Shown here: positions 1 through 64,000 of the stretch, one piece after another | Layout: every line of letters starts with the position of its first letter | Position numbering within the stretch: position 1 is the stretch's first letter | NCBI RefSeq assembly: GCF_030758315.1 | Contig: NZ_CP132336.1 | Span: 434,001-498,000 of the forward strand | Direction: 5' to 3' | DNA length: 64,000 nucleotides | Source of the DNA: Pararhizobium sp. IMCC3301 | GTDB taxonomy: Bacteria > Pseudomonadota > Alphaproteobacteria > Rhizobiales > GCA-2746425 | Notes under the pieces: generated by a model | What the model saw: only the letters and a program-made list of their open reading frames with translations | What the model was told of the DNA's origin: nothing | Database searches by the model: none | Made by a program: the position numbers and the translations under genes

Positions 1-65
1 CAAATGGCGCGCAATCCGGTATTTTTGCCGGGAGACCAGGCACGGCCGCAAAGGAGGACGAAATC

Positions 66-1403
66 ATGAATATGGTTGTGAAACCGCTTGAGAAATTTGT
101 CACAAACTCGCTGGAACAGCATTGGATGCCATTCTCCGCCAATCGCGAGTTCAAATCCGCGCCGCGCCTGATTACCAGAAGCGAGGGCATGTATCTGTGG
201 AACCAGAATGGCGACAAACTGATTGACGGCTCGTCCGGGCTGTTCAATGTCGCCTGTGGCCACGGCCGCAAGGAAATTGCCGAAGCCGTGTATGCGCAAA
301 TGCTGCACAATGACTACACCGCACCGTTTCAGCTTGCTCAGCCCACATCCTTTGCCCTGGCGGCGAAGCTGGCGAAGATCATGCCGGAACCCTTCAACCA
401 TGTGTTTTTTACCAATTCGGGTTCTGAATCGATCGACACGGCTTTGAAAATGGTAATGGCCTATCACCGGGCGCGCGGTGAATCCCAGCGCATCCGCTTC
501 GTCTCTCGGGAACGGGCCTATCACGGCGTCAATATCGGTGGTGTCTCCCTGTCCGGAATGGTGCGCAATCGCGAGACATTTCCGGTTGTCATGCCGAATA
601 TCGTGATGCTGCGCCATACCTGGGAGGAAAACCAGCTTTACACCCGTGGCCAGCCTGAAACCGGCGCCGAGCTTGCCAATGATCTGCAACGGCATTGCGA
701 GACCTATGGCGGTTCGACCATCGCGGCGGTCTTTGTCGAGCCGATTGCCGGATCAACCGGCACATTGGTACCGCCGAAAGGCTATCTCGACCGGCTCCGC
801 CAAATTTGTGACCAGCATGGAATTCTGCTGGTGTTTGACGAGGTGATCACCGCTTTCGGCCGCCTGGGAACGCCATTTGCCAGCGATGCATTCGCGGTGA
901 TGCCTGATATCATCACTATGGCCAAGGCCCTGACCAACGGTGCGATCCCGATGGGCGCTGTGTCGGCGACAGATCAGATTTATGAAACGATCATGAATGC
1001 GGCGCCGGAAAACGCCATCGAATTCTTCCATGGCTACACCTATTCGGCGCATCCGGCGGCCTGCGCCGCCGGCCTTGCCACACTGCAGATTTACGAGGAT
1101 GAAGGCCTGTTTGAACGCGCTGCGGAAATGTCCGATTATTTCCTCGATGGCATCTGGTCGCTGAAGGAATTGCCGGTTGTGAAAGATTTGCGCGGCTACG
1201 GCATGATGGCCGGCATTGAGGTCTTTCCGCTGGAAGGCAAACCGGGCATTCGTGGCAATGACCTGCAGAAAGAATTGTTCTGGAAAGGCTGCCATGTGAA
1301 ATGGACCGGCGATACGGCCATTGTCGCACCATCTCTGATCGCTGAGAAAAGTCATATCGATGAAATCATTGATGCATTACGAAATACTTTGAAGGATCTT
1401 TGA
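66..1403 (+). CDS. Class III omega-amino acid:pyruvate aminotransferase (taurine or beta-alanine type)
   Basis: PLP-dependent class III aminotransferase of 445 aa, the usual length for the family. The N-terminal motif around QHWMPFSANREFK (residues 18-30), the TNSGSE phosphate-contact motif (116-121), Asp258 in VFDEV and the Schiff-base Lys287 in MAKALTNGAIP are all present and match omega-amino acid:pyruvate transaminases. It should move an amino group from a terminal amine to pyruvate, giving alanine and an aldehyde. Because xsc, pta and ald lie within 16 kb, taurine to sulfoacetaldehyde (Tpa, EC 2.6.1.77) is an attractive assignment, but beta-alanine:pyruvate activity cannot be excluded from sequence, so no symbol is given. 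A strong AAAGGAGG ribosome site lies about 8 nt before the ATG. A hairpin terminator follows. The operon may begin left of the window. Confidence 0.88.
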   Translation: MNMVVKPLEKFVTNSLEQHWMPFSANREFKSAPRLITRSEGMYLWNQNGDKLIDGSSGLFNVACGHGRKEIAEAVYAQMLHNDYTAPFQLAQPTSFALAAKLAKIMPEPFNHVFFTNSGSESIDTALKMVMAYHRARGESQRIRFVSRERAYHGVNIGGVSLSGMVRNRETFPVVMPNIVMLRHTWEENQLYTRGQPETGAELANDLQRHCETYGGSTIAAVFVEPIAGSTGTLVPPKGYLDRLRQICDQHGILLVFDEVITAFGRLGTPFASDAFAVMPDIITMAKALTNGAIPMGAVSATDQIYETIMNAAPENAIEFFHGYTYSAHPAACAAGLATLQIYEDEGLFERAAEMSDYFLDGIWSLKELPVVKDLRGYGMMAGIEVFPLEGKPGIRGNDLQKELFWKGCHVKWTGDTAIVAPSLIAEKSHIDEIIDALRNTLKDL

Positions 1404-1429
1404 TCTCACCGCAAACCATTGCGGCGCAA

Positions 1430-1463
1430 AACAAGGCGAGATGCAACTGCAGCTCGCCTTGTT
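1430..1463 (+). terminator. Rho-independent terminator after the aminotransferase
   Basis: An 11-bp perfect stem (1430-1440 with 1453-1463, core AAGGCGAG/CTCGCCTT) with a 12-nt loop is followed directly by a T-rich stretch (GTTTATAATTAG). It separates the aminotransferase from the XRE regulator, which therefore probably has its own promoter. Confidence 0.75.
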
Positions 1464-1492
1464 GTTTATAATTAGTTTGCGTAATTACCGAA

Positions 1493-1523
1493 AAAATGAA
1501 AATATCAATGAAATTTTCATTTT
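1493..1523. promoter_or_regulatory. Perfect inverted repeat, candidate operator of the XRE-cupin regulator
   Basis: AAAATGAAAAT (1493-1503) and its exact reverse complement ATTTTCATTTT (1513-1523) are separated by 9 bp, 24 bp before the ATG of the XRE-cupin regulator. The position and symmetry fit an autoregulatory operator that would also control the downstream oxidoreductase. The function is inferred; the symmetry is seen directly. Confidence 0.55.
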
Positions 1524-1546
1524 AGTGCCGGGCGAATTATCAAACA

Positions 1547-2176
1547 ATGAAACACGGACTGGCAACCTCGACAGATTCTCCGCGCAGCAAACCCGGAGCT
1601 GAATTCACCGCAACGGATCGCGGCGCGACCGGCCTGGTCGGCGATGATATCCGTGCCCTTCGCAAGCACCGCGATCTGACCCTCACCGCGCTGGCCGAAG
1701 CCCTTGGTCGCTCTGTCGGCTGGTTGAGTCAGGTCGAGCGCAATCAAACCGATCCGTCGATTCAGGATCTTCGCAAGATCGCCCGCAATTTCGACATTCC
1801 AATCAGCTTCTTTTTTCGCAACAGCGAAGCGCCCGAACAGGAGCGCGGCGTGATTGTCAGATGCAGCAACCGGGTGGCGCTCGGTTCAAGCGAAAGCGGC
1901 CTCGTCGAGGAACTGCTTTCACCTGATATTTCCGGTGAGTTTGAAATGCTGCGATCCGTGTTTGCGCCCAGCGCGGAAAGTGAAGACAAACCGGCCCGGC
2001 CAGCACAGGAAGGCGGGTTTGTGGTATCCGGTCAACTCGAAATCTGGATCGGCGGGCGCCACCACACACTCAATGCCGGCGACAGTTTTCAGTTTCAGAA
2101 CAAAACCTGCTGCTGGCGCAATTCCGGCGATGTACCGGCGATCGTCATCTGGATTATTTCACCCGCGATTTACTAA
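1547..2176 (+). CDS. XRE-family transcriptional regulator with C-terminal cupin
   Basis: A 209-aa DNA-binding protein. A helix-turn-helix of the XRE type occupies about residues 35-88 (GDDIRALRKHRDLTL, then GWLSQVERNQTDPS), followed by a cupin_2-like sensor domain at about 130-205 (GDSFQFQNKTCCWRNSGD). This two-domain layout is that of PuuR-like regulators, which usually sense an amine or amino acid ligand through the cupin. The gene sits between the aminotransferase and a FAD/GcvT oxidoreductase whose ATG is 20 bp downstream, so it most likely controls the oxidoreductase and perhaps the aminotransferase. A perfect 11-bp inverted repeat precedes it. The ligand is unknown. Confidence 0.9.
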   Translation: MKHGLATSTDSPRSKPGAEFTATDRGATGLVGDDIRALRKHRDLTLTALAEALGRSVGWLSQVERNQTDPSIQDLRKIARNFDIPISFFFRNSEAPEQERGVIVRCSNRVALGSSESGLVEELLSPDISGEFEMLRSVFAPSAESEDKPARPAQEGGFVVSGQLEIWIGGRHHTLNAGDSFQFQNKTCCWRNSGDVPAIVIWIISPAIY

Positions 2177-2196
2177 AACTCATTCTGGAGGCCCAC

Positions 2197-4641
2197 ATGG
2201 CTGATCTTCCCAACAAGGCCCGTGTGGTCATAATCGGCGGCGGTGTTTCCGGCTGTTCTGTGGCCTATCATCTGGCCAAGCTTGGCTGGACCGATGTGGT
2301 ACTTCTGGAACGCAAGCAGCTTACCAGCGGCACCACATGGCACGCTGCCGGACTGATTGCCCAGTTGCGCGCAACCCAGAACATGACGCGGCTGGCCAAA
2401 TACAGCCAGGAGCTTTACGGCACGCTGGAGGCGGAAACCGGCCTTGCAACGGGGCTGCGCCGCTGCGGGTCGATTACAGTTGCCCTCACCCATGAGCGCC
2501 GCGAGGAATTGTTGCGCGGCGCATCCATGGCCCGGGCCTTCGGTGTCGAGATCGAGGAAATCGGCCCCGATGATGTCAAACAGCGCTATCCCTACCTCAC
2601 CACTGATGATGTCGTCAGCGGCGTCTTTCTGGAAAAGGACGGCCAGGGCGATCCGACCAACATCACCCTCGCTCTCGCCAAAGGCGCGCGGCAGCATGGC
2701 GCAAAGATCTTTGAGCAGGTGAAGGTCACCGACATCCACACCGCCAGCGGCAGTGTCACTGGCGTCACGGCAGTCAAAGACGGCATCGAACAGCACATTA
2801 CCTGCGATCATGTTGTCAATTGCGCCGGAATGTGGGCCCGAGAAGTCGGCATCCTGGCCGGTGTTCCGGTGCCACTCCATGCCTGCGAACATTTTTATAT
2901 TGTCACCGAGACCGTACCGGACCTGCCGCAATTGCCGGTTCTGCGAGTGCCCGACGAGTGCGCCTATTACAAGGAGGATGCCGGCAAAATTCTGCTTGGT
3001 GCTTTTGAACCTGTGGCAAAACCCTGGGGCATGGCCGGCATTCCCGAAGATTTCTGCTTCGATCAATTGCCGGAAGATTTCGATCATTTCGAGCCCATCC
3101 TGGAAAAGGCCATTCACCGTCTGCCTATCCTGGCAGATACCGGAATTCACACATTTTTCAACGGCCCGGAAAGCTTTACTCCCGATGACCGGTATTATCT
3201 GGGCGAAGCACCGCAGGTGAAGAATTTCTGGGTTGCCTGCGGCTATAATTCTGTTGGCATTCAATCATCCGGCGGAGCCGGCATGGCGCTGGCACAATGG
3301 ATGGATGACGGCGAACCGCCATTCGATCTGTGGGATGTGGATGTCCGCCGGGTCCAGCCTTTCCAGGCAAACCGATCCTATCTGTATCATCGTTCCAAGG
3401 AAACGCTTGGCCTGCTCTATGCCGATCATTTCCCCTATCGTCAGGTGGAATCCGCCCGTGGCATCCGGCGCTCGCCGCTGCATGGCCATTTGCAACAGCG
3501 CGGCGCAGTATTTGGAGAACTGGCCGGCTGGGAACGGCCTAACTGGTTCGCCCGAAAAGACCAGCCACCGCAGTATCAATATTCCTGGAAACGCCAGAAC
3601 TGGTTTGAAAATCAGCGCGAAGAGCATCTCGCTGTCCGCAACAATGTCGGTCTGTTCGACATGACATCCTTCGGCAAGCTGCGGATTGAAGGCCGCGACG
3701 CCCTGCCCTTCCTCAACCACATCTGCGGCAACGAAATGGACGTTGAGCCGGGCAGAATTGTCTATACCCAGATGCTGAACCGCAATGGCGGCATTGAGAG
3801 TGATCTGACGATCACGCGGCTTTCAGAAACCGCGTTTCTGGCCATCGTGCCGGCAGCAACCTTGCAGCGTGACATGGCGTGGATGCGCCGCCATCTTGGA
3901 GACCGGCATGCGGTGATCACTGATATGACATCCAGCGAAGCAGTCCTGTGTCTGATGGGGCCGGCTTCCAGAGCTGTGCTCGAAGCTTGCTCGCCGAATG
4001 ATTTTTCTAATGACCATCACCCGTTCGGCCAGATGCGGGACATCGAAATCGGCATGGGCCTCGCCCGCGCCCACCGCGTCACCTATGTCGGCGAATTGGG
4101 CTGGGAGATTTATGTTTCAAGTGATATGGCCGCCCATGTATTTGAGGCGGTTGAAGAAGCGGGTCAGGATCACGGATTGAAACTGTGCGGCCTCCACACG
4201 CTGGATTCCTGCCGGATTGAAAAGGCCTACAGGCATTTTGGCCATGACATCACCGATGAGGACCACGTTCTTGAGGCTGGTCTTGGATTCGCCGTGAAAA
4301 CCGCCAAGCCGGATTTTATCGGCCGCGACGCAGTGTTGCAGAAGAAGGAGCGCGGCCTGTCGCGTCGCCTGATTCAGTTTCAACTGAAGGACAGTGAGCC
4401 GCTGCTGTATCACAATGAGCCAATTGTACGGAATGGCGAAATTGTCTCAACGCTGACATCCGGCAATTACGGCCACCATCTCGGCGCTGCGATCGGTCTC
4501 GGTTATGTGCCATGCGCAGGCGAAACAGCAGCGCAAATGCTGGACAGCACATTTGAAATTGAAGTGGCGGGCGAGCGCTTTGCAGCCAGTGCGTCCATGA
4601 AGCCGCTCTATGATCCCAAATCAGAGCGCGTCAAAGCGTAG
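2197..4641 (+). CDS. FAD-dependent dimethylglycine/sarcosine dehydrogenase-like oxidoreductase with GcvT domain (paralog 1)
   Basis: An 814-aa protein. The N-terminal DAO-type FAD domain starts with VIIGGGVSGCS (residues 11-21). TSGTTWHAAGL places His49 where dimethylglycine dehydrogenase carries its covalent FAD histidine. A middle FAO_M-like segment (about 375-430) is followed by aminomethyltransferase domains GCV_T and GCV_T_C (about 435-805), which in the family take up the one-carbon unit on tetrahydrofolate. Members oxidatively demethylate N-methyl amines. There is no signal peptide, so it is cytoplasmic. An upstream GGAGG site (2187-2191) supports the start. The neighbouring aminotransferase and sulfonate genes raise the possibility of an N-methylated taurine or beta-alanine substrate; that is inference. 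Two more paralogs lie at about 35 and 45 kb. Confidence 0.88.
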   Translation: MADLPNKARVVIIGGGVSGCSVAYHLAKLGWTDVVLLERKQLTSGTTWHAAGLIAQLRATQNMTRLAKYSQELYGTLEAETGLATGLRRCGSITVALTHERREELLRGASMARAFGVEIEEIGPDDVKQRYPYLTTDDVVSGVFLEKDGQGDPTNITLALAKGARQHGAKIFEQVKVTDIHTASGSVTGVTAVKDGIEQHITCDHVVNCAGMWAREVGILAGVPVPLHACEHFYIVTETVPDLPQLPVLRVPDECAYYKEDAGKILLGAFEPVAKPWGMAGIPEDFCFDQLPEDFDHFEPILEKAIHRLPILADTGIHTFFNGPESFTPDDRYYLGEAPQVKNFWVACGYNSVGIQSSGGAGMALAQWMDDGEPPFDLWDVDVRRVQPFQANRSYLYHRSKETLGLLYADHFPYRQVESARGIRRSPLHGHLQQRGAVFGELAGWERPNWFARKDQPPQYQYSWKRQNWFENQREEHLAVRNNVGLFDMTSFGKLRIEGRDALPFLNHICGNEMDVEPGRIVYTQMLNRNGGIESDLTITRLSETAFLAIVPAATLQRDMAWMRRHLGDRHAVITDMTSSEAVLCLMGPASRAVLEACSPNDFSNDHHPFGQMRDIEIGMGLARAHRVTYVGELGWEIYVSSDMAAHVFEAVEEAGQDHGLKLCGLHTLDSCRIEKAYRHFGHDITDEDHVLEAGLGFAVKTAKPDFIGRDAVLQKKERGLSRRLIQFQLKDSEPLLYHNEPIVRNGEIVSTLTSGNYGHHLGAAIGLGYVPCAGETAAQMLDSTFEIEVAGERFAASASMKPLYDPKSERVKA

Positions 4642-4672
4642 AGTCGGTTTATAATCCGGATTTTGAAATGTT

Positions 4673-5443
4673 TCAGACCAGCAACTGCGCCAGATCTTTC
4701 GCGCCCGCTTTTAACCGGTCGAGATGGACTTCAGCATCTTTCAGCGTCAGTCTTTGTGTCGGCGCGTGAAACGACAGGGTTGAAACAAGGCGGCCGTGGA
4801 CATCCACAATGGGAACCGCAATGGCAATCATGCCATCCATGAACTCTTCATTGTCCTGACCAAATCCGCGCGCCCGCGTTTTGTTGATTTCGTCAAGCAA
4901 AGCCTTCGGATCGGTAATGGTCTTCGACGATCTCGGCTCCAGCTTGACGGAGCTCACATAGCGTTCCAGGTGGGCCCTTTTCAGCATGCTGAGATAGGTT
5001 TTGCCGCTGGCTGTGCAGTAAAATGGAACGTGGGTGCCGATCGGCAGTTGAATACGTAGCGGCCATTTGGTCTCGACCCGGTCAATATAGAGCATCGCGT
5101 CCCTGTCCGGCACTGCGATATTGCAGGTCTCGCCAATGTGTTCAGCCAGCGCGTTCAGAACCGACAGACGCGCAGTGCGCACCCGCAGCGATGACAGGAC
5201 GCCCATGGAAAGCCTGCGCAGCCGCCGGCCCGCCGTATAGGCGCGGCCGTCAATCTCCCTTTGCAGAAAGCCTTCACTTTCCAGTGTCGAAAACAGCCGG
5301 TGGATTGTCGGTTTGGGCAGCTTGAGTTTCTGGTTGATTTCGGTCGGCGTCATCGGCACGCCGGAATTGGCAAGCTCTTCCAGAACGAACAACAACCGAA
5401 GATTGGTCGGGATTGTATCACCAGGTTCGTTTTGCTCAGTCAT
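4673..5443 (-). CDS. iseR: IclR-family transcriptional regulator (probable isethionate regulator)
   Basis: A 256-aa IclR protein. A winged helix lies at about residues 13-75 (ELANSGVPMTPTEINQKLKLPKPTIHRLFSTLESEGFL, given as two runs: ELANSGVPMTPTEI and PKPTIHRLFSTLE). An effector-binding domain follows (about 85-250) with the typical CTASGK segment and EEFMDGMIAIAVPI. It lies 29 bp downstream of the TRAP permease genes on the same strand and is the only regulator in the TRAP/GMC/xsc/pta block. Isethionate clusters described in the literature carry an IclR-type IseR beside iseKLM and iseJ, so this role is likely. The family assignment is secure; the symbol rests on context. Confidence 0.85.
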   Translation of the reverse strand: MTEQNEPGDTIPTNLRLLFVLEELANSGVPMTPTEINQKLKLPKPTIHRLFSTLESEGFLQREIDGRAYTAGRRLRRLSMGVLSSLRVRTARLSVLNALAEHIGETCNIAVPDRDAMLYIDRVETKWPLRIQLPIGTHVPFYCTASGKTYLSMLKRAHLERYVSSVKLEPRSSKTITDPKALLDEINKTRARGFGQDNEEFMDGMIAIAVPIVDVHGRLVSTLSFHAPTQRLTLKDAEVHLDRLKAGAKDLAQLLV

Positions 5444-5472
5444 CTCTTGCCAATCCGGTTTGGATAATTATT

Positions 5473-6834
5473 TCAACGACTTGGTAACAGCATGGTCGAA
5501 AGCTCGGGCACCAGCGCCACGATAAACCAGACAGCTATCAGCGCCGCAAGATAGGGAACCGTATAGCGCAGCAATCTGAAATATGGAACACCTGTGACGC
5601 CACTGGCGACATACAGATTAAGGCCATAAGGCGGTGTGATGAAACCGATTGAAGCCCCGACCAGGAAAATCACCGCGAACTGAATCGGGTCAACACCGAT
5701 GGAGGCCGCAATCGGCGCAAGGATCGGTGCCAGAATGATTGTCACCGGCAGGCTTTCCAGGATCATGCCGAACACAAACACAATCGCCATCGATGTAAAC
5801 AGCACTGCATGGTAGCCGCCCATACTGGTTACAAAGGCGGTGATGGTTTCAGCGGCACCCAGACTGGAAAGGATTTGCTGCATCACCACGGAAATTCCGA
5901 TCAGAGGTGCCAGAATGCCGGTGATCTGCGCAGAGCGCAGGGTAATTCCGGGAATTTCCGTCAGTTTGAACCCCTGCACAACCAGCATCTCGCCATAGCT
6001 TTTCTCGCTGTGCGGCCGGCTCTCGTCGCGTGAACCCATCAGTTTGTAGATCGGCAGCGAAATCAAGCCGACAATGATGCAGAAACCAACAGTTACGCCT
6101 GCCGCCTCGGTCGGTGAGAATTTGCCCGTATAAATCCCGTAGAGCACCAGGCCGATAGCAAAAAAGCCAAGCCATGCACCAAATGCGGTCTTCAAAATCC
6201 GGGTCAATTGCAGCGGAATGATAAAACCCCAGCCATTGTAACGGCAGATGATCCAACAGGCCAGTTGCATTCCGACAACCATCAAGGTGCCGGGAATAAT
6301 ACCGGCAATAAACAGATCGGAAATCGGCAAATTCATCAGAAAACCGTAGATGATGAAGATGATCGATGGCGGAATGATAATGCCCACGGTTCCGCCTGCA
6401 GCAGCCGTCGCAGCTGAAAACCGTTCATCATAGCCGCCCTTCACCATTTCCGGATGCAGCATCGAACCGATTGTCGCGGTAGTCGCGGAATTTGACCCCG
6501 AGATCGCTGCAAACAGGCCACAGGCACCCAGCGCTGCCATCGCCAATCCACCACGCAACCAGCCCAGACACGAATAGGCAAAATCCGATAATCGGCGTGC
6601 AATGCCGGATTTGTTGATCAGATCGCCGGTCAGAATGAACAGCGGCATCGCCAGCAAGGCAAACCCGTCTGTGAACACATCCGACAGCGCAGTGCCGATA
6701 TTATCCAGCGGCAGTTCAATGACCAGGCTGGCACCAAGAACCCAATAGGCAATGATCAGGAAGACCGGTACGCCCAGCATGAACAGCAGGGTAACACCAA
6801 GCGAGATAAGTGTGATCCAGGTTCCATCGGTCAT
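5473..6834 (-). CDS. iseM: TRAP transporter large permease (DctM type)
   Basis: A 453-aa polytopic membrane protein with the DctM/TRAP large-subunit layout of about 12 helices. Characteristic stretches are GLFAAISGSNSATTATIGSM, PPSIIFIIYGFLMNLPI and the C-terminal FITPPYGLNLYVASGV. It forms the ion-driven channel of a tripartite ATP-independent periplasmic transporter together with the small permease 10 bp upstream and the binding protein beyond it. Divergence from a GMC dehydrogenase-xsc-pta operon and the adjacent IclR gene point to isethionate as substrate. A C4-dicarboxylate or taurine (TauKLM-like) role is the main alternative. Confidence 0.88.
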   Translation of the reverse strand: MTDGTWITLISLGVTLLFMLGVPVFLIIAYWVLGASLVIELPLDNIGTALSDVFTDGFALLAMPLFILTGDLINKSGIARRLSDFAYSCLGWLRGGLAMAALGACGLFAAISGSNSATTATIGSMLHPEMVKGGYDERFSAATAAAGGTVGIIIPPSIIFIIYGFLMNLPISDLFIAGIIPGTLMVVGMQLACWIICRYNGWGFIIPLQLTRILKTAFGAWLGFFAIGLVLYGIYTGKFSPTEAAGVTVGFCIIVGLISLPIYKLMGSRDESRPHSEKSYGEMLVVQGFKLTEIPGITLRSAQITGILAPLIGISVVMQQILSSLGAAETITAFVTSMGGYHAVLFTSMAIVFVFGMILESLPVTIILAPILAPIAASIGVDPIQFAVIFLVGASIGFITPPYGLNLYVASGVTGVPYFRLLRYTVPYLAALIAVWFIVALVPELSTMLLPSR

Positions 6835-6844
6835 GCCGCTCTCC

Positions 6845-7513
6845 TCAGTCGCCGCCGATGACAGCGGTCGAAATCAATTCTTCCCCTGACCGGTAATTTG
6901 CCATGTCTTCCATCAGATTCTGATAGGCCCGCGCCGCCAGTATGACGAAACTGATCGGAACGCTGAGCAGGAACCACCACTGCATGACGTCATCGGTGCC
7001 AAGCATGATCTGAAAGTTCGCCGCAGAGTTGACGACAACACGTAACGAAGTCACGATCACAATCCAGGCGATGCCGATCCACAGAATGGCATCGAGCCAC
7101 AAACACATGATCTGACCGATGCGCGGCAGGTTGATGCGAAATTCTGAAAACGACAGATGGGTCCGCAAGCGCACATTATAGGCGCAGCCGAACCAGGTCA
7201 TGATGAGAAACAGATAGGGCGGCAAAGTCGTTGACCACGGCGCCTGCTCGTTCAACAAAAAGCGGCGGAACACTTCGACAAAGATGATGCCTGCGATCAA
7301 AAGATAGCTCCACACCATCAAAGCGCGTTCCAGATGTTTTTCAATGAAGGGAACCAGGCGGTAGAGTTCGGCAAACAGCCAGGCGCCCCCCAGCGTCCCG
7401 ACCAGGCCAACCAACCAGAGACCCTGCCCCCCAAAGGCCTGTTTCATCTCCCAGGAATCCCCTGAAAAGATTGCGGCAATAACAGCTGCCACATCTCCGA
7501 AGATGGAGTCCAT
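6845..7513 (-). CDS. iseL: TRAP transporter small permease (DctQ type)
   Basis: A 222-aa membrane protein, longer than the usual 160-190 aa DctQ because of an N-terminal extension with an extra hydrophobic segment (about residues 30-50). The four-helix DctQ core covers about 65-210, with the typical EVFRRFLLNEQAPWSTTLPP region followed by FLIMTWFGCAYNVRLRTHLS. It should connect the substrate-binding protein to the large permease, whose gene starts 10 bp downstream. It lies between the two other TRAP genes, in the order DctP-DctQ-DctM. Specificity is inferred from context. Confidence 0.85.
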   Translation of the reverse strand: MDSIFGDVAAVIAAIFSGDSWEMKQAFGGQGLWLVGLVGTLGGAWLFAELYRLVPFIEKHLERALMVWSYLLIAGIIFVEVFRRFLLNEQAPWSTTLPPYLFLIMTWFGCAYNVRLRTHLSFSEFRINLPRIGQIMCLWLDAILWIGIAWIVIVTSLRVVVNSAANFQIMLGTDDVMQWWFLLSVPISFVILAARAYQNLMEDMANYRSGEELISTAVIGGD

Positions 7514-7581
7514 ACCTGATTCCCTCCAAAGAAATTCCGCCGCCCAATTTATTTTTTTTGGTTTTGGGGCAGCGAATTATT

Positions 7582-7612
7582 CGGGTGACCTGCCAATTTC
7601 GCAGGCCACCCG
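7582..7612 (-). promoter_or_regulatory. Intra-operon hairpin between TRAP binding-protein and permease genes
   Basis: CGGGTG/CACCCG (7582-7587 with 7607-7612) and, after a one-base mismatch, CCTGC/GCAGG form a two-part stem. It lies 18 bp beyond the stop codon of the binding-protein gene in the 117-bp gap before the small permease. No U-run follows on the transcribed (minus) strand, so an mRNA-stabilising 3' end for the binding-protein message is more likely than full termination. Confidence 0.5.
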
Positions 7613-7630
7613 GTGATATTTGTGAAGCTT

Positions 7631-8863
7631 TTAGCTGCGCCACCAGCGACGTGGTTCAACATTTTCAGGCAGCATGTTGGCAGGAACTTCGCGGGCTACC
7701 TTGTGGATATCTGTGTAAGTATCGATGCCGCCGGCCCAGTTATTGAGGCGCTCACGCCATGCCGCCCATGGCTCGGGATTGAATTCCGGTGAACACATTT
7801 CCTCGGCTATCTTGATCTGATCATCTGCAAGGAATGCGGGGCGCACATTATTCTTCACGAAAATCGTATCGGGAAGTTGCGGATCGGAGAAGCCAACGGT
7901 TTTGACAAGGGCAGCTTCATTGGCGGCCTGGACGTGGACCTGTGCCAGATACGACGATTCCATGACCGCGTCCTGGAGATGACCATCAAGAGAATCAAAT
8001 ACTTTTGCCGACATCGAAGTGTGCTCGGTGCCGCAGAAGAATTTCAAATCCACCGATTGGGAAACCACGGGTGACATATTGGCATAGGCAACGGCTGATG
8101 CCCAGGTTTCAGCACCATCAATCAGGCCCTGTTTCAGACCATCCAGGGTTTCTTCCCAGGCTACCGGAACCGGATTGAGGTTCAAAAGCTGCATGGCGAT
8201 ACGGCCAAGCTGAGTGCCTGTGACACGGTTTTTTGTGCCGAACAGCTCTTCCAGCTTGGTTACCGTTGGCTGGTCTTCAAATTTGAGGCCGAGTTGAATA
8301 CCGCGCAACTCCGCATGGCTGAACAGGAATTTCAGGCCGTGGCGTTTTTCCAGCGGATCGCGCAGAATTCTCTGGCTCTCGGGGCTGTAAAGGAAATGAT
8401 ACTGCGATGCCCGGCCAGGGAACATGTAGGCATAGTCCAGCACATTGAGATAGGGCGCACCGCCCGCTGAATTCTGCGTAGAAGCCGCATAAATATCAAC
8501 GATACCCAATTGCGTTTTCTCAACGCAGGACAATTGGCCGCAAATCTGATTATCGCCAATAAATTCGATGCGGATTTCGCCATCGGTCCGCGATTCAAGA
8601 TCACGGGCAAATTCCAGCGCTCCGGCGCGTTCAATCAGAAGGTTGCGGGCGTTAAATCCGGAGGCACCGAATTTCAGCGTGTGTTTGGCTTCTTTGGTGA
8701 AACGTTTGGTGTAAGTCGATTCGGCCGCCTGGGCGAGAGAGGCCAGCGTCACACCGCCGCCCATTGCGCCGGCAGCCAGAAGCGTCGACGACAAACCATA
8801 CTGGCCCGACAATTTGAATAAATCACGACGAGATATGCCACCAAGGGCATTTGAGACTTTCAT
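7631..8863 (-). CDS. iseK: TRAP transporter substrate-binding protein (DctP type), Tat-exported
   Basis: A 410-aa periplasmic binding protein. The N-terminus carries a twin-arginine signal (SRRDLFKLSG, residues 11-20, then a hydrophobic stretch ending near AQAAES at about 50), so it is probably exported folded. The DctP core includes FGASGFNARN and the later AEVRGIQLGLKFED-type region (AELRGIQLG), where the family's conserved arginine that pairs with a carboxylate or sulfonate sits. It is first in a minus-strand operon with the two TRAP permeases and diverges from the GMC dehydrogenase gene. The assignment to isethionate rests on that context. Confidence 0.85.
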   Translation of the reverse strand: MKVSNALGGISRRDLFKLSGQYGLSSTLLAAGAMGGGVTLASLAQAAESTYTKRFTKEAKHTLKFGASGFNARNLLIERAGALEFARDLESRTDGEIRIEFIGDNQICGQLSCVEKTQLGIVDIYAASTQNSAGGAPYLNVLDYAYMFPGRASQYHFLYSPESQRILRDPLEKRHGLKFLFSHAELRGIQLGLKFEDQPTVTKLEELFGTKNRVTGTQLGRIAMQLLNLNPVPVAWEETLDGLKQGLIDGAETWASAVAYANMSPVVSQSVDLKFFCGTEHTSMSAKVFDSLDGHLQDAVMESSYLAQVHVQAANEAALVKTVGFSDPQLPDTIFVKNNVRPAFLADDQIKIAEEMCSPEFNPEPWAAWRERLNNWAGGIDTYTDIHKVAREVPANMLPENVEPRRWWRS

Positions 8864-8892
8864 GAGTTCCTCCCAGAAACTGCAATAATTAA

Positions 8893-8937
8893 GACTTGCA
8901 GTCTCAAAAATACATATTACTGTGCATTTAGCAAGTC
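8893..8937. promoter_or_regulatory. Divergent promoter region with GACTTGC/GCAAGTC inverted repeat
   Basis: The 138-bp gap between the divergent TRAP and GMC-xsc-pta operons is AT-rich. It holds GACTTGC (8893-8899) and its exact inverse GCAAGTC (8931-8937), 31 bp apart. It is the natural place for the IclR regulator to bind and control both operons. Binding is inferred. Confidence 0.4.
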
Positions 8938-9001
8938 AGAATTCGATTTAACCACCGGGAAGACCCGCCGAAATATGGCGGCGTGGGGAGGAAAAGCAGT
9001 T

Positions 9002-10609
9002 ATGGACCAATTGGAGGCGGACTATGTCATCATTGGCGCTGGCTCTGCAGGCTGCGTAATTGCCAACCGGCTCAGCGCCGATCCTGCAATAAAAGTTGTT
9101 CTGCTGGAAGCCGGCGGGCGCGACTGGAATCCGTGGATTCATGTACCTGTCGGTTATTTCAAGACCATGCATAATCCCAGTGTGGACTGGTGTTATACCA
9201 CGGAACCCGACCCCGGCCTCAACGGTCGTCGGCTCGACTGGCCACGCGGCAAGGTGCTTGGCGGCTCGTCTTCGCTTAACGGATTACTTTATGTGCGCGG
9301 ACAGGCCGAGGATTACGACCGCTGGCGGCAGATGGGAAATTCCGGCTGGGGATGGGACGATGTGCTGCCACTGTTCAAGCGCGCCGAAAATCAGGAACGT
9401 GGCGAGGATGACTATCACGGCACCGGCGGCCCCTTGAATGTATCGAATATGCGCCTGAAGCGGCCGATTTGTGATGCCTGGGTCGCAGCTGCGCAGAATG
9501 AAGGCTATGTCTACAATGATGATTACAATGGTGCCACCCAGGAAGGCGTCGGCTATTTTCAACTGACCACACGCAACGGCCGGCGTTGCAGTACTGCAGT
9601 GGGCTATCTCAATCCGGTCAAACACCGCAAAAATCTGACAATCATCACCCGCGCCCACGTTCAGCGTCTCGCCATGGAAGGCAAACGTGTGACCGGGGTG
9701 ATCTACAAAAATCGCCACGGCAAGGAGCACACCGTCAACGCGGGCAGCGAGGTGATCGTCTCATCCGGCGCCATCGGCTCGCCGCAATTGCTGATGCTCT
9801 CGGGAATTGGCGAAGCGCAGCAATTGCAGGAAAATGGCATCGATATCGTCGCTGATCTGCCCGGTGTCGGCAAAAACCTGCAGGACCACCTTCAGGCAAG
9901 GCTGGTCTATAAATGCAACGAACCGACCCTCAATGATGAAGTACGCAGCCTGTTTGACCAGGCCCGCATCGGACTGAAATACATTTTGTTCAGAGCTGGC
10001 CCTATGACCATGGCTGCCAGTCTTGCTACCGGTTTTCTGAAAACCCGGGGGGAATTACAAACGCCTGACATCCAGTTTCACATTCAGCCATGGTCTGCCG
10101 ACAGCCCTGGCGAAGGTGTGCATCGGTTTTCGGCGTTTACAATGTCTGTCTGTCAGTTGCGGCCGGAAAGTCGAGGAGAAATACGTCTGAACACAACGGA
10201 CCCATCTGCCTATCCAACCATCCATCCCAATTATCTGGCGACGGAAACTGATCGAAGCACGATCATTGAAGGGGTGAAAATTGCGCAGCGGATTGCCAGG
10301 CAGAAGCCACTTGAAAGCAAGATTGCCAGTTCTCATTCGCCCGGGGACGATGTGGTTTCGGATGAAGACATACTGGAGTGGGTGCGCAACACCGCAACAA
10401 CAATCTACCACCCTGCAGGGACCTGCAAGATGGGATCGGATGATCTGGCGGTGGTGGATGCAAAGTTACGCGTACGCGGCGTTGACGGATTAAGGGTCGC
10501 GGACTGCTCCATCATGCCGGAAATTGTATCCGGCAATACCAATGCGCCGGCCATCATGATCGGCGAAAAAGCAAGTGATTTGATCCTCGAGGACAGGCGC
10601 AGCCACTAG
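9002..10609 (+). CDS. iseJ: GMC-family FAD dehydrogenase, probable isethionate dehydrogenase
   Basis: A 535-aa glucose-methanol-choline oxidoreductase. The dinucleotide-binding motif VIIGAGSAGCVIANRLS is near the N-terminus. Both GMC signatures are present: RGKVLGGSSSLNG followed by YVRG, and SSGAIGSPQLLMLSGIG. The catalytic histidine lies in YHPAGTCKMG and the second active-site residue in NTNAPAIM. The ATG at 9002 is preferred over an upstream one at 8975 because GGGGAGGA lies about 10 nt before it. Followed by xsc and pta, it should oxidise isethionate to sulfoacetaldehyde, as IseJ does in described clusters. A choline or other alcohol dehydrogenase is the alternative. There is no obvious signal peptide. 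Confidence 0.85.
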   Translation: MDQLEADYVIIGAGSAGCVIANRLSADPAIKVVLLEAGGRDWNPWIHVPVGYFKTMHNPSVDWCYTTEPDPGLNGRRLDWPRGKVLGGSSSLNGLLYVRGQAEDYDRWRQMGNSGWGWDDVLPLFKRAENQERGEDDYHGTGGPLNVSNMRLKRPICDAWVAAAQNEGYVYNDDYNGATQEGVGYFQLTTRNGRRCSTAVGYLNPVKHRKNLTIITRAHVQRLAMEGKRVTGVIYKNRHGKEHTVNAGSEVIVSSGAIGSPQLLMLSGIGEAQQLQENGIDIVADLPGVGKNLQDHLQARLVYKCNEPTLNDEVRSLFDQARIGLKYILFRAGPMTMAASLATGFLKTRGELQTPDIQFHIQPWSADSPGEGVHRFSAFTMSVCQLRPESRGEIRLNTTDPSAYPTIHPNYLATETDRSTIIEGVKIAQRIARQKPLESKIASSHSPGDDVVSDEDILEWVRNTATTIYHPAGTCKMGSDDLAVVDAKLRVRGVDGLRVADCSIMPEIVSGNTNAPAIMIGEKASDLILEDRRSH

Positions 10610-10687
10610 CGCTGTAGCGCCCTCGGGAAAAAAAGAGAATGCCACATGGTTTGCATGCGGCTCAGGGATTGGTGAAAGGACACTGCC

Positions 10688-12466
10688 ATGAAAATGACAA
10701 CGGAAGAGGCATTTGTAAAAGTATTGCAGATGCATGGCATAGAACACGCATTCGGCATTATCGGTTCGGCAATGATGCCGATTTCAGATTTGTTTCCCAA
10801 AGCCGGGATTAAATTCTGGGATTGTGCCCATGAAACGAATGCCGGAATGTCGGCTGATGGCTACACTCGGGCCACCGGCAAAATGAGCATGGCGATCGCC
10901 CAGAACGGTCCCGGCATTACCAATTTTGTCACGCCTGTGAAAACCGCCTACTGGAACCACACCCCGTTGCTGCTGGTCACCCCACAGGCGGCGAACAAGA
11001 CCATTGGCCAGGGCGGATTTCAAGAAATCGAGCAGATGAAACTGTTCGAGGACATGGTGTGCTATCAGGAAGAGGTCCGTGATCCCTCACGCGTTGCAGA
11101 AGTTCTCAATCGGGTCATCGAAAAGGCCTGGCGCGGCTCCGGCCCCGCGCAGATCAATGTGCCACGCGACTACTGGACCCAGGTGATCGACATTGAACTG
11201 CCGCAGATCGTGCGCCTTGAGCGCCCTTCCGGCGGTCGTGAAGCCATCCGCCAGGCGGCGAAAATCCTGTCTGAAGCCAAATTCCCCGTCATTCTCAACG
11301 GTGCAGGTGTCATCCTGGCTGATGCTATTCCGGCCTCCGCAGCCCTCGCCGAACGGCTTAGTGCGCCGGTCTGCTGCGGTTATCAGCATAATGACGCTTT
11401 CCCCGGCAGCCATCCTCTGTCAGTCGGACCGTTGGGTTACAACGGCTCCCGAGCGGCAATGGAGCTGATCTCCAAAGCTGACGTTGTATTGGCCCTTGGA
11501 ACCCGGCTCAATCCGTTTTCCACCCTGCCCGGCTATGGTATCGACTATTGGCCAAAGGATGCCAAGATCATTCAGGTCGACATGAATTCCGACCGCATCG
11601 GCCTTACCAAGAAGGTTACTGTCGGAATTCAGGGCGATGCAAAGCTGGTTGCAGAACAATTGCTGGAACAAGTGTCGGAAGATGCTGGAAATCACGGCCG
11701 CAAGCAACGTGAAGCTGAGATCCATCAGGTTAAATCCGCCTGGCTGCAGCAACTCAGTTCAATGGATCATGAAGATGATGATCCGGGCACCAGCTGGAAT
11801 GAGCGCGCCCGCACCCGCCAGCCGGACCGCATGTCGCCACGCATGGCCTGGCGGGCAATCCAGTCCGCTCTGCCGAAAGATGCCATCATTTCCTCGGACA
11901 TCGGCAACAATTGCGCCATCGGCAATGCCTATCCAACCTTTGAAAAAGGCCGGAAGTATCTGGCACCTGGTCTGTTTGGCCCGTGCGGATATGGCTTCCC
12001 CTCCATACTGGGTGCCAAGATCGGCTGCCCGGACGTGCCGGTGGTCGGCTTTGCCGGAGACGGTGCCTTCGGGATTTCCATGAATGAAATGACCGCCTGT
12101 GGCCGCAATGACTGGCCGCCGATCACCATGGTGATTTTCCGCAATTATCAGTGGGGCGCGGAAAAGCGCAATACGACGCTCTGGTATGAAGACAACTTCG
12201 TCGGCACGGAACTCAATCTGGGTGTCGAATACGCGAAAATTGCCGAAGGCTGCGGCCTCAAGGGTGTTCAGGTCACGACCATGGACGAATTGACAGAGGC
12301 TCTGTCGACCGCCGTCAAGGAGCAGATGGAAGACAAAGTCACGACATTCATCGAGGTGATACTGAACCAGGAACTGGGCGAGCCGTTCCGCCGCGATGCG
12401 ATGAAAAAACCGGTTGAAGTGGCAGGCATCGACCCGGCCGACATGCGTCCCCAGCCGGGCGCATAA
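10688..12466 (+). CDS. xsc: Sulfoacetaldehyde acetyltransferase
   Basis: A 592-aa thiamine-diphosphate enzyme (EC 2.3.3.15) that converts sulfoacetaldehyde and phosphate into acetyl phosphate and sulfite, releasing the sulfonate group. The N-terminal domain has HGIEHAFGIIGSAMMPISDL and the conserved Glu in CAHETNAGMSADGYTRATG. The thiamine-binding motif is GDGAFGISMNEM and continues to the Asn of VIFRN. The segment YWNHTPLLLVTPQ and the general layout are those of Xsc rather than of acetolactate synthase. It sits between the GMC dehydrogenase and pta on the same strand. No sulfite exporter or sulfite dehydrogenase is visible nearby. Confidence 0.94.
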   Translation: MKMTTEEAFVKVLQMHGIEHAFGIIGSAMMPISDLFPKAGIKFWDCAHETNAGMSADGYTRATGKMSMAIAQNGPGITNFVTPVKTAYWNHTPLLLVTPQAANKTIGQGGFQEIEQMKLFEDMVCYQEEVRDPSRVAEVLNRVIEKAWRGSGPAQINVPRDYWTQVIDIELPQIVRLERPSGGREAIRQAAKILSEAKFPVILNGAGVILADAIPASAALAERLSAPVCCGYQHNDAFPGSHPLSVGPLGYNGSRAAMELISKADVVLALGTRLNPFSTLPGYGIDYWPKDAKIIQVDMNSDRIGLTKKVTVGIQGDAKLVAEQLLEQVSEDAGNHGRKQREAEIHQVKSAWLQQLSSMDHEDDDPGTSWNERARTRQPDRMSPRMAWRAIQSALPKDAIISSDIGNNCAIGNAYPTFEKGRKYLAPGLFGPCGYGFPSILGAKIGCPDVPVVGFAGDGAFGISMNEMTACGRNDWPPITMVIFRNYQWGAEKRNTTLWYEDNFVGTELNLGVEYAKIAEGCGLKGVQVTTMDELTEALSTAVKEQMEDKVTTFIEVILNQELGEPFRRDAMKKPVEVAGIDPADMRPQPGA

Positions 12467-12575
12467 TCGGTCGCGGCTTAACAGCAGCGGACTAGGGTCA
12501 GCGCATCCGGTAACCGCGATGCGCTGGCCTGGCCGCACCTGCCGCCGCAGCCCTGCCAAAAGGATCGAAAGCCTG

Positions 12576-13574
12576 ATGGAACATCAATTGCAGGCCCTGA
12601 ACAGGGTACCCCGCACAGCACCGCGCCACATTGTGATGGCCGAAGGCGAAGATGGCCGCGTCATTTCCGGGGCCCGTCAGGCAATTGCAGATGGCATTGC
12701 CCGTATTACCCTGATCGGCAACCGCGACAGAATTACAAAAAACCCGGAATTTTCTGCCGAGGCCGGCGACACGCTCCAGATCATTGATCCGGAAAACTCT
12801 GAGCTGACGGCCGGTTTTGCCGAGCGTTTCCACCAGTTGCGGGCGCATAAGGGCATCACCTCCGAACAGGCCATGCGGGCCGTACTCGACCCGCTGGGCT
12901 TTGCTGCCATGATGGTGCGTGAGAAACATGCTGACGGCACCATTGCCGGTGCGCTCGCCACCACTGCCGACACCGTAAGAGCTGCTCTGCAGATCATTGG
13001 CAAAGCTGCTGATGCCGACATAGTCTCCAGCTTTTTCCTGATGGTGCTGGACCGGCCGCATCACAGCAAAAAGGGTATTTTCATTTTTTCCGATGCCGGC
13101 CTGACCATTGAACCGGATGTGCCGCAGCTTGCCTCGATCGCCATTGCCTCGGCGACTTCGTTTCAGCAACTTACCGGTCTGGAGCCTCGCATCGCGATGT
13201 TGAGTTTTTCGACCTCCGGCAGCGCCACACATCACAGGGTTGACCGGGTGGTTGCGGCGACCGCTCTTGTTCAGTCGCTCAGACCTGATCTGAAAATTTC
13301 CGGTGAACTGCAATTCGACGCCGCCTTCGTGCCGGAAGTTGCTGCCTCAAAGGCACCAGGTGCCATCGTGCAGGGCGATGCGAATGTGTTTGTGTTTCCC
13401 AGCCTGGAGGCCGCCAATATCGGATACAAGATTGCTCAACGCATCGGCGGAGCAGAGGCTATTGGCCCGGTTTTGCAGGGTCTCTTGCACCCCGCGAACG
13501 ATCTGTCACGGGGCTGCAATGCCATGGATGTGCGCCATCTGATCGCCGTTACCTGTGCCCAGGTGAAGGATTAG
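12576..13574 (+). CDS. pta: Phosphate acetyltransferase
   Basis: A 332-aa PTA_PTB-domain enzyme (EC 2.3.1.8) that turns acetyl phosphate from Xsc into acetyl-CoA. It is the short single-domain form found beside xsc rather than the long enterobacterial Pta. Motifs include HIVMAEGEDGRVI near the N-terminus, SSFFLMVLDRP, GELQFDAAFVPEVA and the C-terminal PANDLSRGCNAMDV. An open frame extends upstream to 12414 inside xsc, but the ATG at 12576 begins the homologous region and has AAAGGAT about 11 nt before it. It is 109 bp after xsc and probably co-transcribed. Confidence 0.9.
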   Translation: MEHQLQALNRVPRTAPRHIVMAEGEDGRVISGARQAIADGIARITLIGNRDRITKNPEFSAEAGDTLQIIDPENSELTAGFAERFHQLRAHKGITSEQAMRAVLDPLGFAAMMVREKHADGTIAGALATTADTVRAALQIIGKAADADIVSSFFLMVLDRPHHSKKGIFIFSDAGLTIEPDVPQLASIAIASATSFQQLTGLEPRIAMLSFSTSGSATHHRVDRVVAATALVQSLRPDLKISGELQFDAAFVPEVAASKAPGAIVQGDANVFVFPSLEAANIGYKIAQRIGGAEAIGPVLQGLLHPANDLSRGCNAMDVRHLIAVTCAQVKD

Positions 13575-13607
13575 AACTGAGCCAGTATCTGAGGCGCGGT
13601 GCTGTTG

Positions 13608-14114
13608 TCAGACAATCTGACCTGGTGCCGGCATGATCACACAGCCGGAAATTTTCCACATACCATCGGCCTGTTTTTCCAGCAGATAGGATGCCCACCA
13701 CTGGCGGCCAAGCTCGTCCTTGATATAGACGCTCTGCACTGGCACGCTGTCGCGAATGCTGACGCCGTCGAACCGGACCAGACTGCCGCCAACAACAGGA
13801 CGGTGGATTTTTGCCATTCTCCGCAAGAGCGCCTCAGGTGTGCTGTAGACGTTCGTCACGGAATCGGCTGCTGTCAGGAACACCAGATCCGCTTGCAGAT
13901 TGCTGATAGCCCACAAATAGGACTGAACCAGAACCCGCATTTCATTGAGGTCCGACTGGCTGAAATCGCCGACTGTGATGGCCGGCAGCGAGCCTGACAG
14001 TTCGTTGGCGGGTGCGCTGCCGACTGTCAAGACGGGTTCTCTCGCTTCAGATTGCATTGCGGATGTTTCGAACAGGGCCGCAATCAACCCGGCAACAACA
14101 AATGACGTTTTCAT
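13608..14114 (-). CDS. Small secreted DUF4864-like protein
   Basis: A 168-aa protein with a short hydrophobic N-terminus (MKTSFVVAGLIAALFETSA) that resembles a signal peptide. The remainder looks like DUF4864: a helix with Gln and aromatic residues (VQSYLWAISNLQADL), then LLRRMAKIHRPVVGG, and a C-terminal beta segment ending WKISGCVIMPAP. The function of this family is unknown; similar folds are NTF2-like. It is convergent with pta and downstream of the Lrp gene. No link to sulfonate metabolism can be shown. Confidence 0.65.
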   Translation of the reverse strand: MKTSFVVAGLIAALFETSAMQSEAREPVLTVGSAPANELSGSLPAITVGDFSQSDLNEMRVLVQSYLWAISNLQADLVFLTAADSVTNVYSTPEALLRRMAKIHRPVVGGSLVRFDGVSIRDSVPVQSVYIKDELGRQWWASYLLEKQADGMWKISGCVIMPAPGQIV

Positions 14115-14215
14115 CTCGATATCTCCTGTCGATTTGGGCCCCTTTCCTGTTGACGATGTGGGAACTTATCGCACGGATATCATCCAACAGGCTGCTCACA
14201 TCGCATCACATTGCC

Positions 14216-14234
14216 GTTTCGGAACAACCGAAAC
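14216..14234. promoter_or_regulatory. Short perfect hairpin upstream of the DUF4864-like gene
   Basis: GTTTCGG (14216-14222) and CCGAAAC (14228-14234) form a 7-bp stem with a 5-nt loop, in the gap between the DUF4864-like gene and the Lrp gene. No T-run follows on either strand, so it could be an operator or an inefficient terminator of the Lrp gene. The role is unknown. Confidence 0.3.
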
Positions 14235-14296
14235 AGCAATAAATCCGTTAGATTTTGTGTGTAACCAGTTGTTTTGTTGTTGCTTTTTAGTTCGAC

Positions 14297-14755
14297 TTAC
14301 AAACGCACCGGAAATTCCGTTGTGCCTTTGATGGAACGCAGAATGAAGCTTGTATGCATGCTGGACACCCCCGGCAGCTTCGCCAGACAAGTGCGGTGAA
14401 TGCTGTCATAATCTGCCACATCACGCGCGGCAATGCGCAGCAGATAGTCCGCGTCACCCGTTGTCAGATGGCATTCCAGAATATCCTCATAGCGCACCAC
14501 CGCCTGCTCGAAAGCGTCCAGCACCTCCTGGCTTTGAGACGTCAACGCGATCTCGACAAATACCATGATTTTAAGGCCGAGTTTTGCCCGGTTGATCCGG
14601 GCGCAATAGCCTTCAATGACGCCATCGCCCTCAAGCAGTTTGATGCGCCTGTGACAGGCCGAGGTTGACAAACCAATGACGGATGCCAACTCCGCAACTG
14701 GAAGCGAAGAATCCCGCTGAAGGCGCCTCAAAATCCTGCCGTCGGTTTGATCCAT
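14297..14755 (-). CDS. Lrp/AsnC-family regulator of alanine dehydrogenase
   Basis: A 152-aa Lrp/AsnC protein. The N-terminal helix-turn-helix (MDQTDGRILRRLQRDSSLPV, then SVIGLSTSACHRRIKLLEGD within about residues 1-50) is followed by the RAM/AsnC ligand domain (about 65-145; VECHLTTGDADYLL-like ECHLTTGDADYLLRI). It is divergent from ald with 168 bp between, the usual arrangement for regulators that activate alanine dehydrogenase in response to alanine. Symmetric Lrp-like sites are in the gap. Confidence 0.92.
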   Translation of the reverse strand: MDQTDGRILRRLQRDSSLPVAELASVIGLSTSACHRRIKLLEGDGVIEGYCARINRAKLGLKIMVFVEIALTSQSQEVLDAFEQAVVRYEDILECHLTTGDADYLLRIAARDVADYDSIHRTCLAKLPGVSSMHTSFILRSIKGTTEFPVRL

Positions 14756-14779
14756 GATTTTTAATCCGATGAAAATTCA

Positions 14780-14822
14780 ATTATTTCGAATAATACATCA
14801 CACACACCTGAAATTTCCAGGT
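14780..14822. promoter_or_regulatory. Candidate Lrp-binding sites in the divergent lrp-ald promoter
   Basis: Two dyads are visible: ATTATT-TCG-AATAAT (14780-14794), a 15-bp AT-rich palindrome of the size of an Lrp box, and ACCTG-AAATTTC-CAGGT (14806-14822). Both lie between the divergent start codons. Binding is inferred from position and symmetry. Confidence 0.5.
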
Positions 14823-14923
14823 TTTTCGCAAAAACTCCCGGCGTAATTGTGAGATAGTGGCTTTACATAGATGCTGACCTAGGGTCGCATCATCAGCCAA
14901 TCTGCATCTCGGGGGAGAAAACA

Positions 14924-16039
14924 ATGCGCGTCGGCACACCAAGGGAAATCAAGAATCACGAATATCGCGTCGGGCTGACACCGGAAAGTGTCACCGAACT
15001 GGTCGACAACGGCCATCAGGTTCTGGTCGAAACCGAAGCCGGAAGCGGCATCGGCGCTACGGACCAGGACTATATCGATGCCGGTGCCAGGATTGTCGGT
15101 TCAGCCGCGGAAATCTTTGCCGAATGCGATATGGTGGTGAAGGTCAAGGAACCGCAGGCTGCCGAGCGCGCCCAGTTGCGCCAGGGCCAGATCCTTTACA
15201 CCTACCTGCATCTGGCACCCGATCCCGACCAGACCAGCGATCTGATAAAGTCAGGAGCCGTCTGCATCGCCTATGAAACGGTGACGGATCGCTCTGGTGG
15301 ATTGCCGCTGTTGAAACCCATGAGCCAGGTTGCCGGACGCATGTCGATACAGGCCGGAGCCACGGCTCTTGAAAAGGCCCATGGCGGCTGTGGCATTCTG
15401 CTTGGCGGCGTCCCCGGCGTTGCACCGGCCAATGTGCTCATCATCGGCGGCGGCGTTGTCGGCTATAATGCAGCTCAAATGGCGGTGGGTCTGGGTGCCG
15501 ATGTCACCGTTCTGGATCGCAGCCCGGAAGCTCTGGAGCGGCTTGATGCGCATTTCGGCTCTCGCGCCAAAACGCTTTATTCAAACCGCGCCAACCTGGC
15601 CAACAGTGTTGCCGAAGCTGATCTGGTCATCGGTGCCGTTCTGGTTCCCGGCGCAGCGGCGCCCAAGCTCGTCTCCCGCGAAATGCTTGGCACCATGAAG
15701 AATGGTGCGGTTCTGGTCGATGTGGCCATCGATCAGGGCGGCTGCTTTGAGACTTCAAAGGCGACCACACATGCCGACCCGACTTATGTGGTAGATGGCA
15801 TTGTGCATTATTGCGTCGCCAACATGCCCGGCGGCGTTGCAAAAACCTCGACCTACGCTCTTAACAACACCACTCTGCCCCATGCCGTGCGCATTGCCAA
15901 TCTGGGCTGGAAGGCCGCGCTTGCCAAAGACCCGCATCTGCGAAACGGCCTGAATGTCTGCGAAGGCAAGGTCACATGCGAGCCAGTCGCACAATCGCTT
16001 GGCTACGACTATGTGCCAGCGGAAACTCTGTTGAACTGA
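14924..16039 (+). CDS. ald: Alanine dehydrogenase
   Basis: A 371-aa NAD-dependent L-alanine dehydrogenase (EC 1.4.1.1), full length. The AlaDH/PNT N-terminal signature [17 protein letters not shown] is followed by the substrate residues Lys74 in VKVKEPQ and His95 in YLHLAPD. The Rossmann motif is [20 protein letters not shown]. It releases ammonium from alanine and regenerates pyruvate, which would recycle the amino acceptor of the aminotransferase at the left edge; this pairing is standard in taurine catabolism. A GGGGGAG ribosome site precedes the ATG, and an Lrp regulator is divergent. Confidence 0.95.
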
Positions 16040-16191
16040 AAATCGTCACGCGGCAAGACAGAGCGTCGTCATCCTGCCTGATGACAGGGTGCGCCGTTCA
16101 GTCACAATCGCTTGCATATGGATGATGCAGAGTTCAAAGTCTGGCACCCTGCCCGCCTTTGAAGGGCTATTTGCCAGCGAGTTTCCGATCA

Positions 16192-17079
16192 ATGAACAAT
16201 CCTGACTGGTCACACATCATTTCCGCGACCGGTCGGAAATTTGTGAAGATGCAGGGACTGCACAACCACTTCGTCATCGTTGACGGCCGAGACCTTCCCT
16301 ACAAGCCGACGATCAATGAGACAATCCAGATTTGCGATGTGAGCACCGGCGTTGGCGGTGATCAGCTTCTGGTCATTGAACCGCCCACGGCCAAAGGCGC
16401 TGCCAGTGGCGCCTACGCCTTTATGCGCATCATCAACATTGATGGACGGGACGCGGAAGCATGCGGCAACGCCACGAGATGTTTCGGATGGCTGATGCTG
16501 GAAGAGACCGGTCGTGACGAAATTGTGTTGGAAACAATTGTTGGACCGTTGCGCTGCTGGCGCAAGGGAGACAAGCAGGTAAGCGTTGAAATGGGAAGGA
16601 TTTCAACGCGATGGGACTTAATTCCCCTGGCAAAAGAGGTGGATACACTTCGGGTTCCGCTGACCAGCGGACCCTTGAAAAACGGCGTCGCTCTCAACAT
16701 TGGCAATCCGCACATTGTCTTCTTCGTCGATGATCTTGATGCATTGAATGTCCCGGAACTTGCGGGCCCTATTCAAAATGATGACCTCTTCCCGCAAAAG
16801 GTAAATGTTGGCGTTGCACAGAAAATGAGCAATACTCACCTTCGGCTGTCTGTGTTTGAGCGTCCGGGCCTTCTCACAAAGGCCTGTGGTTCGGGGGCAT
16901 GCGTTGCGACACGTGCTGCACAGCTTTTGGGTCTGACGGATAAAAAAGAAGTTAAGGTAGAAATGTTAGCCGGATCGGTTAATGTAACCCTTGAAGAAGA
17001 CAGCAACGCGATCTTGACAGGGTCCGTCGAGTTTTGTTTCAGTGGCCGCCTTACCGGTCGGGAGGGACGTGCCGTATGA
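16192..17079 (+). CDS. Diaminopimelate epimerase-like (DapF) protein coupled to an amino-acid ABC transporter
   Basis: A 295-aa protein of the DapF fold, which racemises an alpha carbon with two cysteines. The first active-site motif is ACGNATRC and the second [10 protein letters not shown], so both catalytic cysteines are present. The usual FNADGSE stretch reads INIDGRDAE here, an unusual variant. A TTG 33 bp upstream is possible, but the ATG at 16192 begins just before the conserved region. Its stop overlaps the start of the transporter ATPase by ATGA, which means translational coupling. A housekeeping dapF would not normally sit here, so a catabolic epimerase acting on an imported D- or L-amino acid is more likely than lysine biosynthesis. 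That is inference. Confidence 0.75.
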
Positions 17080-17828
17080 ACGATCCGATGATTGTGATCG
17101 ACAAGGTCTGCAAGACCTACTATCTCAAATCCCGCCCGGAACCCGTTCGCGCATTAGACAATGTAACCAACCACATAGACCGGGGCGAGGTTGTGGTCGT
17201 CATTGGTCCCTCTGGCTCCGGCAAGTCGACGCTGCTGCGTTCAATCAATCGTCTGAACCAGATCGATAGCGGCACGATTACAGTTGATGGTGTAAACGTC
17301 ACAGACAAGAAAACCAACATCAACGCCTTGCGTGCCGAGGTTGGCATGGTGTTCCAGCACTTCAATTTGTTCCAGCACAAAACGGCAATGGAGAACATTG
17401 TCATGCCGCAGATTATTGTGGCGAAACGCAGCCGAAAGGAAGCAGAAGAAATTGCAAATGACCTGCTTGAAAAAGTGGGCATTCCAGAGAGTGGCAACTC
17501 TTATCCTACCATGCTGTCTGGCGGCCAGCAGCAACGTGTCGCAATTGCGCGCTCCCTGGCCATGAAACCGAAAGTCATGCTGTTTGATGAAGCCACCTCG
17601 GCTCTTGACCCTGAAACGGTCGGGGGTGTTCTGGAATTGATGCGCGGCCTTGCTGCTGACGGCATGACCATGGCCGTGGTCACCCATGAAATGGGGTTTG
17701 CTCGGGAGGCGGCGGATCGTATGATCTTTATGGATGCCGGAGCAATTGTTGAAGAGAACACGCCAGACAGTTTCTTCGACAACCCGCAAACCGACCGTGC
17801 GCAGGATTTCCTGCGGCAAATTCTATAA
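17076..17828 (+). CDS. Polar amino-acid ABC transporter ATP-binding protein (GlnQ type)
   Basis: A 250-aa ATPase of the GlnQ/HisP subfamily. Walker [10 protein letters not shown], the Q-loop in [17 protein letters not shown], the signature [19 protein letters not shown] and Walker [15 protein letters not shown] are intact. The start at 17076 overlaps the DapF-like stop codon; a longer open frame from 17034 lies inside that gene and is rejected. It is followed by the binding protein and two permeases, making a complete importer. Confidence 0.92.
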
Positions 17829-17871
17829 CTGCAAAATAAACTGTCTATCAACCAAGTGGAGAACGTTAGAA

Positions 17872-18669
17872 ATGAAACTGACAACACTCATCACAACCAC
17901 GCTCAGTGCAGCCTTGCTCGCACTGTCAGGAACCGCTTCCTGGGCCGAAAGCACGATGGAAAAGATCGTGCGCACCGGTGAGATTACCATCGCCGTGCAA
18001 ACCCAGGGACCACCCGTAAGCTTCGTTGACAAGAATGGCGAGCGCACAGGTTTCGCCATTGAAATTGCTCAGATGTTTGCTGACGATATGGAAGTGAAGC
18101 TGATCATTCAGGATTATGACTGGAAAGGTCTGATCCCTGCTCTGTCGTCCGGCAAAGCGGATTTCATTGCGGCTGACATGACACCAACAGCCAAGCGCCA
18201 CATGCAGATCGTGTTCACGGAGCCTGTCTTCTTCTCCGAAACCATTGCCTTTGCATTGCAGGGTTCCGGTTACAACACGTGGCAGGAATTGAATTCTGCG
18301 GACGTGTCGGTTGGCGCCACGCAGGCATCGTCCTGGGCAGAGACAGCCCGCAAGGTGCTGCCTAAGGCGGAATTGAAGGAATTTGCTGGCGGGACAGCGC
18401 AGGTGGTTCAGGCTGTCGTGTCTGGCCGCGCAAAAGCAGGCCTTTCAGACAAGGGAACCATCGCCGGCTTCAAAAGCTCGATTGATGAGATCAAGGTTCT
18501 CGATGGCGTTCTTGCTCAGGAACCGCTCGGATTTGCGACACGCCCGGATTCAATGCACCTGCTGCTGGCGCTCAACAACTACATGCGTCTGATCCGTGCC
18601 GATGGCCGTCTGGATGAGAAACTGGAATACTGGTGGAACTCCACGGCCTGGGAAGCTGACCACAAATAA
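17872..18669 (+). CDS. Amino-acid ABC transporter substrate-binding protein
   Basis: A 265-aa family-3 (SBP_bac_3) periplasmic binding protein. The signal peptide runs from MKLTTLITTTLSAALLAL to about ASWAES (residue 25). Typical features are GEITIAVQTQGPPVSFV, GFAIEIAQMFADDM and GLIPALSSGKADFIAADMTPT, where the family binds the amino and carboxyl groups of the ligand. The ATG at 17872 is chosen because it begins the signal peptide; an open frame from 17734 overlaps the ATPase gene. The ligand cannot be read from sequence. A strong hairpin follows the stop codon. Confidence 0.9.
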   Translation: MKLTTLITTTLSAALLALSGTASWAESTMEKIVRTGEITIAVQTQGPPVSFVDKNGERTGFAIEIAQMFADDMEVKLIIQDYDWKGLIPALSSGKADFIAADMTPTAKRHMQIVFTEPVFFSETIAFALQGSGYNTWQELNSADVSVGATQASSWAETARKVLPKAELKEFAGGTAQVVQAVVSGRAKAGLSDKGTIAGFKSSIDEIKVLDGVLAQEPLGFATRPDSMHLLLALNNYMRLIRADGRLDEKLEYWWNSTAWEADHK

Positions 18670-18677
18670 GAACTGCT

Positions 18678-18702
18678 CCGGGGCGCCACATCGGCGCCCC
18701 GG
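18678..18702 (+). terminator. Strong hairpin after the binding-protein gene (attenuating terminator)
   Basis: CCGGGGCGCC (18678-18687) pairs perfectly with GGCGCCCCGG (18693-18702) around a 5-nt loop and is followed by TTTGCTTT. It sits 8 bp after the binding-protein stop and before the permease genes. It most likely lets some transcripts end here and raises binding protein relative to permeases. Confidence 0.7.
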
Positions 18703-18750
18703 TTTGCTTTCACCGCATTGGGGCTGCGCGTCAGCGCCCACGGATAAATT

Positions 18751-19443
18751 ATGCAATGGCTTCAAAACTACTTTAACTTCCGGATCGTCGGCCAATATGC
18801 CGATGTGTTTATCGCCGGAATCGGGCAAACGCTCTGGATATCAGCGCTTTGCCTCATTCTCTCGCTGATCATTGGTACTTTTGTCGCGATTGCCCGCCTG
18901 TCCAAAAATCCACTGATCTGGCGGCCGGTCGCCGGCTACATTCAATTCGTTCGCTCGACACCGTTGCTCATTCAGATTTATCTCGTCTATTATGGCCTTC
19001 CCACCATTCTGCCTGTCGGCAATTTTTTCGACGAAACACAGAGCGGCATTATTGCCCTGACCATTCATACTGCTCCCTATATGGGCGAGATCATTCGCGC
19101 CGGCATTGAATCCGTGAACCGCGGCCAGATTGAAGGCGCCCTGTCCGTGGGCATGACCCCAAGACAGACGCTGCAGAATGTGACATTGCCCCAAGCGCTG
19201 GCGAATGTGATGCCTCCGCTACTGGGTCAGACGGCTGTTCTCATCAAGGATACGTCCTTGTTGTCAATCATTGCAGTATTTGAACTTATGAGCGCGGGCC
19301 TGCAGATGTTCTCGGAAACCGTAATTGCAACTGAAAGCTATGTCACGACAGCGGTTTGCTATCTCGGCATTTACGCCATGATGCTGGTGCTGTCAGGCAT
19401 CCTGCAGACCAAACTGGGCGGCAGCGCCTGGAAAGCCAATTAG
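18751..19443 (+). CDS. Amino-acid ABC transporter permease (HisM/GlnP type)
   Basis: A 230-aa inner-membrane protein with about five helices and the amino-acid permease signature region FVRSTPLLIQIYLVYYGLP, followed by the EAA-loop region EGALSVGMTPRQTLQNVTLPQAL that contacts the ATPase. It pairs with the second permease that starts 17 bp downstream. Confidence 0.9.
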   Translation: MQWLQNYFNFRIVGQYADVFIAGIGQTLWISALCLILSLIIGTFVAIARLSKNPLIWRPVAGYIQFVRSTPLLIQIYLVYYGLPTILPVGNFFDETQSGIIALTIHTAPYMGEIIRAGIESVNRGQIEGALSVGMTPRQTLQNVTLPQALANVMPPLLGQTAVLIKDTSLLSIIAVFELMSAGLQMFSETVIATESYVTTAVCYLGIYAMMLVLSGILQTKLGGSAWKAN

Positions 19444-19460
19444 GGAGAGCGGATGTGGAA

Positions 19461-20144
19461 ATGATCGCAGACAAGTTCTCCATCGTCGAGAGCCTTTGGC
19501 CCTTCCTGCTGCAGGGTCTTTGGATGACCTTTCAGATTTCAATCATTTCAATCCTGTTTGGATCGATAATCGGCTTTCTCATGGGCATTGGGAAGACCCT
19601 TGACATTGGCGTTCTGGAAGCATTCATCAATGCCTATCTGCATGTTCTGCGCGGATCGCCCTATCTGGTGCAACTCTATATCATCTATTTTGTGTTGCCC
19701 TCGCTTGGCGTTGCCTGGCTGTCATTTGACAGCTACACCGCAGCTATCGTGTCACTGTCGCTCTACACATCCAGTTATGTCACTGAAATTGTGGCTTCAG
19801 CCATATTTGCAGTGCCAAACGGGCAAGGCGAAGCGGCCCGCTCGGTCGGCATGTCGAAAACCCAGACCTACCGCAATGTCATCATTCCCCAGGCTCTGAA
19901 ATTGACCATTCCACCGATGGCCAGCGTCTATGTGATTGTGATCAAGAGCACGGCTGTCCTCTCGGTCATAGGCATCGCCGAACTCACCCGTCAGGGGGAA
20001 GTCGCAATCATGCGCATGCCCGGCGATATCATGTTTATCTACATGCTGATTGCCTTCTTCTATTTCCTGTATTGCTATCCGGTTCTGCGGTTCTCAAGAT
20101 GGGCAGAAGGCCGGTTTGGCCGGTTGGGAAATGACGGGACTTAA
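19461..20144 (+). CDS. Amino-acid ABC transporter permease, second subunit
   Basis: A 227-aa inner-membrane permease with VLRGSPYLVQLYIIYFVLPS and the EAA-loop segment EAARSVGMSKTQTYRNVIIPQAL. The ATG at 19461 is used; an in-frame GTG at 19455 is equally close to the AGGGAGA ribosome site (19442-19448). An open frame from 19356 overlaps the first permease and is rejected. It is the last gene of the DapF-like/ABC operon and faces the GMC gene of the next operon across 85 bp. Confidence 0.88.
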   Translation: MIADKFSIVESLWPFLLQGLWMTFQISIISILFGSIIGFLMGIGKTLDIGVLEAFINAYLHVLRGSPYLVQLYIIYFVLPSLGVAWLSFDSYTAAIVSLSLYTSSYVTEIVASAIFAVPNGQGEAARSVGMSKTQTYRNVIIPQALKLTIPPMASVYVIVIKSTAVLSVIGIAELTRQGEVAIMRMPGDIMFIYMLIAFFYFLYCYPVLRFSRWAEGRFGRLGNDGT

Positions 20145-20229
20145 CACGCAAGGTCGAGTCTTGGCGGTTGGAGCGCACACAGGCATCATTCCGCAGTTGC
20201 CGAGCAGGCGCGGCGCCTCCATCGCAACC

Positions 20230-21747
20230 TTATTCTGACCCCAATACAGCGCGTATATGAGCACCGACACGCAGCGCCTGCGCCGCTATTGTCAGCGCCG
20301 GGTTGACGGCTGCGGACGACACAAAAAACCCGCCATCGACGACGTAAAGATTATCGATCTCCCAGGTCCTGCACAGTGGATCAAGCACCGATGTGGCCGG
20401 ATCTGCTCCCATTTTGACAGTCCCGCACTGATGCGAAGTGGTTTCTATGCCACCGTGTTTTTTCAGCGCGACCGGGTAACCGGCCTGGCGCATATGCCGG
20501 GCAAGTGATTTGGCAAGACGCCTGTTGGGAACAAGGTTGTTGGGCTGCCAGATGAGATTGACCCGGCCTTTGTCCAGCACCACCCGATTATCCGGGTCCG
20601 GAAGGTCCTCGCTCATCGCCAGCATATCAACCGATCTGGAGGCAATTTCCGTCATGACGAACTTTGGCACAAGCGGAACTTCCGCCGTCAGCATGCCGGC
20701 CTGCAGTTTGCCCAGCATCTGAATATTGCCCATCGGCCATTTGAATTCGCCATCGCCCCAGTAATAATCATTGATCGACATCGATTTCTGGTAAATCGTC
20801 GGGTTGCGTCTCGGCCCGACGAACATCATCGCAGTGAGGTGATGTGCCATATAGTTGCGGCCCAGTTGACCGGACCGGTTGGCAAGTCCGTTCGGATGTG
20901 CGCCATTGGCCGATTTCTGCATCAAAAGTGCAGAGTTGATGGCACCAGCCGCGAGAACGACAATGCCCGCCCGGCGGATTTCGCTCGCTCCATCCTTGCG
21001 CACTTCGACACCGTCAATCGTCCGCCCGTCGGGCGTGGTCAACAGGCGCAGCACCTCGACATTGGTTTCAAGTGAGATATCCGGATCGGCCAGCGCGGGC
21101 CGCAAAGCGCGGTTTTCAGCGTCTCCCTTGGCATCGATTCTGCAGGGAAAACCGTCGCATGTCTTGCACCGGATACAGCCACCCGCTGGAGCTGATTGCA
21201 CCGATGAGGGCAGTGGAAAGGGCTGAAGGCCGGACCGCTCCAATCGCACTTTGAGCGCCTCGATCAGCGGGTCATGTGTAATCGGAGGGTACGGGTATGG
21301 TGCGGAGCGCGTGCCTTCGCTCGGGTCAGCGCCAGCCAGTCCGCGCAGGCCCAGCATCGCTTCAGCCTTGCAGTACCACGGCTCTAGTGTGTCATAATCG
21401 ATCGGCCAGGAAGGCGAGATGCCCTCATAATGCTCGACGGCCTGAAAGTCTTGCGGCCGGAACCGCATCAGACAGGCGCCGTACATTTTTGTACTGCCAC
21501 CAACACAATAATGCTGATTGGGTTCAAACTGCCGGCCGTTGCGGTCGATCCAGCGTTCCCCCGAGCGGTAGATCCCGTTGTGAAAAACCTCCCGTGGATC
21601 CCAGTTGCGGTGGTCTCGCGGGATATAATCGCCGCGTTCGAGGATCTGGACTCTCAGCCCGCTACCTGACAGCGCACTGGCAAGGCTGGCACCGCCCATG
21701 CCCGAGCCAACAATGAGGACATCCGGATCGCCGTTATGTTTCGTCAT
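20230..21747 (-). CDS. GMC-family FAD oxidoreductase with cysteine cluster (probable sugar dehydrogenase)
   Basis: A 505-aa GMC-type flavoprotein. The FAD motif VLIVGSGMGGASLASALSGS is near the N-terminus, and HYCVGGSTKMYGACLMR is the flavin-contact region. The C-terminal domain has HQCGTVKMGAD and VVDGGFFVSSAAVNPAL, where the catalytic His and Asn lie. A C-x2-C-x2-C-x4-C cluster (CIRCKTCDGFPC) in the middle resembles that of GMC sugar dehydrogenases and could hold an iron-sulfur cluster or zinc. There is no signal peptide. It is the last gene of the sulfatase/sugar-transport operon, so a desulfated sugar or its epimer is the likely substrate (inference). Confidence 0.85.
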   Translation of the reverse strand: MTKHNGDPDVLIVGSGMGGASLASALSGSGLRVQILERGDYIPRDHRNWDPREVFHNGIYRSGERWIDRNGRQFEPNQHYCVGGSTKMYGACLMRFRPQDFQAVEHYEGISPSWPIDYDTLEPWYCKAEAMLGLRGLAGADPSEGTRSAPYPYPPITHDPLIEALKVRLERSGLQPFPLPSSVQSAPAGGCIRCKTCDGFPCRIDAKGDAENRALRPALADPDISLETNVEVLRLLTTPDGRTIDGVEVRKDGASEIRRAGIVVLAAGAINSALLMQKSANGAHPNGLANRSGQLGRNYMAHHLTAMMFVGPRRNPTIYQKSMSINDYYWGDGEFKWPMGNIQMLGKLQAGMLTAEVPLVPKFVMTEIASRSVDMLAMSEDLPDPDNRVVLDKGRVNLIWQPNNLVPNRRLAKSLARHMRQAGYPVALKKHGGIETTSHQCGTVKMGADPATSVLDPLCRTWEIDNLYVVDGGFFVSSAAVNPALTIAAQALRVGAHIRAVLGSE

Positions 21748-21832
21748 TCCAGCTCAAACTGCAACTGGTGGAACACGGAGATTGCGTTGCGCATTGAATT
21801 ATCCGAACAGGTTGGCACGGCAAAGCAGCCGT

Positions 21833-23182
21833 CTAGCGCAGGATTTGGGCATCCGGTTCTCCTTTCAGCAAATTCCCGGCTTCTGCGCCCGCGAGCTGGG
21901 CAGTAATGCTGCCATTGACAGGCAACAGCGGAATGAGACAGGCCTGAAGGGCATGATAGATGTCCGGTTTGCCGCGAAAAACCCGTTGCACCGGAGCAAG
22001 CATGCCATCCAGTTCGGCATGCCATCCGCCGTGCTTGCGGTCGATGAAATGATGATCCACGAACCCCCAGACCCGGCGGTAGGAGGCTTCAAACTGCGGA
22101 TTGTCACTGACCTTTGCCAACACGCTTGCAGCCGCAATCGCCTCGCAACAGGGCCACCAGTATCGGTCGGTCTCGGCGGGCACATTGTCCCATTGCATTG
22201 TATAATAAAACCCGCCGGTATCCTTGTCCCAACCCTGCTCCCATGCGCTCAGAAACAGAGCTTCCGCTGCCGGGCGCATCCAGTCGTGCTGCCGGTTTCC
22301 CAACTCCCAAAGCTGCACCAGAAGGCGGCTCCACTCCATGGCATGGCCCGGTGTGGTCCCGCTTGGCCGGAACTGCGGATCGCCGGTAAAATCAAAATCC
22401 ACGTTCCAGTCGGTATCAAAATGTTCAGGGACACGCCAATTTTGCGCGCGGGCATGCTTGTCTATGATCAACCCGGCAATCGACTGAGCCATCTCGATAT
22501 ATGTGCTGTCCCCTGTCGCTTCAAACGCCGCCATCAGCGCCTCGGTCAGGTGCATGTTGGAGTTCTGACCGCGATAGCTGCTGAAACTCTGCCAATCTGC
22601 AGTGTATTCTTCACGCGTTGCACCAGCGGTCGCATCCCAGAACCGGTTGACAAGAATATCGCTCACATCTGCAAGAAGTCTGTCCGCATCCGGATGCCCG
22701 ACGACCTTGGCTGAAGATGCCGCCAGAAGCACGAAGGCATGGCCATAAGCCTGTTTTGCCGGGTCCGGCGCGCCTGCATCGTCAACGCCGTTGAAAAACC
22801 CGCCATTCTGGCTGTCTCTGTGGCGGTCCCACAGGAACGCCATTCCGTGATCGACAATGCGCTCGCAACCCGGCATGCCAAGCTGGTGACCGATTGCTGC
22901 GCAATGCACCATGCGCGATGTCGTAAACAACAGGCGCAACTCGCCATTCGAGCGCGCCGCCGGCAGCGCTGTGCCGTCCAGATCCAGCCCGAAGAACCCT
23001 CCGTCGGGATTTATCGACGCCGGCAGAAAGAACTCGAACAAAGACCGGGCCTGATCGAGCAGCCACAAGCGGTGAAACGGTCGTTGCAGAAAACCAGGTG
23101 CAGATGATCCAGACCAATGCACTGCAGCTTCCGCAGTCGTGTCTTTGGTCCGGCCCGCTCCAAAATGCTCAATATCCGCCAT
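21833..23182 (-). CDS. AGE-family sugar epimerase/isomerase
   Basis: A 449-aa protein of the N-acylglucosamine 2-epimerase (AGE) superfamily, an (alpha/alpha)6 barrel, slightly longer than the usual 390-420 aa. Recognisable stretches are RMVHCAAIGHQLGMPGCERI, NGGFFNGVDDAG, YGHAFVLLAASSA, PGHAMEWSRLLVQL and KHGGWHAELDG, containing the histidines used for proton transfer in the family. It should interconvert an aldose and ketose or epimerise C2 of a sugar inside the cell. Its place between the sulfatase and a GMC dehydrogenase suggests that it acts on the desulfated sugar. A sulfoquinovose or mannose isomerase (YihS-like) relationship is possible. Confidence 0.85.
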   Translation of the reverse strand: MADIEHFGAGRTKDTTAEAAVHWSGSSAPGFLQRPFHRLWLLDQARSLFEFFLPASINPDGGFFGLDLDGTALPAARSNGELRLLFTTSRMVHCAAIGHQLGMPGCERIVDHGMAFLWDRHRDSQNGGFFNGVDDAGAPDPAKQAYGHAFVLLAASSAKVVGHPDADRLLADVSDILVNRFWDATAGATREEYTADWQSFSSYRGQNSNMHLTEALMAAFEATGDSTYIEMAQSIAGLIIDKHARAQNWRVPEHFDTDWNVDFDFTGDPQFRPSGTTPGHAMEWSRLLVQLWELGNRQHDWMRPAAEALFLSAWEQGWDKDTGGFYYTMQWDNVPAETDRYWWPCCEAIAAASVLAKVSDNPQFEASYRRVWGFVDHHFIDRKHGGWHAELDGMLAPVQRVFRGKPDIYHALQACLIPLLPVNGSITAQLAGAEAGNLLKGEPDAQILR

Positions 23183-23304
23183 AAATAACCTGACAAATTG
23201 AACTGGTCATGACCACAGAAACAATATTACTCGCCCCGATCAATCCAAATCTCATGACATTTCCTTTCATATCTCACTGCGTGAGCGGAGAATTTGCTCA
23301 ACGC

Positions 23305-24852
23305 TCAGCTTTGAGATGCCTCAGGCAGACGGGGTGCATGGGTGTGTTCCGGGTCATCGCCGATCTCCAGCATTTTTGTCTCAAGCGCTTTGGTCATCTG
23401 CGCAACGATATCCTGATAGGTTTCGTCGTCATAGACATTGAACAATTCCATCGGATCTTGTTTGCAATCGAACAACTCCCATTCACGGTCTTCACCGCCA
23501 TGATTTGTGCCCGGCAGATCGAAACCGTCATTATACCAATAGATCAGCTTGTAGCGCTGATCCCGCACACCGTAGTGCGAATAGGCGTTGTGGTTCGGGT
23601 CCCGGTGCATCCAGTAACGATGATAGGCAATTTCCTGCCAGTCCGCTGGTGTTTCTCCTTTCAACAGCGGCCGAACGCTTGTGCCCTGCATGTAGGAAGG
23701 CACTGTCAGGCCGGCAAAATCGAGGAAAGTCGGCGCGAAATCAACATTGCTGATGATGTTGTCACACACCGTTCCAGCGGCAATCTCCTTGGGAAACCGG
23801 ACCAGAAACGGCATCTGGAACGATTCTTCATACATGAAGCGTTTATCGAACCATCCGTGTTCTCCCAGAAAGAAGCCCTGGTCCGAGGTGTAGATAATGA
23901 TGGTATTGTCCGCCAGACCATTGTCGTCCAGATAATCCAGTATGCGGCCGACGCTCTCATCAATTGAGGCAATGGTTCTAAGATAACGCTTCAGATACCG
24001 CTGATACTTGAAATGTGCCAATTGTTGCCTGGTTTCGAATGTGAACACTTCGCCTGTGTCCTTGTCGATCAGCCTCAGGTTTGAAACATCCTCCGGATTG
24101 GGGATTTTGCGCATGGTGCTGTTGGGAAAGATACGCTCTCCAACTTCCGATCCGCCTTCTGGCTGAACCAGGCCAAGATCGATATATTTCATATCGTCCT
24201 TGATCCGCATCTTGGCCTCGGCAGCGGCTTTGGCGCGGTTCTTGTAGTCATCATCGAACGTCACCGGAACTTCGACGTCGTCCTGATACAAGTCCCGGTT
24301 TTTGGGATGCGGTTCCCACTCCCGATGCGGCGCTTTGTGATGGCACATCAGGAAGAAAGGTTTGTCCTGGTCCCGGCCATCCAGCCAGTTAAGACTCTTG
24401 TCGGTGATGATATCCGTGGCATAGCCCGGAACTTCAACCTCTTCGCCCATTTCAATCATATACGGGTCAAAATATTCGCCCTGCCCGGGCAGAACAGACC
24501 AGAAATCAAATCCCGTCGGCTCGTGGTCCTTGCCCTCGCCAAGATGCCACTTGCCGACAATCGCGGTCTGATAGCCGCCGGCACGCAGATGCTTGGCAAC
24601 ATTCGGCAGGCGATTGTTGATCGGAGTGTCCAGCGTGGTGACACAGTTCACATGATTGTAAGTCCCGGTCAGAATGGCTGCGCGACTGGGCGTGCAGATT
24701 GAATTTGTGACATAGCAATGGTTGAGCCGCATACCCTCATCGGCAATTCTATCCAGATTGGGCGTCTGGTTGATCCCCGAACCATAACAACTGATGGCCT
24801 TCGACGCATGATCGTCGGCCATGATGAAAAGGATGTTGGGCTGTTTTGTCAT
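23305..24852 (-). CDS. Type I sulfatase, cytoplasmic
   Basis: A 515-aa alkaline-phosphatase-superfamily sulfatase. The formylglycine motif is C53-T-P-S-R, so the cysteine form would be activated by a formylglycine-generating enzyme, which is not in this window. The metal site includes MADDH (11-15) and TSDQGFFLGEHGWFDKR; GKWHLGEG is the second family signature. No signal peptide is present (it starts MTKQPNILFIMADDH), so it should work in the cytoplasm on an imported sulfate ester. The start at 24852 is preferred to 24891 because homology begins at once. The substrate is probably a sulfated sugar because a carbohydrate ABC importer and an AGE epimerase flank it. Confidence 0.9.
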   Translation of the reverse strand: MTKQPNILFIMADDHASKAISCYGSGINQTPNLDRIADEGMRLNHCYVTNSICTPSRAAILTGTYNHVNCVTTLDTPINNRLPNVAKHLRAGGYQTAIVGKWHLGEGKDHEPTGFDFWSVLPGQGEYFDPYMIEMGEEVEVPGYATDIITDKSLNWLDGRDQDKPFFLMCHHKAPHREWEPHPKNRDLYQDDVEVPVTFDDDYKNRAKAAAEAKMRIKDDMKYIDLGLVQPEGGSEVGERIFPNSTMRKIPNPEDVSNLRLIDKDTGEVFTFETRQQLAHFKYQRYLKRYLRTIASIDESVGRILDYLDDNGLADNTIIIYTSDQGFFLGEHGWFDKRFMYEESFQMPFLVRFPKEIAAGTVCDNIISNVDFAPTFLDFAGLTVPSYMQGTSVRPLLKGETPADWQEIAYHRYWMHRDPNHNAYSHYGVRDQRYKLIYWYNDGFDLPGTNHGGEDREWELFDCKQDPMELFNVYDDETYQDIVAQMTKALETKMLEIGDDPEHTHAPRLPEASQS

Positions 24853-24923
24853 GTCACATTCTCTCTGGTTTCGTTTTCGCTGCACTGCCACGCTGATCTG
24901 TCTGGGAGAATTGAAGTGGCCCT

Positions 24924-26015
24924 TCAGCCACTTGGCAGCGCAAGTCTGGTCGACGGATCAAACGCATGCAGCAATTGAGGATTGATGCGTATCTGAACCT
25001 TTGCGCCCTGTGCGGGGTGATCTGAACCATTGACCCGAGCAAGCAGTTCTTCACCCTCAACCGACAGGCTCAACAGCGCATCCGCGCCCAGCAGTTCCGC
25101 CAGCTTGACCTCGGCATCAAATATCCAGGCGCTGTCAGCAGGATCTGTGGACGAAATGATCTCGATGTGTTCAGGCCGAATGCCGACGGTCAGCGTTTCA
25201 GCTCCATTGATTGCGAAACCCGGCAGGTCGGGCAAAGTCAGATCGGATCCTGTTGATTTCCAACCGCCGGACTCTTCTTTGCGGGCCAGGAAGAAATTCA
25301 TCGCCGGGCTACCGATGAAGCCTGCGACAAATTCGGTGGCCGGGTGGTCATAGACTTCCCGTGGCGTGCCCACCTGCGCGACAATGCCATGGTCGAGAAT
25401 GACAATCCGGTCGGCAAGCGTCATGGCTTCGACCTGATCATGGGTGACATAAATTGATGTCACGCCAAGCCGGTCATGAAGCTGCTGCAGCTCCATGCGC
25501 ATTTTGACACGCAGTTTGGCGTCCAGGTTGGACAGCGGTTCATCGAACAAAAACACTTCCGGCGTGCGGACAATCGCCCGGCCAATGGCGACGCGTTGTC
25601 GCTGACCGCCTGACAGCGAACCCGGCTTGCGTTGCAGAAAGTCGGTCAGACCGAGCATGTCGGCCACGTCACCGACGCGCTGGTCAATTTCGGCTTTCGG
25701 AAGCTTTTGCAGCTTCAGCGCCATGCCCATATTTTCCGCCACCGTCTTGTGCGGATACAGCGCGTAGTTCTGAAACACCATTGCCACACCGCGGTCTTTC
25801 GGATTGACATCATTCATCCGCTTGCCGCCGATCAGCAGATCACCAGTGGTGATGCTTTCCAGACCGGCGATCATGCGCAGTGTGGTGGATTTTCCGCAGC
25901 CGGATGGTCCCAGCAGCACGAGAAATTCGCCATCCAGAATTTCCAGATCGAACTCTTCGACCGCCACGGCCGAGCCGTATGATTTTCCCAGACCATTGAG
26001 AGTGACATTCACCAT
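24924..26015 (-). CDS. Carbohydrate ABC transporter ATP-binding protein (UgpC/MalK type)
   Basis: A 363-aa ATPase with Walker A GPSGCGKSTT, signature LSGGQRQRVAIGRAIVRTPE and Walker B VFLFDEPLSNLDAKLR, followed by the C-terminal TOBE regulatory domain (about 240-360; TVGIRPEHIEI). This is the MalK/UgpC class that energises carbohydrate importers. It lies 9 bp after the second permease gene and 71 bp before the sulfatase gene in a minus-strand operon. Confidence 0.93.
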   Translation of the reverse strand: MVNVTLNGLGKSYGSAVAVEEFDLEILDGEFLVLLGPSGCGKSTTLRMIAGLESITTGDLLIGGKRMNDVNPKDRGVAMVFQNYALYPHKTVAENMGMALKLQKLPKAEIDQRVGDVADMLGLTDFLQRKPGSLSGGQRQRVAIGRAIVRTPEVFLFDEPLSNLDAKLRVKMRMELQQLHDRLGVTSIYVTHDQVEAMTLADRIVILDHGIVAQVGTPREVYDHPATEFVAGFIGSPAMNFFLARKEESGGWKSTGSDLTLPDLPGFAINGAETLTVGIRPEHIEIISSTDPADSAWIFDAEVKLAELLGADALLSLSVEGEELLARVNGSDHPAQGAKVQIRINPQLLHAFDPSTRLALPSG

Positions 26016-26024
26016 GTGCGAGTC

Positions 26025-26849
26025 CTATTTGCCTGCCCCAGCCGTCAGACCACCAAGAATCTGCTTCTGGAAAATTGCTGTGATTACGAGGATCGGAATG
26101 ATCGCGATGACCGTTGCCGTTGAGATGGTTTCCCAGGGAAATGCATATTCTCCAGGATAAAGCGAAATCCCGACGGGTGCCGTGCGCATGGCATCCTGGG
26201 TCATCAGGACCAGCGACAACGGGAACTCATTCCAGGAGAAGATGAAAACGATCAGCCCGGTCGCCACAAAACCGGGCCAGGAAAGCGGCACGACGATTGT
26301 TGTGAAAATCCGCAGGAAGCCCATGCCGTCCAATTGTGCCGCCTCTTCGATCTCTTGCGGCAGGGTCAGGAAATAGCTGGCCAGCATCCACACCGCATAA
26401 GGCAGGAACAGGCCGGTATGGGCGATGATCAGTCCGAAATAGCTGTTGAGCAGTCCGTATTTGACGAACACCTGAAACAGCGACGGCAACAGCGTAATCG
26501 GCGGAAACATCGAGACCGAGAGGATCAGAACCATCAGACCGGTGGAAAACCGCATCTTCAGCCGCGACAGTGCATAGCCCGCCAGACCGCCTGCCGCCAG
26601 CGTCAGCAATGTGGTGCCCAGACCAACAATAAAGCTGTTCAGGACATAGCGCAGCAATTCTGGCGTCTCGGTGAGAATTTTCCAGTAATTCTCGAATGTG
26701 AAAGGCGCCGGCCAATATTGCGGTGGCCAGGAATAAATCCCGGCGGTGTTCTTGAATGAGGTCAGGATCAGCCAGACAATCGGAAAGAATGAAATAAACA
26801 CCGACAGCGCAACGATCAGGTAGAGGCCATATCTTGGATTATGTTTCAT
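26025..26849 (-). CDS. Carbohydrate ABC transporter permease (MalG type)
   Basis: A 274-aa inner-membrane permease with six predicted helices. FFPIVWLILTSFK is the first helix and its flank. EEAAQLDGMGFLRIFTTIVVPLSWPG is the EAA loop that docks onto the ATPase. MalG-like proteins form the translocation channel with the MalF-like partner, whose gene ends 3 bp upstream. Confidence 0.92.
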   Translation of the reverse strand: MKHNPRYGLYLIVALSVFISFFPIVWLILTSFKNTAGIYSWPPQYWPAPFTFENYWKILTETPELLRYVLNSFIVGLGTTLLTLAAGGLAGYALSRLKMRFSTGLMVLILSVSMFPPITLLPSLFQVFVKYGLLNSYFGLIIAHTGLFLPYAVWMLASYFLTLPQEIEEAAQLDGMGFLRIFTTIVVPLSWPGFVATGLIVFIFSWNEFPLSLVLMTQDAMRTAPVGISLYPGEYAFPWETISTATVIAIIPILVITAIFQKQILGGLTAGAGK

Positions 26850-26852
26850 GGC

Positions 26853-27749
26853 TCAGTCCTTTGCTCGCAAGACGAAGACGTAAACAAGGCTCAGGGCGAA
26901 AATGACCAGGAACTGTACAATGACAATTGCCGCCCCCGCATTGAACTCGATGAACTCAAAGATCGTCTTGTAGGCGTAGAGCGACAGCGTTTCAGTCGCT
27001 ATCACCGGCCCGCCATCGGTCAAATTGAAGGGAAGTTCAAATGTGCGCAGCGCATCCATCGAGCGGATGATCAGCGCCACCATGATCGAGCCTTTCAGCA
27101 GCGGCAGCGTGATCTCGCTGAATTCGCGCCACCGGTTCATGCCGTCCATGCGTCCAGCTTCATAAAGTTCTCTGGGGATTGATTGCAGGCCGGCCAGAAT
27201 AATCAGCGCCATGAAAGAGCTGGTCTTCCAGACCGAGACGGCGACCATCGCCCCCATCGCCACAGTGGCGTCGCCAAACCAGTTGATCGGCTGATCGACA
27301 ATACCGCTTTTCAGCGCCACATCATTGAACAGCCCGTAATCCGCATTATACATCCAGCGCCACATCAGCGCGTTCAGCGCAGTTGGCAGAGCCCAGGGGA
27401 ACAGAACCGCCAGGCGCGCCAGCCCTTTGCCGTGAAAACTTTCATTCAACAGAACCGCCAGCCCGATGCCAAGCATCAGCTCCAGCGGTATGCTGACCAG
27501 GGTAAAGACAAAGGTGACCGTCAGTGAATTCCAGAACCGCTCGTTGTCGAGCAAGGCAGCATAATGCTGCAACCCGACAAACTCGTATGGCTCCATGCCG
27601 CCAAAACCGTTGTCGCCGAAACTCAGCACAACCGATTGCAACACCGGATATACAAGAATGAGCGCTATAATCAGCAGGGTCGGAGCAATAAAGCTGTAGC
27701 CGACGAGCTGCCGACGCTGCTCGAGAGTCGCTAGACCGGTCAAAATCAT
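26853..27749 (-). CDS. Carbohydrate ABC transporter permease (MalF type)
   Basis: A 298-aa inner-membrane permease. It has an N-terminal helix (SFIAPTLLIIALILVYPVLQ), the periplasmic VGLQHYAALLDNERFWNSL segment typical of the UgpA/MalF family, and the EAA loop ELYEAGRMDGMNRWREFSEI, then LPLLKGSIMVAL. It is followed 3 bp on by the second permease. A binding protein lies upstream after a 112-bp gap that contains a strong hairpin. Confidence 0.92.
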   Translation of the reverse strand: MILTGLATLEQRRQLVGYSFIAPTLLIIALILVYPVLQSVVLSFGDNGFGGMEPYEFVGLQHYAALLDNERFWNSLTVTFVFTLVSIPLELMLGIGLAVLLNESFHGKGLARLAVLFPWALPTALNALMWRWMYNADYGLFNDVALKSGIVDQPINWFGDATVAMGAMVAVSVWKTSSFMALIILAGLQSIPRELYEAGRMDGMNRWREFSEITLPLLKGSIMVALIIRSMDALRTFELPFNLTDGGPVIATETLSLYAYKTIFEFIEFNAGAAIVIVQFLVIFALSLVYVFVLRAKD

Positions 27750-27823
27750 GTCTCCAGAATCAAAGGGCTTCGGTCACTACCGTTTCGCAGACGGTCTCTG
27801 CCAAGCTTGTATGACCAGAAAAG

Positions 27824-27852
27824 CCAGGCCCGGAAGCGTGGTCCGGGCCTGG
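27824..27852 (-). terminator. Strong hairpin after the sugar-binding-protein gene
   Basis: CCAGGCCCGGA (27824-27834) pairs perfectly with TCCGGGCCTGG (27842-27852) around a 7-nt loop. On the transcribed minus strand the stem is followed by CTTTTC. It begins 9 bp after the binding-protein stop codon and precedes the permease genes. An attenuating terminator that favours binding-protein expression is the likely role. Confidence 0.7.
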
Positions 27853-27861
27853 GATGCTCGC

Positions 27862-29130
27862 TTACTTGTCGAGGATTTTGTTGATCGCGGCTTCAGCGTC
27901 TTTCAACGCCTCTTCGACCGTTTTCGTCCGATGCAGCGCATTGGTGATTTCCAGCTGCATCACATCGGAAACTTTCGGATAAAGGCTGCCGGTTGGCGCC
28001 GATGGCCGCACGACACCGGCCGCATATGCTGCGCCGAATTTGCGCAGGACTTCATTGTCCGCCATGGCGGGATCATCATAAACGTCCTGCCGGCCAGGGC
28101 TTTTGGAGGCATTGACTGCAGCCCACAATTGCCGGTCGTAAGACCCCAGATGTTTCGCCAGAGCAACTGCCAGATCCTTGTTTTCCGTATTGGCATTAAC
28201 CGCAAGCAGGAAGCCGCCCATCGCGGTTGATGGCGCGCCCTCATGGCCAGCGAAATACGGATTGCGTTTGAAGTCGAACTTGCCGGCGACCGGGCTGTCC
28301 TCAGCGCTGAGCGGGGCATAGACGAAATCCTGGACCATCAGAAACACGGAACGGCCCTGCTGGAACAGAGTACGCGCATCATCGGGACGCATGTTGAGGA
28401 TCGATTCATTGGCAATTTCATGCTTGTAGATCAGATCGACCATTGTCTGTGTGGCAACAATTGCTTCGTTTGAAGCGACCGCAACATTGCCGCTGTCATC
28501 AAAGAAGCTGCCACCATTGCCATAGAAGAACGACAGCCAGTTCATGAACAGGCCTTCAATCTTCGCCCACATCGAGACAAATCCGGTCAGTTGCGGATCA
28601 TTCTCTCCGTCGAGCACGGTTTTGGCGGCCGCAATGACCTCTTCCCAGGTTTCCGGTACGGCAAGATCATATTTGTCGAGCAGATCCTTGCGGTAGAAAA
28701 ACAGCGTGCCGTCGACAATCAGCGGGATGCCGTAGACTTCGCCATCGACTGTCGCAGCTTCAATAAAGGCCTCATTGTAAGCGGCCGCATCCTCAGCATC
28801 GAAATAGTCCGACAGCGGAGCAATCCAGCCTCGCTTGGCAAATTCACCCGGCCAGATGATATCGACCGCGAATACATCCGGCGTCGGGCTCTTGGCCAGA
28901 AAGCTTGTGACATAGAGCTTGCGTGATTCACCCGGCACGTCCGAAATTTTCAGCCATTCCACCTTGACGCCCGGATTTGCAGCCTCGAAACTTTCGATAG
29001 CCGGCTCGACCGCCGCGCCATATCCGCGCGAACCGATTGACAATACCAGTTCCTGCGCAACGGCAAGGCTGGGTAGCAGCATTGCGGCGGATATTGCCAG
29101 ACTTGCAACTGCCTTGGATAAATATTTCAT
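27862..29130 (-). CDS. Carbohydrate ABC transporter substrate-binding protein
   Basis: A 422-aa family-1 (SBP_bac_1) extracellular solute-binding protein. The signal peptide MKYLSKAVASLAISAAMLLP ends near LAVAQE (about residue 26). The mature part starts LVLSIGSRGYG and has the typical DVFAVDIIWPGEFAKRGWI, YGIPLIVDGTLFFYRKDLLDKY and PSTAMGGFLLAVNANTEN stretches. This family binds mono- to oligosaccharides or glycerol phosphates. With a sulfatase in the operon, the ligand is probably a sulfated sugar. Confidence 0.92.
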   Translation of the reverse strand: MKYLSKAVASLAISAAMLLPSLAVAQELVLSIGSRGYGAAVEPAIESFEAANPGVKVEWLKISDVPGESRKLYVTSFLAKSPTPDVFAVDIIWPGEFAKRGWIAPLSDYFDAEDAAAYNEAFIEAATVDGEVYGIPLIVDGTLFFYRKDLLDKYDLAVPETWEEVIAAAKTVLDGENDPQLTGFVSMWAKIEGLFMNWLSFFYGNGGSFFDDSGNVAVASNEAIVATQTMVDLIYKHEIANESILNMRPDDARTLFQQGRSVFLMVQDFVYAPLSAEDSPVAGKFDFKRNPYFAGHEGAPSTAMGGFLLAVNANTENKDLAVALAKHLGSYDRQLWAAVNASKSPGRQDVYDDPAMADNEVLRKFGAAYAAGVVRPSAPTGSLYPKVSDVMQLEITNALHRTKTVEEALKDAEAAINKILDK

Positions 29131-29166
29131 GATCGTCTCCCTTGTTTATTGATCTATCTTGATGTT

Positions 29167-29958
29167 TCAGGTCCGGGCGTTTGCCCGCAGAAAAGCGCCC
29201 TCTTCCGTATTGTTCTGCTGCTCCTCCAGTGCCGCTTTCGCGCGCAGAAGTGTCTCCCGAATGCGTTTGATATGCGCTTTCTCATCCTTCAGTGGCGTGG
29301 CGGCCTCTGCTGCAGTCAACAGGCAGACAAATGCACCATCTGGATCGGTCACGGCGACACAATACCGGCGCACGCCCTTGGCATTGCCCTGGATGTCGAA
29401 TTGCATCTCGTCCTTGTCGGTGTTGAGAATTTTTTGCCGGGCGTTCTCCCATGCCACCCGGTTGCCCTGCACGCCCACATCGTAAAAAGCCGACAGGTCC
29501 CAGGTTTTCTCGATTTCAGCAATGTCACAATGCGCCAGCACCAGTCTGGACATGGAATCCAGCTCATACGTGGCACGCACATAACCCGGATGGGCGCGCA
29601 GCTTGATCGCCTGGCTCGATTGTTCATCGGTGATATGCCACAGCAGATTATGCCCGCGATGCAGGATGATCTCGGAGGCACTCTGCAATTGCCGGGAGAC
29701 CGACGAACAGGCCTGACGCAATTGTTCCGGCGTCACATTTCCAAGCCTGATCCGCCGCTCGAATGAAAAGTTCGGCAACAGCCGACCTTCCGCTGTCGTG
29801 TAAACATAACCGGCCTGCTCCATCTCGGTTAGCAGGCGGTAGACCGTGGATGTGGGAAGACCGGAGCGCTGAACGATCTCCGATCTGGAGAGCCCATGTT
29901 GCGGGGCATCCGATAGAGATTCCGTCAATTTGAAAATTCGGACGAAGTTCTTGGCCAT
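29167..29958 (-). CDS. IclR-family regulator of the sulfatase/sugar operon
   Basis: A 263-aa IclR protein. The winged helix (about 8-70) includes HGLSRSEIVQRSGLPTSTVY and LTEMEQAGYV. The effector domain (about 80-240) has YDVGVQGNRVAWENARQ and YCVAVTDPDGAFVCLL. It is first in the minus-strand series that ends with the GMC gene at 20.2 kb; only 36 bp separate it from the binding-protein gene. A hydrophilic Glu/Ala-rich tail ends the protein. The inducer is unknown, presumably the imported sugar or a product. Confidence 0.88.
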   Translation of the reverse strand: MAKNFVRIFKLTESLSDAPQHGLSRSEIVQRSGLPTSTVYRLLTEMEQAGYVYTTAEGRLLPNFSFERRIRLGNVTPEQLRQACSSVSRQLQSASEIILHRGHNLLWHITDEQSSQAIKLRAHPGYVRATYELDSMSRLVLAHCDIAEIEKTWDLSAFYDVGVQGNRVAWENARQKILNTDKDEMQFDIQGNAKGVRRYCVAVTDPDGAFVCLLTAAEAATPLKDEKAHIKRIRETLLRAKAALEEQQNNTEEGAFLRANART

Positions 29959-30069
29959 GATTTTCCCAATATTGAGAATAAATTTCTTATATCAGGCAAA
30001 ACAAATCCGTGTCAACGCCGCAAGAATCGCGTTTGGCGCTGTGCGTGACAGATTTCTTACGGCACAACT

Positions 30070-31032
30070 TTATTCTGATCCGCTGCGTATTTTTGGTTCT
30101 GGATGGACTGGAGGAACACCGTCGGCACCGGCAACTGTGCAATATTCCAAGTCTTTGCTCACTTTTTTGATGAAGCGCAGAACCTGCGGAAGTGACCGAT
30201 TGACCACACCCTTGTTTGTGCCGATGAAAACGTCCTGCAGAGGGAGTAGCGTTCCCGTGTCGATAATCGACAGTCTCCCTTGCGCGAGATCCACCTGAGC
30301 CAACCGGGTGGGCACCAGGCATATACCTACTTTGGCGCGCACGAGGTCAAGAATTGCCGCCAGACTATTGCAGTCATTGAGACCAAGCCCAGCTTCATGA
30401 ACGCCGCTAAATATGGCCATCGTAAGCGAATGCAGGTTGGAAGGCGCCGGGGTGCAGAAAATGCGCTGTTTCATCAAATCCGAAATGGAGATCGGACCTG
30501 AACTTAAACCCAGGTCAGGGTTTGCAATCCATTCAACCTTTTGTTGGCCCAATAGCTGCAGATCAATATTGGCATAGGCTGGGGGAGTCGAAAGCAATGC
30601 GACATCGAGTTCGCCATCGGCCAGTCTCGCGGCCAGCAAATAGCTGTTGTCGATGGTGGTAGCAACGCGCATATTGGGAAATCTGGCTTCAAGCTGGTTG
30701 AGTAAAAATGGCAGGCAGATCGCAGCAAAGCTATCGATCACACCGATCCTGAGTCTTCGCGGACCTGATCCGCGCACCTGAATGTTAGACTCGATATTAC
30801 GGGCAACCGAGATCATCTGCTCAGCGTAGCCACGCAGGGCGGCCCCATCACTGGTGATGCTGAACGTGCGTCCCTTACGAACGAAGAGCTGAACACCGAG
30901 TTGGGATTCAAGTTCCCGGATTCTGTATGAGACGGTGGGCTGACTAATATTCAGGAGATTGGCCGCGCCGCTGAAGCTCTGCAGGTGCGCAACCCAATAA
31001 AAAGATTCTAATGATGCAAAACTCGGTGCCAT
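30070..31032 (-). CDS. LysR-family transcriptional regulator
   Basis: A 320-aa LysR protein. The helix-turn-helix is at about residues 7-65 (LESFYWVAHLQSFSGAANLL, then SQPTVSYRIRELESQLGVQLF), followed by a LysR_substrate domain (about 90-300). The ATG at 31032 is used because AAAAGG lies about 10 nt before it; upstream in-frame starts at 31041 and 31071 lack a well-spaced site. It is divergent from an HD-domain protein and an ABC importer, which it probably controls. Confidence 0.85.
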   Translation of the reverse strand: MAPSFASLESFYWVAHLQSFSGAANLLNISQPTVSYRIRELESQLGVQLFVRKGRTFSITSDGAALRGYAEQMISVARNIESNIQVRGSGPRRLRIGVIDSFAAICLPFLLNQLEARFPNMRVATTIDNSYLLAARLADGELDVALLSTPPAYANIDLQLLGQQKVEWIANPDLGLSSGPISISDLMKQRIFCTPAPSNLHSLTMAIFSGVHEAGLGLNDCNSLAAILDLVRAKVGICLVPTRLAQVDLAQGRLSIIDTGTLLPLQDVFIGTNKGVVNRSLPQVLRFIKKVSKDLEYCTVAGADGVPPVHPEPKIRSGSE

Positions 31033-31159
31033 GTCCGACATGCCTTTTTTAGTATAGAATTTCTCTATCATAAGACGGAAGAATTCAACTTGGTACTATA
31101 TGATAGATAAGTCTACGGTTCGCTCATTAGAAATCCATTGATTGAGCGAGCGAGCGAGC

Positions 31160-31840
31160 ATGACCAAGACCATTTCCCGTGAACACATTCTGGGAGATTT
31201 GCCCGAGATAGCCACTATTCGATCTGAAAGCCTGCGGGAAAAAGTTGTTGACGCTTGGGTATTCGCCCTCGAACGCTCTTCATTTGATCGGGTGATTGAC
31301 ATCCCGGGCGAAGGCAGTCCTGACGTCTTCACTCTGCATGAGGGAAAGCAGGACGCCCACTTGCGCGGTGTGACCCGAATGGCGCTGAAGATCGTGGAAG
31401 AGTTTGAGGACAATTTTTTTGGAGTCCAGGTTGACCGTGATATCATCATTGCCGGTGCGCTTTGCCACGATATTGGCAAGACCTGGGAATTCGATCCTGT
31501 AAATCAGAAACGCTGGAAAAATAACGCTGACCGATATGGTGATCCGTCTTTTCGGCATTCCACCTACGGCACTCATGTATGTCTTTCGGTTGGGTTACCC
31601 GAAGAGATTGCCCACATTGCAATGGGGCATTCTCTTGAGGGCGTTCACCTCGGCCTGAGCACGGAATGTTATATTATACGCCAAGCCGACAATCTGTGGT
31701 GGCACACGGCCGCTGCCCTGGGCCTCTGCCGACCAGACACCGTTGACTTTGCGGGACCCACACTGCGTGTACGCCAGCTGAAATCTGATCGCTCTGACAC
31801 CAGCGTCCCTGATACTGAGCCAGACAAAGCCGCTCTCTAG
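31160..31840 (+). CDS. HD-domain metal-dependent phosphohydrolase-like protein
   Basis: A 226-aa protein with a complete HD-superfamily metal pattern: His67, His103-Asp104 (ALCHDIGKTWEFD), His133, His139, His157 and Asp177 (RQADNLWW). H...HD...H...H...D is the arrangement of two-metal HD enzymes, which include phosphohydrolases and a few mixed-valence di-iron oxygenases. It is the first gene of an operon with an amino-acid-type ABC importer and divergent from LysR, so it probably acts on the imported compound or a derivative of it. A TTG 18 bp upstream is a possible start, preceded by a GAGC tandem. The substrate is unknown. Confidence 0.75.
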   Translation: MTKTISREHILGDLPEIATIRSESLREKVVDAWVFALERSSFDRVIDIPGEGSPDVFTLHEGKQDAHLRGVTRMALKIVEEFEDNFFGVQVDRDIIIAGALCHDIGKTWEFDPVNQKRWKNNADRYGDPSFRHSTYGTHVCLSVGLPEEIAHIAMGHSLEGVHLGLSTECYIIRQADNLWWHTAAALGLCRPDTVDFAGPTLRVRQLKSDRSDTSVPDTEPDKAAL

Positions 31841-31852
31841 GAAAAACTGACA

Positions 31853-32539
31853 ATGGATTATCAGTTTCAATTTGGTGTTTTGACCAACTACATTCCTGTA
31901 ATGCTAGATGGTCTCTTGTTGACCCTGCTACTCTCCTTTGTCGGTATTTTCGGTGGTCTCTTCATAGGCCTCGCCTTTGCTATTGCGTCGATTTCCCGCA
32001 GTCCGGCACTTCGCTTAATCATACGTATCTACGTCGAATTGCTGCGCAACACCCCGATGCTCGTGCAGATTTTCGTCATCTTCTTCGCCCTCCCGAGCCT
32101 GGGAATACGGCTTTCACCTGTAATCTCGGTCTTTATTGCCGTTGTTCTCAACAACAGTGCCTACATCACCGAGATTCTGCGTGCAGGACTGCAGGCTACT
32201 CATCGCAGCCAATTCGAAGCAGCCGAAAGTCTGGGGCTCAGCTACGTCCAAATGCTGCGTTACGTGATTATCCCCCCAGCGGTGGAACGCGTTTTTGCAC
32301 CGGTTGTGAGCCAGTCTGTGTTGCTGATGCTTTCGACCAGCCTCGTTTCGGCCATCGGCGTCGAAGACCTGGCCGGCGCAGCGGCGGTCGCCAGTTCCGA
32401 GACGTTCCGCACAATGGAGGTCTACCTGATTATATCAGTCATCTATGTGGGCCTGAGCTACGTGTTCCGTTTTGTACTCGGTGCAGCCGGTCTTCTCGTT
32501 TTCACACGATCACGCCGACAGCTGTTAGGGACAGCTTAG
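31853..32539 (+). CDS. Amino-acid-type ABC transporter permease
   Basis: A 228-aa inner-membrane permease of the HisM/GlnP family with YVELLRNTPMLVQIFVIFFA and the EAA loop FEAAESLGLSYVQMLRYVII. It begins 12 bp after the HD-protein gene and ends 3 bp before the second permease, so the three are one operon. Codon use looks somewhat different from the flanking operons (for example more TTG/CTA leucines), which may mean separate acquisition; I have not counted it. Confidence 0.9.
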   Translation: MDYQFQFGVLTNYIPVMLDGLLLTLLLSFVGIFGGLFIGLAFAIASISRSPALRLIIRIYVELLRNTPMLVQIFVIFFALPSLGIRLSPVISVFIAVVLNNSAYITEILRAGLQATHRSQFEAAESLGLSYVQMLRYVIIPPAVERVFAPVVSQSVLLMLSTSLVSAIGVEDLAGAAAVASSETFRTMEVYLIISVIYVGLSYVFRFVLGAAGLLVFTRSRRQLLGTA

Positions 32540-32542
32540 CCG

Positions 32543-33205
32543 ATGCGTATGTTCGGCATTGATGAAGTTTATTTCCTGGTTTTTGCATTGCGCTGGACCC
32601 TCCTGCTGACAGCGATCGCATTCATTGGCGGAGGCATCGCCGGTGTCCTACTGGCCCTGGTTAGACTGAGCGACAATCCACTCATCCGCGTCGTGACTTC
32701 GTTCTACGTACAGGTAGTTCAGGGCCTACCGCTGCTGATGCTGCTCTTTCTTTGTTTCTATGGTTCAAGCTTGCTCGGCTTTGAAATCAGTCCAATTGTT
32801 GCCGCCGCAGTAGCCCTTACAATCCATTCGAGTGCCTTTCTCGGCACCATCTGGGAAAGCAGCCTCCGCGCCATTGTCCCGGCACAATGGGAAAGCGCCT
32901 GGTCATTAGCGCTGACACCCATGCAGACGTTACGCGACGTTATTGCCCCGCAAGCAATTCGCATCGCCCTTCCTCCAACGGTCGGGTTTCTCGTGCAAGT
33001 CATCAAGCAAACATCTCTTGCGTCGGTCATCGGGTTCGTTGAGGTTACGCGCGCCGGCCAACTCATGAGCAATGCCACCTTCGAGCCACTGAAGGTCTTC
33101 CTCATCGTCGCCGCGCTCTACTTTATAGTTTGTTTCCCGCTCACCCAGTTGAGCCGGTGGCTGGAACGCCGTAGCGGCCCAAAGCTCTCGGGAGATTTAG
33201 CATGA
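32543..33205 (+). CDS. Amino-acid-type ABC transporter permease, second subunit
   Basis: A 220-aa permease with YVQVVQGLPLLMLLFLCFYG in the position of the usual RxTPLLvQ motif, and the EAA-loop region WESAWSLALTPMQTLRDVIAPQA. It partners the permease immediately upstream. Its stop codon is followed by a hairpin and the binding-protein gene. Confidence 0.9.
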   Translation: MRMFGIDEVYFLVFALRWTLLLTAIAFIGGGIAGVLLALVRLSDNPLIRVVTSFYVQVVQGLPLLMLLFLCFYGSSLLGFEISPIVAAAVALTIHSSAFLGTIWESSLRAIVPAQWESAWSLALTPMQTLRDVIAPQAIRIALPPTVGFLVQVIKQTSLASVIGFVEVTRAGQLMSNATFEPLKVFLIVAALYFIVCFPLTQLSRWLERRSGPKLSGDLA

Positions 33206-33246
33206 ATTCGATTCTTCAACCGGCCTTGCTCCGAGGTCGACTTACT

Positions 33247-33263
33247 CCCCATCCGCGATGGGG
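33247..33263 (+). promoter_or_regulatory. Hairpin just upstream of the binding-protein gene
   Basis: CCCCATC (33247-33253) pairs with GATGGGG (33257-33263) around a 3-nt loop, between the permease stop and the binding-protein ATG at 33292. It could protect a processed binding-protein message at its 5' end; together with the hairpin at 34105-34137 it would bracket that gene. Confidence 0.45.
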
Positions 33264-33291
33264 AACAAACCCAAAGATGAAAGGACACATC

Positions 33292-34086
33292 ATGACGTTC
33301 AAAGCTCTCTTGGCCTCCGCTATTATTGGCATGGCCAGCCTGGCAATCAGCACTGTCGGTTCCTCCGCTTCCTCGCTCGATGACATTATCAGCCGGGGCA
33401 AGGTACTGATTGCCATCGACCTGGCTGTACCGCCTTTCGGCACGACAAATTCCGAAATGCAGCCCGATGGACTCGATGTCGACATCGCCAAACTCCTCGC
33501 CAAGGATCTGGGTGTGGAACTCGAAGTGGTGTCGGTAACGGGCCAAAGCCGCATACCCACGTTATTGACCGGTAAAGCTGATTTCGTAGTGTCGAGCTTC
33601 GGCATTTATCCCGAGCGCGCGCTGGCGATTGCCTTTTCCAATCCATATGGCGGCCACAGATCGATCATTGTCGCTGGGCCGGATACCGAAATCTCGAGCC
33701 TCCAGGACCTTGCCGGCAAACGGGTCGGTGTTCCTCGCGGCACCGCTCATGAGCGGGTGCTCTCAGGAGCCGACATTGAGGGCATGGAGTTAATTCGCTT
33801 CGACGACGACAGCACTACTATCAACGCTCTTGTCGCCGGCCAAGTTGACGCAATCGGCACCGTCAACTTCATCCTCGCCGAACTCCAGACACGCTACCCG
33901 GAACGCAACTACCAGGAAAAGGTCACTTACCTGAAAAGCTTTTTCGGTGTGGGCCTGAGGCAGGACGAGCCCGTACTGCTACATTGGCTTAACACAGTCC
34001 TGTTCGTGCACTATCAGAGCGGGGAGTTGGATCAGATTTATCAAAAGTGGATGAAAGCCCCACTTCCCGAGCTGCCCACGTTCTAA
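33292..34086 (+). CDS. Amino-acid-type ABC transporter substrate-binding protein
   Basis: A 264-aa SBP_bac_3 protein. The signal peptide MTFKALLASAIIGMASLAIS ends near SSASS (about residue 25). GKVLIAIDLAVPPFG, SRIPTLLTGKADFVVSSF and GKRVGVPRGTAHERV are the lobe-I and hinge motifs of the family. An in-frame ATG at 33202 overlaps the permease stop, but it would add 30 hydrophilic residues before the signal peptide. The ATG at 33292 has GAAAGGA about 8 nt before it and is preferred. The ligand is unknown. Confidence 0.88.
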   Translation: MTFKALLASAIIGMASLAISTVGSSASSLDDIISRGKVLIAIDLAVPPFGTTNSEMQPDGLDVDIAKLLAKDLGVELEVVSVTGQSRIPTLLTGKADFVVSSFGIYPERALAIAFSNPYGGHRSIIVAGPDTEISSLQDLAGKRVGVPRGTAHERVLSGADIEGMELIRFDDDSTTINALVAGQVDAIGTVNFILAELQTRYPERNYQEKVTYLKSFFGVGLRQDEPVLLHWLNTVLFVHYQSGELDQIYQKWMKAPLPELPTF

Positions 34087-34104
34087 ATCAATCCTTACAA
34101 CAAA

Positions 34105-34137
34105 CAGGGCGGAAGGAACGTCGTTCCAACCGCCCTG
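34105..34137 (+). promoter_or_regulatory. Long interrupted hairpin after the binding-protein gene
   Basis: CAGGGCGG (34105-34112) pairs with CCGCCCTG (34130-34137). Inside it, after AA/AA mismatches, GGAAC pairs with GTTCC around a 3-nt loop. It lies between the binding-protein stop and the ATPase start and has no T-run after it, so it is more likely an RNA-stabilising element than a terminator. Confidence 0.6.
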
Positions 34138-34161
34138 AACGAACCGAACAGGAGCAACTTG

Positions 34162-34893
34162 GTGCAAGTCGTCAAAGTCGAAAACATATGTAAGCGATTT
34201 GGCAAGCTGGAAGTTTTGAAAGGCGTTTCTCTTGCTGTCGGAACCGGCGAAGTCGTGGCACTGATGGGCCGGAGTGGCGGCGGTAAGAGCACACTTCTGC
34301 GCTGTTTAAATGGTTTGGAAACCATCGATTCGGGAAGCATAGAAATTGCGGGCCATCAGATGTCTCATGAACCGAAGAAATTGCGTGCGTTACGTCATGA
34401 CGTCGGCATCGTGTTCCAGAGTTATAATTTGTTTCCTCATCTTACTGCGGGGGAAAACATCATGCTCGCTCCACGCCGCGTCGCCGGGCTCTCAAAACAG
34501 GCGGCTGAGAAGGATGCCCGGGCGGCAATTGCTCTGGTAGGACTCGACAACAAATGGACCGCCTATCCTGACCAGCTTTCCGGCGGACAACAACAACGTA
34601 TCGCTATTGCACGCTCACTGGTTATGAAGCCAAAAGTAATGCTATTCGACGAGGTTACCTCTGCGCTGGACCCTGAACTTACCACCGAAGTGCTGAACGT
34701 TCTGGAGAAACTGGCGCGCAACGGTATGACCATGATCCTGGCAACTCATGAAATGTCGTTTGCCCGCCGCGTGGCCAACAGCGTGGTTTTTATGCACAAT
34801 GGTCGAATCCATGAACAGGCAGCCTCAGACCAGTTCTTTTCTCATCCAGAAACAGCCGAGCTCAAGACGTTCCTTCAATCGGATAGTCACTGA
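34162..34893 (+). CDS. Amino-acid-type ABC transporter ATP-binding protein
   Basis: A 243-aa GlnQ/HisP-type ATPase. Walker A is GRSGGGKST (an Arg in place of the usual Pro), the signature is [19 protein letters not shown] and Walker B is VMLFDEVTSALDPE. The GTG at 34162 is chosen because AGGAG ends 7 nt before it; the TTG at 34159 directly in front is in frame but too close. It completes the importer with the two permeases and the binding protein upstream, and is the last gene of the operon. Confidence 0.9.
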   Translation: MQVVKVENICKRFGKLEVLKGVSLAVGTGEVVALMGRSGGGKSTLLRCLNGLETIDSGSIEIAGHQMSHEPKKLRALRHDVGIVFQSYNLFPHLTAGENIMLAPRRVAGLSKQAAEKDARAAIALVGLDNKWTAYPDQLSGGQQQRIAIARSLVMKPKVMLFDEVTSALDPELTTEVLNVLEKLARNGMTMILATHEMSFARRVANSVVFMHNGRIHEQAASDQFFSHPETAELKTFLQSDSH

Positions 34894-34996
34894 CTTAAGC
34901 CAATTTATGCATGTCCTGCCTGTCGTCACCAGCCTTGATGGTTCCGTCGGACATCGGGCTCGACCGACTGCACCTGCCAACCCAGGCAGCCGCCTT

Positions 34997-37447
34997 TTAT
35001 ACTTTGATCCGCTCCATCTTCGGATCATACAGCGCTGTGGTGTGGAGCTGTGCCGGAATGCGCACGGTGGCCACTTCCAGCTCATATTCGCCAGCCTCCA
35101 GAAACGCCTGATTGACGCCATCTGCATGGCGCACATAGCCATACCCGATTGACTTGCCGATTGTGTAGCCAAAGCCGCCGCTGGTGAGCCAGCCAACGCG
35201 TTCGCCGTTGCGATAAATCGTCTCCCGGCCGACCAGAATGGTCTCAGGGTCATCGACGGTGAAACAAGCCAGCATTTTCCGCACGCCTTCGCTTTTCTGC
35301 TGCTGGACCGCCTGGCGTCCCTTGAAATCGATGTTTTTTCTCAGTTTGACCGCCCAGCCAAGGCCGGCCTCCATCGGCGTGTGATCCGGTCCGATATCCG
35401 AGCCCCAGGCGCGGTAGCCCTTTTCCAGCCGCAGACTTTCAATTGCCCTGTATCCGGCGAGCGCAAGGCCGTGTTTTTCACCAATACCGGACAACAGATC
35501 ATAAACCCTGGTGGCATATTCGGTGGGCAGATGCAGCTCCCAGCCCAATTCACCCACATAGGTCACCCGAAGCGCGCGCACCGGACAGCCGCCAATACCG
35601 ATGGTTCTGACCGTGCCGAAACTGAAGGTGTCATTCGACACATCGTCGCGCGTCGCTTCCTGCAGGATCTGCCGGGAATTCGGCCCCATCAGCGAAAGCA
35701 CCGAATAGGCCGATGTCACATCCACCAATTGCGCATTGAGGCCTTGGGGAATATTGCGTGAGATCCAGTCGAAATCATGGGTCGCGAAACCGGTGCCGGT
35801 GACGATGTAATATTCATCCTCGGCAATCCGTGCCACCGTCAGATCGCATTCAATTCCGCCCTTTTCGTTGAGCATCTGCGTATAAATCAACGACCCGACC
35901 GGTTTTGCCACATCATTGGCGGCAATCCAGCTCAAAGCCGCTTCGGCATCCGGTCCCTTCAGAATGAATTTTGCAAATGAGGTCTGATCAAACAAGGCCG
36001 CCTGTTCACGCACGGCCTTGTGTTCTCGCCCGACCGCATCAAACCAGTTCTGCCGGCCGAAACTGTAGATGTCTTCGGGTTTTTCACCGGCTGAAAGATC
36101 GGCAAACCAGTTCGGACGCTCCCAACCGAGCTTTTCGCCGAAACTTGCGCCGGCGGATTTCAGAACCTCGTAGAGCGGCGATTTGCGGCATGGCCGCCCG
36201 CTGGAATGTTCCTCATTCGGCCAGGCCATGGTGTAGTGCTTGCCATAGGCTTCCAGCGTCCTTGTGCGGACCCAGTCCGTATCGAAATGCGGCCGCCCGA
36301 AGCGCCGGATATCGACCGGCCACAAATCATAGGGCGGTTCGCCCTTGTGGACCCATTCGGCCAGCGCCATGCCGGCACCACCGCCCGCCGCAATGCCATA
36401 GGCGTTGAAGCCGGCCCCGACATAAAAATTCGCCAGCTCCAGTGCCTCGCCAAGGATGAAATTTCCGTCAGGCGTGAAACTTTCCGGACCGTTGACCAGA
36501 TCCTTGATGCCGGCATGTTCAAACGCCGGAACGCGCTCCAGCGAGAGTTCCATCAATTGCTCGAAATGGTCAAAATTGGACCCCAGCAATGTGTAGTGAA
36601 AGCCGGAGGGAATGCCGTCGCTTGCCCAGGGTATCGGGTTCGGCTCATAGCCGCCCATTACCAGCCCGCCAACCTCTTCCTTGTAATAGGTCAGCCGGTC
36701 GGGATCGCGCAAGGTCGGCAGGCTCGAGGTCACACCATCAATCGGTTCGGTGATCATATATTGATGTTCCACCGACACCAGCGGCACGTTGACACCGACG
36801 CTGGCTGCCAGCGTCCGGCTCCACTGCCCGGCACAGCAAATTACAACTTCGCACTCAATGCGGCCCTTGTCTGTGATGACAGCCTTGATCCTGCCATTCT
36901 CCACTTCAATGGATTTCACTCCGGTGTCTTCAAGTATCCGCGCGCCTGCCATACGGGCGCCCTTGGCCAGCGACTGCGTGATATCGGAAGGATTGGCCTG
37001 GCCGTCGGTGGGCAGAAATGCCGCACCCACCACATCGTCAATGGTCATCAGCGGCCACAAATCCTGTGCTTCTTTCGGGGTCAGCAATTGCATATCGAGG
37101 CCGAAGGAATGCGCTGTCGTCGCCTGACGCTTGACCTCTGTCCAGCGTTCCTCGTTACAGGCCAGGCGCAGCCCGCCATTCATTTTCCAGCCGGTTGCCT
37201 GTCCGGTTTCCTGTTCCAGCCGGTCATACAGTTCAACGGAATATCCCAGCAGCTGGGTGATATTGGCGCTGGTGCGAAGTTGTCCGACCAGCCCTGCGGC
37301 GTGAAAAGTTGTGCCCGATGTCAACTTTTTGCGCTCCAGCAGAACCGTATCGCGCCATCCCAGCTTGGCCAGATGATAGGCCGTCGAACAGCCGACAATA
37401 CCACCGCCAATAATGACGGCTTTGGCTGTATTCGGAAAATCACTCAT
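34997..37447 (-). CDS. FAD-dependent dimethylglycine/sarcosine dehydrogenase-like oxidoreductase with GcvT domain (paralog 2)
   Basis: An 816-aa protein with the same architecture as the protein at 2197-4641: DAO-type FAD domain (VIIGGGIVGCSTAYHLAKLG), candidate covalent-FAD His49 in TSGTTFHAAGL, FAO_M-like middle part, then GCV_T and GCV_T_C. The N-terminal 50 residues are nearly the same as in paralog 1. The reaction should be oxidative N-demethylation with transfer of the one-carbon unit to tetrahydrofolate, in the cytoplasm. It lies downstream of a choline-kinase-like gene and a glycine-betaine-type ABC importer on the same strand, so a quaternary or tertiary N-methyl amine is the probable substrate class. 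The exact compound is unknown. Confidence 0.88.
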   Translation of the reverse strand: MSDFPNTAKAVIIGGGIVGCSTAYHLAKLGWRDTVLLERKKLTSGTTFHAAGLVGQLRTSANITQLLGYSVELYDRLEQETGQATGWKMNGGLRLACNEERWTEVKRQATTAHSFGLDMQLLTPKEAQDLWPLMTIDDVVGAAFLPTDGQANPSDITQSLAKGARMAGARILEDTGVKSIEVENGRIKAVITDKGRIECEVVICCAGQWSRTLAASVGVNVPLVSVEHQYMITEPIDGVTSSLPTLRDPDRLTYYKEEVGGLVMGGYEPNPIPWASDGIPSGFHYTLLGSNFDHFEQLMELSLERVPAFEHAGIKDLVNGPESFTPDGNFILGEALELANFYVGAGFNAYGIAAGGGAGMALAEWVHKGEPPYDLWPVDIRRFGRPHFDTDWVRTRTLEAYGKHYTMAWPNEEHSSGRPCRKSPLYEVLKSAGASFGEKLGWERPNWFADLSAGEKPEDIYSFGRQNWFDAVGREHKAVREQAALFDQTSFAKFILKGPDAEAALSWIAANDVAKPVGSLIYTQMLNEKGGIECDLTVARIAEDEYYIVTGTGFATHDFDWISRNIPQGLNAQLVDVTSAYSVLSLMGPNSRQILQEATRDDVSNDTFSFGTVRTIGIGGCPVRALRVTYVGELGWELHLPTEYATRVYDLLSGIGEKHGLALAGYRAIESLRLEKGYRAWGSDIGPDHTPMEAGLGWAVKLRKNIDFKGRQAVQQQKSEGVRKMLACFTVDDPETILVGRETIYRNGERVGWLTSGGFGYTIGKSIGYGYVRHADGVNQAFLEAGEYELEVATVRIPAQLHTTALYDPKMERIKV

Positions 37448-37459
37448 TCTGCCTCATCC

Positions 37460-38335
37460 TCAAGACTGTAAGAATAAATCGTAGGAAGCCTGGAACCCTG
37501 CCAGATTTTCCTCTGTATAGGCGGCGTAGTCGAAATCCAGATCGGAGTGCAGTTCGGAGACCATGCTCCACATGGTTTCGCGCAGCAGCGAGGCGCATTT
37601 CATGGCGCTGTAGCGATGCAGCAGATCGTCTGAAATTATCTGTTCAAAATAGTGCTCCAACAGCCAGATCTCGCTGCCTTCGCTAAGCTCGTTGTTGGAG
37701 GCAAGGCCACCCAGATCGAACAAGGGTGAATTGAAGCCGGCATAATCCCAATCGATCAGCCACATCCGCTCGCCATCATCGAGAAAATTGGCCGCCAGCA
37801 AATCATTATGGCCGAATATCAGATCAATTGGCGTCGAGGCCTGTTCCAGTTTTTCAGCCAATGACAACAGTAATGACACTCTTCCGGAATGGCGCGAGCC
37901 GCCCTCTAACAGGGTCGCGGCATAGTTCCGGACCACATGAAACACCCAGAATGTCAGCACCGGCCCGCGCAGATGCAGCGGGATTGTGCGGTGGCAGCAG
38001 CGGATCAGCGGCAGGATGCGTTCCAGCATGGCCGGATCGCTCACATCCTCGGCGGCCAGCGTTTTGCTGTCGATATAATCGAGGATCAGCACACCGGGTT
38101 CATGATAACGCACGGCAGGAGAGATGCCGGCTGCATGCGCCGCCTGGCTGGCTGCCAGTTCGTTGAACCGCATCACCTGATGCACTGGAATATCGTTTCC
38201 CAGCCGGGCAACATATTTGCGCCCGCCATCGCGCACCAGATAATTCACATTGGTAATGCCGCCGCCAAGCGCCGTGGCTTCAATCGGGCCGGACCAGAAG
38301 CGCAATGCCTGAAGCTGTTTCAAATGCTCTGTCAT
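37460..38335 (-). CDS. Choline-kinase-like phosphotransferase (APH superfamily), copy A
   Basis: A 291-aa APH/choline-kinase (LicA-like) protein. The Brenner-type catalytic motif is FGHNDLLAANFLDDG and the metal motif is LIDWDYAGFNSPLFDLGGL; together they match choline and ethanolamine kinases more than aminoglycoside kinases. VNYLVRDGGRKYVARLGND is the nucleotide-binding N-lobe. The ATG at 38335 begins the homologous part; an open frame reaches 38398 inside the permease gene. It sits between the betaine-type importer and FAD/GcvT paralog 2, with 12 bp to the latter. It presumably phosphorylates the imported alcohol or amine. A second copy is at 44263-45192. Confidence 0.85.
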   Translation of the reverse strand: MTEHLKQLQALRFWSGPIEATALGGGITNVNYLVRDGGRKYVARLGNDIPVHQVMRFNELAASQAAHAAGISPAVRYHEPGVLILDYIDSKTLAAEDVSDPAMLERILPLIRCCHRTIPLHLRGPVLTFWVFHVVRNYAATLLEGGSRHSGRVSLLLSLAEKLEQASTPIDLIFGHNDLLAANFLDDGERMWLIDWDYAGFNSPLFDLGGLASNNELSEGSEIWLLEHYFEQIISDDLLHRYSAMKCASLLRETMWSMVSELHSDLDFDYAAYTEENLAGFQASYDLFLQS

Positions 38336-38351
38336 GATCGCCCGCCCCGCC

Positions 38352-40354
<2,003 letters not shown>

Positions 40355-40358
<4 letters not shown>

Positions 40359-41380
40359 GAAGGAACCTCGCGCCCCACCAGAACATCGATGATGGTCGAG
40401 GGCCGGATCGAGCCGACCTTGCGGCCTTCGCCATCAACCACCAGAACCGGCGCGCCGCTGGCTTCCACCTGATCGGCAATCTCTTCGATACGCGCGCTGA
40501 CCAGCACGCTGTCCGGCCCGTCGACGATATCCTTCGACATCACGGAGCCGACGGTCAGCACCTTGGCTCTTGGAATGTGCCGGGTAAATTCGCTGACATA
40601 ATCGGTCGCCGGATGCAGCACCAGTTCTTCAGGAGTGGCAATCTGGATAATCTCGCCATCCTTCATGATGGCTATCCGGTCCGCCAGCCGGATGGCTTCA
40701 TCGAAATCATGAGTAATGAAGACGATGGTCTTGTGAAGCATCGATTGCAGGCGCAGAAACTCGTCCTGCATCTCGCGCCGGATCAGTGGATCAAGCGCCG
40801 AAAATGGTTCATCGAGGAACCACAATTCCGGCTCGACGGCGAGCGAGCGGGCGATCCCGACACGTTGCTGCTGACCGCCGGATAATTCGCGCGGATAATT
40901 CAACTCCCGCCCCGCCAGACCCACCAGTTCAATCACCTGCCGCGCCTTGGCCTCGCGACCGGTCTGGTCCATGCCCTGAACATCCAGCGGAAAGGCCACA
41001 TTGTCGAGAACCGTCAGATGCGGCAGCAGAGCAAAATGCTGGAACACCATGCCAAGCTTGTGGCGGCGTATCTCAATCAGTTCCCGTTCGGACATTTTGC
41101 GCAGGTCGACGCCCTCAAACAGCAACTCGCCTGCAGTCGGTTCAATCAGGCGCGAAATGCATCGCACGAGCGTCGATTTGCCGGAGCCTGACAGGCCCAT
41201 AATGACGAATATCTCGCCTTCCCGAACCTCGATATTGGCGTCCCGGACAGCACCGATCAGATGTGCCTTTTGCAGATCGTCCAGAGACGGTTTACCGCTG
41301 GTTCTGGCCAGAAAATCGCCGGCACCGTGTCCAAACAGCTTCCAGACATGCCGGCAGGCCAGTTTGACCGACTTTTCCAT
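40355..41380 (-). CDS. Glycine-betaine-type ABC transporter ATP-binding protein (ProV type)
   Basis: A 341-aa ATPase of the ProV/OpuAA family. Walker A GLSGSGKST, signature [20 protein letters not shown], Walker B LWFLDEPFSALDPLIR. The C-terminus (about 280-340) holds one CBS-like segment (VMSKDIVDGPDSVLVSAR and VVDGEGRKVGSIRPS), shorter than the CBS pair of ProV. The ATG at 41380 has GGGAG 6 nt before it; an open frame to 41473 is a less likely start. The operon order is binding protein, ATPase, permease, kinase, FAD/GcvT oxidoreductase. Confidence 0.9.
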
Positions 41381-41507
41381 ATATTCTCCCGGCAGCTCGG
41401 CGATGTCGACTTTGGAGGGTTGCCAGAGTAATTTCGACAGAGTTTTCTGTGCCGGGCGAACGACGCGCGGCACAAAAGGGTCGGCTTGGCATCAAGTGGC
41501 GTGAGCC

Positions 41508-42449
41508 CTACTTGATCCACTCTTGCCAGCGGGCCTCATTGGTTGTCATCCAGGCTGCCACGACATCTTCAAGCTTTTCCCCTTCCAGATCGACGTTGGC
41601 GACCATGTCACCCATTTCAGTATTGTCGACCGTGAAGGATTTGATGATGTCGTAAGCGCCGGGCCACTTGTCCTTGACACCACTCCAGGCCACTTTCCAG
41701 ATCGGACCGCGTGGCTTGCCGCAATCATAGGCCATGTCCGGATTGCCGCCCCAGGACGGATCGCTGTAACATTCCGCACTATAGGCCGGGAACTCAACGA
41801 ATTCGCCGTTGTATTTGGTCGGCGCCCAATGCGGTGCATAGACCCACAATACAATCGGTGCTTCGCGCTGATAGGCCGATTCCAGTTCGGCAAACAGCGC
41901 TGCATCGGTGCCCGCATGGACAACTTCAAAGTCCATCTCAAGCGCTTCGACACGTTCATCGTCAAACCCGCCCCAGGTGACTGGCCCGCCCAGATAACGG
42001 CCCTTTGGTGCGGTTTCCGAGGTCGCAAACACTTCAGCGCAGGCGTTCAACGCCTCCCAGTCAGGCAAGCCCGGACATTTCTCTTTCATGTAAATCGGAT
42101 ACCACCATTCCTCGATGGCCTGCATTCCGGTCTCACCCATATTTTCAACATTGCCGGTTCCGGTAGCCTCGTCCATTGCCTCCCGTCCGGTGGTTTCCCA
42201 GATTTCCATGGCGACATGCAGATCACCGGTTTTCAACCCGGCAAACTGGGCGATGTAATCCGCCTGGACATAATCGATGTTGTACCCTGCTTTTTTCAGC
42301 ACCTCGCCCATAATATTGGTTGTCAGAAGCTGACCGGTCCAATCATGCAGGGTCAGTTTGATCGGGTCCGTCGATTCCACTTGCGCGAGGGCGGGCATCG
42401 CTGCAAGGGAGAGCGCCCCTACAAGGCCGCATATCAATGAGTTTTTCAT
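41508..42449 (-). CDS. Glycine-betaine-type ABC transporter substrate-binding protein (ProX/OpuAC type)
   Basis: A 313-aa OpuAC-family periplasmic protein with a signal peptide (MKNSLICGLVGALSLAAMPA, cleaved after ALA near residue 22). Tryptophans in LTLHDWTGQLL, AMEIWETTG and LWVYAPHWAP are at positions where this family builds the aromatic cage for a quaternary ammonium group, so the ligand is probably a betaine-like or methylated amine. It is the first gene of a five-gene minus-strand operon and diverges from a DeoR regulator. Confidence 0.88.
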   Translation of the reverse strand: MKNSLICGLVGALSLAAMPALAQVESTDPIKLTLHDWTGQLLTTNIMGEVLKKAGYNIDYVQADYIAQFAGLKTGDLHVAMEIWETTGREAMDEATGTGNVENMGETGMQAIEEWWYPIYMKEKCPGLPDWEALNACAEVFATSETAPKGRYLGGPVTWGGFDDERVEALEMDFEVVHAGTDAALFAELESAYQREAPIVLWVYAPHWAPTKYNGEFVEFPAYSAECYSDPSWGGNPDMAYDCGKPRGPIWKVAWSGVKDKWPGAYDIIKSFTVDNTEMGDMVANVDLEGEKLEDVVAAWMTTNEARWQEWIK

Positions 42450-42554
42450 TCACGTCTCCAAGCCGATAAGTTCAAAACAAGAACTGCTGGTTCATTCACA
42501 CTTCAAAGCTTTGGCTAATTCCCCCGCCCCGTCAATATTGATGTCACACAAATT

Positions 42555-42584
42555 GTTGGTTTTTGCTGTTTTTTGTTGTTTTTT
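42555..42584. promoter_or_regulatory. Three 10-bp phased direct repeats upstream of the first DeoR gene
   Basis: GTTGGTTTTT, GCTGTTTTTT and GTTGTTTTTT start at 42555, 42565 and 42575, exactly one helical turn apart, in the 209-bp gap between the divergent ProX-type and DeoR genes. A perfect palindrome TCAATATTGA is at 42532-42541. The same half-sites with the same phasing occur before the second DeoR gene (47691-47728), so DeoR binding is likely (inference). Confidence 0.55.
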
Positions 42585-42658
42585 ATGTGGGAATAAGGCT
42601 TATCGATCCATAAAACTGGCTTCAGGTTGTGCCGCAGGCAGGCCTGTCGGAGAGAAAA

Positions 42659-43495
42659 ATGACGAGAATCCGAGCAGTGGAACCGATGTTTCAGCATACC
42701 AATCACAGGGAACGGGAAATCCTCGAAACTCTCAGGCAGCATGGCGGCTCATGCCGCATTCAATGGCTGGCCGAAACTCTCAACGTTTCAGAAGAAACCA
42801 TTCGCCGCAACGTCAAGACACTGGCCAGTGCCGGTGCCGTGCGCAAGGTTCATGGCGGCGTGCACATCATCGGAGGCCACGTTGAACAGCCCTTCAACAC
42901 AAGGTTTTCTGAAAACGCGTTTCAGAAACAGGCGATTGCAGATCATGTCGCGAAAATCATCTGCTCCGGCGACACATTGTTTCTCGATATCGGCTCCACC
43001 ACCGCCCACATCGCTGCCGCGCTGCAGAGCCATCGCGATCTGTTTGTCGTCACCAACTCAATGCTGGTGGCGCAATCCCTCGCCTCCCGCAACAACAACC
43101 GCGTGTTTCTGGCCGGCGGCGAATTGCGCGCTCATGATGGCGGCGCGTTTGGCAAGGAAGCACTTGAGTATGTCAAGCAGTTCAACGTCCAATATGCCAT
43201 TTTGTCGGTCGCCGCGATAAATGCCTCTGCCGGTTTCATGCTGCATGATATTGCGGAGGCGGAATTTTCCAGAGAAATCTCGTCCCGAGCCCGGATTCGC
43301 ATCGTTGCCGCAGACAGCGCCAAATTCAACAAATCCGGCCCCATCATTCTGTCACATCCCTCCGATTTCGATATGCTTGTCAGCGACCGGATGCCGCCGC
43401 CGGATATCTGCCGGATGCTGGCTGACAATGAAGTGGATCTGGTTCTGACAGAAGACCAGCGTGGCCAGCGCCACACGAATAACAAGGCGGGCTGA
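42659..43495 (+). CDS. DeoR/GlpR-family transcriptional repressor, copy A
   Basis: A 278-aa DeoR protein. The HTH (about 16-70) has HREREILETLRQHGG, VSEETIRRNVKTLASAGAV and the family end RKVHGG. The C-terminal DeoRC sugar-phosphate sensor domain (about 90-255) contains DTLFLDIGSTTAHIAAAL. DeoRC domains are related to sugar-phosphate isomerases and normally bind phosphorylated ligands, which fits the kinases in this cluster. The ATG at 42659 follows GGAGAG; an open frame from 42629 is less likely. It ends 3 bp before the IMPase-like gene. Confidence 0.88.
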   Translation: MTRIRAVEPMFQHTNHREREILETLRQHGGSCRIQWLAETLNVSEETIRRNVKTLASAGAVRKVHGGVHIIGGHVEQPFNTRFSENAFQKQAIADHVAKIICSGDTLFLDIGSTTAHIAAALQSHRDLFVVTNSMLVAQSLASRNNNRVFLAGGELRAHDGGAFGKEALEYVKQFNVQYAILSVAAINASAGFMLHDIAEAEFSREISSRARIRIVAADSAKFNKSGPIILSHPSDFDMLVSDRMPPPDICRMLADNEVDLVLTEDQRGQRHTNNKAG

Positions 43496-43498
43496 CTT

Positions 43499-44266
43499 AT
43501 GAATGATATGATGACAGAGGCGTTGCGCATCAGCGCTGCTGCCTGCGCCATTCCAAAACGCTATTTCCGTTCAAGTCTCTCAATTGATCAAAAAAGCGAT
43601 GAAAGCCCGGTCACCATTGTCGACCGGGAAACCGAGGAATTTCTCAGACGCGAATTGCTGGCGCAGTTTCCTGATCATGGCATCTTTGGCGAGGAATTCG
43701 GCCGCCAGAGCGGCGACAGCGCCTATGAATGGATCATCGACCCGATTGACGGCACCCGCTCCTTCATCAGCGGTAATCCGCTTTACGGCATGTTGCTGGC
43801 CTTGCTGCGCAATAGCGAACCGGTGTTCGGCATCGTGCGAATGCCGGAACTGGAAGAAGTCTATACCGGCACCAGCGGAACCGCGTTTCGCAATGGCACC
43901 GAACCGCTGGCAGTCTCTCAAACCCGCGATCTGTCGGACGCCGCCATTTACATCAATGAAGGCGAGAAAATCCACGCAGCGCACCCGGCACTGTTTCAGC
44001 GTCTCTGCAAAACCGGCCAATTGCGGCGGTTCGCCTATGATTGCTATCCCCACATGCTGCTTGCAGCCGGCCACATAGACGCGGTGATCGATTTTGACCT
44101 TCAGCCCTATGATTATCTGCCGCTGGTCTGTGTCGTGAAGGGTGCCGGCGGCATCATGACCGACTGGCAGGGCGAAAATCTGACGCTGCGCTCCGATGGC
44201 CGGGTCATCAGCGCCGCTACACCGGAACTGCACAAAACTTTACTGGAGCTGGTGCAAGCCGGCTAA
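43499..44266 (+). CDS. Inositol-monophosphatase-family phosphatase (HisN-like)
   Basis: A 255-aa magnesium-dependent phosphatase of the IMPase superfamily. Metal-binding motifs are intact: Glu-Glu in HGIFGEEFG, IDPIDGTRSFISG, and the C-terminal DFDLQPYDYLPLVCVVKGAGG in place of the usual WD-x-AA segment. The GEEFG and DPIDGTRSF forms resemble histidinol-phosphate phosphatases (HisN). It follows the DeoR repressor by 3 bp and overlaps the convergent kinase gene by 4 bp. The pairing with two choline-kinase-like enzymes suggests that it dephosphorylates an intermediate of this pathway rather than making histidine (inference). Confidence 0.85.
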   Translation: MNDMMTEALRISAAACAIPKRYFRSSLSIDQKSDESPVTIVDRETEEFLRRELLAQFPDHGIFGEEFGRQSGDSAYEWIIDPIDGTRSFISGNPLYGMLLALLRNSEPVFGIVRMPELEEVYTGTSGTAFRNGTEPLAVSQTRDLSDAAIYINEGEKIHAAHPALFQRLCKTGQLRRFAYDCYPHMLLAAGHIDAVIDFDLQPYDYLPLVCVVKGAGGIMTDWQGENLTLRSDGRVISAATPELHKTLLELVQAG

Positions 44267-45192
44267 CCGGTTCTGATCGCATCAAGTTGTTGGGCGAACT
44301 CCGGGCTTTGCATCAACGCCTTGCAGCGTTCAAACCGGTTGACAGAATAGGTCCAGAAATCATCCGCCGGGTTGTTGTCGGCATGCTGAATCAGGCCCCA
44401 CAGCGTCCATAACAGATCACACATCGCCTTGTAGACGATCATGCGGCCAAAGTCCGCGTCCGTCGGCTGGCCATCGAAATAGGCCTGCATCATCGCCTGG
44501 TCCTGCTCCTTGCTGAATTCGGCCTCGACCGACAGATCTCCCAGATCCCACATCGGGTCATTCATGCCGGAATACTCCCAGTCGACGATCCACATGCGTG
44601 TGCCATCATCGAGGAAATTTTCGCAAAGCGGATCGCAATGACACGGTGCAAGTTCCGCTGGATTGGTCGAGAGAACGTCTTTCACCGGGTGTGCCGCTTC
44701 AACAATTTCAAAATAGCCATCCGGCAGTTGAGCATCCTTTCCGGCCAGTATCTTCAGATAGTCATCAATCATCGAGAACAGCTCGAAGCGGAACCGGAAA
44801 ATTTGGCCGGATTGATGCAGCATCCTGAATGCCAGCGCTGCGCGCTGCGGCGCACCTGCCCGGCTGCGGAACAAATCCGGCGTCATGGTGACGATATTGT
44901 CGATGCACCGGCTGATCATCAGACCGGCCGCCGCATCGGCCCAGATTACCTCTGCCGAGACGCCCGCAGATGCGGCGGCCCGTGCATTGTGCAACTCCAC
45001 CGCCCGGTCGATATAATCCTCGGTGCCTTTTCCCGGAATGCGGACAATGAGTGTTTCATCGTCAAGCTCCACCCGGTGCACCAGATTGGTGAGACCGCCA
45101 AGCCGGACAATCTGATCGGCGTTCAGTGATACCTGGGAAAACCGCGGCACATTGCGAAGCGCCTGTTGAACAATTTCGGTATATTCGCTCAT
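44263..45192 (-). CDS. Choline-kinase-like phosphotransferase (APH superfamily), copy B
   Basis: A 309-aa LicA/choline-kinase-like protein. The catalytic motif is CHCDPLCENFLDDGTRMWIV and continues DWEYSGMNDPMWDLGDLSVE; LTNLVHRVELDDETLIVRIP is the N-lobe. It is clearly related to the protein at 37460-38335 but diverged. It lies 25 bp downstream of FAD/GcvT paralog 3 on the same strand, so each of the two paralogs in this region has its own kinase. The substrate is unknown; choline, ethanolamine or a hydroxylated amine are candidates. Confidence 0.86.
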   Translation of the reverse strand: MSEYTEIVQQALRNVPRFSQVSLNADQIVRLGGLTNLVHRVELDDETLIVRIPGKGTEDYIDRAVELHNARAAASAGVSAEVIWADAAAGLMISRCIDNIVTMTPDLFRSRAGAPQRAALAFRMLHQSGQIFRFRFELFSMIDDYLKILAGKDAQLPDGYFEIVEAAHPVKDVLSTNPAELAPCHCDPLCENFLDDGTRMWIVDWEYSGMNDPMWDLGDLSVEAEFSKEQDQAMMQAYFDGQPTDADFGRMIVYKAMCDLLWTLWGLIQHADNNPADDFWTYSVNRFERCKALMQSPEFAQQLDAIRTG

Positions 45193-45217
45193 GGCTTTCC
45201 CTTCATGCTTTCAGGCT

Positions 45218-47647
45218 TCATGCTTTCAGACGTTCATTGTCCGGGTCGTAAAGCGGCGCGGCAACGCGCCTGATCTTATGCAACTCTCCCATAGCCTCAA
45301 GCTCGAAATCCTCCCGCTCCGCCAGAGCTCCTGACAAATACCCCAGAATGATGGTTTTCTCCACGCTTGTGCCATAACCGGCACTGGTCGCCAGAGACAC
45401 AACCTCACCATCGGCCAGAATGGTTTCCCCGCCAAACAGCGGCAGGTCCGCATCGCACACAAAGCAGCATAATTTGCGATCCGTGCCCTCCTGCTTCTGG
45501 CGTTGCAGAACGCTACGGCCGAGAAAATCTCCCTTCGACTTCAAATGCACCCGCCCGGCCAGACCCGCCTCAACCGGCGTGTAATCCGGCGTGATATCGG
45601 CGCTCCAGTAGAGATAGGCTTTTTCCAGCCTCAGCGTGTCAATCGCCCGGTAGCCAATATCCCGAATGCCAAACGGCTGGCCGGCATCCCACAACAGATC
45701 ATAGACATGCTGGGCAAATTCCGTCGGCACATGCAGTTCCCAGCCCAGTTCCCCGACATATCCGATGCGGACAGCGCGCAGCAGCGCAGCGCCGATGGTC
45801 AGGCGCTGCATGGTTGCAAACGGAAACGCCTCATTCGATACATCATCGTCGCTGGCAGCTTGCAGAACGTCTCTGGCCTTTGGGCCGCACAGATTGATCA
45901 CCGCCCAGCCGGATGTGACTTCCACCAGCACCACCGAGCCGTCGGGCGGCAGATTGCGCCTGATCCAGTCGCCATCATGAACCCCGAACCCGGCTCCGGT
46001 GATGATGTAAAAATGATCCAGTGCAAGACGCGTAATCGTGACATCTGCCTCAATACCGCCGCGCTCATTGCAAAGCTGGGTATAGATCACCGACCCGATC
46101 GGCTTGTCCATATTCGACACGGCAAGGCGCTGCAGCGCCGCAAGCGCGCCCTGCCCGACCAGTTCAAATTTTGAAAAACTGCTCTGGTCAACCAGCGCTA
46201 CGGCGCTACGCACGGCCTTGTGCTCCTCGGCGACAAACCGTTTCCAGCCCGGTTTCAGGAAATCCAGCTGATCGACCGGCTCCACACCTTGCGGTGCAAA
46301 CCAGAGCGGTCGTTCCCAGCCGTTCTTCGCGCCGTAAACCGCTCCTTTAGCCTTTAACCGGTCATAGAGCGGGCTTTTGCGAAGATCGCGGGCAACGCTG
46401 CTTTCCTGGCCCGGATAGCGCATTTTGTAATGATGTGCATAATGCTCCACAGCGCGGGGATACATGTAATGGCGCGTGCCCTGATGCGGCCCGAAGCGGC
46501 GCACATCCAGAGGCCATAAATCCAGTCCCGGCCGGCCTTCGACCAGCCATTCGGCAATCATTTCGCCAGCGCCGCCACCAGCAGCAATGCCGTAGAGGAA
46601 CCCGGTCGCCAGCATCAGGTTCTTGAAATCCGGCACCGGACCCATGACAAAGTCGCCATCTGCCGAATAGGGTATCGGGCCGTTGATGATCTGGCGGATA
46701 CCGACCTCATTGACAATCGGCGTGACCTGCGCCGCATGGGCTGCCAGCGGTTCAAAGCGGTCGAGATTTTCCGGCAGCAACTGGCGGACAAAATCACCCG
46801 GAATGCCGTGTTCGCCAAACGGCACCGTGTCGTCCTCATAACCGCCAATCACCAGCCGGCCGCCGGCATCCGGCTTGTAGTAAACCAGCCGGTCCGGATC
46901 GCGCAATGTCGGCAGCCCCTCGGGAAAGCCCGGTATCGGCTCTGTCACGATATATTGGTGTTCCACCGCGCAGGCCGGGATCAACAGGCCAAGTTTGTGC
47001 CCCAACTCCCGGCTCCACATGCCACTGGCAAGGGTGACAGTTTCGGCCTCATAATCGCCGCCAGAGGTCATCACCTTTGTAATTCGGCCATTGCTGACTT
47101 CAAAATCATGCACCGTGATTCCCTGGCGAAGCTGCGCGCCATGCATCCGCGCACCAGCAGCAATCGACTGGCACAGGCTCGCCGGATCGACATGACCATC
47201 GGAAGGAATATAGGCAGCCCCGGTCAGCCCGTCGGTGTTGATATAGGGAAACAGGATTTTTGCCTCCTGCGGCGAGATAATCTGCATCTCCAGACCGAAA
47301 CTCCGGGCCATGGTGGCCAGCCGCCGGGCTTCCAGCAGCCGCTCCTGAGACGCCGCAAGGCGCAGGCTTCCGACTTTCTTCCAGTCACAGGCAAGGCCGG
47401 TTTCCGCTTCCAGCCGGTCATACAGCGCCACCGAGCGCTGCAGCATGCGTGTCGTGTTGCGGCTGGAACGCAATTGCCCCACCAACCCGGCCGCATGCCA
47501 TGTCGCGCCTTCGGTCAGCGCGGCTTTTTCCAGCAGCACAACATCCTTCTCACCGGATCTGGCCAGATGATAGGCGATTGAACAGCCAATGATGCCGCCG
47601 CCGATGATGAGATGTTTGGCAGAATGCCGGGGAGATGTTTCAGTCAT
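45218..47647 (-). CDS. FAD-dependent dimethylglycine/sarcosine dehydrogenase-like oxidoreductase with GcvT domain (paralog 3)
   Basis: An 809-aa protein with the same domain series as the other two paralogs: FAD domain starting LIIGGGIIGCSIAYHLARSG, candidate covalent-FAD His51 in TEGATWHAAGL, FAO_M-like part, GCV_T and GCV_T_C. The ATG at 47647 (AAAGG about 10 nt before it) is preferred to an upstream start at 47698 that would add 17 residues and run into the operator region. The binding-pocket stretches differ from paralog 2 (for example MATGFLYGIAAGGGAGEM-like region ATGFLYGIAAGGGAG versus GAGFNAYGIAAGGGAG), so a related but different substrate is likely. Confidence 0.87.
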   Translation of the reverse strand: MTETSPRHSAKHLIIGGGIIGCSIAYHLARSGEKDVVLLEKAALTEGATWHAAGLVGQLRSSRNTTRMLQRSVALYDRLEAETGLACDWKKVGSLRLAASQERLLEARRLATMARSFGLEMQIISPQEAKILFPYINTDGLTGAAYIPSDGHVDPASLCQSIAAGARMHGAQLRQGITVHDFEVSNGRITKVMTSGGDYEAETVTLASGMWSRELGHKLGLLIPACAVEHQYIVTEPIPGFPEGLPTLRDPDRLVYYKPDAGGRLVIGGYEDDTVPFGEHGIPGDFVRQLLPENLDRFEPLAAHAAQVTPIVNEVGIRQIINGPIPYSADGDFVMGPVPDFKNLMLATGFLYGIAAGGGAGEMIAEWLVEGRPGLDLWPLDVRRFGPHQGTRHYMYPRAVEHYAHHYKMRYPGQESSVARDLRKSPLYDRLKAKGAVYGAKNGWERPLWFAPQGVEPVDQLDFLKPGWKRFVAEEHKAVRSAVALVDQSSFSKFELVGQGALAALQRLAVSNMDKPIGSVIYTQLCNERGGIEADVTITRLALDHFYIITGAGFGVHDGDWIRRNLPPDGSVVLVEVTSGWAVINLCGPKARDVLQAASDDDVSNEAFPFATMQRLTIGAALLRAVRIGYVGELGWELHVPTEFAQHVYDLLWDAGQPFGIRDIGYRAIDTLRLEKAYLYWSADITPDYTPVEAGLAGRVHLKSKGDFLGRSVLQRQKQEGTDRKLCCFVCDADLPLFGGETILADGEVVSLATSAGYGTSVEKTIILGYLSGALAEREDFELEAMGELHKIRRVAAPLYDPDNERLKA

Positions 47648-47690
47648 GTCAGGGCACCTTTGGCCGGGATTCGCCAAATTATGCATCCAA

Positions 47691-47728
47691 ATCAACATTT
47701 TTCAACTTTTTTGTTGATTTATGTTGAT
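47691..47728. promoter_or_regulatory. Dyad of four 10-bp phased half-sites before the second DeoR gene
   Basis: CAAC at 47693 and 47703 and GTTG at 47713 and 47723 are all exactly 10 nt apart and form a dyad. The reverse complement of ATCAACATTTTTCAAC (47691-47706) matches GTTGATTTATGTTGAT (47713-47728) at 14 of 16 positions. It lies between the divergent FAD/GcvT paralog 3 and DeoR genes, the natural operator for both. Confidence 0.65.
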
Positions 47729-47756
47729 ATAACATAGGTTGAGGGAGTGATCCGGA

Positions 47757-48518
47757 ATGACCATGTCAAAATACGAACAGGATATTCGAAATGCGGTCGC
47801 ACTGCGCGGTTCGGTCAGCGTTGGCGAACTGGCCGAATTGCTGCAGGTTTCCGACCAGACCATTCGCCGCATCGTCAGGCCGATGGTGGATCGCGGCGAA
47901 GTGGAAAAGGTGCATGGCGCAATTGTCAGCATGCAGAGCCTCATCGACCCGCCCTTTCTGGCGCGTATGAACCGCAACAAACAGGCCAAGATTGCCATTG
48001 CCAACAGGGTCGCGCAGATGATCCAGCCGGGCGATGCAATCGCCATCGACACCGGCTCAACATCGGCCTTCGTGGCGCAGGCGCTGCGCCAGCACCAGGA
48101 TCTGACCATCGTTACCAATTCAACCTTTATTGCCAGTACCCTGGCCATGGTTCCGGGAAACCGTGTCTATATGGCCGGCTCGGAGCTGCGCAGTCATGAT
48201 GGCGCCGCTTTCGATCAGGCCGCATATCGCACAATTGCGGCGCATCATACCAAATGGGCGCTGCTGTCCGCCTCTTCTGTGCATCCCCAACGCGGCTTTC
48301 TGGTGCAGGAACAATGCGAAGCTGACATGTGCTCGGCGCTGATGGACATCGCCGACCATCACGTCTGGGCCATCGATGCCTCAAAATTCACCGACACTCA
48401 GGTCCAGCTCCGCCTGCCGAAACCCGTGCCGGGCAGTACACTGACGACAGATCAAAAGCCCGGCCAGGCCTATTTTCCCATCCTGGCGCAGCTGACAGTT
48501 GAAGTGACTGATGCCTGA
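47757..48518 (+). CDS. DeoR/GlpR-family transcriptional repressor, copy B
   Basis: A 253-aa DeoR protein. The HTH (about 5-60) has SVGELAELLQVSDQTIRRIV and ends EKVHGA. The DeoRC domain (about 75-235) has GDAIAIDTGSTSAFVAQALR. It is related to the protein at 42659-43495 in both parts. It is divergent from FAD/GcvT paralog 3 with a phased dyad between them, and probably represses that operon until a phosphorylated ligand binds. The C-terminal Pro-rich segment (about 220-240) is unusual. Confidence 0.87.
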   Translation: MTMSKYEQDIRNAVALRGSVSVGELAELLQVSDQTIRRIVRPMVDRGEVEKVHGAIVSMQSLIDPPFLARMNRNKQAKIAIANRVAQMIQPGDAIAIDTGSTSAFVAQALRQHQDLTIVTNSTFIASTLAMVPGNRVYMAGSELRSHDGAAFDQAAYRTIAAHHTKWALLSASSVHPQRGFLVQEQCEADMCSALMDIADHHVWAIDASKFTDTQVQLRLPKPVPGSTLTTDQKPGQAYFPILAQLTVEVTDA

Positions 48519-48588
48519 ACAGCGGATCTGGATACCCGGAGCGAAGCCGGCCAAAAATGGCTGATCTTCCATAAAATGTGCATCAGAG

Positions 48589-48619
48589 CTGGATCCCCGG
48601 AACAAGTCCGAGGATGACG
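48589..48619 (+). repeat. Intergenic palindromic repeat, copy 1
   Basis: The repeat reads GGATCC-CCGGA-ACAAG-TCCGA-GGATGACG and folds as a short hairpin. It faces copy 2 (split by the insertion sequence) in opposite orientation about 130 bp away. The preceding bases (ATGTGCATCAGAGCT) match those before copy 3 at 56.5 kb (ATGTGCACCATAGCT), so the repeat unit is longer than the palindrome. A degenerate copy is visible at about 48680-48700. Confidence 0.75.
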
Positions 48620-48746
48620 GGGTGGGTGCGTGGATGGCGGGGCTGGTCCGTATAAAACGGGGTCGGCCTGAAGACAATAGTTGTGCTCCGAGAATGACAG
48701 AAGTGGAATGCACTCACAATTCCGGCTTCTCCCAAAACCCCTCCAT

Positions 48747-48765
48747 CGTCATCCCCGGACTTGTT
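48747..48765 (-). repeat. Intergenic palindromic repeat, copy 2, left part (interrupted by the IS)
   Basis: CGTCATCCCCGGACTTGTT is the left part of a palindrome whose remaining part, CCGGGGATCCAG, lies beyond the insertion sequence at 50046-50057. Joined, the stem CCCCGGA/TCCGGGG surrounds the loop CTTGT. Confidence 0.75.
48759..48765 (+). repeat. Target-site duplication, left copy (ACTTGTT)
   Basis: ACTTGTT occurs directly outside both ends of the IS (48759-48765 and 50039-50045). A 7-bp direct repeat flanking the inverted repeats shows that the element transposed here. Confidence 0.8.
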
Positions 48766-50038
48766 CCACTACTGTCCGGTTTAACTTTCAGCATCATAAC
48801 AGCACCATCTGGTGGCTGTTTTTTATGGGTATTGGATCAGGCATCAGCAGGCGATCAATTTGTTTTCGGTGCATGAGATTTGCTCGAATGATGCGGGCGA
48901 AAGCCAAGGGCGTTTTGATGGTCGTCTGGGTTTTCTGTGCAAACCGCAACAGCAGGAAGGCAATGAGGGCCACGGCGATTTGAATGCGCAGTGCGTTTTC
49001 ACTGCGCCCCACACAATGGCGGATTTTCAGAGTTTGCTTGACCCATTTGAAGAACAGTTCAATGGCCCATCGCTGCTTGTAGAGATCGGCGATTTCCTGC
49101 GCCGAGGCATCAAGGTCGTTGCTTAAAATGCGGAGAACCTTGCCGGTTGGGGTTTTGAGTTGTACCTCGCGTACCGGGTCGGTGAACCGGGTCTTGCCGT
49201 TTTTGGTTCTTTGCGGCAGAAGGCCGATACGGTCCAACAGGATGTCGCCGCCTTCGGGCACATCCAGAACCACCGTTTCCTTCAGCGTTGTATTCTTCTT
49301 GAGCCGGGTGACAATCCGGCACCCTGCCTGATCCAGCGTGGCCCACCAGTTAAAGTCATAATATCCCAAGTCAAAAACATAAGTGGCACCCGGTTCAACA
49401 GGCATGGCTTTGGCGGGTGTAATGTCATTGACATTGGCAGCGCTCACCTGAGCATAGACGGGATACTCGGCATTGGCATCATAGATGATATGTGCTTTGG
49501 CACCGCAAGCCTTGTGGGAAAAGTGGGCCCATTGCGAGCCCATGCCGGACAAGCTTATACCGGTTGCATCAATCAGATAGGTGGCATCTGCGATCTTGCG
49601 CCGCATCCCGCGGCCTGCTCGTGCTGCAAGAGTGGCAAACAGGTCAGTAAAAACCTCGCTTGGCCGGGTGGCATTGGCATCAGCCAATGTGGAGCGCTGA
49701 ACTGGACGGCTTCCCAGATGATAAAGACGGTTTTGGTGGCTGGCCAGCCCGCCAACAAGCTCGCGCAGACTGACAGCGCCTGAAAACTGCGCGTAGAGCA
49801 TGGCAATAAACTGATCTTTCGTACTCAACCGGCGAATACGATGATCGGATTGGTGCTTGTCCACAAGCCGATTAAACACGCCCCAGGGAACATGCTTCAA
49901 TATCTCGTGAAATACGCTATTCTCATGCCGCATGGTGTTGACCTCTACTTCGTGTCCATAACGTTCGCTAAACCGTTGGAAACAAGTAGAATCAATACCA
50001 TGCAACATGTCCACCGATTTTAAACCGGACACCAGTGG
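48766..50038 (-). mobile_element. IS4-family insertion sequence, complete, 1273 bp
   Basis: Terminal inverted repeats are CCACTACTGTCCGGTTTAA at the left (48766-48784) and CCACTGGTGTCCGGTTTAA read inward from the right (50020-50038), 17 of 19 matching. A 7-bp duplication ACTTGTT flanks the element. It carries one intact transposase gene. It is inserted in the loop of an intergenic palindrome, so no gene is broken. Confidence 0.88.
48794..49933 (-). CDS. IS4-family transposase with DUF4372 N-terminus
   Basis: A 379-aa DDE transposase. The N-terminal DUF4372 segment has HENSVFHEILKHVPWGVFNR and QFIAMLYAQFSGAVSLRELV. The acidic triad falls in YLIDATGISL, YVFDLGYYDF and YKQRWAIELFFKWVKQ; the last is the Y-x2-R-x3-E-x6-K signature of IS4 elements. 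The ATG at 49933 has AGAGG about 8 nt before it; an open frame continues to a GTG at 50032 inside the inverted repeat and is less likely. The gene is intact, so the element may be active. Confidence 0.92.
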   Translation of the reverse strand: MRHENSVFHEILKHVPWGVFNRLVDKHQSDHRIRRLSTKDQFIAMLYAQFSGAVSLRELVGGLASHQNRLYHLGSRPVQRSTLADANATRPSEVFTDLFATLAARAGRGMRRKIADATYLIDATGISLSGMGSQWAHFSHKACGAKAHIIYDANAEYPVYAQVSAANVNDITPAKAMPVEPGATYVFDLGYYDFNWWATLDQAGCRIVTRLKKNTTLKETVVLDVPEGGDILLDRIGLLPQRTKNGKTRFTDPVREVQLKTPTGKVLRILSNDLDASAQEIADLYKQRWAIELFFKWVKQTLKIRHCVGRSENALRIQIAVALIAFLLLRFAQKTQTTIKTPLAFARIIRANLMHRKQIDRLLMPDPIPIKNSHQMVLL

Positions 50039-50045
50039 ACTTGTT
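50039..50045 (+). repeat. Target-site duplication, right copy (ACTTGTT)
   Basis: Exact match to the left copy, directly outside the right inverted repeat of the IS. Confidence 0.8.
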
Positions 50046-50057
50046 CCGGGGATCCAG
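50046..50057 (-). repeat. Intergenic palindromic repeat, copy 2, right part
   Basis: CCGGGGATCCAG continues the palindrome interrupted by the IS. The following 220 bp up to the GntR gene hold no gene, only the regulatory dyads described separately. Confidence 0.7.
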
Positions 50058-50199
50058 ACTTAACGTGCAGTTTCCCGGTCCCCGCCAAACCATCAGGCGC
50101 AAAAAGATAAGACAATCGCTGGTTTAATGATCAATTTCGCCGAAAAAAGTGCTGCTTTTTGTAGCAAACAGCCCAATTGCTCACCAATTTCCCATAATA

Positions 50200-50265
50200 C
50201 CTATATAGGACTTGACGCCGTTTAGACCCAAACATACCATAAATCCTATAAGTCCTCTATAGGAT
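50200..50265. promoter_or_regulatory. Repeated CTATAGGA dyads upstream of the GntR gene
   Basis: A perfect palindrome CCTATATAGG (50200-50209) and TCCTCTATAGGA (50253-50264), the latter preceded by ATCCTATAAG (50243-50252), make three related sites within 66 bp directly before the GntR start at 50279. They fit autoregulatory GntR/HutC operators. Binding is inferred. Confidence 0.5.
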
Positions 50266-50278
50266 ACGACCTGGCGCC

Positions 50279-51067
50279 ATGAACAGCACGCAACCGGCCA
50301 ACACCAATCTGAGCAAACCGGCGAAAGCAAAACACAAACAGATTTCCGAGACCATTTTGCGCGCGATCGAAGATGGTCGATGGATGCCCGGTGATCAATT
50401 GCCGTCAGAGGATCAGCTTGCCGGCGAAATGCAGGCCAGTCTGGGGACCATCCAAAGAGCCTTGCGCAGCCTTGTTCAGATGGGCGTTGTCGAGCGCAGC
50501 CACGGCCGCGGAACCTTTGTATCCGGTGCACAGGCCCAGGAAGGCCAACTCATGCACTTCCGCTTCATGGCTGAAGGCGGCAAACACCTTCTTCCGGTTT
50601 TCTTCAAGATTGTAAGTGTCGAACTGACGTCCGAGAACGGTCCCTGGAGCGCGTTTTTCGGCACCCAGATAAACCAGTATGTGCACATTCACCGGATTGT
50701 GTCGGTCAACCAGGAATTCGAAGTTTTCAGCGAGATATATCTGCCTGCTGACCGGTTTTCTGAACTGGCACAGATGAGCGAAGTGACGCTCAACGGTGTG
50801 TCGTTTCGAGACATGCTCGCTGAACGATTCAATGCACCCACCCTCAACACACGTCAGATGATGGCATGCCAGCCGCTGCCCCCACGCGTAGCGCGGCAAT
50901 TGGATGTGCCAGCAGGACAATACGGAATTGTCTGGACGATCGGCGGCATGAGCTACCGTGATGCACCGATCACCTGGCAGCGGATTTTCGTTCCTCCGAG
51001 CGACCGGATGATTGAAATCGTACCGGTCTCCCAGAATGGGCGGCCGGATTTCAAAGAGGTCAGCTGA
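50279..51067 (+). CDS. GntR-family regulator (HutC/UTRA type)
   Basis: A 262-aa GntR protein. The winged helix (about 18-82) has KQISETILRAIEDGRWMPGD, QLPSEDQLAGEMQASLGTIQ and RSHGRGTFVSG; the UTRA effector domain covers about 95-245. It is 110 bp upstream of a TRAP transporter operon on the same strand and is the only regulator of that block. Repeated dyads precede it. The ligand is unknown. Confidence 0.9.
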   Translation: MNSTQPANTNLSKPAKAKHKQISETILRAIEDGRWMPGDQLPSEDQLAGEMQASLGTIQRALRSLVQMGVVERSHGRGTFVSGAQAQEGQLMHFRFMAEGGKHLLPVFFKIVSVELTSENGPWSAFFGTQINQYVHIHRIVSVNQEFEVFSEIYLPADRFSELAQMSEVTLNGVSFRDMLAERFNAPTLNTRQMMACQPLPPRVARQLDVPAGQYGIVWTIGGMSYRDAPITWQRIFVPPSDRMIEIVPVSQNGRPDFKEVS

Positions 51068-51177
51068 ACTGGCGCGATCCTCATAATGCAAGAAAGAGAG
51101 TGGGCCTGAAAGCTCATCACATTCGGGTCCGCTTCCCTGGAAGCGGAGACAAAACCATCAACACAGGAGAGTATTCA

Positions 51178-52218
51178 ATGCAATTGTTCATACCCAACCA
51201 ACCGGAATTCAGACGCGGTCTGCTTCGCTATGCGCGCAAGGCTGTCGTCTCCATCGCCATCTGCGGATTGACCGTCACCGGGGCAATTGCTCAGTCCATG
51301 CCGGAAATGAAACTCAAATTCGGACATCCTTACAATGAGAGCCATCCACTGGCCAAAGGCGCTCAGATGTTTGCCGATATGGTGGCCGAAAAAAGTGACG
51401 GAAAAATCGAAGTCGAAGTGTTTCCGAATTCCACAATCGGCTCATCACGCGATCTGGTGGAAAGTATCCAGATTGGCGTCGTCGATTTTGCTCTGGTGCC
51501 AACAACCAATGTGGCAACCTTCTACCCGCCCCTCGACATCTTCTATCTGCCATTCCTGTTCCGCGATAACGCGCATGCCTATGCGGTCTCTGATGGTCCG
51601 GTCGGCCAGAAACTCTATGCCGACATGCTGGAAAAAACCGGCATAAGGACGCTTGGCATGTATGAAAGCGGCTTTCGCACCATCACCACCGCAAAGACCA
51701 AGGTGGAAATGCCGGAAGACATGAAAGGCATCAAGTTTCGGGTCGTTAACAATCCGCTGAATGTCGCAACGTTCAAGGCTCTTGGCGCAAATCCGACACC
51801 CATGGCCTTGTCAGAAGTCTTTACCGGCCTGCAACAGGGAACGGTTGACGGCCAGGACAATCCAGTTGGCAATGTCAAGGCGTTCGGTTTCGACAAAGTA
51901 CAGGATTTCATCACCTTGTCGCGCCACCAATGGGCCGGGATCATGTTCCTGGCTGACGACAAAATGTGGCAAGAGCTGCCGACTGACGTGCAGGATATGT
52001 TCCAGCAAACTGTAATCGAGACACAGGAATGGGAACGCAAGGAATTGAATGCCGTCGAAGCCAAATATCTGGAAGAAATGGCAGAAGGTGGCATGACGGT
52101 CACACGCCTGACACCGGAGCAGACAGAGGCCTTTCAAAAAGCAATGGAACCGGTGTGGACTGAATATCGCGGCAAAATCGGTGAAGAGCTGATTGATGCA
52201 GCTGTCAGTGCCGAATAA
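51178..52218 (+). CDS. TRAP transporter substrate-binding protein (DctP type), second system
   Basis: A 346-aa periplasmic binding protein. A signal peptide with an unusually long n-region (FRRGLLRYARK, then VVSIAICGLTVTGAIAQS) ends near residue 40. DctP motifs are FGHPYNESHPLAKGAQMFAD, EVFPNSTIGSSRDLVESIQI and KFRVVNNPLNVATFKALGANP, the last containing the conserved substrate-binding Arg. The ATG at 51178 has CAGGAGAG before it; an open frame from a GTG at 51100 is less likely. It begins an operon with DctQ, DctM and a DUF3604 protein. Confidence 0.9.
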   Translation: MQLFIPNQPEFRRGLLRYARKAVVSIAICGLTVTGAIAQSMPEMKLKFGHPYNESHPLAKGAQMFADMVAEKSDGKIEVEVFPNSTIGSSRDLVESIQIGVVDFALVPTTNVATFYPPLDIFYLPFLFRDNAHAYAVSDGPVGQKLYADMLEKTGIRTLGMYESGFRTITTAKTKVEMPEDMKGIKFRVVNNPLNVATFKALGANPTPMALSEVFTGLQQGTVDGQDNPVGNVKAFGFDKVQDFITLSRHQWAGIMFLADDKMWQELPTDVQDMFQQTVIETQEWERKELNAVEAKYLEEMAEGGMTVTRLTPEQTEAFQKAMEPVWTEYRGKIGEELIDAAVSAE

Positions 52219-52251
52219 TACCACCAAACCGACACCGTCAGGAGGACAATC

Positions 52252-52752
52252 ATGACCAGCTTGAAGAAAGCTCTTCAGTTATCAGAAAACCTCCTGACGG
52301 CACTCTGCGTTGGCGCATTTGCAATCATGTTTGTGCTCGGCATCGCAACAGTCGTGTTCCGCTTTATCATCGAAAGTTCTCTGGCATTTCCTGACGAAGT
52401 CATCCGTTACCTTTTCGTCTGGATGATCTTTCTGGGTTCGGCGGTCGCTTTCCGGCGAAAAATGCATGCCAGTATTGGAATCCTGGTGGCGAACCTGCCG
52501 GTGACCGTTCGGCGTTACGCCATTCTGGGTTCCACACTAGCCAGCGGGATCTTCTTTGGCCTGATCCTGTGGAGTGGATATCTGTTGACCGCGCGCACCG
52601 TGCCACAGATTTCGCCGGCCCTCGAAATCTCGATGGCCTGGGTCTATGCCGCCATTCCGGTGGGAATGGCGTTTCTCGTGATTTACGCCCTGGAACTGTT
52701 TTACCTGCAATGGATCGCGCCTGACAAAGACCTCCTTGCCGAAGATCTATAA
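52252..52752 (+). CDS. TRAP transporter small permease (DctQ type), second system
   Basis: A 166-aa four-helix DctQ protein with VVFRFIIESSLAFPDEVIRY and FLGSAVAFRRKMHASIGILV, typical of the family. A ribosome site TCAGGAGGA precedes the ATG. It lies between the binding-protein and large-permease genes. Confidence 0.9.
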   Translation: MTSLKKALQLSENLLTALCVGAFAIMFVLGIATVVFRFIIESSLAFPDEVIRYLFVWMIFLGSAVAFRRKMHASIGILVANLPVTVRRYAILGSTLASGIFFGLILWSGYLLTARTVPQISPALEISMAWVYAAIPVGMAFLVIYALELFYLQWIAPDKDLLAEDL

Positions 52753-52786
52753 CCATGTCCTTTGACCCGTTCCGGAAAACCCCATC

Positions 52787-54058
52787 ATGACCACAACAGC
52801 CATTTTCGGTTCCCTGGTACTTTTAATGCTGTTGCGTGTACCAATTGCGGTCGCATTGGGCCTGTCGAGTGTTATTGGCCTGTTGATGAGCGGCATCAGT
52901 CTGGAAATCGTAACCCAGCGCATGTTTGCCACGAATAACTCATTTCCCCTTCTGGCCATTCCATTCTTCATACTAGCAGGCGAGATCATGTCCACAGGCG
53001 GCATGTCGCGGCGGCTGGTCGACTTCGCATATTCGCTGGTGGGGCATCTGACCGGCGGTCTTGGGGCCGTGGCCATTCTGGGGTCCAGTTTCTTTGCCGC
53101 CCTGTCAGGGTCCAATGCCGCAACCGTGGCCGCCATCGGCGGCGTTATGAACCAGCCGATGGAAGAGAAAGGCTACCGGCCTCAATATACCGCAGCGACA
53201 ATCGCCGCGGCGGGCGTGACCGGCATGATCATACCACCGTCAATCCTGCTTATTCTGTACGGTGTCGTCACCGGCGTCTCGATTGCCGATCTGTTCCTGG
53301 CGGGCCTGTTTCCCGGCATCCTGATTTGTGTTTCCCTGTTGTTGCTGAACCGCTATCTCAGCGGCCGCGAAGCCATCGAGCGAACCGACTTTCAAGGCGC
53401 AAGCGAAATCTGGCGCAGCTTCAAGCGCGCATTCTGGCCATTGCTGATGCCGGTCATCATTCTGTCCGGCATATATGGCGGCGTTTTCACACCGACAGAG
53501 GCGGCCATTGTCGCAACCCTGTATGGATTGATTGTCGGTGCTGCCTATCGGGAGCTGACCTTTTCCAGTCTCGGCAAGGCGTTTTCGCGCGCCGTGCTTT
53601 CCTCTGCCGTTGTCATGTTCATCATGAATGCTGCGGGTGTTTTTGCCTGGCTCATTACCATCAATCAAATCCCGCAGAATATTTCTGCCTATCTGGCGGA
53701 TGTTGCCGGCAGTCAGATCGTTTATCTGCTGTTCGTCAATGTATTCCTGTTGGTCGTTGGCTGTATGATGAATGCGGCTGCGGCCATTGTCATCTTTACC
53801 GCAATTCTATTCCCGGCAGCCATGAGCTTTGGTATTGATCCCGTGCTGTTCGGCATCATTGTGTCCGTCAATCTCAGCATCGGCACAGTCACTCCGCCTC
53901 TCGGCGTCGATCTTTTCATCGCCTCGGCGATTACCAAAGTATCGATTGAGCGCATCGTTGCGGCGATCTGGCCGTATATTCTGGTTCTCATACTGGATTT
54001 GCTGCTGATTACCTATATCCCGCCAATCTCGCTCCTGCTTGTTCAAATTTTTGGCTAG
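52787..54058 (+). CDS. TRAP transporter large permease (DctM type), second system
   Basis: A 423-aa polytopic protein of usual DctM length. Characteristic parts are AIPFFILAGEIMSTGGMSRR, SFFAALSGSNAATVAAIGGV, IPPSILLILYGVVTGVSI and GTVTPPLGVDLFIASAIT. It forms the channel of the transporter with the preceding DctQ protein. It is followed after 57 bp by the DUF3604 gene, so the transported compound is probably the substrate of that enzyme or its product. Confidence 0.92.
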   Translation: MTTTAIFGSLVLLMLLRVPIAVALGLSSVIGLLMSGISLEIVTQRMFATNNSFPLLAIPFFILAGEIMSTGGMSRRLVDFAYSLVGHLTGGLGAVAILGSSFFAALSGSNAATVAAIGGVMNQPMEEKGYRPQYTAATIAAAGVTGMIIPPSILLILYGVVTGVSIADLFLAGLFPGILICVSLLLLNRYLSGREAIERTDFQGASEIWRSFKRAFWPLLMPVIILSGIYGGVFTPTEAAIVATLYGLIVGAAYRELTFSSLGKAFSRAVLSSAVVMFIMNAAGVFAWLITINQIPQNISAYLADVAGSQIVYLLFVNVFLLVVGCMMNAAAAIVIFTAILFPAAMSFGIDPVLFGIIVSVNLSIGTVTPPLGVDLFIASAITKVSIERIVAAIWPYILVLILDLLLITYIPPISLLLVQIFG

Positions 54059-54115
54059 AGCACATTTTTTGAATATTGAATCATCGCCTGAAGCTGCAAA
54101 AACGGAATGTTTGTC

Positions 54116-56440
54116 ATGACCGATCAAAATTACGCCGAAACTCATCCTAAAAATGACTGGGACACCATCAACAGCGGGGTGATCCGTCAGGCGATCGAGC
54201 CCTCCCGTCTTGGCACCGCAAAGATTTCGCCTGACGGTTCCTTTGAGGCGGGATCATACGCGTCTTTCGCCCTGACCTACACGGCCGGCACCTTCGGGAT
54301 TGACGATTCCGGCAGTCTGCGCATCTGCTTTCGATTTGCCTCTGATCAGGGAAACCCGCAGTTTGACCATCCGGAACGGGAAAATTATTGCACGGTAACT
54401 GCGTCCAATGGCGCCCTGCTCCAACTTCGCTGGGACCCGAAGGGCAATGTGCGGCCCTGGGACAGAACGTTGTGGATTAAAGTCGTCAAAGGCTTCCTTC
54501 AGGAAGGCGACCAAATCGTCATTCGGTTCGGCGTGCTGGATTTCGGTAGCCCGGGCATGCGGCTTCAGACGTTCTGCGAAGACACATTTGAATTCAGGGT
54601 CCTGGTCGATCCGGTTGCGACATTCAATTTTCAACCCCTGCCCGTCCAGCCGACGATTGCTATCGTGCCTGGCAGGCCGGAACGCTATGTCGCGGTTCTG
54701 CCGACCTGTTGCCGCCCCAACGAGACATTCGCCCTGAAAATCAAGGGAGAAGACAAATGGGGCAATCCATCTGACCAATGCGAAGGCAGTTTCACAGTGG
54801 ATGGCGGCGGCAAGATTGAGGGTCTGCCGGAGACAGCAACTTTTGCAAAAGGTGACTGTGCGCTTGTCATTCCCGGATTGTCGGTGACAAACACCGGTGC
54901 AGTCTCTGTCACACTCCGAACGCAAGACGGGGAAATCGCCGCAGTGACGAACCCCCTGATTGTAGAAAATCGTGCGCTCGTCCACTTCTGGGGAGATATG
55001 CACGGCCAGTCGGAAGAGACAATCGGCACAGGCAGTGCGCACGACTATTTTGCCTTTGCCAGAGACTGCGCCTTTGTCGATGCCTGCGGCCACCAGGGTA
55101 ACGACTTCCAGATCAGTGACGGGTTCTGGAACGAATTGAACCGCATCACTGCAAAATTCGACGCGCCTGGCAATTTCGTCGCCCTGCCTGGCTATGAATG
55201 GTCCGGTAACACCTCGTTGGGCGGGGACAGAAATGTATACTTTCCCACCGAAGGACGGACGATACGCCGGTCATCGCATGCGCTGATTGAAAACGGGGAT
55301 GCCAGCGATACCGATTGCACCACCGCTGCAGCCCTGTTTGATGCATTTGCCGGGAACGCAGAGTTTGATGTTGTCTGCTATGCCCATTGCGGCGGGCGCT
55401 ACGCCGATATTGCCGTAGCCCATGACGGTCGGTTTGAGCGCTCGGTAGAGGTCCATTCCTCATGGGGAACCTTTGAATGGCTCCTCCATGATGCCTTTAA
55501 ACTGGGTTACCGGGTTGGCGTGGTTGCAAATTCCGATGGCCACAAGGGGCGGCCGGGTGCCAGCTATCCCGGTGCCGGAAAATTTGGCGCCATTGGCGGA
55601 TTGACCTGCTTTAACACCGCCGAACTGTCCCGCGAAGCACTTCTGGACTGCATGCGCAAACGCCGCCACTACGGCACGACGGGCGGCGATGCCGGCCGCA
55701 TGATCATTGATGTGAGCGCCACTTTTGAAACGCCCGGCAAGCTCTATCATGATGATCCAAAGCTGTTTGATACCAAGGGCATATCAACCAACAGCGCCAT
55801 GATGGGCGACATTGTCCATCTGCCGCAAGGTGATGCGGAAATTGCGGTCTCTGTGACAACAAGTTCGCCGATTATCCGGATCGATATTTTCAATGGTCTT
55901 GAGCTGGTCGAGACCGTTCGTCCCTACACAGAAGATGATCTGGGCTCGCGCATCCGCCTGCACTGGGAAGGCGCCGAATATCGTGGCCGGTTCCGCGAAG
56001 TCATCTGGGACGGCTGCGCCACAATTGCGGGAAATACGATCAAGCAGATTCAGCCGGTTAATTTCCTCAATCGGGACAAGACGCTGGATCAGATCAGCGA
56101 CCACAAAATCAGTTGGCGCGCGCTGACCACCGGAAACTTCGGCGGAGCTGATTTGGCGCTCGCGGATGCTGGTGCCGGGACACTGTCCATCAGCACTCCA
56201 CTTGTGGAAACCAACATTGCCATCGCCGATATCGGCATCGAAGACAGTGTGTTCGATGCCTCCGGAGACCTGCCTCGTTTCCTGAAAGTTTTCCGGCTAC
56301 CGGATATCAATCCGCATTTGTCATTTTCATTCACCCGCAAACTTGACCTCAAGCCCGATGGCGATAACCCGATCTATATACGGCTGGAACAGGAAGACGG
56401 CACGCGCGCTTGGACAAGTCCAATCTATCTGTTCCGGTAA
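54116..56440 (+). CDS. DUF3604 (PHP-like) metal-dependent hydrolase of unknown substrate
   Basis: A 774-aa protein without a signal peptide. The C-terminal two thirds match the PHP-like DUF3604 family. Candidate metal ligands are in FWGDMHGQS, DACGHQGNDFQ, CYAHCGGRYAD, VEVHSSWG and NSDGHKGRPGASYPG, in the order expected for a PHP phosphoesterase site. The N-terminal third (about 1-280) is a beta-rich part with Ig-like features (VVSVTLRTQDG-like SVTLRTQDGEIAAVTNP). Members are annotated only as unknown or phosphoesterase-like. The ATG at 54116 is used; the ATG at 54107 is possible. Linkage to a TRAP importer and GntR suggests a catabolic role on a small imported compound. Confidence 0.78.
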   Translation: MTDQNYAETHPKNDWDTINSGVIRQAIEPSRLGTAKISPDGSFEAGSYASFALTYTAGTFGIDDSGSLRICFRFASDQGNPQFDHPERENYCTVTASNGALLQLRWDPKGNVRPWDRTLWIKVVKGFLQEGDQIVIRFGVLDFGSPGMRLQTFCEDTFEFRVLVDPVATFNFQPLPVQPTIAIVPGRPERYVAVLPTCCRPNETFALKIKGEDKWGNPSDQCEGSFTVDGGGKIEGLPETATFAKGDCALVIPGLSVTNTGAVSVTLRTQDGEIAAVTNPLIVENRALVHFWGDMHGQSEETIGTGSAHDYFAFARDCAFVDACGHQGNDFQISDGFWNELNRITAKFDAPGNFVALPGYEWSGNTSLGGDRNVYFPTEGRTIRRSSHALIENGDASDTDCTTAAALFDAFAGNAEFDVVCYAHCGGRYADIAVAHDGRFERSVEVHSSWGTFEWLLHDAFKLGYRVGVVANSDGHKGRPGASYPGAGKFGAIGGLTCFNTAELSREALLDCMRKRRHYGTTGGDAGRMIIDVSATFETPGKLYHDDPKLFDTKGISTNSAMMGDIVHLPQGDAEIAVSVTTSSPIIRIDIFNGLELVETVRPYTEDDLGSRIRLHWEGAEYRGRFREVIWDGCATIAGNTIKQIQPVNFLNRDKTLDQISDHKISWRALTTGNFGGADLALADAGAGTLSISTPLVETNIAIADIGIEDSVFDASGDLPRFLKVFRLPDINPHLSFSFTRKLDLKPDGDNPIYIRLEQEDGTRAWTSPIYLFR

Positions 56441-56500
56441 GGCGCTTTTTCAACCGAGATTGACGTCAAGCGGTTGTCATTCGCAAGATGTGCACCATAG

Positions 56501-56530
56501 CTGGATCCTCGGAACAAGTCCGAGGACGAC
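56501..56530 (+). repeat. Intergenic palindromic repeat, copy 3
   Basis: CTGGATCCTCGG-AACAAGT-CCGAGGACGAC, the same unit as at 48.59 kb with C/T differences that keep the stem paired. It is preceded by the same ATGTGCACCATAGCT-type extension. Confidence 0.75.
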
Positions 56531-56645
56531 GCTGGAGGGGTGCCAGGAAAGACCGGAAACGTGAATTCTTCCCAATCCCCTCCTACTCAGACCAATTCCC
56601 GCCATCCTCAACCCAATCCCGTCGGCCTCGCACCAAACCCGTCTT

Positions 56646-56670
56646 CCTCGGACTTGTTCCGAGGATCCAG
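56646..56670 (-). repeat. Intergenic palindromic repeat, copy 4
   Basis: CCTCGGA-CTTGT-TCCGAGG followed by ATCCAG, in inverse orientation to copy 3 and about 115 bp away. The pair repeats the arrangement of copies 1 and 2. Confidence 0.75.
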
Positions 56671-56732
56671 ATTTACCGCGCGATGTCCGGTCTCCTCGCA
56701 ACCTTCCGGCACATAGCGAACCGGCAAAAGTC

Positions 56733-57089
56733 CTAATCCGGTTCCTGTTCGTCCAAAGCCTGGCCATCGGAACGCGACGCACTATCCATGCCCAGCGTTT
56801 CGCGCGATCCAGTTTCATCCGCACTGCCATCATCAAGTTGCGCCAGCGCATCCTCCACTGAGCGCAGCAAGTCGACATGGTCGTTTCCCAGATCAACGTT
56901 GACGCGCGCGCGCAACTCATCGCGCAGTTCCAGCAATTGTGCGCGCCGCGTTTCCAGCGGCTCACTGGAATACAGCAATGCATTCATGTCGTCGGCCGTG
57001 AGGCTGCGGCCCATGCCGCTGGAATCGCCATCGCCTCCGATCTGAACATCAATCGGATCGACCACATTACTGGTTTCTCTCATTGTCAT
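56733..57089 (-). CDS. Small acidic hypothetical protein downstream of dps
   Basis: A 118-aa acidic protein with no signal peptide or membrane segment. A central helical, coiled-coil-prone part (about 45-90; LETRRAQLLELRDELRAR and LLRSVEDALAQLDDG) is followed by a disordered Asp/Glu/Ser-rich tail. The start at 57089 follows AAAGGA; an open frame to 57287 lies mostly inside the dps gene and is rejected. It is 76 bp after dps on the same strand and may be co-transcribed as a stress protein. I do not recognise the family. Confidence 0.6.
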   Translation of the reverse strand: MTMRETSNVVDPIDVQIGGDGDSSGMGRSLTADDMNALLYSSEPLETRRAQLLELRDELRARVNVDLGNDHVDLLRSVEDALAQLDDGSADETGSRETLGMDSASRSDGQALDEQEPD

Positions 57090-57165
57090 GTCATGTTTTC
57101 CTTTGCGTTGCGAAGGTGAGTTGGCCCGAACCCAATATGGCCTGTGCCCGGCGTCTGCTCGCCTT

Positions 57166-57648
57166 CTATTTCGGCTGCGCGTTGGCGCCGATGAACCATG
57201 CATCCTTGTCCACGGTGCGGCTGATCCCGGTAAACAGATCCGCTGTGTCTTCATCACCGGCTTCGCCAGCGGTCTCGATAGCATCACGCAAGCATTTGCC
57301 GAGCTGCCGGAAGCGTTCTGTCAGTTCAGTGACGTGATCTTTGATTTTGACGATGTTAGTGGGATACGGCTCCAGAGTGGTTTCGCTGGCAACGATCTGT
57401 ATGGTGCCCTTGGCAAAGCCGCCCAGAATAACAGCCCGTTCCGCCATCAGATCGGCACATTCGCGCAGATGATCCGCGACGACGTCGAGCAATTCATGCA
57501 CGCCGATAAAGCCCGGACCCTTGAGATTCCAGTGGGCCTGTTTGACCGCTGTGGTGAGATCGATGGTATCTGCCAGCCGCTCGTTCAAAAGGCCAATCAT
57601 CTTTTGGCGTGTATTATCGTTCAGTCCTTCGGCAAAGTTTTCTGGCAT
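57166..57648 (-). CDS. dps: Dps-family DNA-protection ferritin
   Basis: A 160-aa Dps protein, close to the usual length. The inter-subunit ferroxidase residues are all visible: His39 in KQAHWNLKG, His51 and Asp55 in GVHELLDVV, Asp66 and Glu70 in ADLMAERAV. It should oxidise and store iron and protect DNA under starvation or peroxide stress as a dodecamer. It is next to a small acidic protein downstream and a long gene-poor gap upstream; no OxyR-like site was identified. Confidence 0.93.
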   Translation of the reverse strand: MPENFAEGLNDNTRQKMIGLLNERLADTIDLTTAVKQAHWNLKGPGFIGVHELLDVVADHLRECADLMAERAVILGGFAKGTIQIVASETTLEPYPTNIVKIKDHVTELTERFRQLGKCLRDAIETAGEAGDEDTADLFTGISRTVDKDAWFIGANAQPK

Positions 57649-57826
57649 GGTGGTCCCTCATTATGCGTATTGATCGTCCGCGCAACAGCGCTAAAGGGCA
57701 ACGCCAGAGCGCAGAACTGGTTCCCGAGTTTCTGGACCCCGTCCTGCAAGCCGGAAGGAATGGAATTTGATCTGACACAGAAGTTTAGCTCTGGATGCCG
57801 CCTCACAGATTCCGAACAGCCTGAAG

Positions 57827-58057
57827 ATGAGGACATGCTTGCGTCAGGCCCGGATAATTCGGAAGTCTAACCGAATTGAGAAACGCCGTTCCGGTTCCCA
57901 AAGCTTTCCCGAACTTGCGGAGAAAATGCGCAAGAAGTTGGCTGCTAAATCATGGAAAAAGTTGGCTGGCTCTGAAGTACTAAATTCGAACCAATTATTT
58001 GACGAATTGACTCGGTGGGATGATGTTCTAAAGAACATATCTCCGCCGGAAAACTAG
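57827..58057 (+). CDS. Possible small basic protein
   Basis: A 76-aa open frame with a basic first half (KMRKKLAAKSWKKLAG) and an acidic end (DELTRWDDVLKN). No ribosome site is obvious and I do not recognise it. The second half has codon use like the mobile region, the first half like the chromosomal side, so it may be a chance frame across the junction or a remnant. Confidence 0.2.
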   Translation: MRTCLRQARIIRKSNRIEKRRSGSQSFPELAEKMRKKLAAKSWKKLAGSEVLNSNQLFDELTRWDDVLKNISPPEN

Positions 58058-58102
58058 AATTTTTTGCGGCAATTCTACCCACAACTAAAACCACTCCCGG
58101 GA

Positions 58103-58140
58103 ATAGACGATAGCGTTATCCTGGATGGCGGGGCGTGAAA
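58103..58140 (+). other. Possible oriT/nick region upstream of the mobilization genes
   Basis: The stretch contains GATA-GCGT-TATC followed directly by CTGG, giving TATCCTGG, which resembles the YATCCTG core of P-type relaxase nick sites, about 120 bp upstream of the MobC-like gene. The inverted repeat next to the core is short. This is a pattern resemblance only. Confidence 0.25.
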
Positions 58141-58246
58141 CCGCCTCTGTTTTCTTACACATTTAAACCCATATTTGATCCCGATTGATCTGTAGGTGCG
58201 GCGCTGATGCGCCCCTATGGAACTTTCGCGATCCGGCACACTCATC

Positions 58247-58675
58247 ATGACAAACAACAAACACAATAAGAACGCTGAAAAGTGTTCGCCCCTCTCTGTG
58301 CGCGTGACGCCAGAGGAACGGCGGGCGCTTTTGGATGCGGCAGGCGATTTGCGGCTCAGTGATTTTGTCCGTGGCCGATTGTTTGGCTCGATTGAACATG
58401 ATGGTTTAACCGAGAATTACAGCCACTCTTTGCGCTTGTCGCCTCTGGAGCGTCAAAGATTACTCGCACAGATATTGGCGAAACTGGGCGAAACTTCTGC
58501 TTTGCAATCCTTGCAGGATTTAGCAGAAGCCGCGCAGCTTGGCTTGTTGCCTTTGTCTCCAGATGTGCTTGATCAAGTGGATAGCGCCTGTTCTGAAATC
58601 AGTTCCATGCGCTTATCGCTGATGAAAGCACTTGGTTTGCGTCCTTCCTCAAACAAGGAGGGCAAAGGCACATGA
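58247..58675 (+). CDS. MobC-like mobilization accessory protein
   Basis: A 142-aa protein with an N-terminal ribbon-helix-helix-like segment (PLSVRVTPEERRALLDAAGD, then LRLSDFVRGRLFG), as in MobC relaxosome proteins that bind oriT and help the relaxase. Its stop overlaps the relaxase start (ATGA at 58672-58675), so the two are translationally coupled. The ATG at 58247 is preferred to one at 58217, which would add 10 residues. Confidence 0.75.
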   Translation: MTNNKHNKNAEKCSPLSVRVTPEERRALLDAAGDLRLSDFVRGRLFGSIEHDGLTENYSHSLRLSPLERQRLLAQILAKLGETSALQSLQDLAEAAQLGLLPLSPDVLDQVDSACSEISSMRLSLMKALGLRPSSNKEGKGT

Positions 58676-61500
58676 TTTTAAAAGGTTCCGAACGCGGTAA
58701 TGCCCGCCAGTTAGCAGACCATCTTTTGAACGTGATGGATAATGATCATGTGGATGTGCATCGCCTTCAAGGTTTTATCGCCAATGATGTGCATGGGGCA
58801 TTTGAAGAAATTCATGCCATTAGTAAAGCGACGAACTGCAAGAAATTTCTGTTCTCCCTGTCCCTGTCGCCACCCTCCAACGAAATGGTGAGGGTTGAGG
58901 ATTTTGAAGCGGTGATAGATCAGGCAATGGAACGGTTGGGACTGGCAGATCAGCCTCACGTAATCATTTTTCATGAGAAGAACGGCAGACGACATGCCCA
59001 TCTGGTTGTATCTCGCATTGATACAAAAAAGCTGAGGGCCATCACTCTATCGTTCTATAAGGAGCGGCTAAATGCCTTGGGCAGAGAAATCTATCTATCT
59101 CATGGGTGGGATATGCCGGATGGGTTCACCGATCGTATCATCAACGATCCTTTGAATTTCGGGCTGGAGGAATGGCAAACGTCCAAGCGTGCCAAACGCG
59201 ACCCAAAAGCCCTTAAATCAATAATGCGCGATTGTTGGGCACGGTCGGATGATCAGGTATCTTTTGAAGCCGCCTTGAAAGAACAAGGCTTTTGGTTAGC
59301 ACGCGGTGACAAGCGCAGTTTTGTAGCGATTGACCACAAAGGCACTATCTATTCTCTCTCCCGATGGTTGGGCGTTAAACCCCAGGAGCTAAAAACCCGC
59401 CTTGGTACACCAGGTGCGCTGCCTTCCATTGAAGAGCGGTTGACAGAAATCAGTGCCACATTTGATGGCGCACAGGGCGATAAAGCGGAAGCCGCCGAAA
59501 CCAATTATGCCGATCAGATGGATGGCTTGCAGCAACAACGCCAACGGATTGTTGAACGCCAACGATTAGAACGGCTCGATCTTAAATCCATACAACAATC
59601 GCGGCGGATAGAAGAAGCCAAGGCCCGTAGCCTGAAACTGAACACGGGTATTCGCGGTCTGTGGGATCGTCTAACTGGAAATCATCAAAAGTTCATTGCT
59701 GAGAACAAAGCCATTCTTGAAAGCACCGCCGCGCGTGATCGTTTGGAACAACAAGAACTTATTGAAGGTCACAAGGGTGAAAGACAACAGCTACAGACGC
59801 ATATCGACCGCCTATCGAAGCATCAGGAAATTGGTCGGGCTGACTTAGCCGCAAAAATTGGCTCTGCGTGTCACAATCCCGATATTGCCGACATAGCAAA
59901 ACGTATTCATGAAAAGCCTGAAACGCTGCTGGATATCATCACCAAGGAAAAAAGTGTCTTCAGCGAAAAAGACATTGAGAGTTACTTGGGCAAATACATT
60001 CCAGATATGGTTGATCGGCAGGCGACCAAATCCGCCATTATGAACTCCGCTCATCTTGTTGGCCTGACAGATGGCGAAAACAGACAAACAAATATCCGTT
60101 ATTCAACCCACGATCAGGTCAACCTGGAACACGGAATGGTGCACACAGTCAAAATTATGGCCGACAGCGACAAGCATGCGGTTCACCCGCGGCTGATTGC
60201 CGAAGCCATCAAACACCAAAACACACAGCTTAAAAAAACGGTCAGGGGATCACTCAGTGATGAGCAGAGTGAAGCAATCAGCCATATCACAGGCAAAGAA
60301 CAAATTTCTGCAATTGTTGGCCTGGCTGGTTCTGGTAAAAGCACCATGCTTGCAGCGGCAAAGGACGCATGGGAAGCTCAGGGATATCGTGTGTTAGGGG
60401 CGGCGCTTGCGGGAAAGGCTGCTGATGGCCTCCAAAATGCCTCCGGCATCAAAAGTCGCACGCTTGCTTCTTATGAAATGAGTTGGCGCAATGGGCGTCA
60501 TGAGCTTAGCGAAAACGATGTTCTTGTTATAGATGAAGCAGGGATGATTGGGTCACGACAAATGGCGCGATTTGTCGCCCATGCCAAATCAAAAGGCGCG
60601 AAACTTGTACTTGTTGGTGATCCGGCTCAGCTTCAAGCTATTGGTGCCGGTGCGCCTTTTCGCACCATTTCTGAACGCATCGGCTTTGCTGAACTCGAAC
60701 ATATACGCAGACAACGCGTTGACTGGCAGTGTGAAGCTTCACTGAATTTAGCCCGTGGTTCGGTGGCGGAAGCGTTGCATTCTTATGATACCCACGCCGC
60801 TATTACATTCACGCAAAACAGCGACAATGCCATTGCTGAATTAGTGGAAGACTATATGGCGGATTGTGATTTTGGCGAGACTTCTGCAACACGCATTGCG
60901 CTGACGCATCGCCGGGCTGATGTAAAAACGATCAATGAGTCAATTCGCCAGCGTTGGAAAGATCGGGGTAAACTTGCGAATGAAACAATCATTGAAACCG
61001 AAAATGGCACACGTAGCTTTGCCAGTGGTGATCGCATTCTCTTCACGCAAAATGAGCATGCTCTGGGCGTAAAAAATGGCACGCTCGGCACGCTTTTGCA
61101 CATGGATGGTGACAAACTGACAATTCGACTTGATGATCAGGAAAAGAATTCAAATGCCAGATCAATTAGTATAAATCTGCATGACTATGCCGCCCTTGAT
61201 CATGGTTATGCCACCACCATCCACAAAAGCCAGGGCTGTACGGTCGACAGTGCTTTCGTTCTCGCAGCACCCAGCATGGATAGAAATCTCACCTATGTCG
61301 CTCTTTCACGCCATAGGGAGAGCGCAAAACTTTATGCGGGACATGACGCATTCAAAGACATGCGTGCCTTGACGCGAAAACTGGCAAGAAAACGAGAAAA
61401 AGAAATGACGCTGGACTATCAAGTGGAAGAGCGCCGACACGAAAAATTCCACACGGAACTGTCCAATAATCGCGGTCATTTGCAACCGGAAATGTGTTAA
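58672..61500 (+). CDS. Relaxase-helicase fusion (VirD2-like relaxase plus TraA/RecD-type helicase)
   Basis: A 942-aa protein. Residues 1-250 resemble the relaxase/mobilization nuclease domain, with the metal-binding histidine motif VIIFHEKNGRRHAHLVVSRI. A coiled-coil-like linker (about 270-390) follows. The helicase part has Walker A GLAGSGKST (about 549-557), Walker B VLVIDEAGM (about 616-624), LVLVGDPAQLQAIGAG and the C-terminal YATTIHKSQG and TYVALSRHRES motifs of RecD/TraA helicases. It should nick and unwind a mobilizable element for transfer. No tyrosine occurs before residue 128, so the catalytic nucleophile is not in the usual N-terminal place. No type IV secretion genes are in the window. 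Confidence 0.88.
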   Translation: MILKGSERGNARQLADHLLNVMDNDHVDVHRLQGFIANDVHGAFEEIHAISKATNCKKFLFSLSLSPPSNEMVRVEDFEAVIDQAMERLGLADQPHVIIFHEKNGRRHAHLVVSRIDTKKLRAITLSFYKERLNALGREIYLSHGWDMPDGFTDRIINDPLNFGLEEWQTSKRAKRDPKALKSIMRDCWARSDDQVSFEAALKEQGFWLARGDKRSFVAIDHKGTIYSLSRWLGVKPQELKTRLGTPGALPSIEERLTEISATFDGAQGDKAEAAETNYADQMDGLQQQRQRIVERQRLERLDLKSIQQSRRIEEAKARSLKLNTGIRGLWDRLTGNHQKFIAENKAILESTAARDRLEQQELIEGHKGERQQLQTHIDRLSKHQEIGRADLAAKIGSACHNPDIADIAKRIHEKPETLLDIITKEKSVFSEKDIESYLGKYIPDMVDRQATKSAIMNSAHLVGLTDGENRQTNIRYSTHDQVNLEHGMVHTVKIMADSDKHAVHPRLIAEAIKHQNTQLKKTVRGSLSDEQSEAISHITGKEQISAIVGLAGSGKSTMLAAAKDAWEAQGYRVLGAALAGKAADGLQNASGIKSRTLASYEMSWRNGRHELSENDVLVIDEAGMIGSRQMARFVAHAKSKGAKLVLVGDPAQLQAIGAGAPFRTISERIGFAELEHIRRQRVDWQCEASLNLARGSVAEALHSYDTHAAITFTQNSDNAIAELVEDYMADCDFGETSATRIALTHRRADVKTINESIRQRWKDRGKLANETIIETENGTRSFASGDRILFTQNEHALGVKNGTLGTLLHMDGDKLTIRLDDQEKNSNARSISINLHDYAALDHGYATTIHKSQGCTVDSAFVLAAPSMDRNLTYVALSRHRESAKLYAGHDAFKDMRALTRKLARKREKEMTLDYQVEERRHEKFHTELSNNRGHLQPEMC

Positions 61501-61531
61501 GGTCAAGCAATGCGGAATACAAAATTACCAG

Positions 61532-64000
61532 CTAAAGCTGTGAACCACGGTTCGCGCCTGACCTGAGAAGTAAAGCAATGAGCTCCTTGCTTCCTTCCAC
61601 CTCTGCATAGTCTAATGCAGTGCTACCTTCTGTATCGACCATATTTATTTGAGCACCATGATCAAATAGGAGGCGCGCTATTTCTGTGTGGTCATTGAAA
61701 CTGGCAATCATCAGCGCGGTCACGCCAGTGTCGGTTCTGACCTGATTGGTATCAGCTCCGTTTTCTAGCAGCAATCGTACGGTTGCCGTGTCACCAGTCA
61801 AACTGGCGGCCATCAGCGCGGTCCAGCCAGTGTCGGTTGTCGCCAGATTGATCTCGGCTCCCTCATTCAACAGCAGTTGCACTATTGCCATATGGCCATT
61901 CTCACAGGTCAACATCAGGGCGGTCGCGCCGATGTTGGTTGTCGCCTGATTGATGTCCGCTCCATTTTCCAAAAGCAATTGTACGGTTGCCGTATGACCA
62001 CTCGCACAGGCGGCCAACAGTGCGGTCCAGCCAGTGTCGGTTGTCGCCTGATTGATGTCCGCTCCATTTTCCAAAAGCAATTGTACGGTTGCCGTATGAC
62101 CACTCGCACAGGCGGCCAACAGTGCGGTCCAGCCAGTGTCGGTTGTCGCCTGATTGATCTCAGCTCCATTTTCCAGAAGCAATTGGACGGTTGCCGGATC
62201 ACCATTCAAACTGGCCAACATCAGCGAGGTTGCGCCGATGTTGGTTGTCGCCTGATTGATGTCAGCTCCATTTTCCAGCAGCAACTGAACGGTTGCCCTA
62301 TGGCCATGCTTACTGGCCGCCATCAACGAGTTCTCGCCGGTGTCGGTTGTCACCTGATTAATCTCAGCTCCATTTTCCAGAAGCAATTGGACAGCTGCCG
62401 TATGACCACTCTCACTGGCGGCGAACAGCGCGATCATGCCAGTGTCGGTTGTCGCCTGATTGATCTCAGCTCCCTTTTCCAGAAGCAATTGGACGGTTGC
62501 CGGATCACCATTCAAACTGGCCGCCATCAGCGCAGTTGCGCCGACGTTGGTTGTGGCCTGATTGATCTCAGCTCCCTTTTCCAACAGCAATTGGACGGTT
62601 GCCGTATGACCATTCAAACTGGCGGATATCAGTGCGGTTACGCCTTCACTATCAGCAAAATTAACATCGAATTCTGACCTACCGCTTTCCGTCAGCAATT
62701 TGATGGTGGATATAGCATCCAAATTAGCTACTGTGATTAACCCTTTCTGCAAAACAGCTTGCATTTCAAACCCCAAATACGAGCTCAGGGCATGACTTTG
62801 ATTGTCAGGATTTAACCGAAATTCCTCATCTACCTGTTCCCAGTAGGTAATCAACGCTACTCGCAAATCTCCAGAAATTCTGCTACGCGCACACGGTTGA
62901 AAATATTCAATTTCCAACCGATCACTCACCACATGCTGGAAGTCGTTTTCAGTATTTTGCTCAAATAGATCGGTCATTAAGACAGCAACAGCACCTCGCA
63001 TTGAAGACTCTTTTGGATAAAGAGCCGGCTGTAGTAACTCAAACAGATCGGTTCTGTATTGCTCTCTAGATACGTCTAGCGTCGTGTCTTTTGCGAGATT
63101 GCGCCGCATCCGACGTATAAACTCCAGAAATTCTTCGGCATTCTTTTCAGTTTTTTTTGCGCCTTCTTTCACGCAGAGCAATGCGATGAAGGCATCCATC
63201 AAAACCGACCAGCCAACAACCTTCTTCAGCACCAGTAGAAAAAAAGACTCGCCAATAATATCGGGCTCAAAGGCACCTATATTTTGCGTGTCAGGTTTAG
63301 ATATTAGCGCACACGAATAGGCTAGGATGGCATCAGAGTGTTTGTGTAAATCCCGTTGCACGGCATCAGGCAATTGCGCATAGAGTTTTTTATAGCTTAC
63401 GCCACGTAACGCACTAGCAGCAGCAATCAGACATCCAATCCACTCTCCGTGTTCGTCCGGATTCATGCCTTCCGGAAGGCTTTTCCACGGCAAGCGGTTC
63501 GATGAATCCAGGTAATAATCTATCAAATCGCGTCTGTTGCCAAACGCATCTGACAATTCTCCTTTGGCGATGGCGTACCCCTTGAGTGCTGCGAAAAGCG
63601 GGCACCACGCACCCTCAGTATTTTCCAAATGTTCTATTGCTGCCTTGAGATTAATTTTATCGAGCGATTTATCTTCACCGTCCGCTTGGAATATGTCGGA
63701 GGCACGACAGATAATCGATTGAAGATCAGTCTCAGATTGCTGCTCTTTTTGCAGAAAAAGCGGTCGTTCATTGAAAAAAAGCTTTCGCTTTTTATTGAGG
63801 TCAACGTGACTATCAATGATACCGCCAAATCGTGGATCGCGTCTTAGCTCATTTAGATTGTCCGGGAAGATGTGATCAACCAATAACAGCCTGACGGATT
63901 TTTTCGGGGGTAGAGTATTCGCAGATCCGCCCCAGCGTGCAAAGAGGGACCGAATATCAGCTGTGAACAGATGAATGTAGTCAATCACAATCAGTGTCGA
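61532..64000 (-). CDS. Ankyrin-repeat protein with NTPase-like N-terminal part (partial, runs off the right edge)
   Basis: At least 822 aa. The frame is open to the window end: codons before the GTG at 63988 read S-T-L-I, so the protein continues beyond the edge and that GTG is probably internal. The visible start STLIVIDYI resembles a Walker B strand and VRLLLVDHIFP a following sensor strand, as in STAND-type NTPases; the P-loop would lie outside the window. A helical middle part (about 60-430) is followed by at least 11 ankyrin repeats of 34 residues (consensus GxTALxxAxxxGHTATVQLLL, then ENGAxINQATT). Two repeats are identical in DNA. It is convergent with the relaxase gene. A role in defence or effector recognition is possible but unproven. 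Confidence 0.8.
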   Translation of the reverse strand, partial: STLIVIDYIHLFTADIRSLFARWGGSANTLPPKKSVRLLLVDHIFPDNLNELRRDPRFGGIIDSHVDLNKKRKLFFNERPLFLQKEQQSETDLQSIICRASDIFQADGEDKSLDKINLKAAIEHLENTEGAWCPLFAALKGYAIAKGELSDAFGNRRDLIDYYLDSSNRLPWKSLPEGMNPDEHGEWIGCLIAAASALRGVSYKKLYAQLPDAVQRDLHKHSDAILAYSCALISKPDTQNIGAFEPDIIGESFFLLVLKKVVGWSVLMDAFIALLCVKEGAKKTEKNAEEFLEFIRRMRRNLAKDTTLDVSREQYRTDLFELLQPALYPKESSMRGAVAVLMTDLFEQNTENDFQHVVSDRLEIEYFQPCARSRISGDLRVALITYWEQVDEEFRLNPDNQSHALSSYLGFEMQAVLQKGLITVANLDAISTIKLLTESGRSEFDVNFADSEGVTALISASLNGHTATVQLLLEKGAEINQATTNVGATALMAASLNGDPATVQLLLEKGAEINQATTDTGMIALFAASESGHTAAVQLLLENGAEINQVTTDTGENSLMAASKHGHRATVQLLLENGADINQATTNIGATSLMLASLNGDPATVQLLLENGAEINQATTDTGWTALLAACASGHTATVQLLLENGADINQATTDTGWTALLAACASGHTATVQLLLENGADINQATTNIGATALMLTCENGHMAIVQLLLNEGAEINLATTDTGWTALMAASLTGDTATVRLLLENGADTNQVRTDTGVTALMIASFNDHTEIARLLFDHGAQINMVDTEGSTALDYAEVEGSKELIALLLRSGANRGSQL
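61937..62140 (-). repeat. Perfect 102-bp tandem duplication within the ankyrin array
   Basis: 61937-62038 and 62039-62140 are identical over all 102 bp, one 34-residue ankyrin repeat each. The surrounding repeats are similar but diverged, so this copy arose recently by slippage or unequal recombination. Confidence 0.9.

What the first reader, a model, noticed from the sequence alone, without database searches (positions are those of the whole stretch)
34997..48518. Candidate undescribed pathway: two FAD/GcvT demethylases, two choline-kinase-like enzymes, an IMPase and a betaine importer under two DeoR repressors
Seen: each of two FAD/GcvT oxidoreductases has its own LicA-like kinase and its own divergent DeoR-family gene; one half adds a betaine-type importer, and an IMPase-like phosphatase follows DeoR. 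Known: DMGDH-type enzymes demethylate N-methyl amines without any phosphorylation step, and DeoRC domains usually sense sugar or polyol phosphates. Inference: an imported methylated amine carrying a hydroxyl group is phosphorylated, demethylated, then dephosphorylated, with the phosphorylated form acting as inducer. I know of no pathway with this enzyme set.
Basis: partly seen in the sequence, partly recalled or inferred. Interest (0 to 1): 0.8.

Follow-up and report, generated by a model that had tools for sequence, protein, structure and literature searches.

The report
Paired kinase and demethylase catabolic operon
This stretch holds a conserved but apparently undescribed set of genes that look built to import a small methylated amine, phosphorylate it with choline-kinase-like enzymes and strip off its methyl groups, which would be a new way for bacteria to feed on choline-like compounds.

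Summary
In detail: window 34997-48518 encodes two FAD/GcvT demethylases, two LicA-type kinases, a TmoX/ProVW-type importer, a HisN/IMPase-like phosphatase and two DeoR regulators. The set is conserved. Of the 80 KIN2 loci kept (of 299 found), 69 carry a FAD/GcvT gene. Of the 48 with at least 9.5 kb on both sides, 44 do, 35 within 600 bp of KIN2; 4 more have a FAD-only enzyme there. All 46 KIN1 genes in these loci lie within 600 bp of such a flavoenzyme. KIN2 keeps the LicA choline cage in 81 of 81 sequences; KIN1 has lost part of it in 45 of 45. The binding protein keeps four of seven TmoX pocket residues. In one gammaproteobacterial relative a phosphoethanolamine-methyltransferase-like gene follows DeoR-1. 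Plasmids of Rhizobiaceae and Paracoccus carry a sister kinase/phosphatase/DeoR set with ethanolamine ammonia-lyase instead of demethylases. Best reading: catabolism of an N-methylated ethanolamine-type alcohol through phosphorylated intermediates. Substrate, order of steps and product fate are inferred; EutB is absent from all 15 KIN2 genomes in the class sample, host included. Text searches listed no description of the operon.

The parts
34997..37447 (-). FAD1: DMGDH-type FAD / GcvT demethylase
   Evidence: Pfam DAO 237 bits, GCV_T 276 bits; DMGDH 4p9s 561 bits, with the His of covalent FAD and the His/Tyr dyad positions kept; own clade, support 100/99
37460..38398 (-). KIN1: LicA-like kinase with an altered pocket (possible start about 38335)
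   Evidence: Choline_kinase 61 bits; 3dxq 78 bits, LicA 64 bits; Glu213 to Asn in 45 of 45, Arg273 and Glu274 invariant in 45 of 45
38352..40358 (-). fused double ProW-type permease
   Evidence: two BPD_transp_1 stretches; ABC_choXWV_perm 408 bits, over the 363 cut-off
40355..41473 (-). ProV-type ATPase
   Evidence: TIGR01186 proV 348 bits, over the 326.6 cut-off
41508..42449 (-). TmoX-like substrate-binding protein
   Evidence: OpuAC 162 bits; 4xz6 (TmoX) 262 bits; pocket residues in orthologs
42450..42628 (.). divergent promoter region between the binding-protein gene and DeoR-1
   Evidence: G/T-rich repeats; DeoR-2-type motif with up to 3 mismatches in 6 of 31 such regions, shuffled mean 0.5; this window only with 4 mismatches
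42629..43495 (+). DeoR-1 (DeoR/GlpR-family regulator)
   Evidence: DeoRC 147 bits, HTH_DeoR 50 bits
43499..44266 (+). HisN/IMPase-like phosphatase
   Evidence: Inositol_P 168 bits; HisN TIGR02067 244 bits, below cut-off; 39-46% identity to the phosphatases of three sister plasmid operons
44263..45192 (-). KIN2: kinase with a LicA-type choline pocket
   Evidence: 3dxq 382 bits, LicA 128 bits; LicA choline contacts kept in 81 of 81 except Val178 (Leu in 80, Val in 1)
45218..47698 (-). FAD2: second DMGDH-type demethylase (possible start about 47647)
   Evidence: Pfam DAO 247, GCV_T 265 bits; human DMGDH 5l46 503 bits; 49% identity to FAD1; separate clade
47691..47728 (.). putative DeoR-2 operator: inverted pair of GTTGAWWWATGTTGAT
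   Evidence: the only two exact copies in the 4.58 Mb genome; motif with up to 3 mismatches in 10 of 10 DeoR2-FAD2 gaps of other loci (shuffled mean 0.05 for the 11 gaps with the window)
47757..48518 (+). DeoR-2
   Evidence: DeoRC 113 bits; 37% identity to DeoR-1

Best explanation
An inducible catabolic pathway for a small N-methylated, hydroxyl-bearing amine, most likely of the ethanolamine type (for example dimethyl- or monomethyl-ethanolamine). A TmoX-like ABC importer brings it in. LicA-type kinases phosphorylate the hydroxyl: KIN2 has a complete choline-type pocket, KIN1 an altered one. Two DMGDH-type flavoenzymes, one beside each kinase, oxidise successive N-methyl groups and hand the carbon to tetrahydrofolate as methylene-THF. 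A HisN/IMPase-like (elsewhere perhaps a HAD) phosphatase then frees the amino alcohol. A phosphorylated intermediate probably relieves DeoR repression. SHOWN by sequence: the gene set and its conservation, the pocket residues of kinases and binding protein, the catalytic residues of the flavoenzymes, a conserved motif in the DeoR-2/FAD2 gap. INFERRED: substrate, order of steps, inducer, fate of the product.
For: Association: among the 48 loci with at least 9.5 kb on both sides of KIN2, a FAD/GcvT gene lies in 44, within 600 bp of KIN2 in 35, and 4 more have a FAD-only enzyme there; 69 of all 80 loci carry one; 46 of 46 KIN1 genes lie within 600 bp of a flavoenzyme (45 reach the folate domain, one is cut by the contig end). 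At least three gene arrangements. KIN2 keeps Thr29, Asp176, Tyr197, Glu213, Trp251, Trp254 and Tyr268 of the LicA choline site in 81 of 81. The binding protein keeps Trp55, Trp102, Glu131 and Trp177 of the TmoX site, with Phe106 to Gly/Ala, Phe220 to Trp and Trp222 to Tyr. FAD1 and FAD2 keep the covalent-FAD His and the His/Tyr dyad. Phosphobase link: in L051 a methyltransferase closest to phosphoethanolamine N-methyltransferases (170 bits to 5wp4) follows DeoR-1, divergent from SBP-PROV-PERM-KIN1-FAD1-KIN2. Ethanolamine link: sister operons kinase-kinase with HisN/IMPase, DeoR and EutB-EutC. Phosphatase step: in three loci a HAD-family gene follows KIN2. DeoR-2 motif in 10 of 10 other gaps.
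Against: EutB is in 0 of 15 KIN2 genomes, although 31 of 387 class genomes have it (expected 1.2, p 0.62, so weak); the host lacks it. Of the host's four glutamine-synthetase-family genes three were scanned: one is GlnA, two lie side by side near polyamine-type ABC genes; none is an evident ethanolamine enzyme, so the fate of ethanolamine in the host is unexplained. KIN1 lacks part of the cage in 45 of 45. The phosphatase is in only 11 of 48 long-flank loci. 11 of 80 KIN2 loci show no FAD/GcvT gene, 4 of them with long flanks. In nine loci KIN2 stands beside a methyltransferase gene, which this reading does not explain. A flavin amine dehydrogenase cannot act on a quaternary amine such as choline itself (established chemistry), although the importer and KIN2 pockets would suit one.
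Confidence: 0.42

Rival explanations
1. Demethylation first, phosphorylation second: the flavoenzymes act on the free imported amine, and the kinases trap the demethylated alcohol as a phosphoethanolamine-type product for assimilation or as DeoR inducer.
For: DMGDH-type enzymes need no phosphate (established); the flavoenzymes keep the DMGDH catalytic dyad.
Against: A phosphatase gene accompanies the set in several lineages, which would undo the trapping; each kinase stands beside its own flavoenzyme (46 of 46 KIN1), which suggests that the flavoenzyme needs a phosphorylated substrate.
Confidence: 0.22
2. The substrate is not an ethanolamine but a hydroxylated N-methyl amino acid or betaine-type osmolyte; KIN1, with invariant Arg and Glu in its pocket region, phosphorylates a zwitterion.
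For: KIN1 Glu213 to Asn and invariant Arg273-Glu274 in 45 of 45; DMGDH-type enzymes normally act on N-methyl amino acids (established); TmoX-type pocket with Phe106 to Gly or Ala in 56 of 56.
Against: KIN2 keeps a choline pocket in 81 of 81; the PMT-like neighbour and EutBC in sister operons point to aminoethanol chemistry.
Confidence: 0.2
3. Two unrelated functions share an island: choline import and phosphocholine making (KIN2), and ordinary dimethylglycine/sarcosine demethylation of the betaine pathway (FAD1, FAD2).
For: LicA makes phosphocholine (PMC4364537, passages); DMGDH is the closest solved relative of both flavoenzymes; a GbdR-like regulator (292 bits, below its 480 cut-off) stands beside FAD2-KIN2 in L014.
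Against: Pairing kept through rearrangements; FAD1 and FAD2 are two separate clades that travel with the kinases. I did not search for bet, gbc or licC genes; none was listed in the annotated plasmid neighbourhoods L092, L093, L095, L096 and L097.
Confidence: 0.12

Closest known systems
LicA choline kinase (S. pneumoniae, 4r77/4r78) and Mesorhizobium loti 3DXQ
   Same: KIN2 is a close homolog of 3DXQ (382 bits) and keeps the LicA choline contacts; PMC4364537 (passages) says the biochemistry of 3DXQ has not been elucidated
   Different: LicA serves cell-wall phosphorylcholine; KIN1 and KIN2 sit in apparent catabolic operons with demethylases
Dimethylglycine dehydrogenase/oxidase (5l46, 4p9s, 1pj5)
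   Same: domain order, covalent-FAD His, catalytic His/Tyr positions, folate domain
   Different: kinase neighbour in the loci examined; separate clades FAD1 and FAD2; substrate untested
TmoX importer and Tdm of the TMAO pathway (Ruegeria)
   Same: binding protein related to TmoX, with four of its seven pocket residues including the Glu
   Different: Phe106 to Gly/Ala, Phe220 to Trp, Trp222 to Tyr; no TMAO demethylase in the window operon
Phosphobase methylation (PMT) pathway of plants and parasites
   Same: inferred intermediates, phosphorylated methyl-ethanolamines; a PMT-like gene beside the operon in L051
   Different: here methyl groups would be removed, not added
Kinase-kinase operons on Rhizobium/Agrobacterium/Shinella/Paracoccus/Acidisoma plasmids (L091, L094, L098, L099)
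   Same: two LicA-like kinases and DeoR in all four, a related phosphatase annotated in three (not L099)
   Different: hydrolases (Zn-dependent hydrolase in all four, amidase in two) in place of demethylases; another importer type; EutBC inside two of them
Gamma-glutamyl ethanolamine pathway with EtoX (Phaeobacter, PMC10132767, passages)
   Same: ethanolamine as nutrient in marine bacteria of a class that also holds our set
   Different: TRAP importer; the passages seen name no kinase and no demethylase

Membership tests
LicA-type choline kinase (KIN2) | residues Thr29, Asp176, Asn181, Asp194, Glu196, Tyr197, Glu213, Trp251, Trp254, Tyr268 | tested here: met
   all kept in 81 of 81 (residues from PMC4364537; mapped through)
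LicA-type choline kinase (KIN2) | phosphorylates choline | not testable with these tools
   no assay possible
LicA-type choline kinase (KIN1) | intact choline cage | tested here: not met
   Glu213 to Asn 45 of 45; one cage Trp lost in either alignment register: Trp251 to Glu (3dxq/MAFFT register) or Trp254 to Val/Thr/Ala/Ile (LicA pairwise register)
Dimethylglycine dehydrogenase (FAD1, FAD2) | covalent-FAD His, catalytic His/Tyr dyad, GcvT folate domain | tested here: met
   aligned to 5l46, 4p9s and 1pj5; domains. His225/Tyr259 come from a reference title in PMC5082570 and count out correctly on the 1pj5 chain; that the aligned His is His91 of human DMGDH rests on my own offset
Dimethylglycine dehydrogenase (FAD1, FAD2) | oxidises dimethylglycine | not testable with these tools
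   no assay
TmoX TMAO-binding protein | pocket Trp55, Trp102, Phe106, Glu131, Trp177, Phe220, Trp222 | tested here: not met
   four of seven kept; Phe106 to Gly/Ala, Phe220 to Trp, Trp222 to Tyr in 56 of 56: TmoX-like, not TmoX
HisN histidinol-phosphatase (TIGR02067) | score above the curated cut-off | tested here: not met
   244 against 275 bits; IMPase family membership met (Inositol_P 168 bits)
DeoR/GlpR regulators | HTH_DeoR plus DeoRC domains | tested here: met
   both proteins
DeoR/GlpR regulators | operator beside the gene | tested here: inconclusive
   conserved motif for DeoR-2 in 10 of 10 other gaps, binding untested; DeoR-1 motif only weakly defined
EutBC ethanolamine catabolism | EutB in the same genome | tested here: not met
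   0 of 15 KIN2 genomes, host none
Guanitoxin-pathway kinase GntI (NF041256) | score above the curated cut-off | tested here: not met
   127 (KIN1) and 149 bits (KIN2) against 357, although it is the best NCBIfam model for both kinases

The most novel reading that the evidence does not exclude
A catabolic mirror image of the phosphobase methylation pathway: bacteria phosphorylate N-methylated ethanolamines and then strip the methyl groups one by one with dedicated flavin/folate enzymes (P-dimethylethanolamine to P-methylethanolamine to P-ethanolamine), harvesting C1 units, with the phosphobase itself as the inducer sensed by DeoR. The kinase-phosphatase-DeoR part would be a reusable module: phosphorylate a substituted ethanolamine, remove the N-substituent by demethylase or by hydrolase, dephosphorylate.
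Probability: 0.3. Interest if true: 0.75.

Novelty: new variant of a known kind. Interest (0 to 1): 0.55.

Why it matters
Methylated amines and choline headgroups are important dissolved nitrogen and C1 sources in the sea, and many of the named carriers of this set (Roseovarius, Sulfitobacter, Labrenzia, Amylibacter, Kiloniellaceae) belong to groups that I know as marine (recalled). A demethylation route through phosphorylated amino alcohols would add an unrecognised branch to choline-type catabolism, give a likely function to the orphan crystal structure 3DXQ, and explain kinases annotated as choline/ethanolamine kinase beside DMGDH-like genes (for example).

Tried and rejected
Ethanolamine ammonia-lyase as the fate of the product: not supported for the host and for 15 of 15 KIN2 genomes. 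Gamma-glutamylation of ethanolamine in the host: of four glutamine-synthetase-family genes I scanned three: one at 545 kb is GlnA; two side by side at 3527-3530 kb score below every cut-off shown and lie near a class III aminotransferase and putrescine-type ABC genes. The fourth (3183 kb) was not read. No candidate is evident, none is excluded.

PhnW (2-aminoethylphosphonate transaminase) as a next enzyme: it stands in the importer block of L030 and L032 and occurs in 12 of 15 KIN2 genomes against 72 of 372 others (p 1.4e-6; by genus 7 of 10 against 51 of 254, p 0.0012). But the host's copy sits in an ordinary aminoethylphosphonate cluster, and related genomes share both, so lifestyle or kinship explains it as well. 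My first comparison used 27 controls taken partly from the EutB list, 3 with PhnW; I replaced it by the class-wide count.

The DeoR-2 motif gave 22 places in the host with up to 2 mismatches (control 1), only the two in the window exact; I did not follow the others. One region (L111) was fetched and not analysed. Structure prediction and fold search were not used. My first ORF picking by length gave shadow ORFs in GC-rich loci; it was replaced by tblastn and conservation-weighted picking. The gene-family clustering needs 35% identity and can miss divergent or shadowed neighbours. In the tree one row labelled FAD2 (L071_17626) is an unrelated paralog, and I used every second FAD1 and FAD2 sequence that had no stop and was longer than 700 aa. 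In one search I first read Trp254 to Val in KIN1; the alignments to 3dxq and by MAFFT put the loss at Trp251, so I give both. A recount split my 39 of 48 'FAD/GcvT within 600 bp' into 35 FAD/GcvT and 4 FAD-only enzymes.

Papers: passages seen of PMC4364537, PMC8918994, PMC10132767 and PMC5082570; all others only as search listings. Six searches aimed at the pathway, three at its parts; no listed title or abstract opening describes this operon. Lists were capped: 20 of 234 shown, 15 of 528, 12 of 31, 12 of 17. The library lacks most subscription journals.
Full report
OBSERVATION. Two divergent halves exist: DeoR-1 (42629, +) faces SBP-ProV-ProWW-KIN1-FAD1 (-), and DeoR-2 (47757, +) faces FAD2-KIN2 (-). 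The phosphatase gene follows DeoR-1. The window lies at C1:434001-498000 of a 4.58-Mb single-contig genome with 10 strong and 3 weak GcvT-domain matches. Among the eight of these whose loci were compared, FAD1 and FAD2 are each other's closest relatives (49% identity); a third one in the window, 2197-4641, is 45% and 41% identical to them.

CONSERVATION. One scan with KIN2 gave 299 related stretches, of which the tool kept the best 80: mostly Alphaproteobacteria, a few Gammaproteobacteria; the nearest is Rhizobiales bacterium IMCC20636 (78% for KIN2). In these 80 loci, many cut by contig ends, tblastn (over 80 bits, paralogs not removed) finds ProV in 59, FAD2 58, SBP 56, permease 55, FAD1 54, KIN1 46, DeoR-1 33, phosphatase 16 and DeoR-2 12. 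In the 48 loci with at least 9.5 kb on each side of KIN2, a FAD/GcvT gene lies in 44; it is within 600 bp of KIN2 in 35, and in 4 more a FAD-only enzyme is. Two or more flavoenzyme matches are in 35, SBP in 42, KIN1 in 36 and the phosphatase (stricter score limit) in 11. All 46 KIN1 genes have a flavoenzyme within 600 bp; 45 reach the folate domain and one is cut by its contig end. The loci were chosen by KIN2 similarity and are related to one another, so these are not independent events. But the order differs: a window-like order (L011, L012, L022, L024, L033, L042, L059), one run SBP-ProV-ProWW-KIN1-FAD1-FAD2-KIN2 (for example L019, L031, L044, L061), and a divergent form (L013, L016, L029, L035). 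Outside the core set the most frequent neighbour family found is in 9 of 80 loci. Against: 11 of the 80 loci show no FAD/GcvT gene; 7 have a short flank, 4 (L030, L032, L046, L083) do not. In L030 and L026, two of the 11, a FAD-only DAO-type gene is next to KIN2 (family scan of the L030 one).

SUBSTITUTIONS INSIDE THE SET. In L031, L044 and L082 a HAD-family hydrolase gene follows KIN2 (of these only the L044 protein was scanned, where it passes the cut-off of the general HAD-SF-IA-v1 model). In L043, L065, L069 and L090 the place of FAD2 is taken by a flavoenzyme match covering only the FAD domain; the one scanned, L090, is a DAO protein of about 415 aa without a folate domain. In nine loci a SAM-dependent methyltransferase gene (c0) is divergent from and next to KIN2; I cannot explain it. 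So a flavin amine oxidoreductase beside a kinase is the usual feature, while the THF domain and the phosphatase vary.

KINASE POCKETS. PMC4364537 (passages) gives the LicA choline site: Thr29, Asp176, Val178, Tyr197, Glu213, Trp251, Trp254, Tyr268; it also says that the biochemistry of 3DXQ, the closest solved relative of KIN2, has not been elucidated. Mapped through the alignment and counted on the window protein plus 80 orthologs, KIN2 keeps all of them except Val178 (Leu in 80, Val in 1). KIN1 keeps Asp176, Asn181, Asp194 and Tyr197 in 45 of 45, but has Asn for Glu213 in 45 of 45 and an invariant Arg273-Glu274. One cage tryptophan is lost; whether Trp251 or Trp254 depends on the alignment register. 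By pocket KIN2 is a choline-type amine kinase; KIN1 probably has another substrate.

IMPORTER. The binding protein's best solved relative is 4xz6, TmoX. Of the seven pocket residues listed in PMC8918994 (passages) it keeps Trp55 and Glu131 (55 of 56 each, the remaining one a gap or unknown), Trp102 and Trp177 (56 of 56); Phe106 is Gly (52) or Ala (4), Phe220 is Trp and Trp222 is Tyr in 56 of 56. This would suit a methylated amine somewhat larger than TMAO (inference).

FLAVOENZYMES. Both align over most of their length with dimethylglycine dehydrogenase and oxidase. They keep the His aligned with the FAD-carrying His of human DMGDH (His91 in PMC5082570, passages; the position on the chain is my own count) and the positions His225 and Tyr259 of the oxidase dyad, which count out on the 1pj5 chain (numbers from a reference title). 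FAD1 orthologs form one group (25 rows, 100/99); FAD2 orthologs another (25 rows, 100/99), with one mislabelled paralog outside; the third window gene groups with FAD1 on a long branch. Flavin amine dehydrogenases of this type act on tertiary or secondary amines, so choline itself cannot be their substrate (established chemistry).

LINKS TO ETHANOLAMINE CHEMISTRY. (i) In L051 (Granulosicoccaceae) a methyltransferase whose best solved relatives are phosphoethanolamine N-methyltransferases (170 bits to 5wp4) follows DeoR-1, divergent from SBP-ProV-ProWW-KIN1-FAD1-KIN2. Its cluster mates lie next to KIN2 in L079 and one gene away in L047 but were not searched one by one. (ii) A tblastn of KIN2 against plasmids led to a sister operon: on Paracoccus yeei (L094) DeoR, IMPase, ABC genes, hydrolase, kinase, kinase, EutB, EutC; on Shinella sumterensis (L098) DeoR, hydrolase, kinase, kinase, HisN, EutB, EutC; on pRi1724 (L091) DeoR, hydrolase, kinase, kinase, HisN, DeoR, with EutB about 11 kb away; on Acidisoma (L099) DeoR, ABC genes, hydrolase, kinase, kinase, with neither phosphatase nor EutB annotated. 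Three of its phosphatases are 39-46% identical to the window's, and its second kinase is 27-31% identical to KIN2 and keeps the LicA cage, with Ser for Thr29 and Leu or Met for Val178, in the four examples read. Of the 60 listed KinB records (of 83) at least 27 have EutB 792-801 bp away among the 60 listed EutB records (of 124); many are near-identical Agrobacterium plasmids. This system has hydrolases where ours has demethylases, which suggests a shared module for phosphorylated, N-substituted ethanolamines. That is inference.

REGULATION. The DeoR-2/FAD2 gap holds an inverted pair of GTTGAWWWATGTTGAT. The motif, taken from the window, is found with up to 3 mismatches in 10 of 10 such gaps of other loci (shuffled mean 0.05 for the 11 gaps with the window), and in 6 of 31 DeoR1-SBP gaps (shuffled mean 0.5; not in the window's own). 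The only two exact copies in the genome are both here. That DeoR-2 binds it and controls FAD2-KIN2 is inferred.

EVIDENCE AGAINST. Over 387 class genomes KIN2 (E up to 1e-60) is in 15 and EutB in 31, with no overlap (expected 1.2, p 0.62). The host has no EutB, and in the three of its four glutamine-synthetase-family genes that I scanned I saw no evident ethanolamine enzyme, so what becomes of ethanolamine there is open; the gain might be the C1 units alone. PhnW is enriched in KIN2 genomes (12 of 15 against 72 of 372), but the host copy is in a normal aminoethylphosphonate cluster.

VERDICT. The gene set is real and conserved and, as far as nine full-text searches of the held library show in their capped listings (six aimed at the pathway, three at its parts), undescribed. 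I commit to phosphorylation-coupled demethylation of an N-methylated ethanolamine-type alcohol at 0.42, with demethylation first (0.22) and a hydroxylated amino acid or betaine (0.20) as main rivals. All parts belong to known families; the combination appears new, hence new variant of a known kind.

Noticed in passing
L091, L094, L098, L099 (plasmids): Operons with two LicA-like kinases, DeoR, a Zn-dependent hydrolase, a HisN/IMPase-like phosphatase (three of the four) and in two of them EutBC, on Rhizobium/Shinella/Paracoccus/Acidisoma plasmids including pRi1724; substrate unknown.
   Followed up: partly
L030 3199-10900, L032 3223-10921: In two alphaproteobacterial MAG/single-cell records the TmoX-like importer stands with a PhnW transaminase, a ureidoglycolate-lyase-like protein, an SDR and KIN2, without FAD/GcvT: perhaps a phosphonate or unmethylated variant.
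   Followed up: partly
L046, L052, L066, L072, L075, L076, L083, L084, L088: A SAM-dependent methyltransferase gene (c0) divergent from and next to KIN2 in nine loci, in several of them without FAD2.
   Followed up: partly
L097 3330-9763: On Salipiger plasmid pPABY1 an importer and a TMAO-demethylase-like gene (1074 bits, just under the 1100 cut-off) lie near DeoR-FAD-kinase genes of the FAD2-KIN2 type.
   Followed up: no
window 2197-4641: A third DMGDH-like FAD/GcvT gene; a homology search of the host found only KIN1 and KIN2 as kinases of this family, so it has no such kinase beside it.
   Followed up: no
window 48794-50032: IS4-family transposase directly beside DeoR-2.
   Followed up: no
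window 58672-63988: A MobA/VirD2-type relaxase with a helicase-type AAA domain and an 818-aa ankyrin-repeat protein: a mobile-element-like neighbourhood beyond the cluster.
   Followed up: no
window 54107-57870: A 777-aa protein with a DUF3604 match (30 bits) after a TRAP transporter, and a 260-aa protein without a Pfam match at E up to 1e-6.
   Followed up: no
L112 11434-13023: Choline-sulfatase gene close to the host's aminoethylphosphonate cluster (PhnW, PhnA, phosphonoacetaldehyde dehydrogenase).
   Followed up: no
L093 9900-11252: In the Shinella pShin-01 cluster a metal/formaldehyde-sensitive repressor and a DmeF efflux gene sit between the FAD enzyme and KIN2.
   Followed up: no
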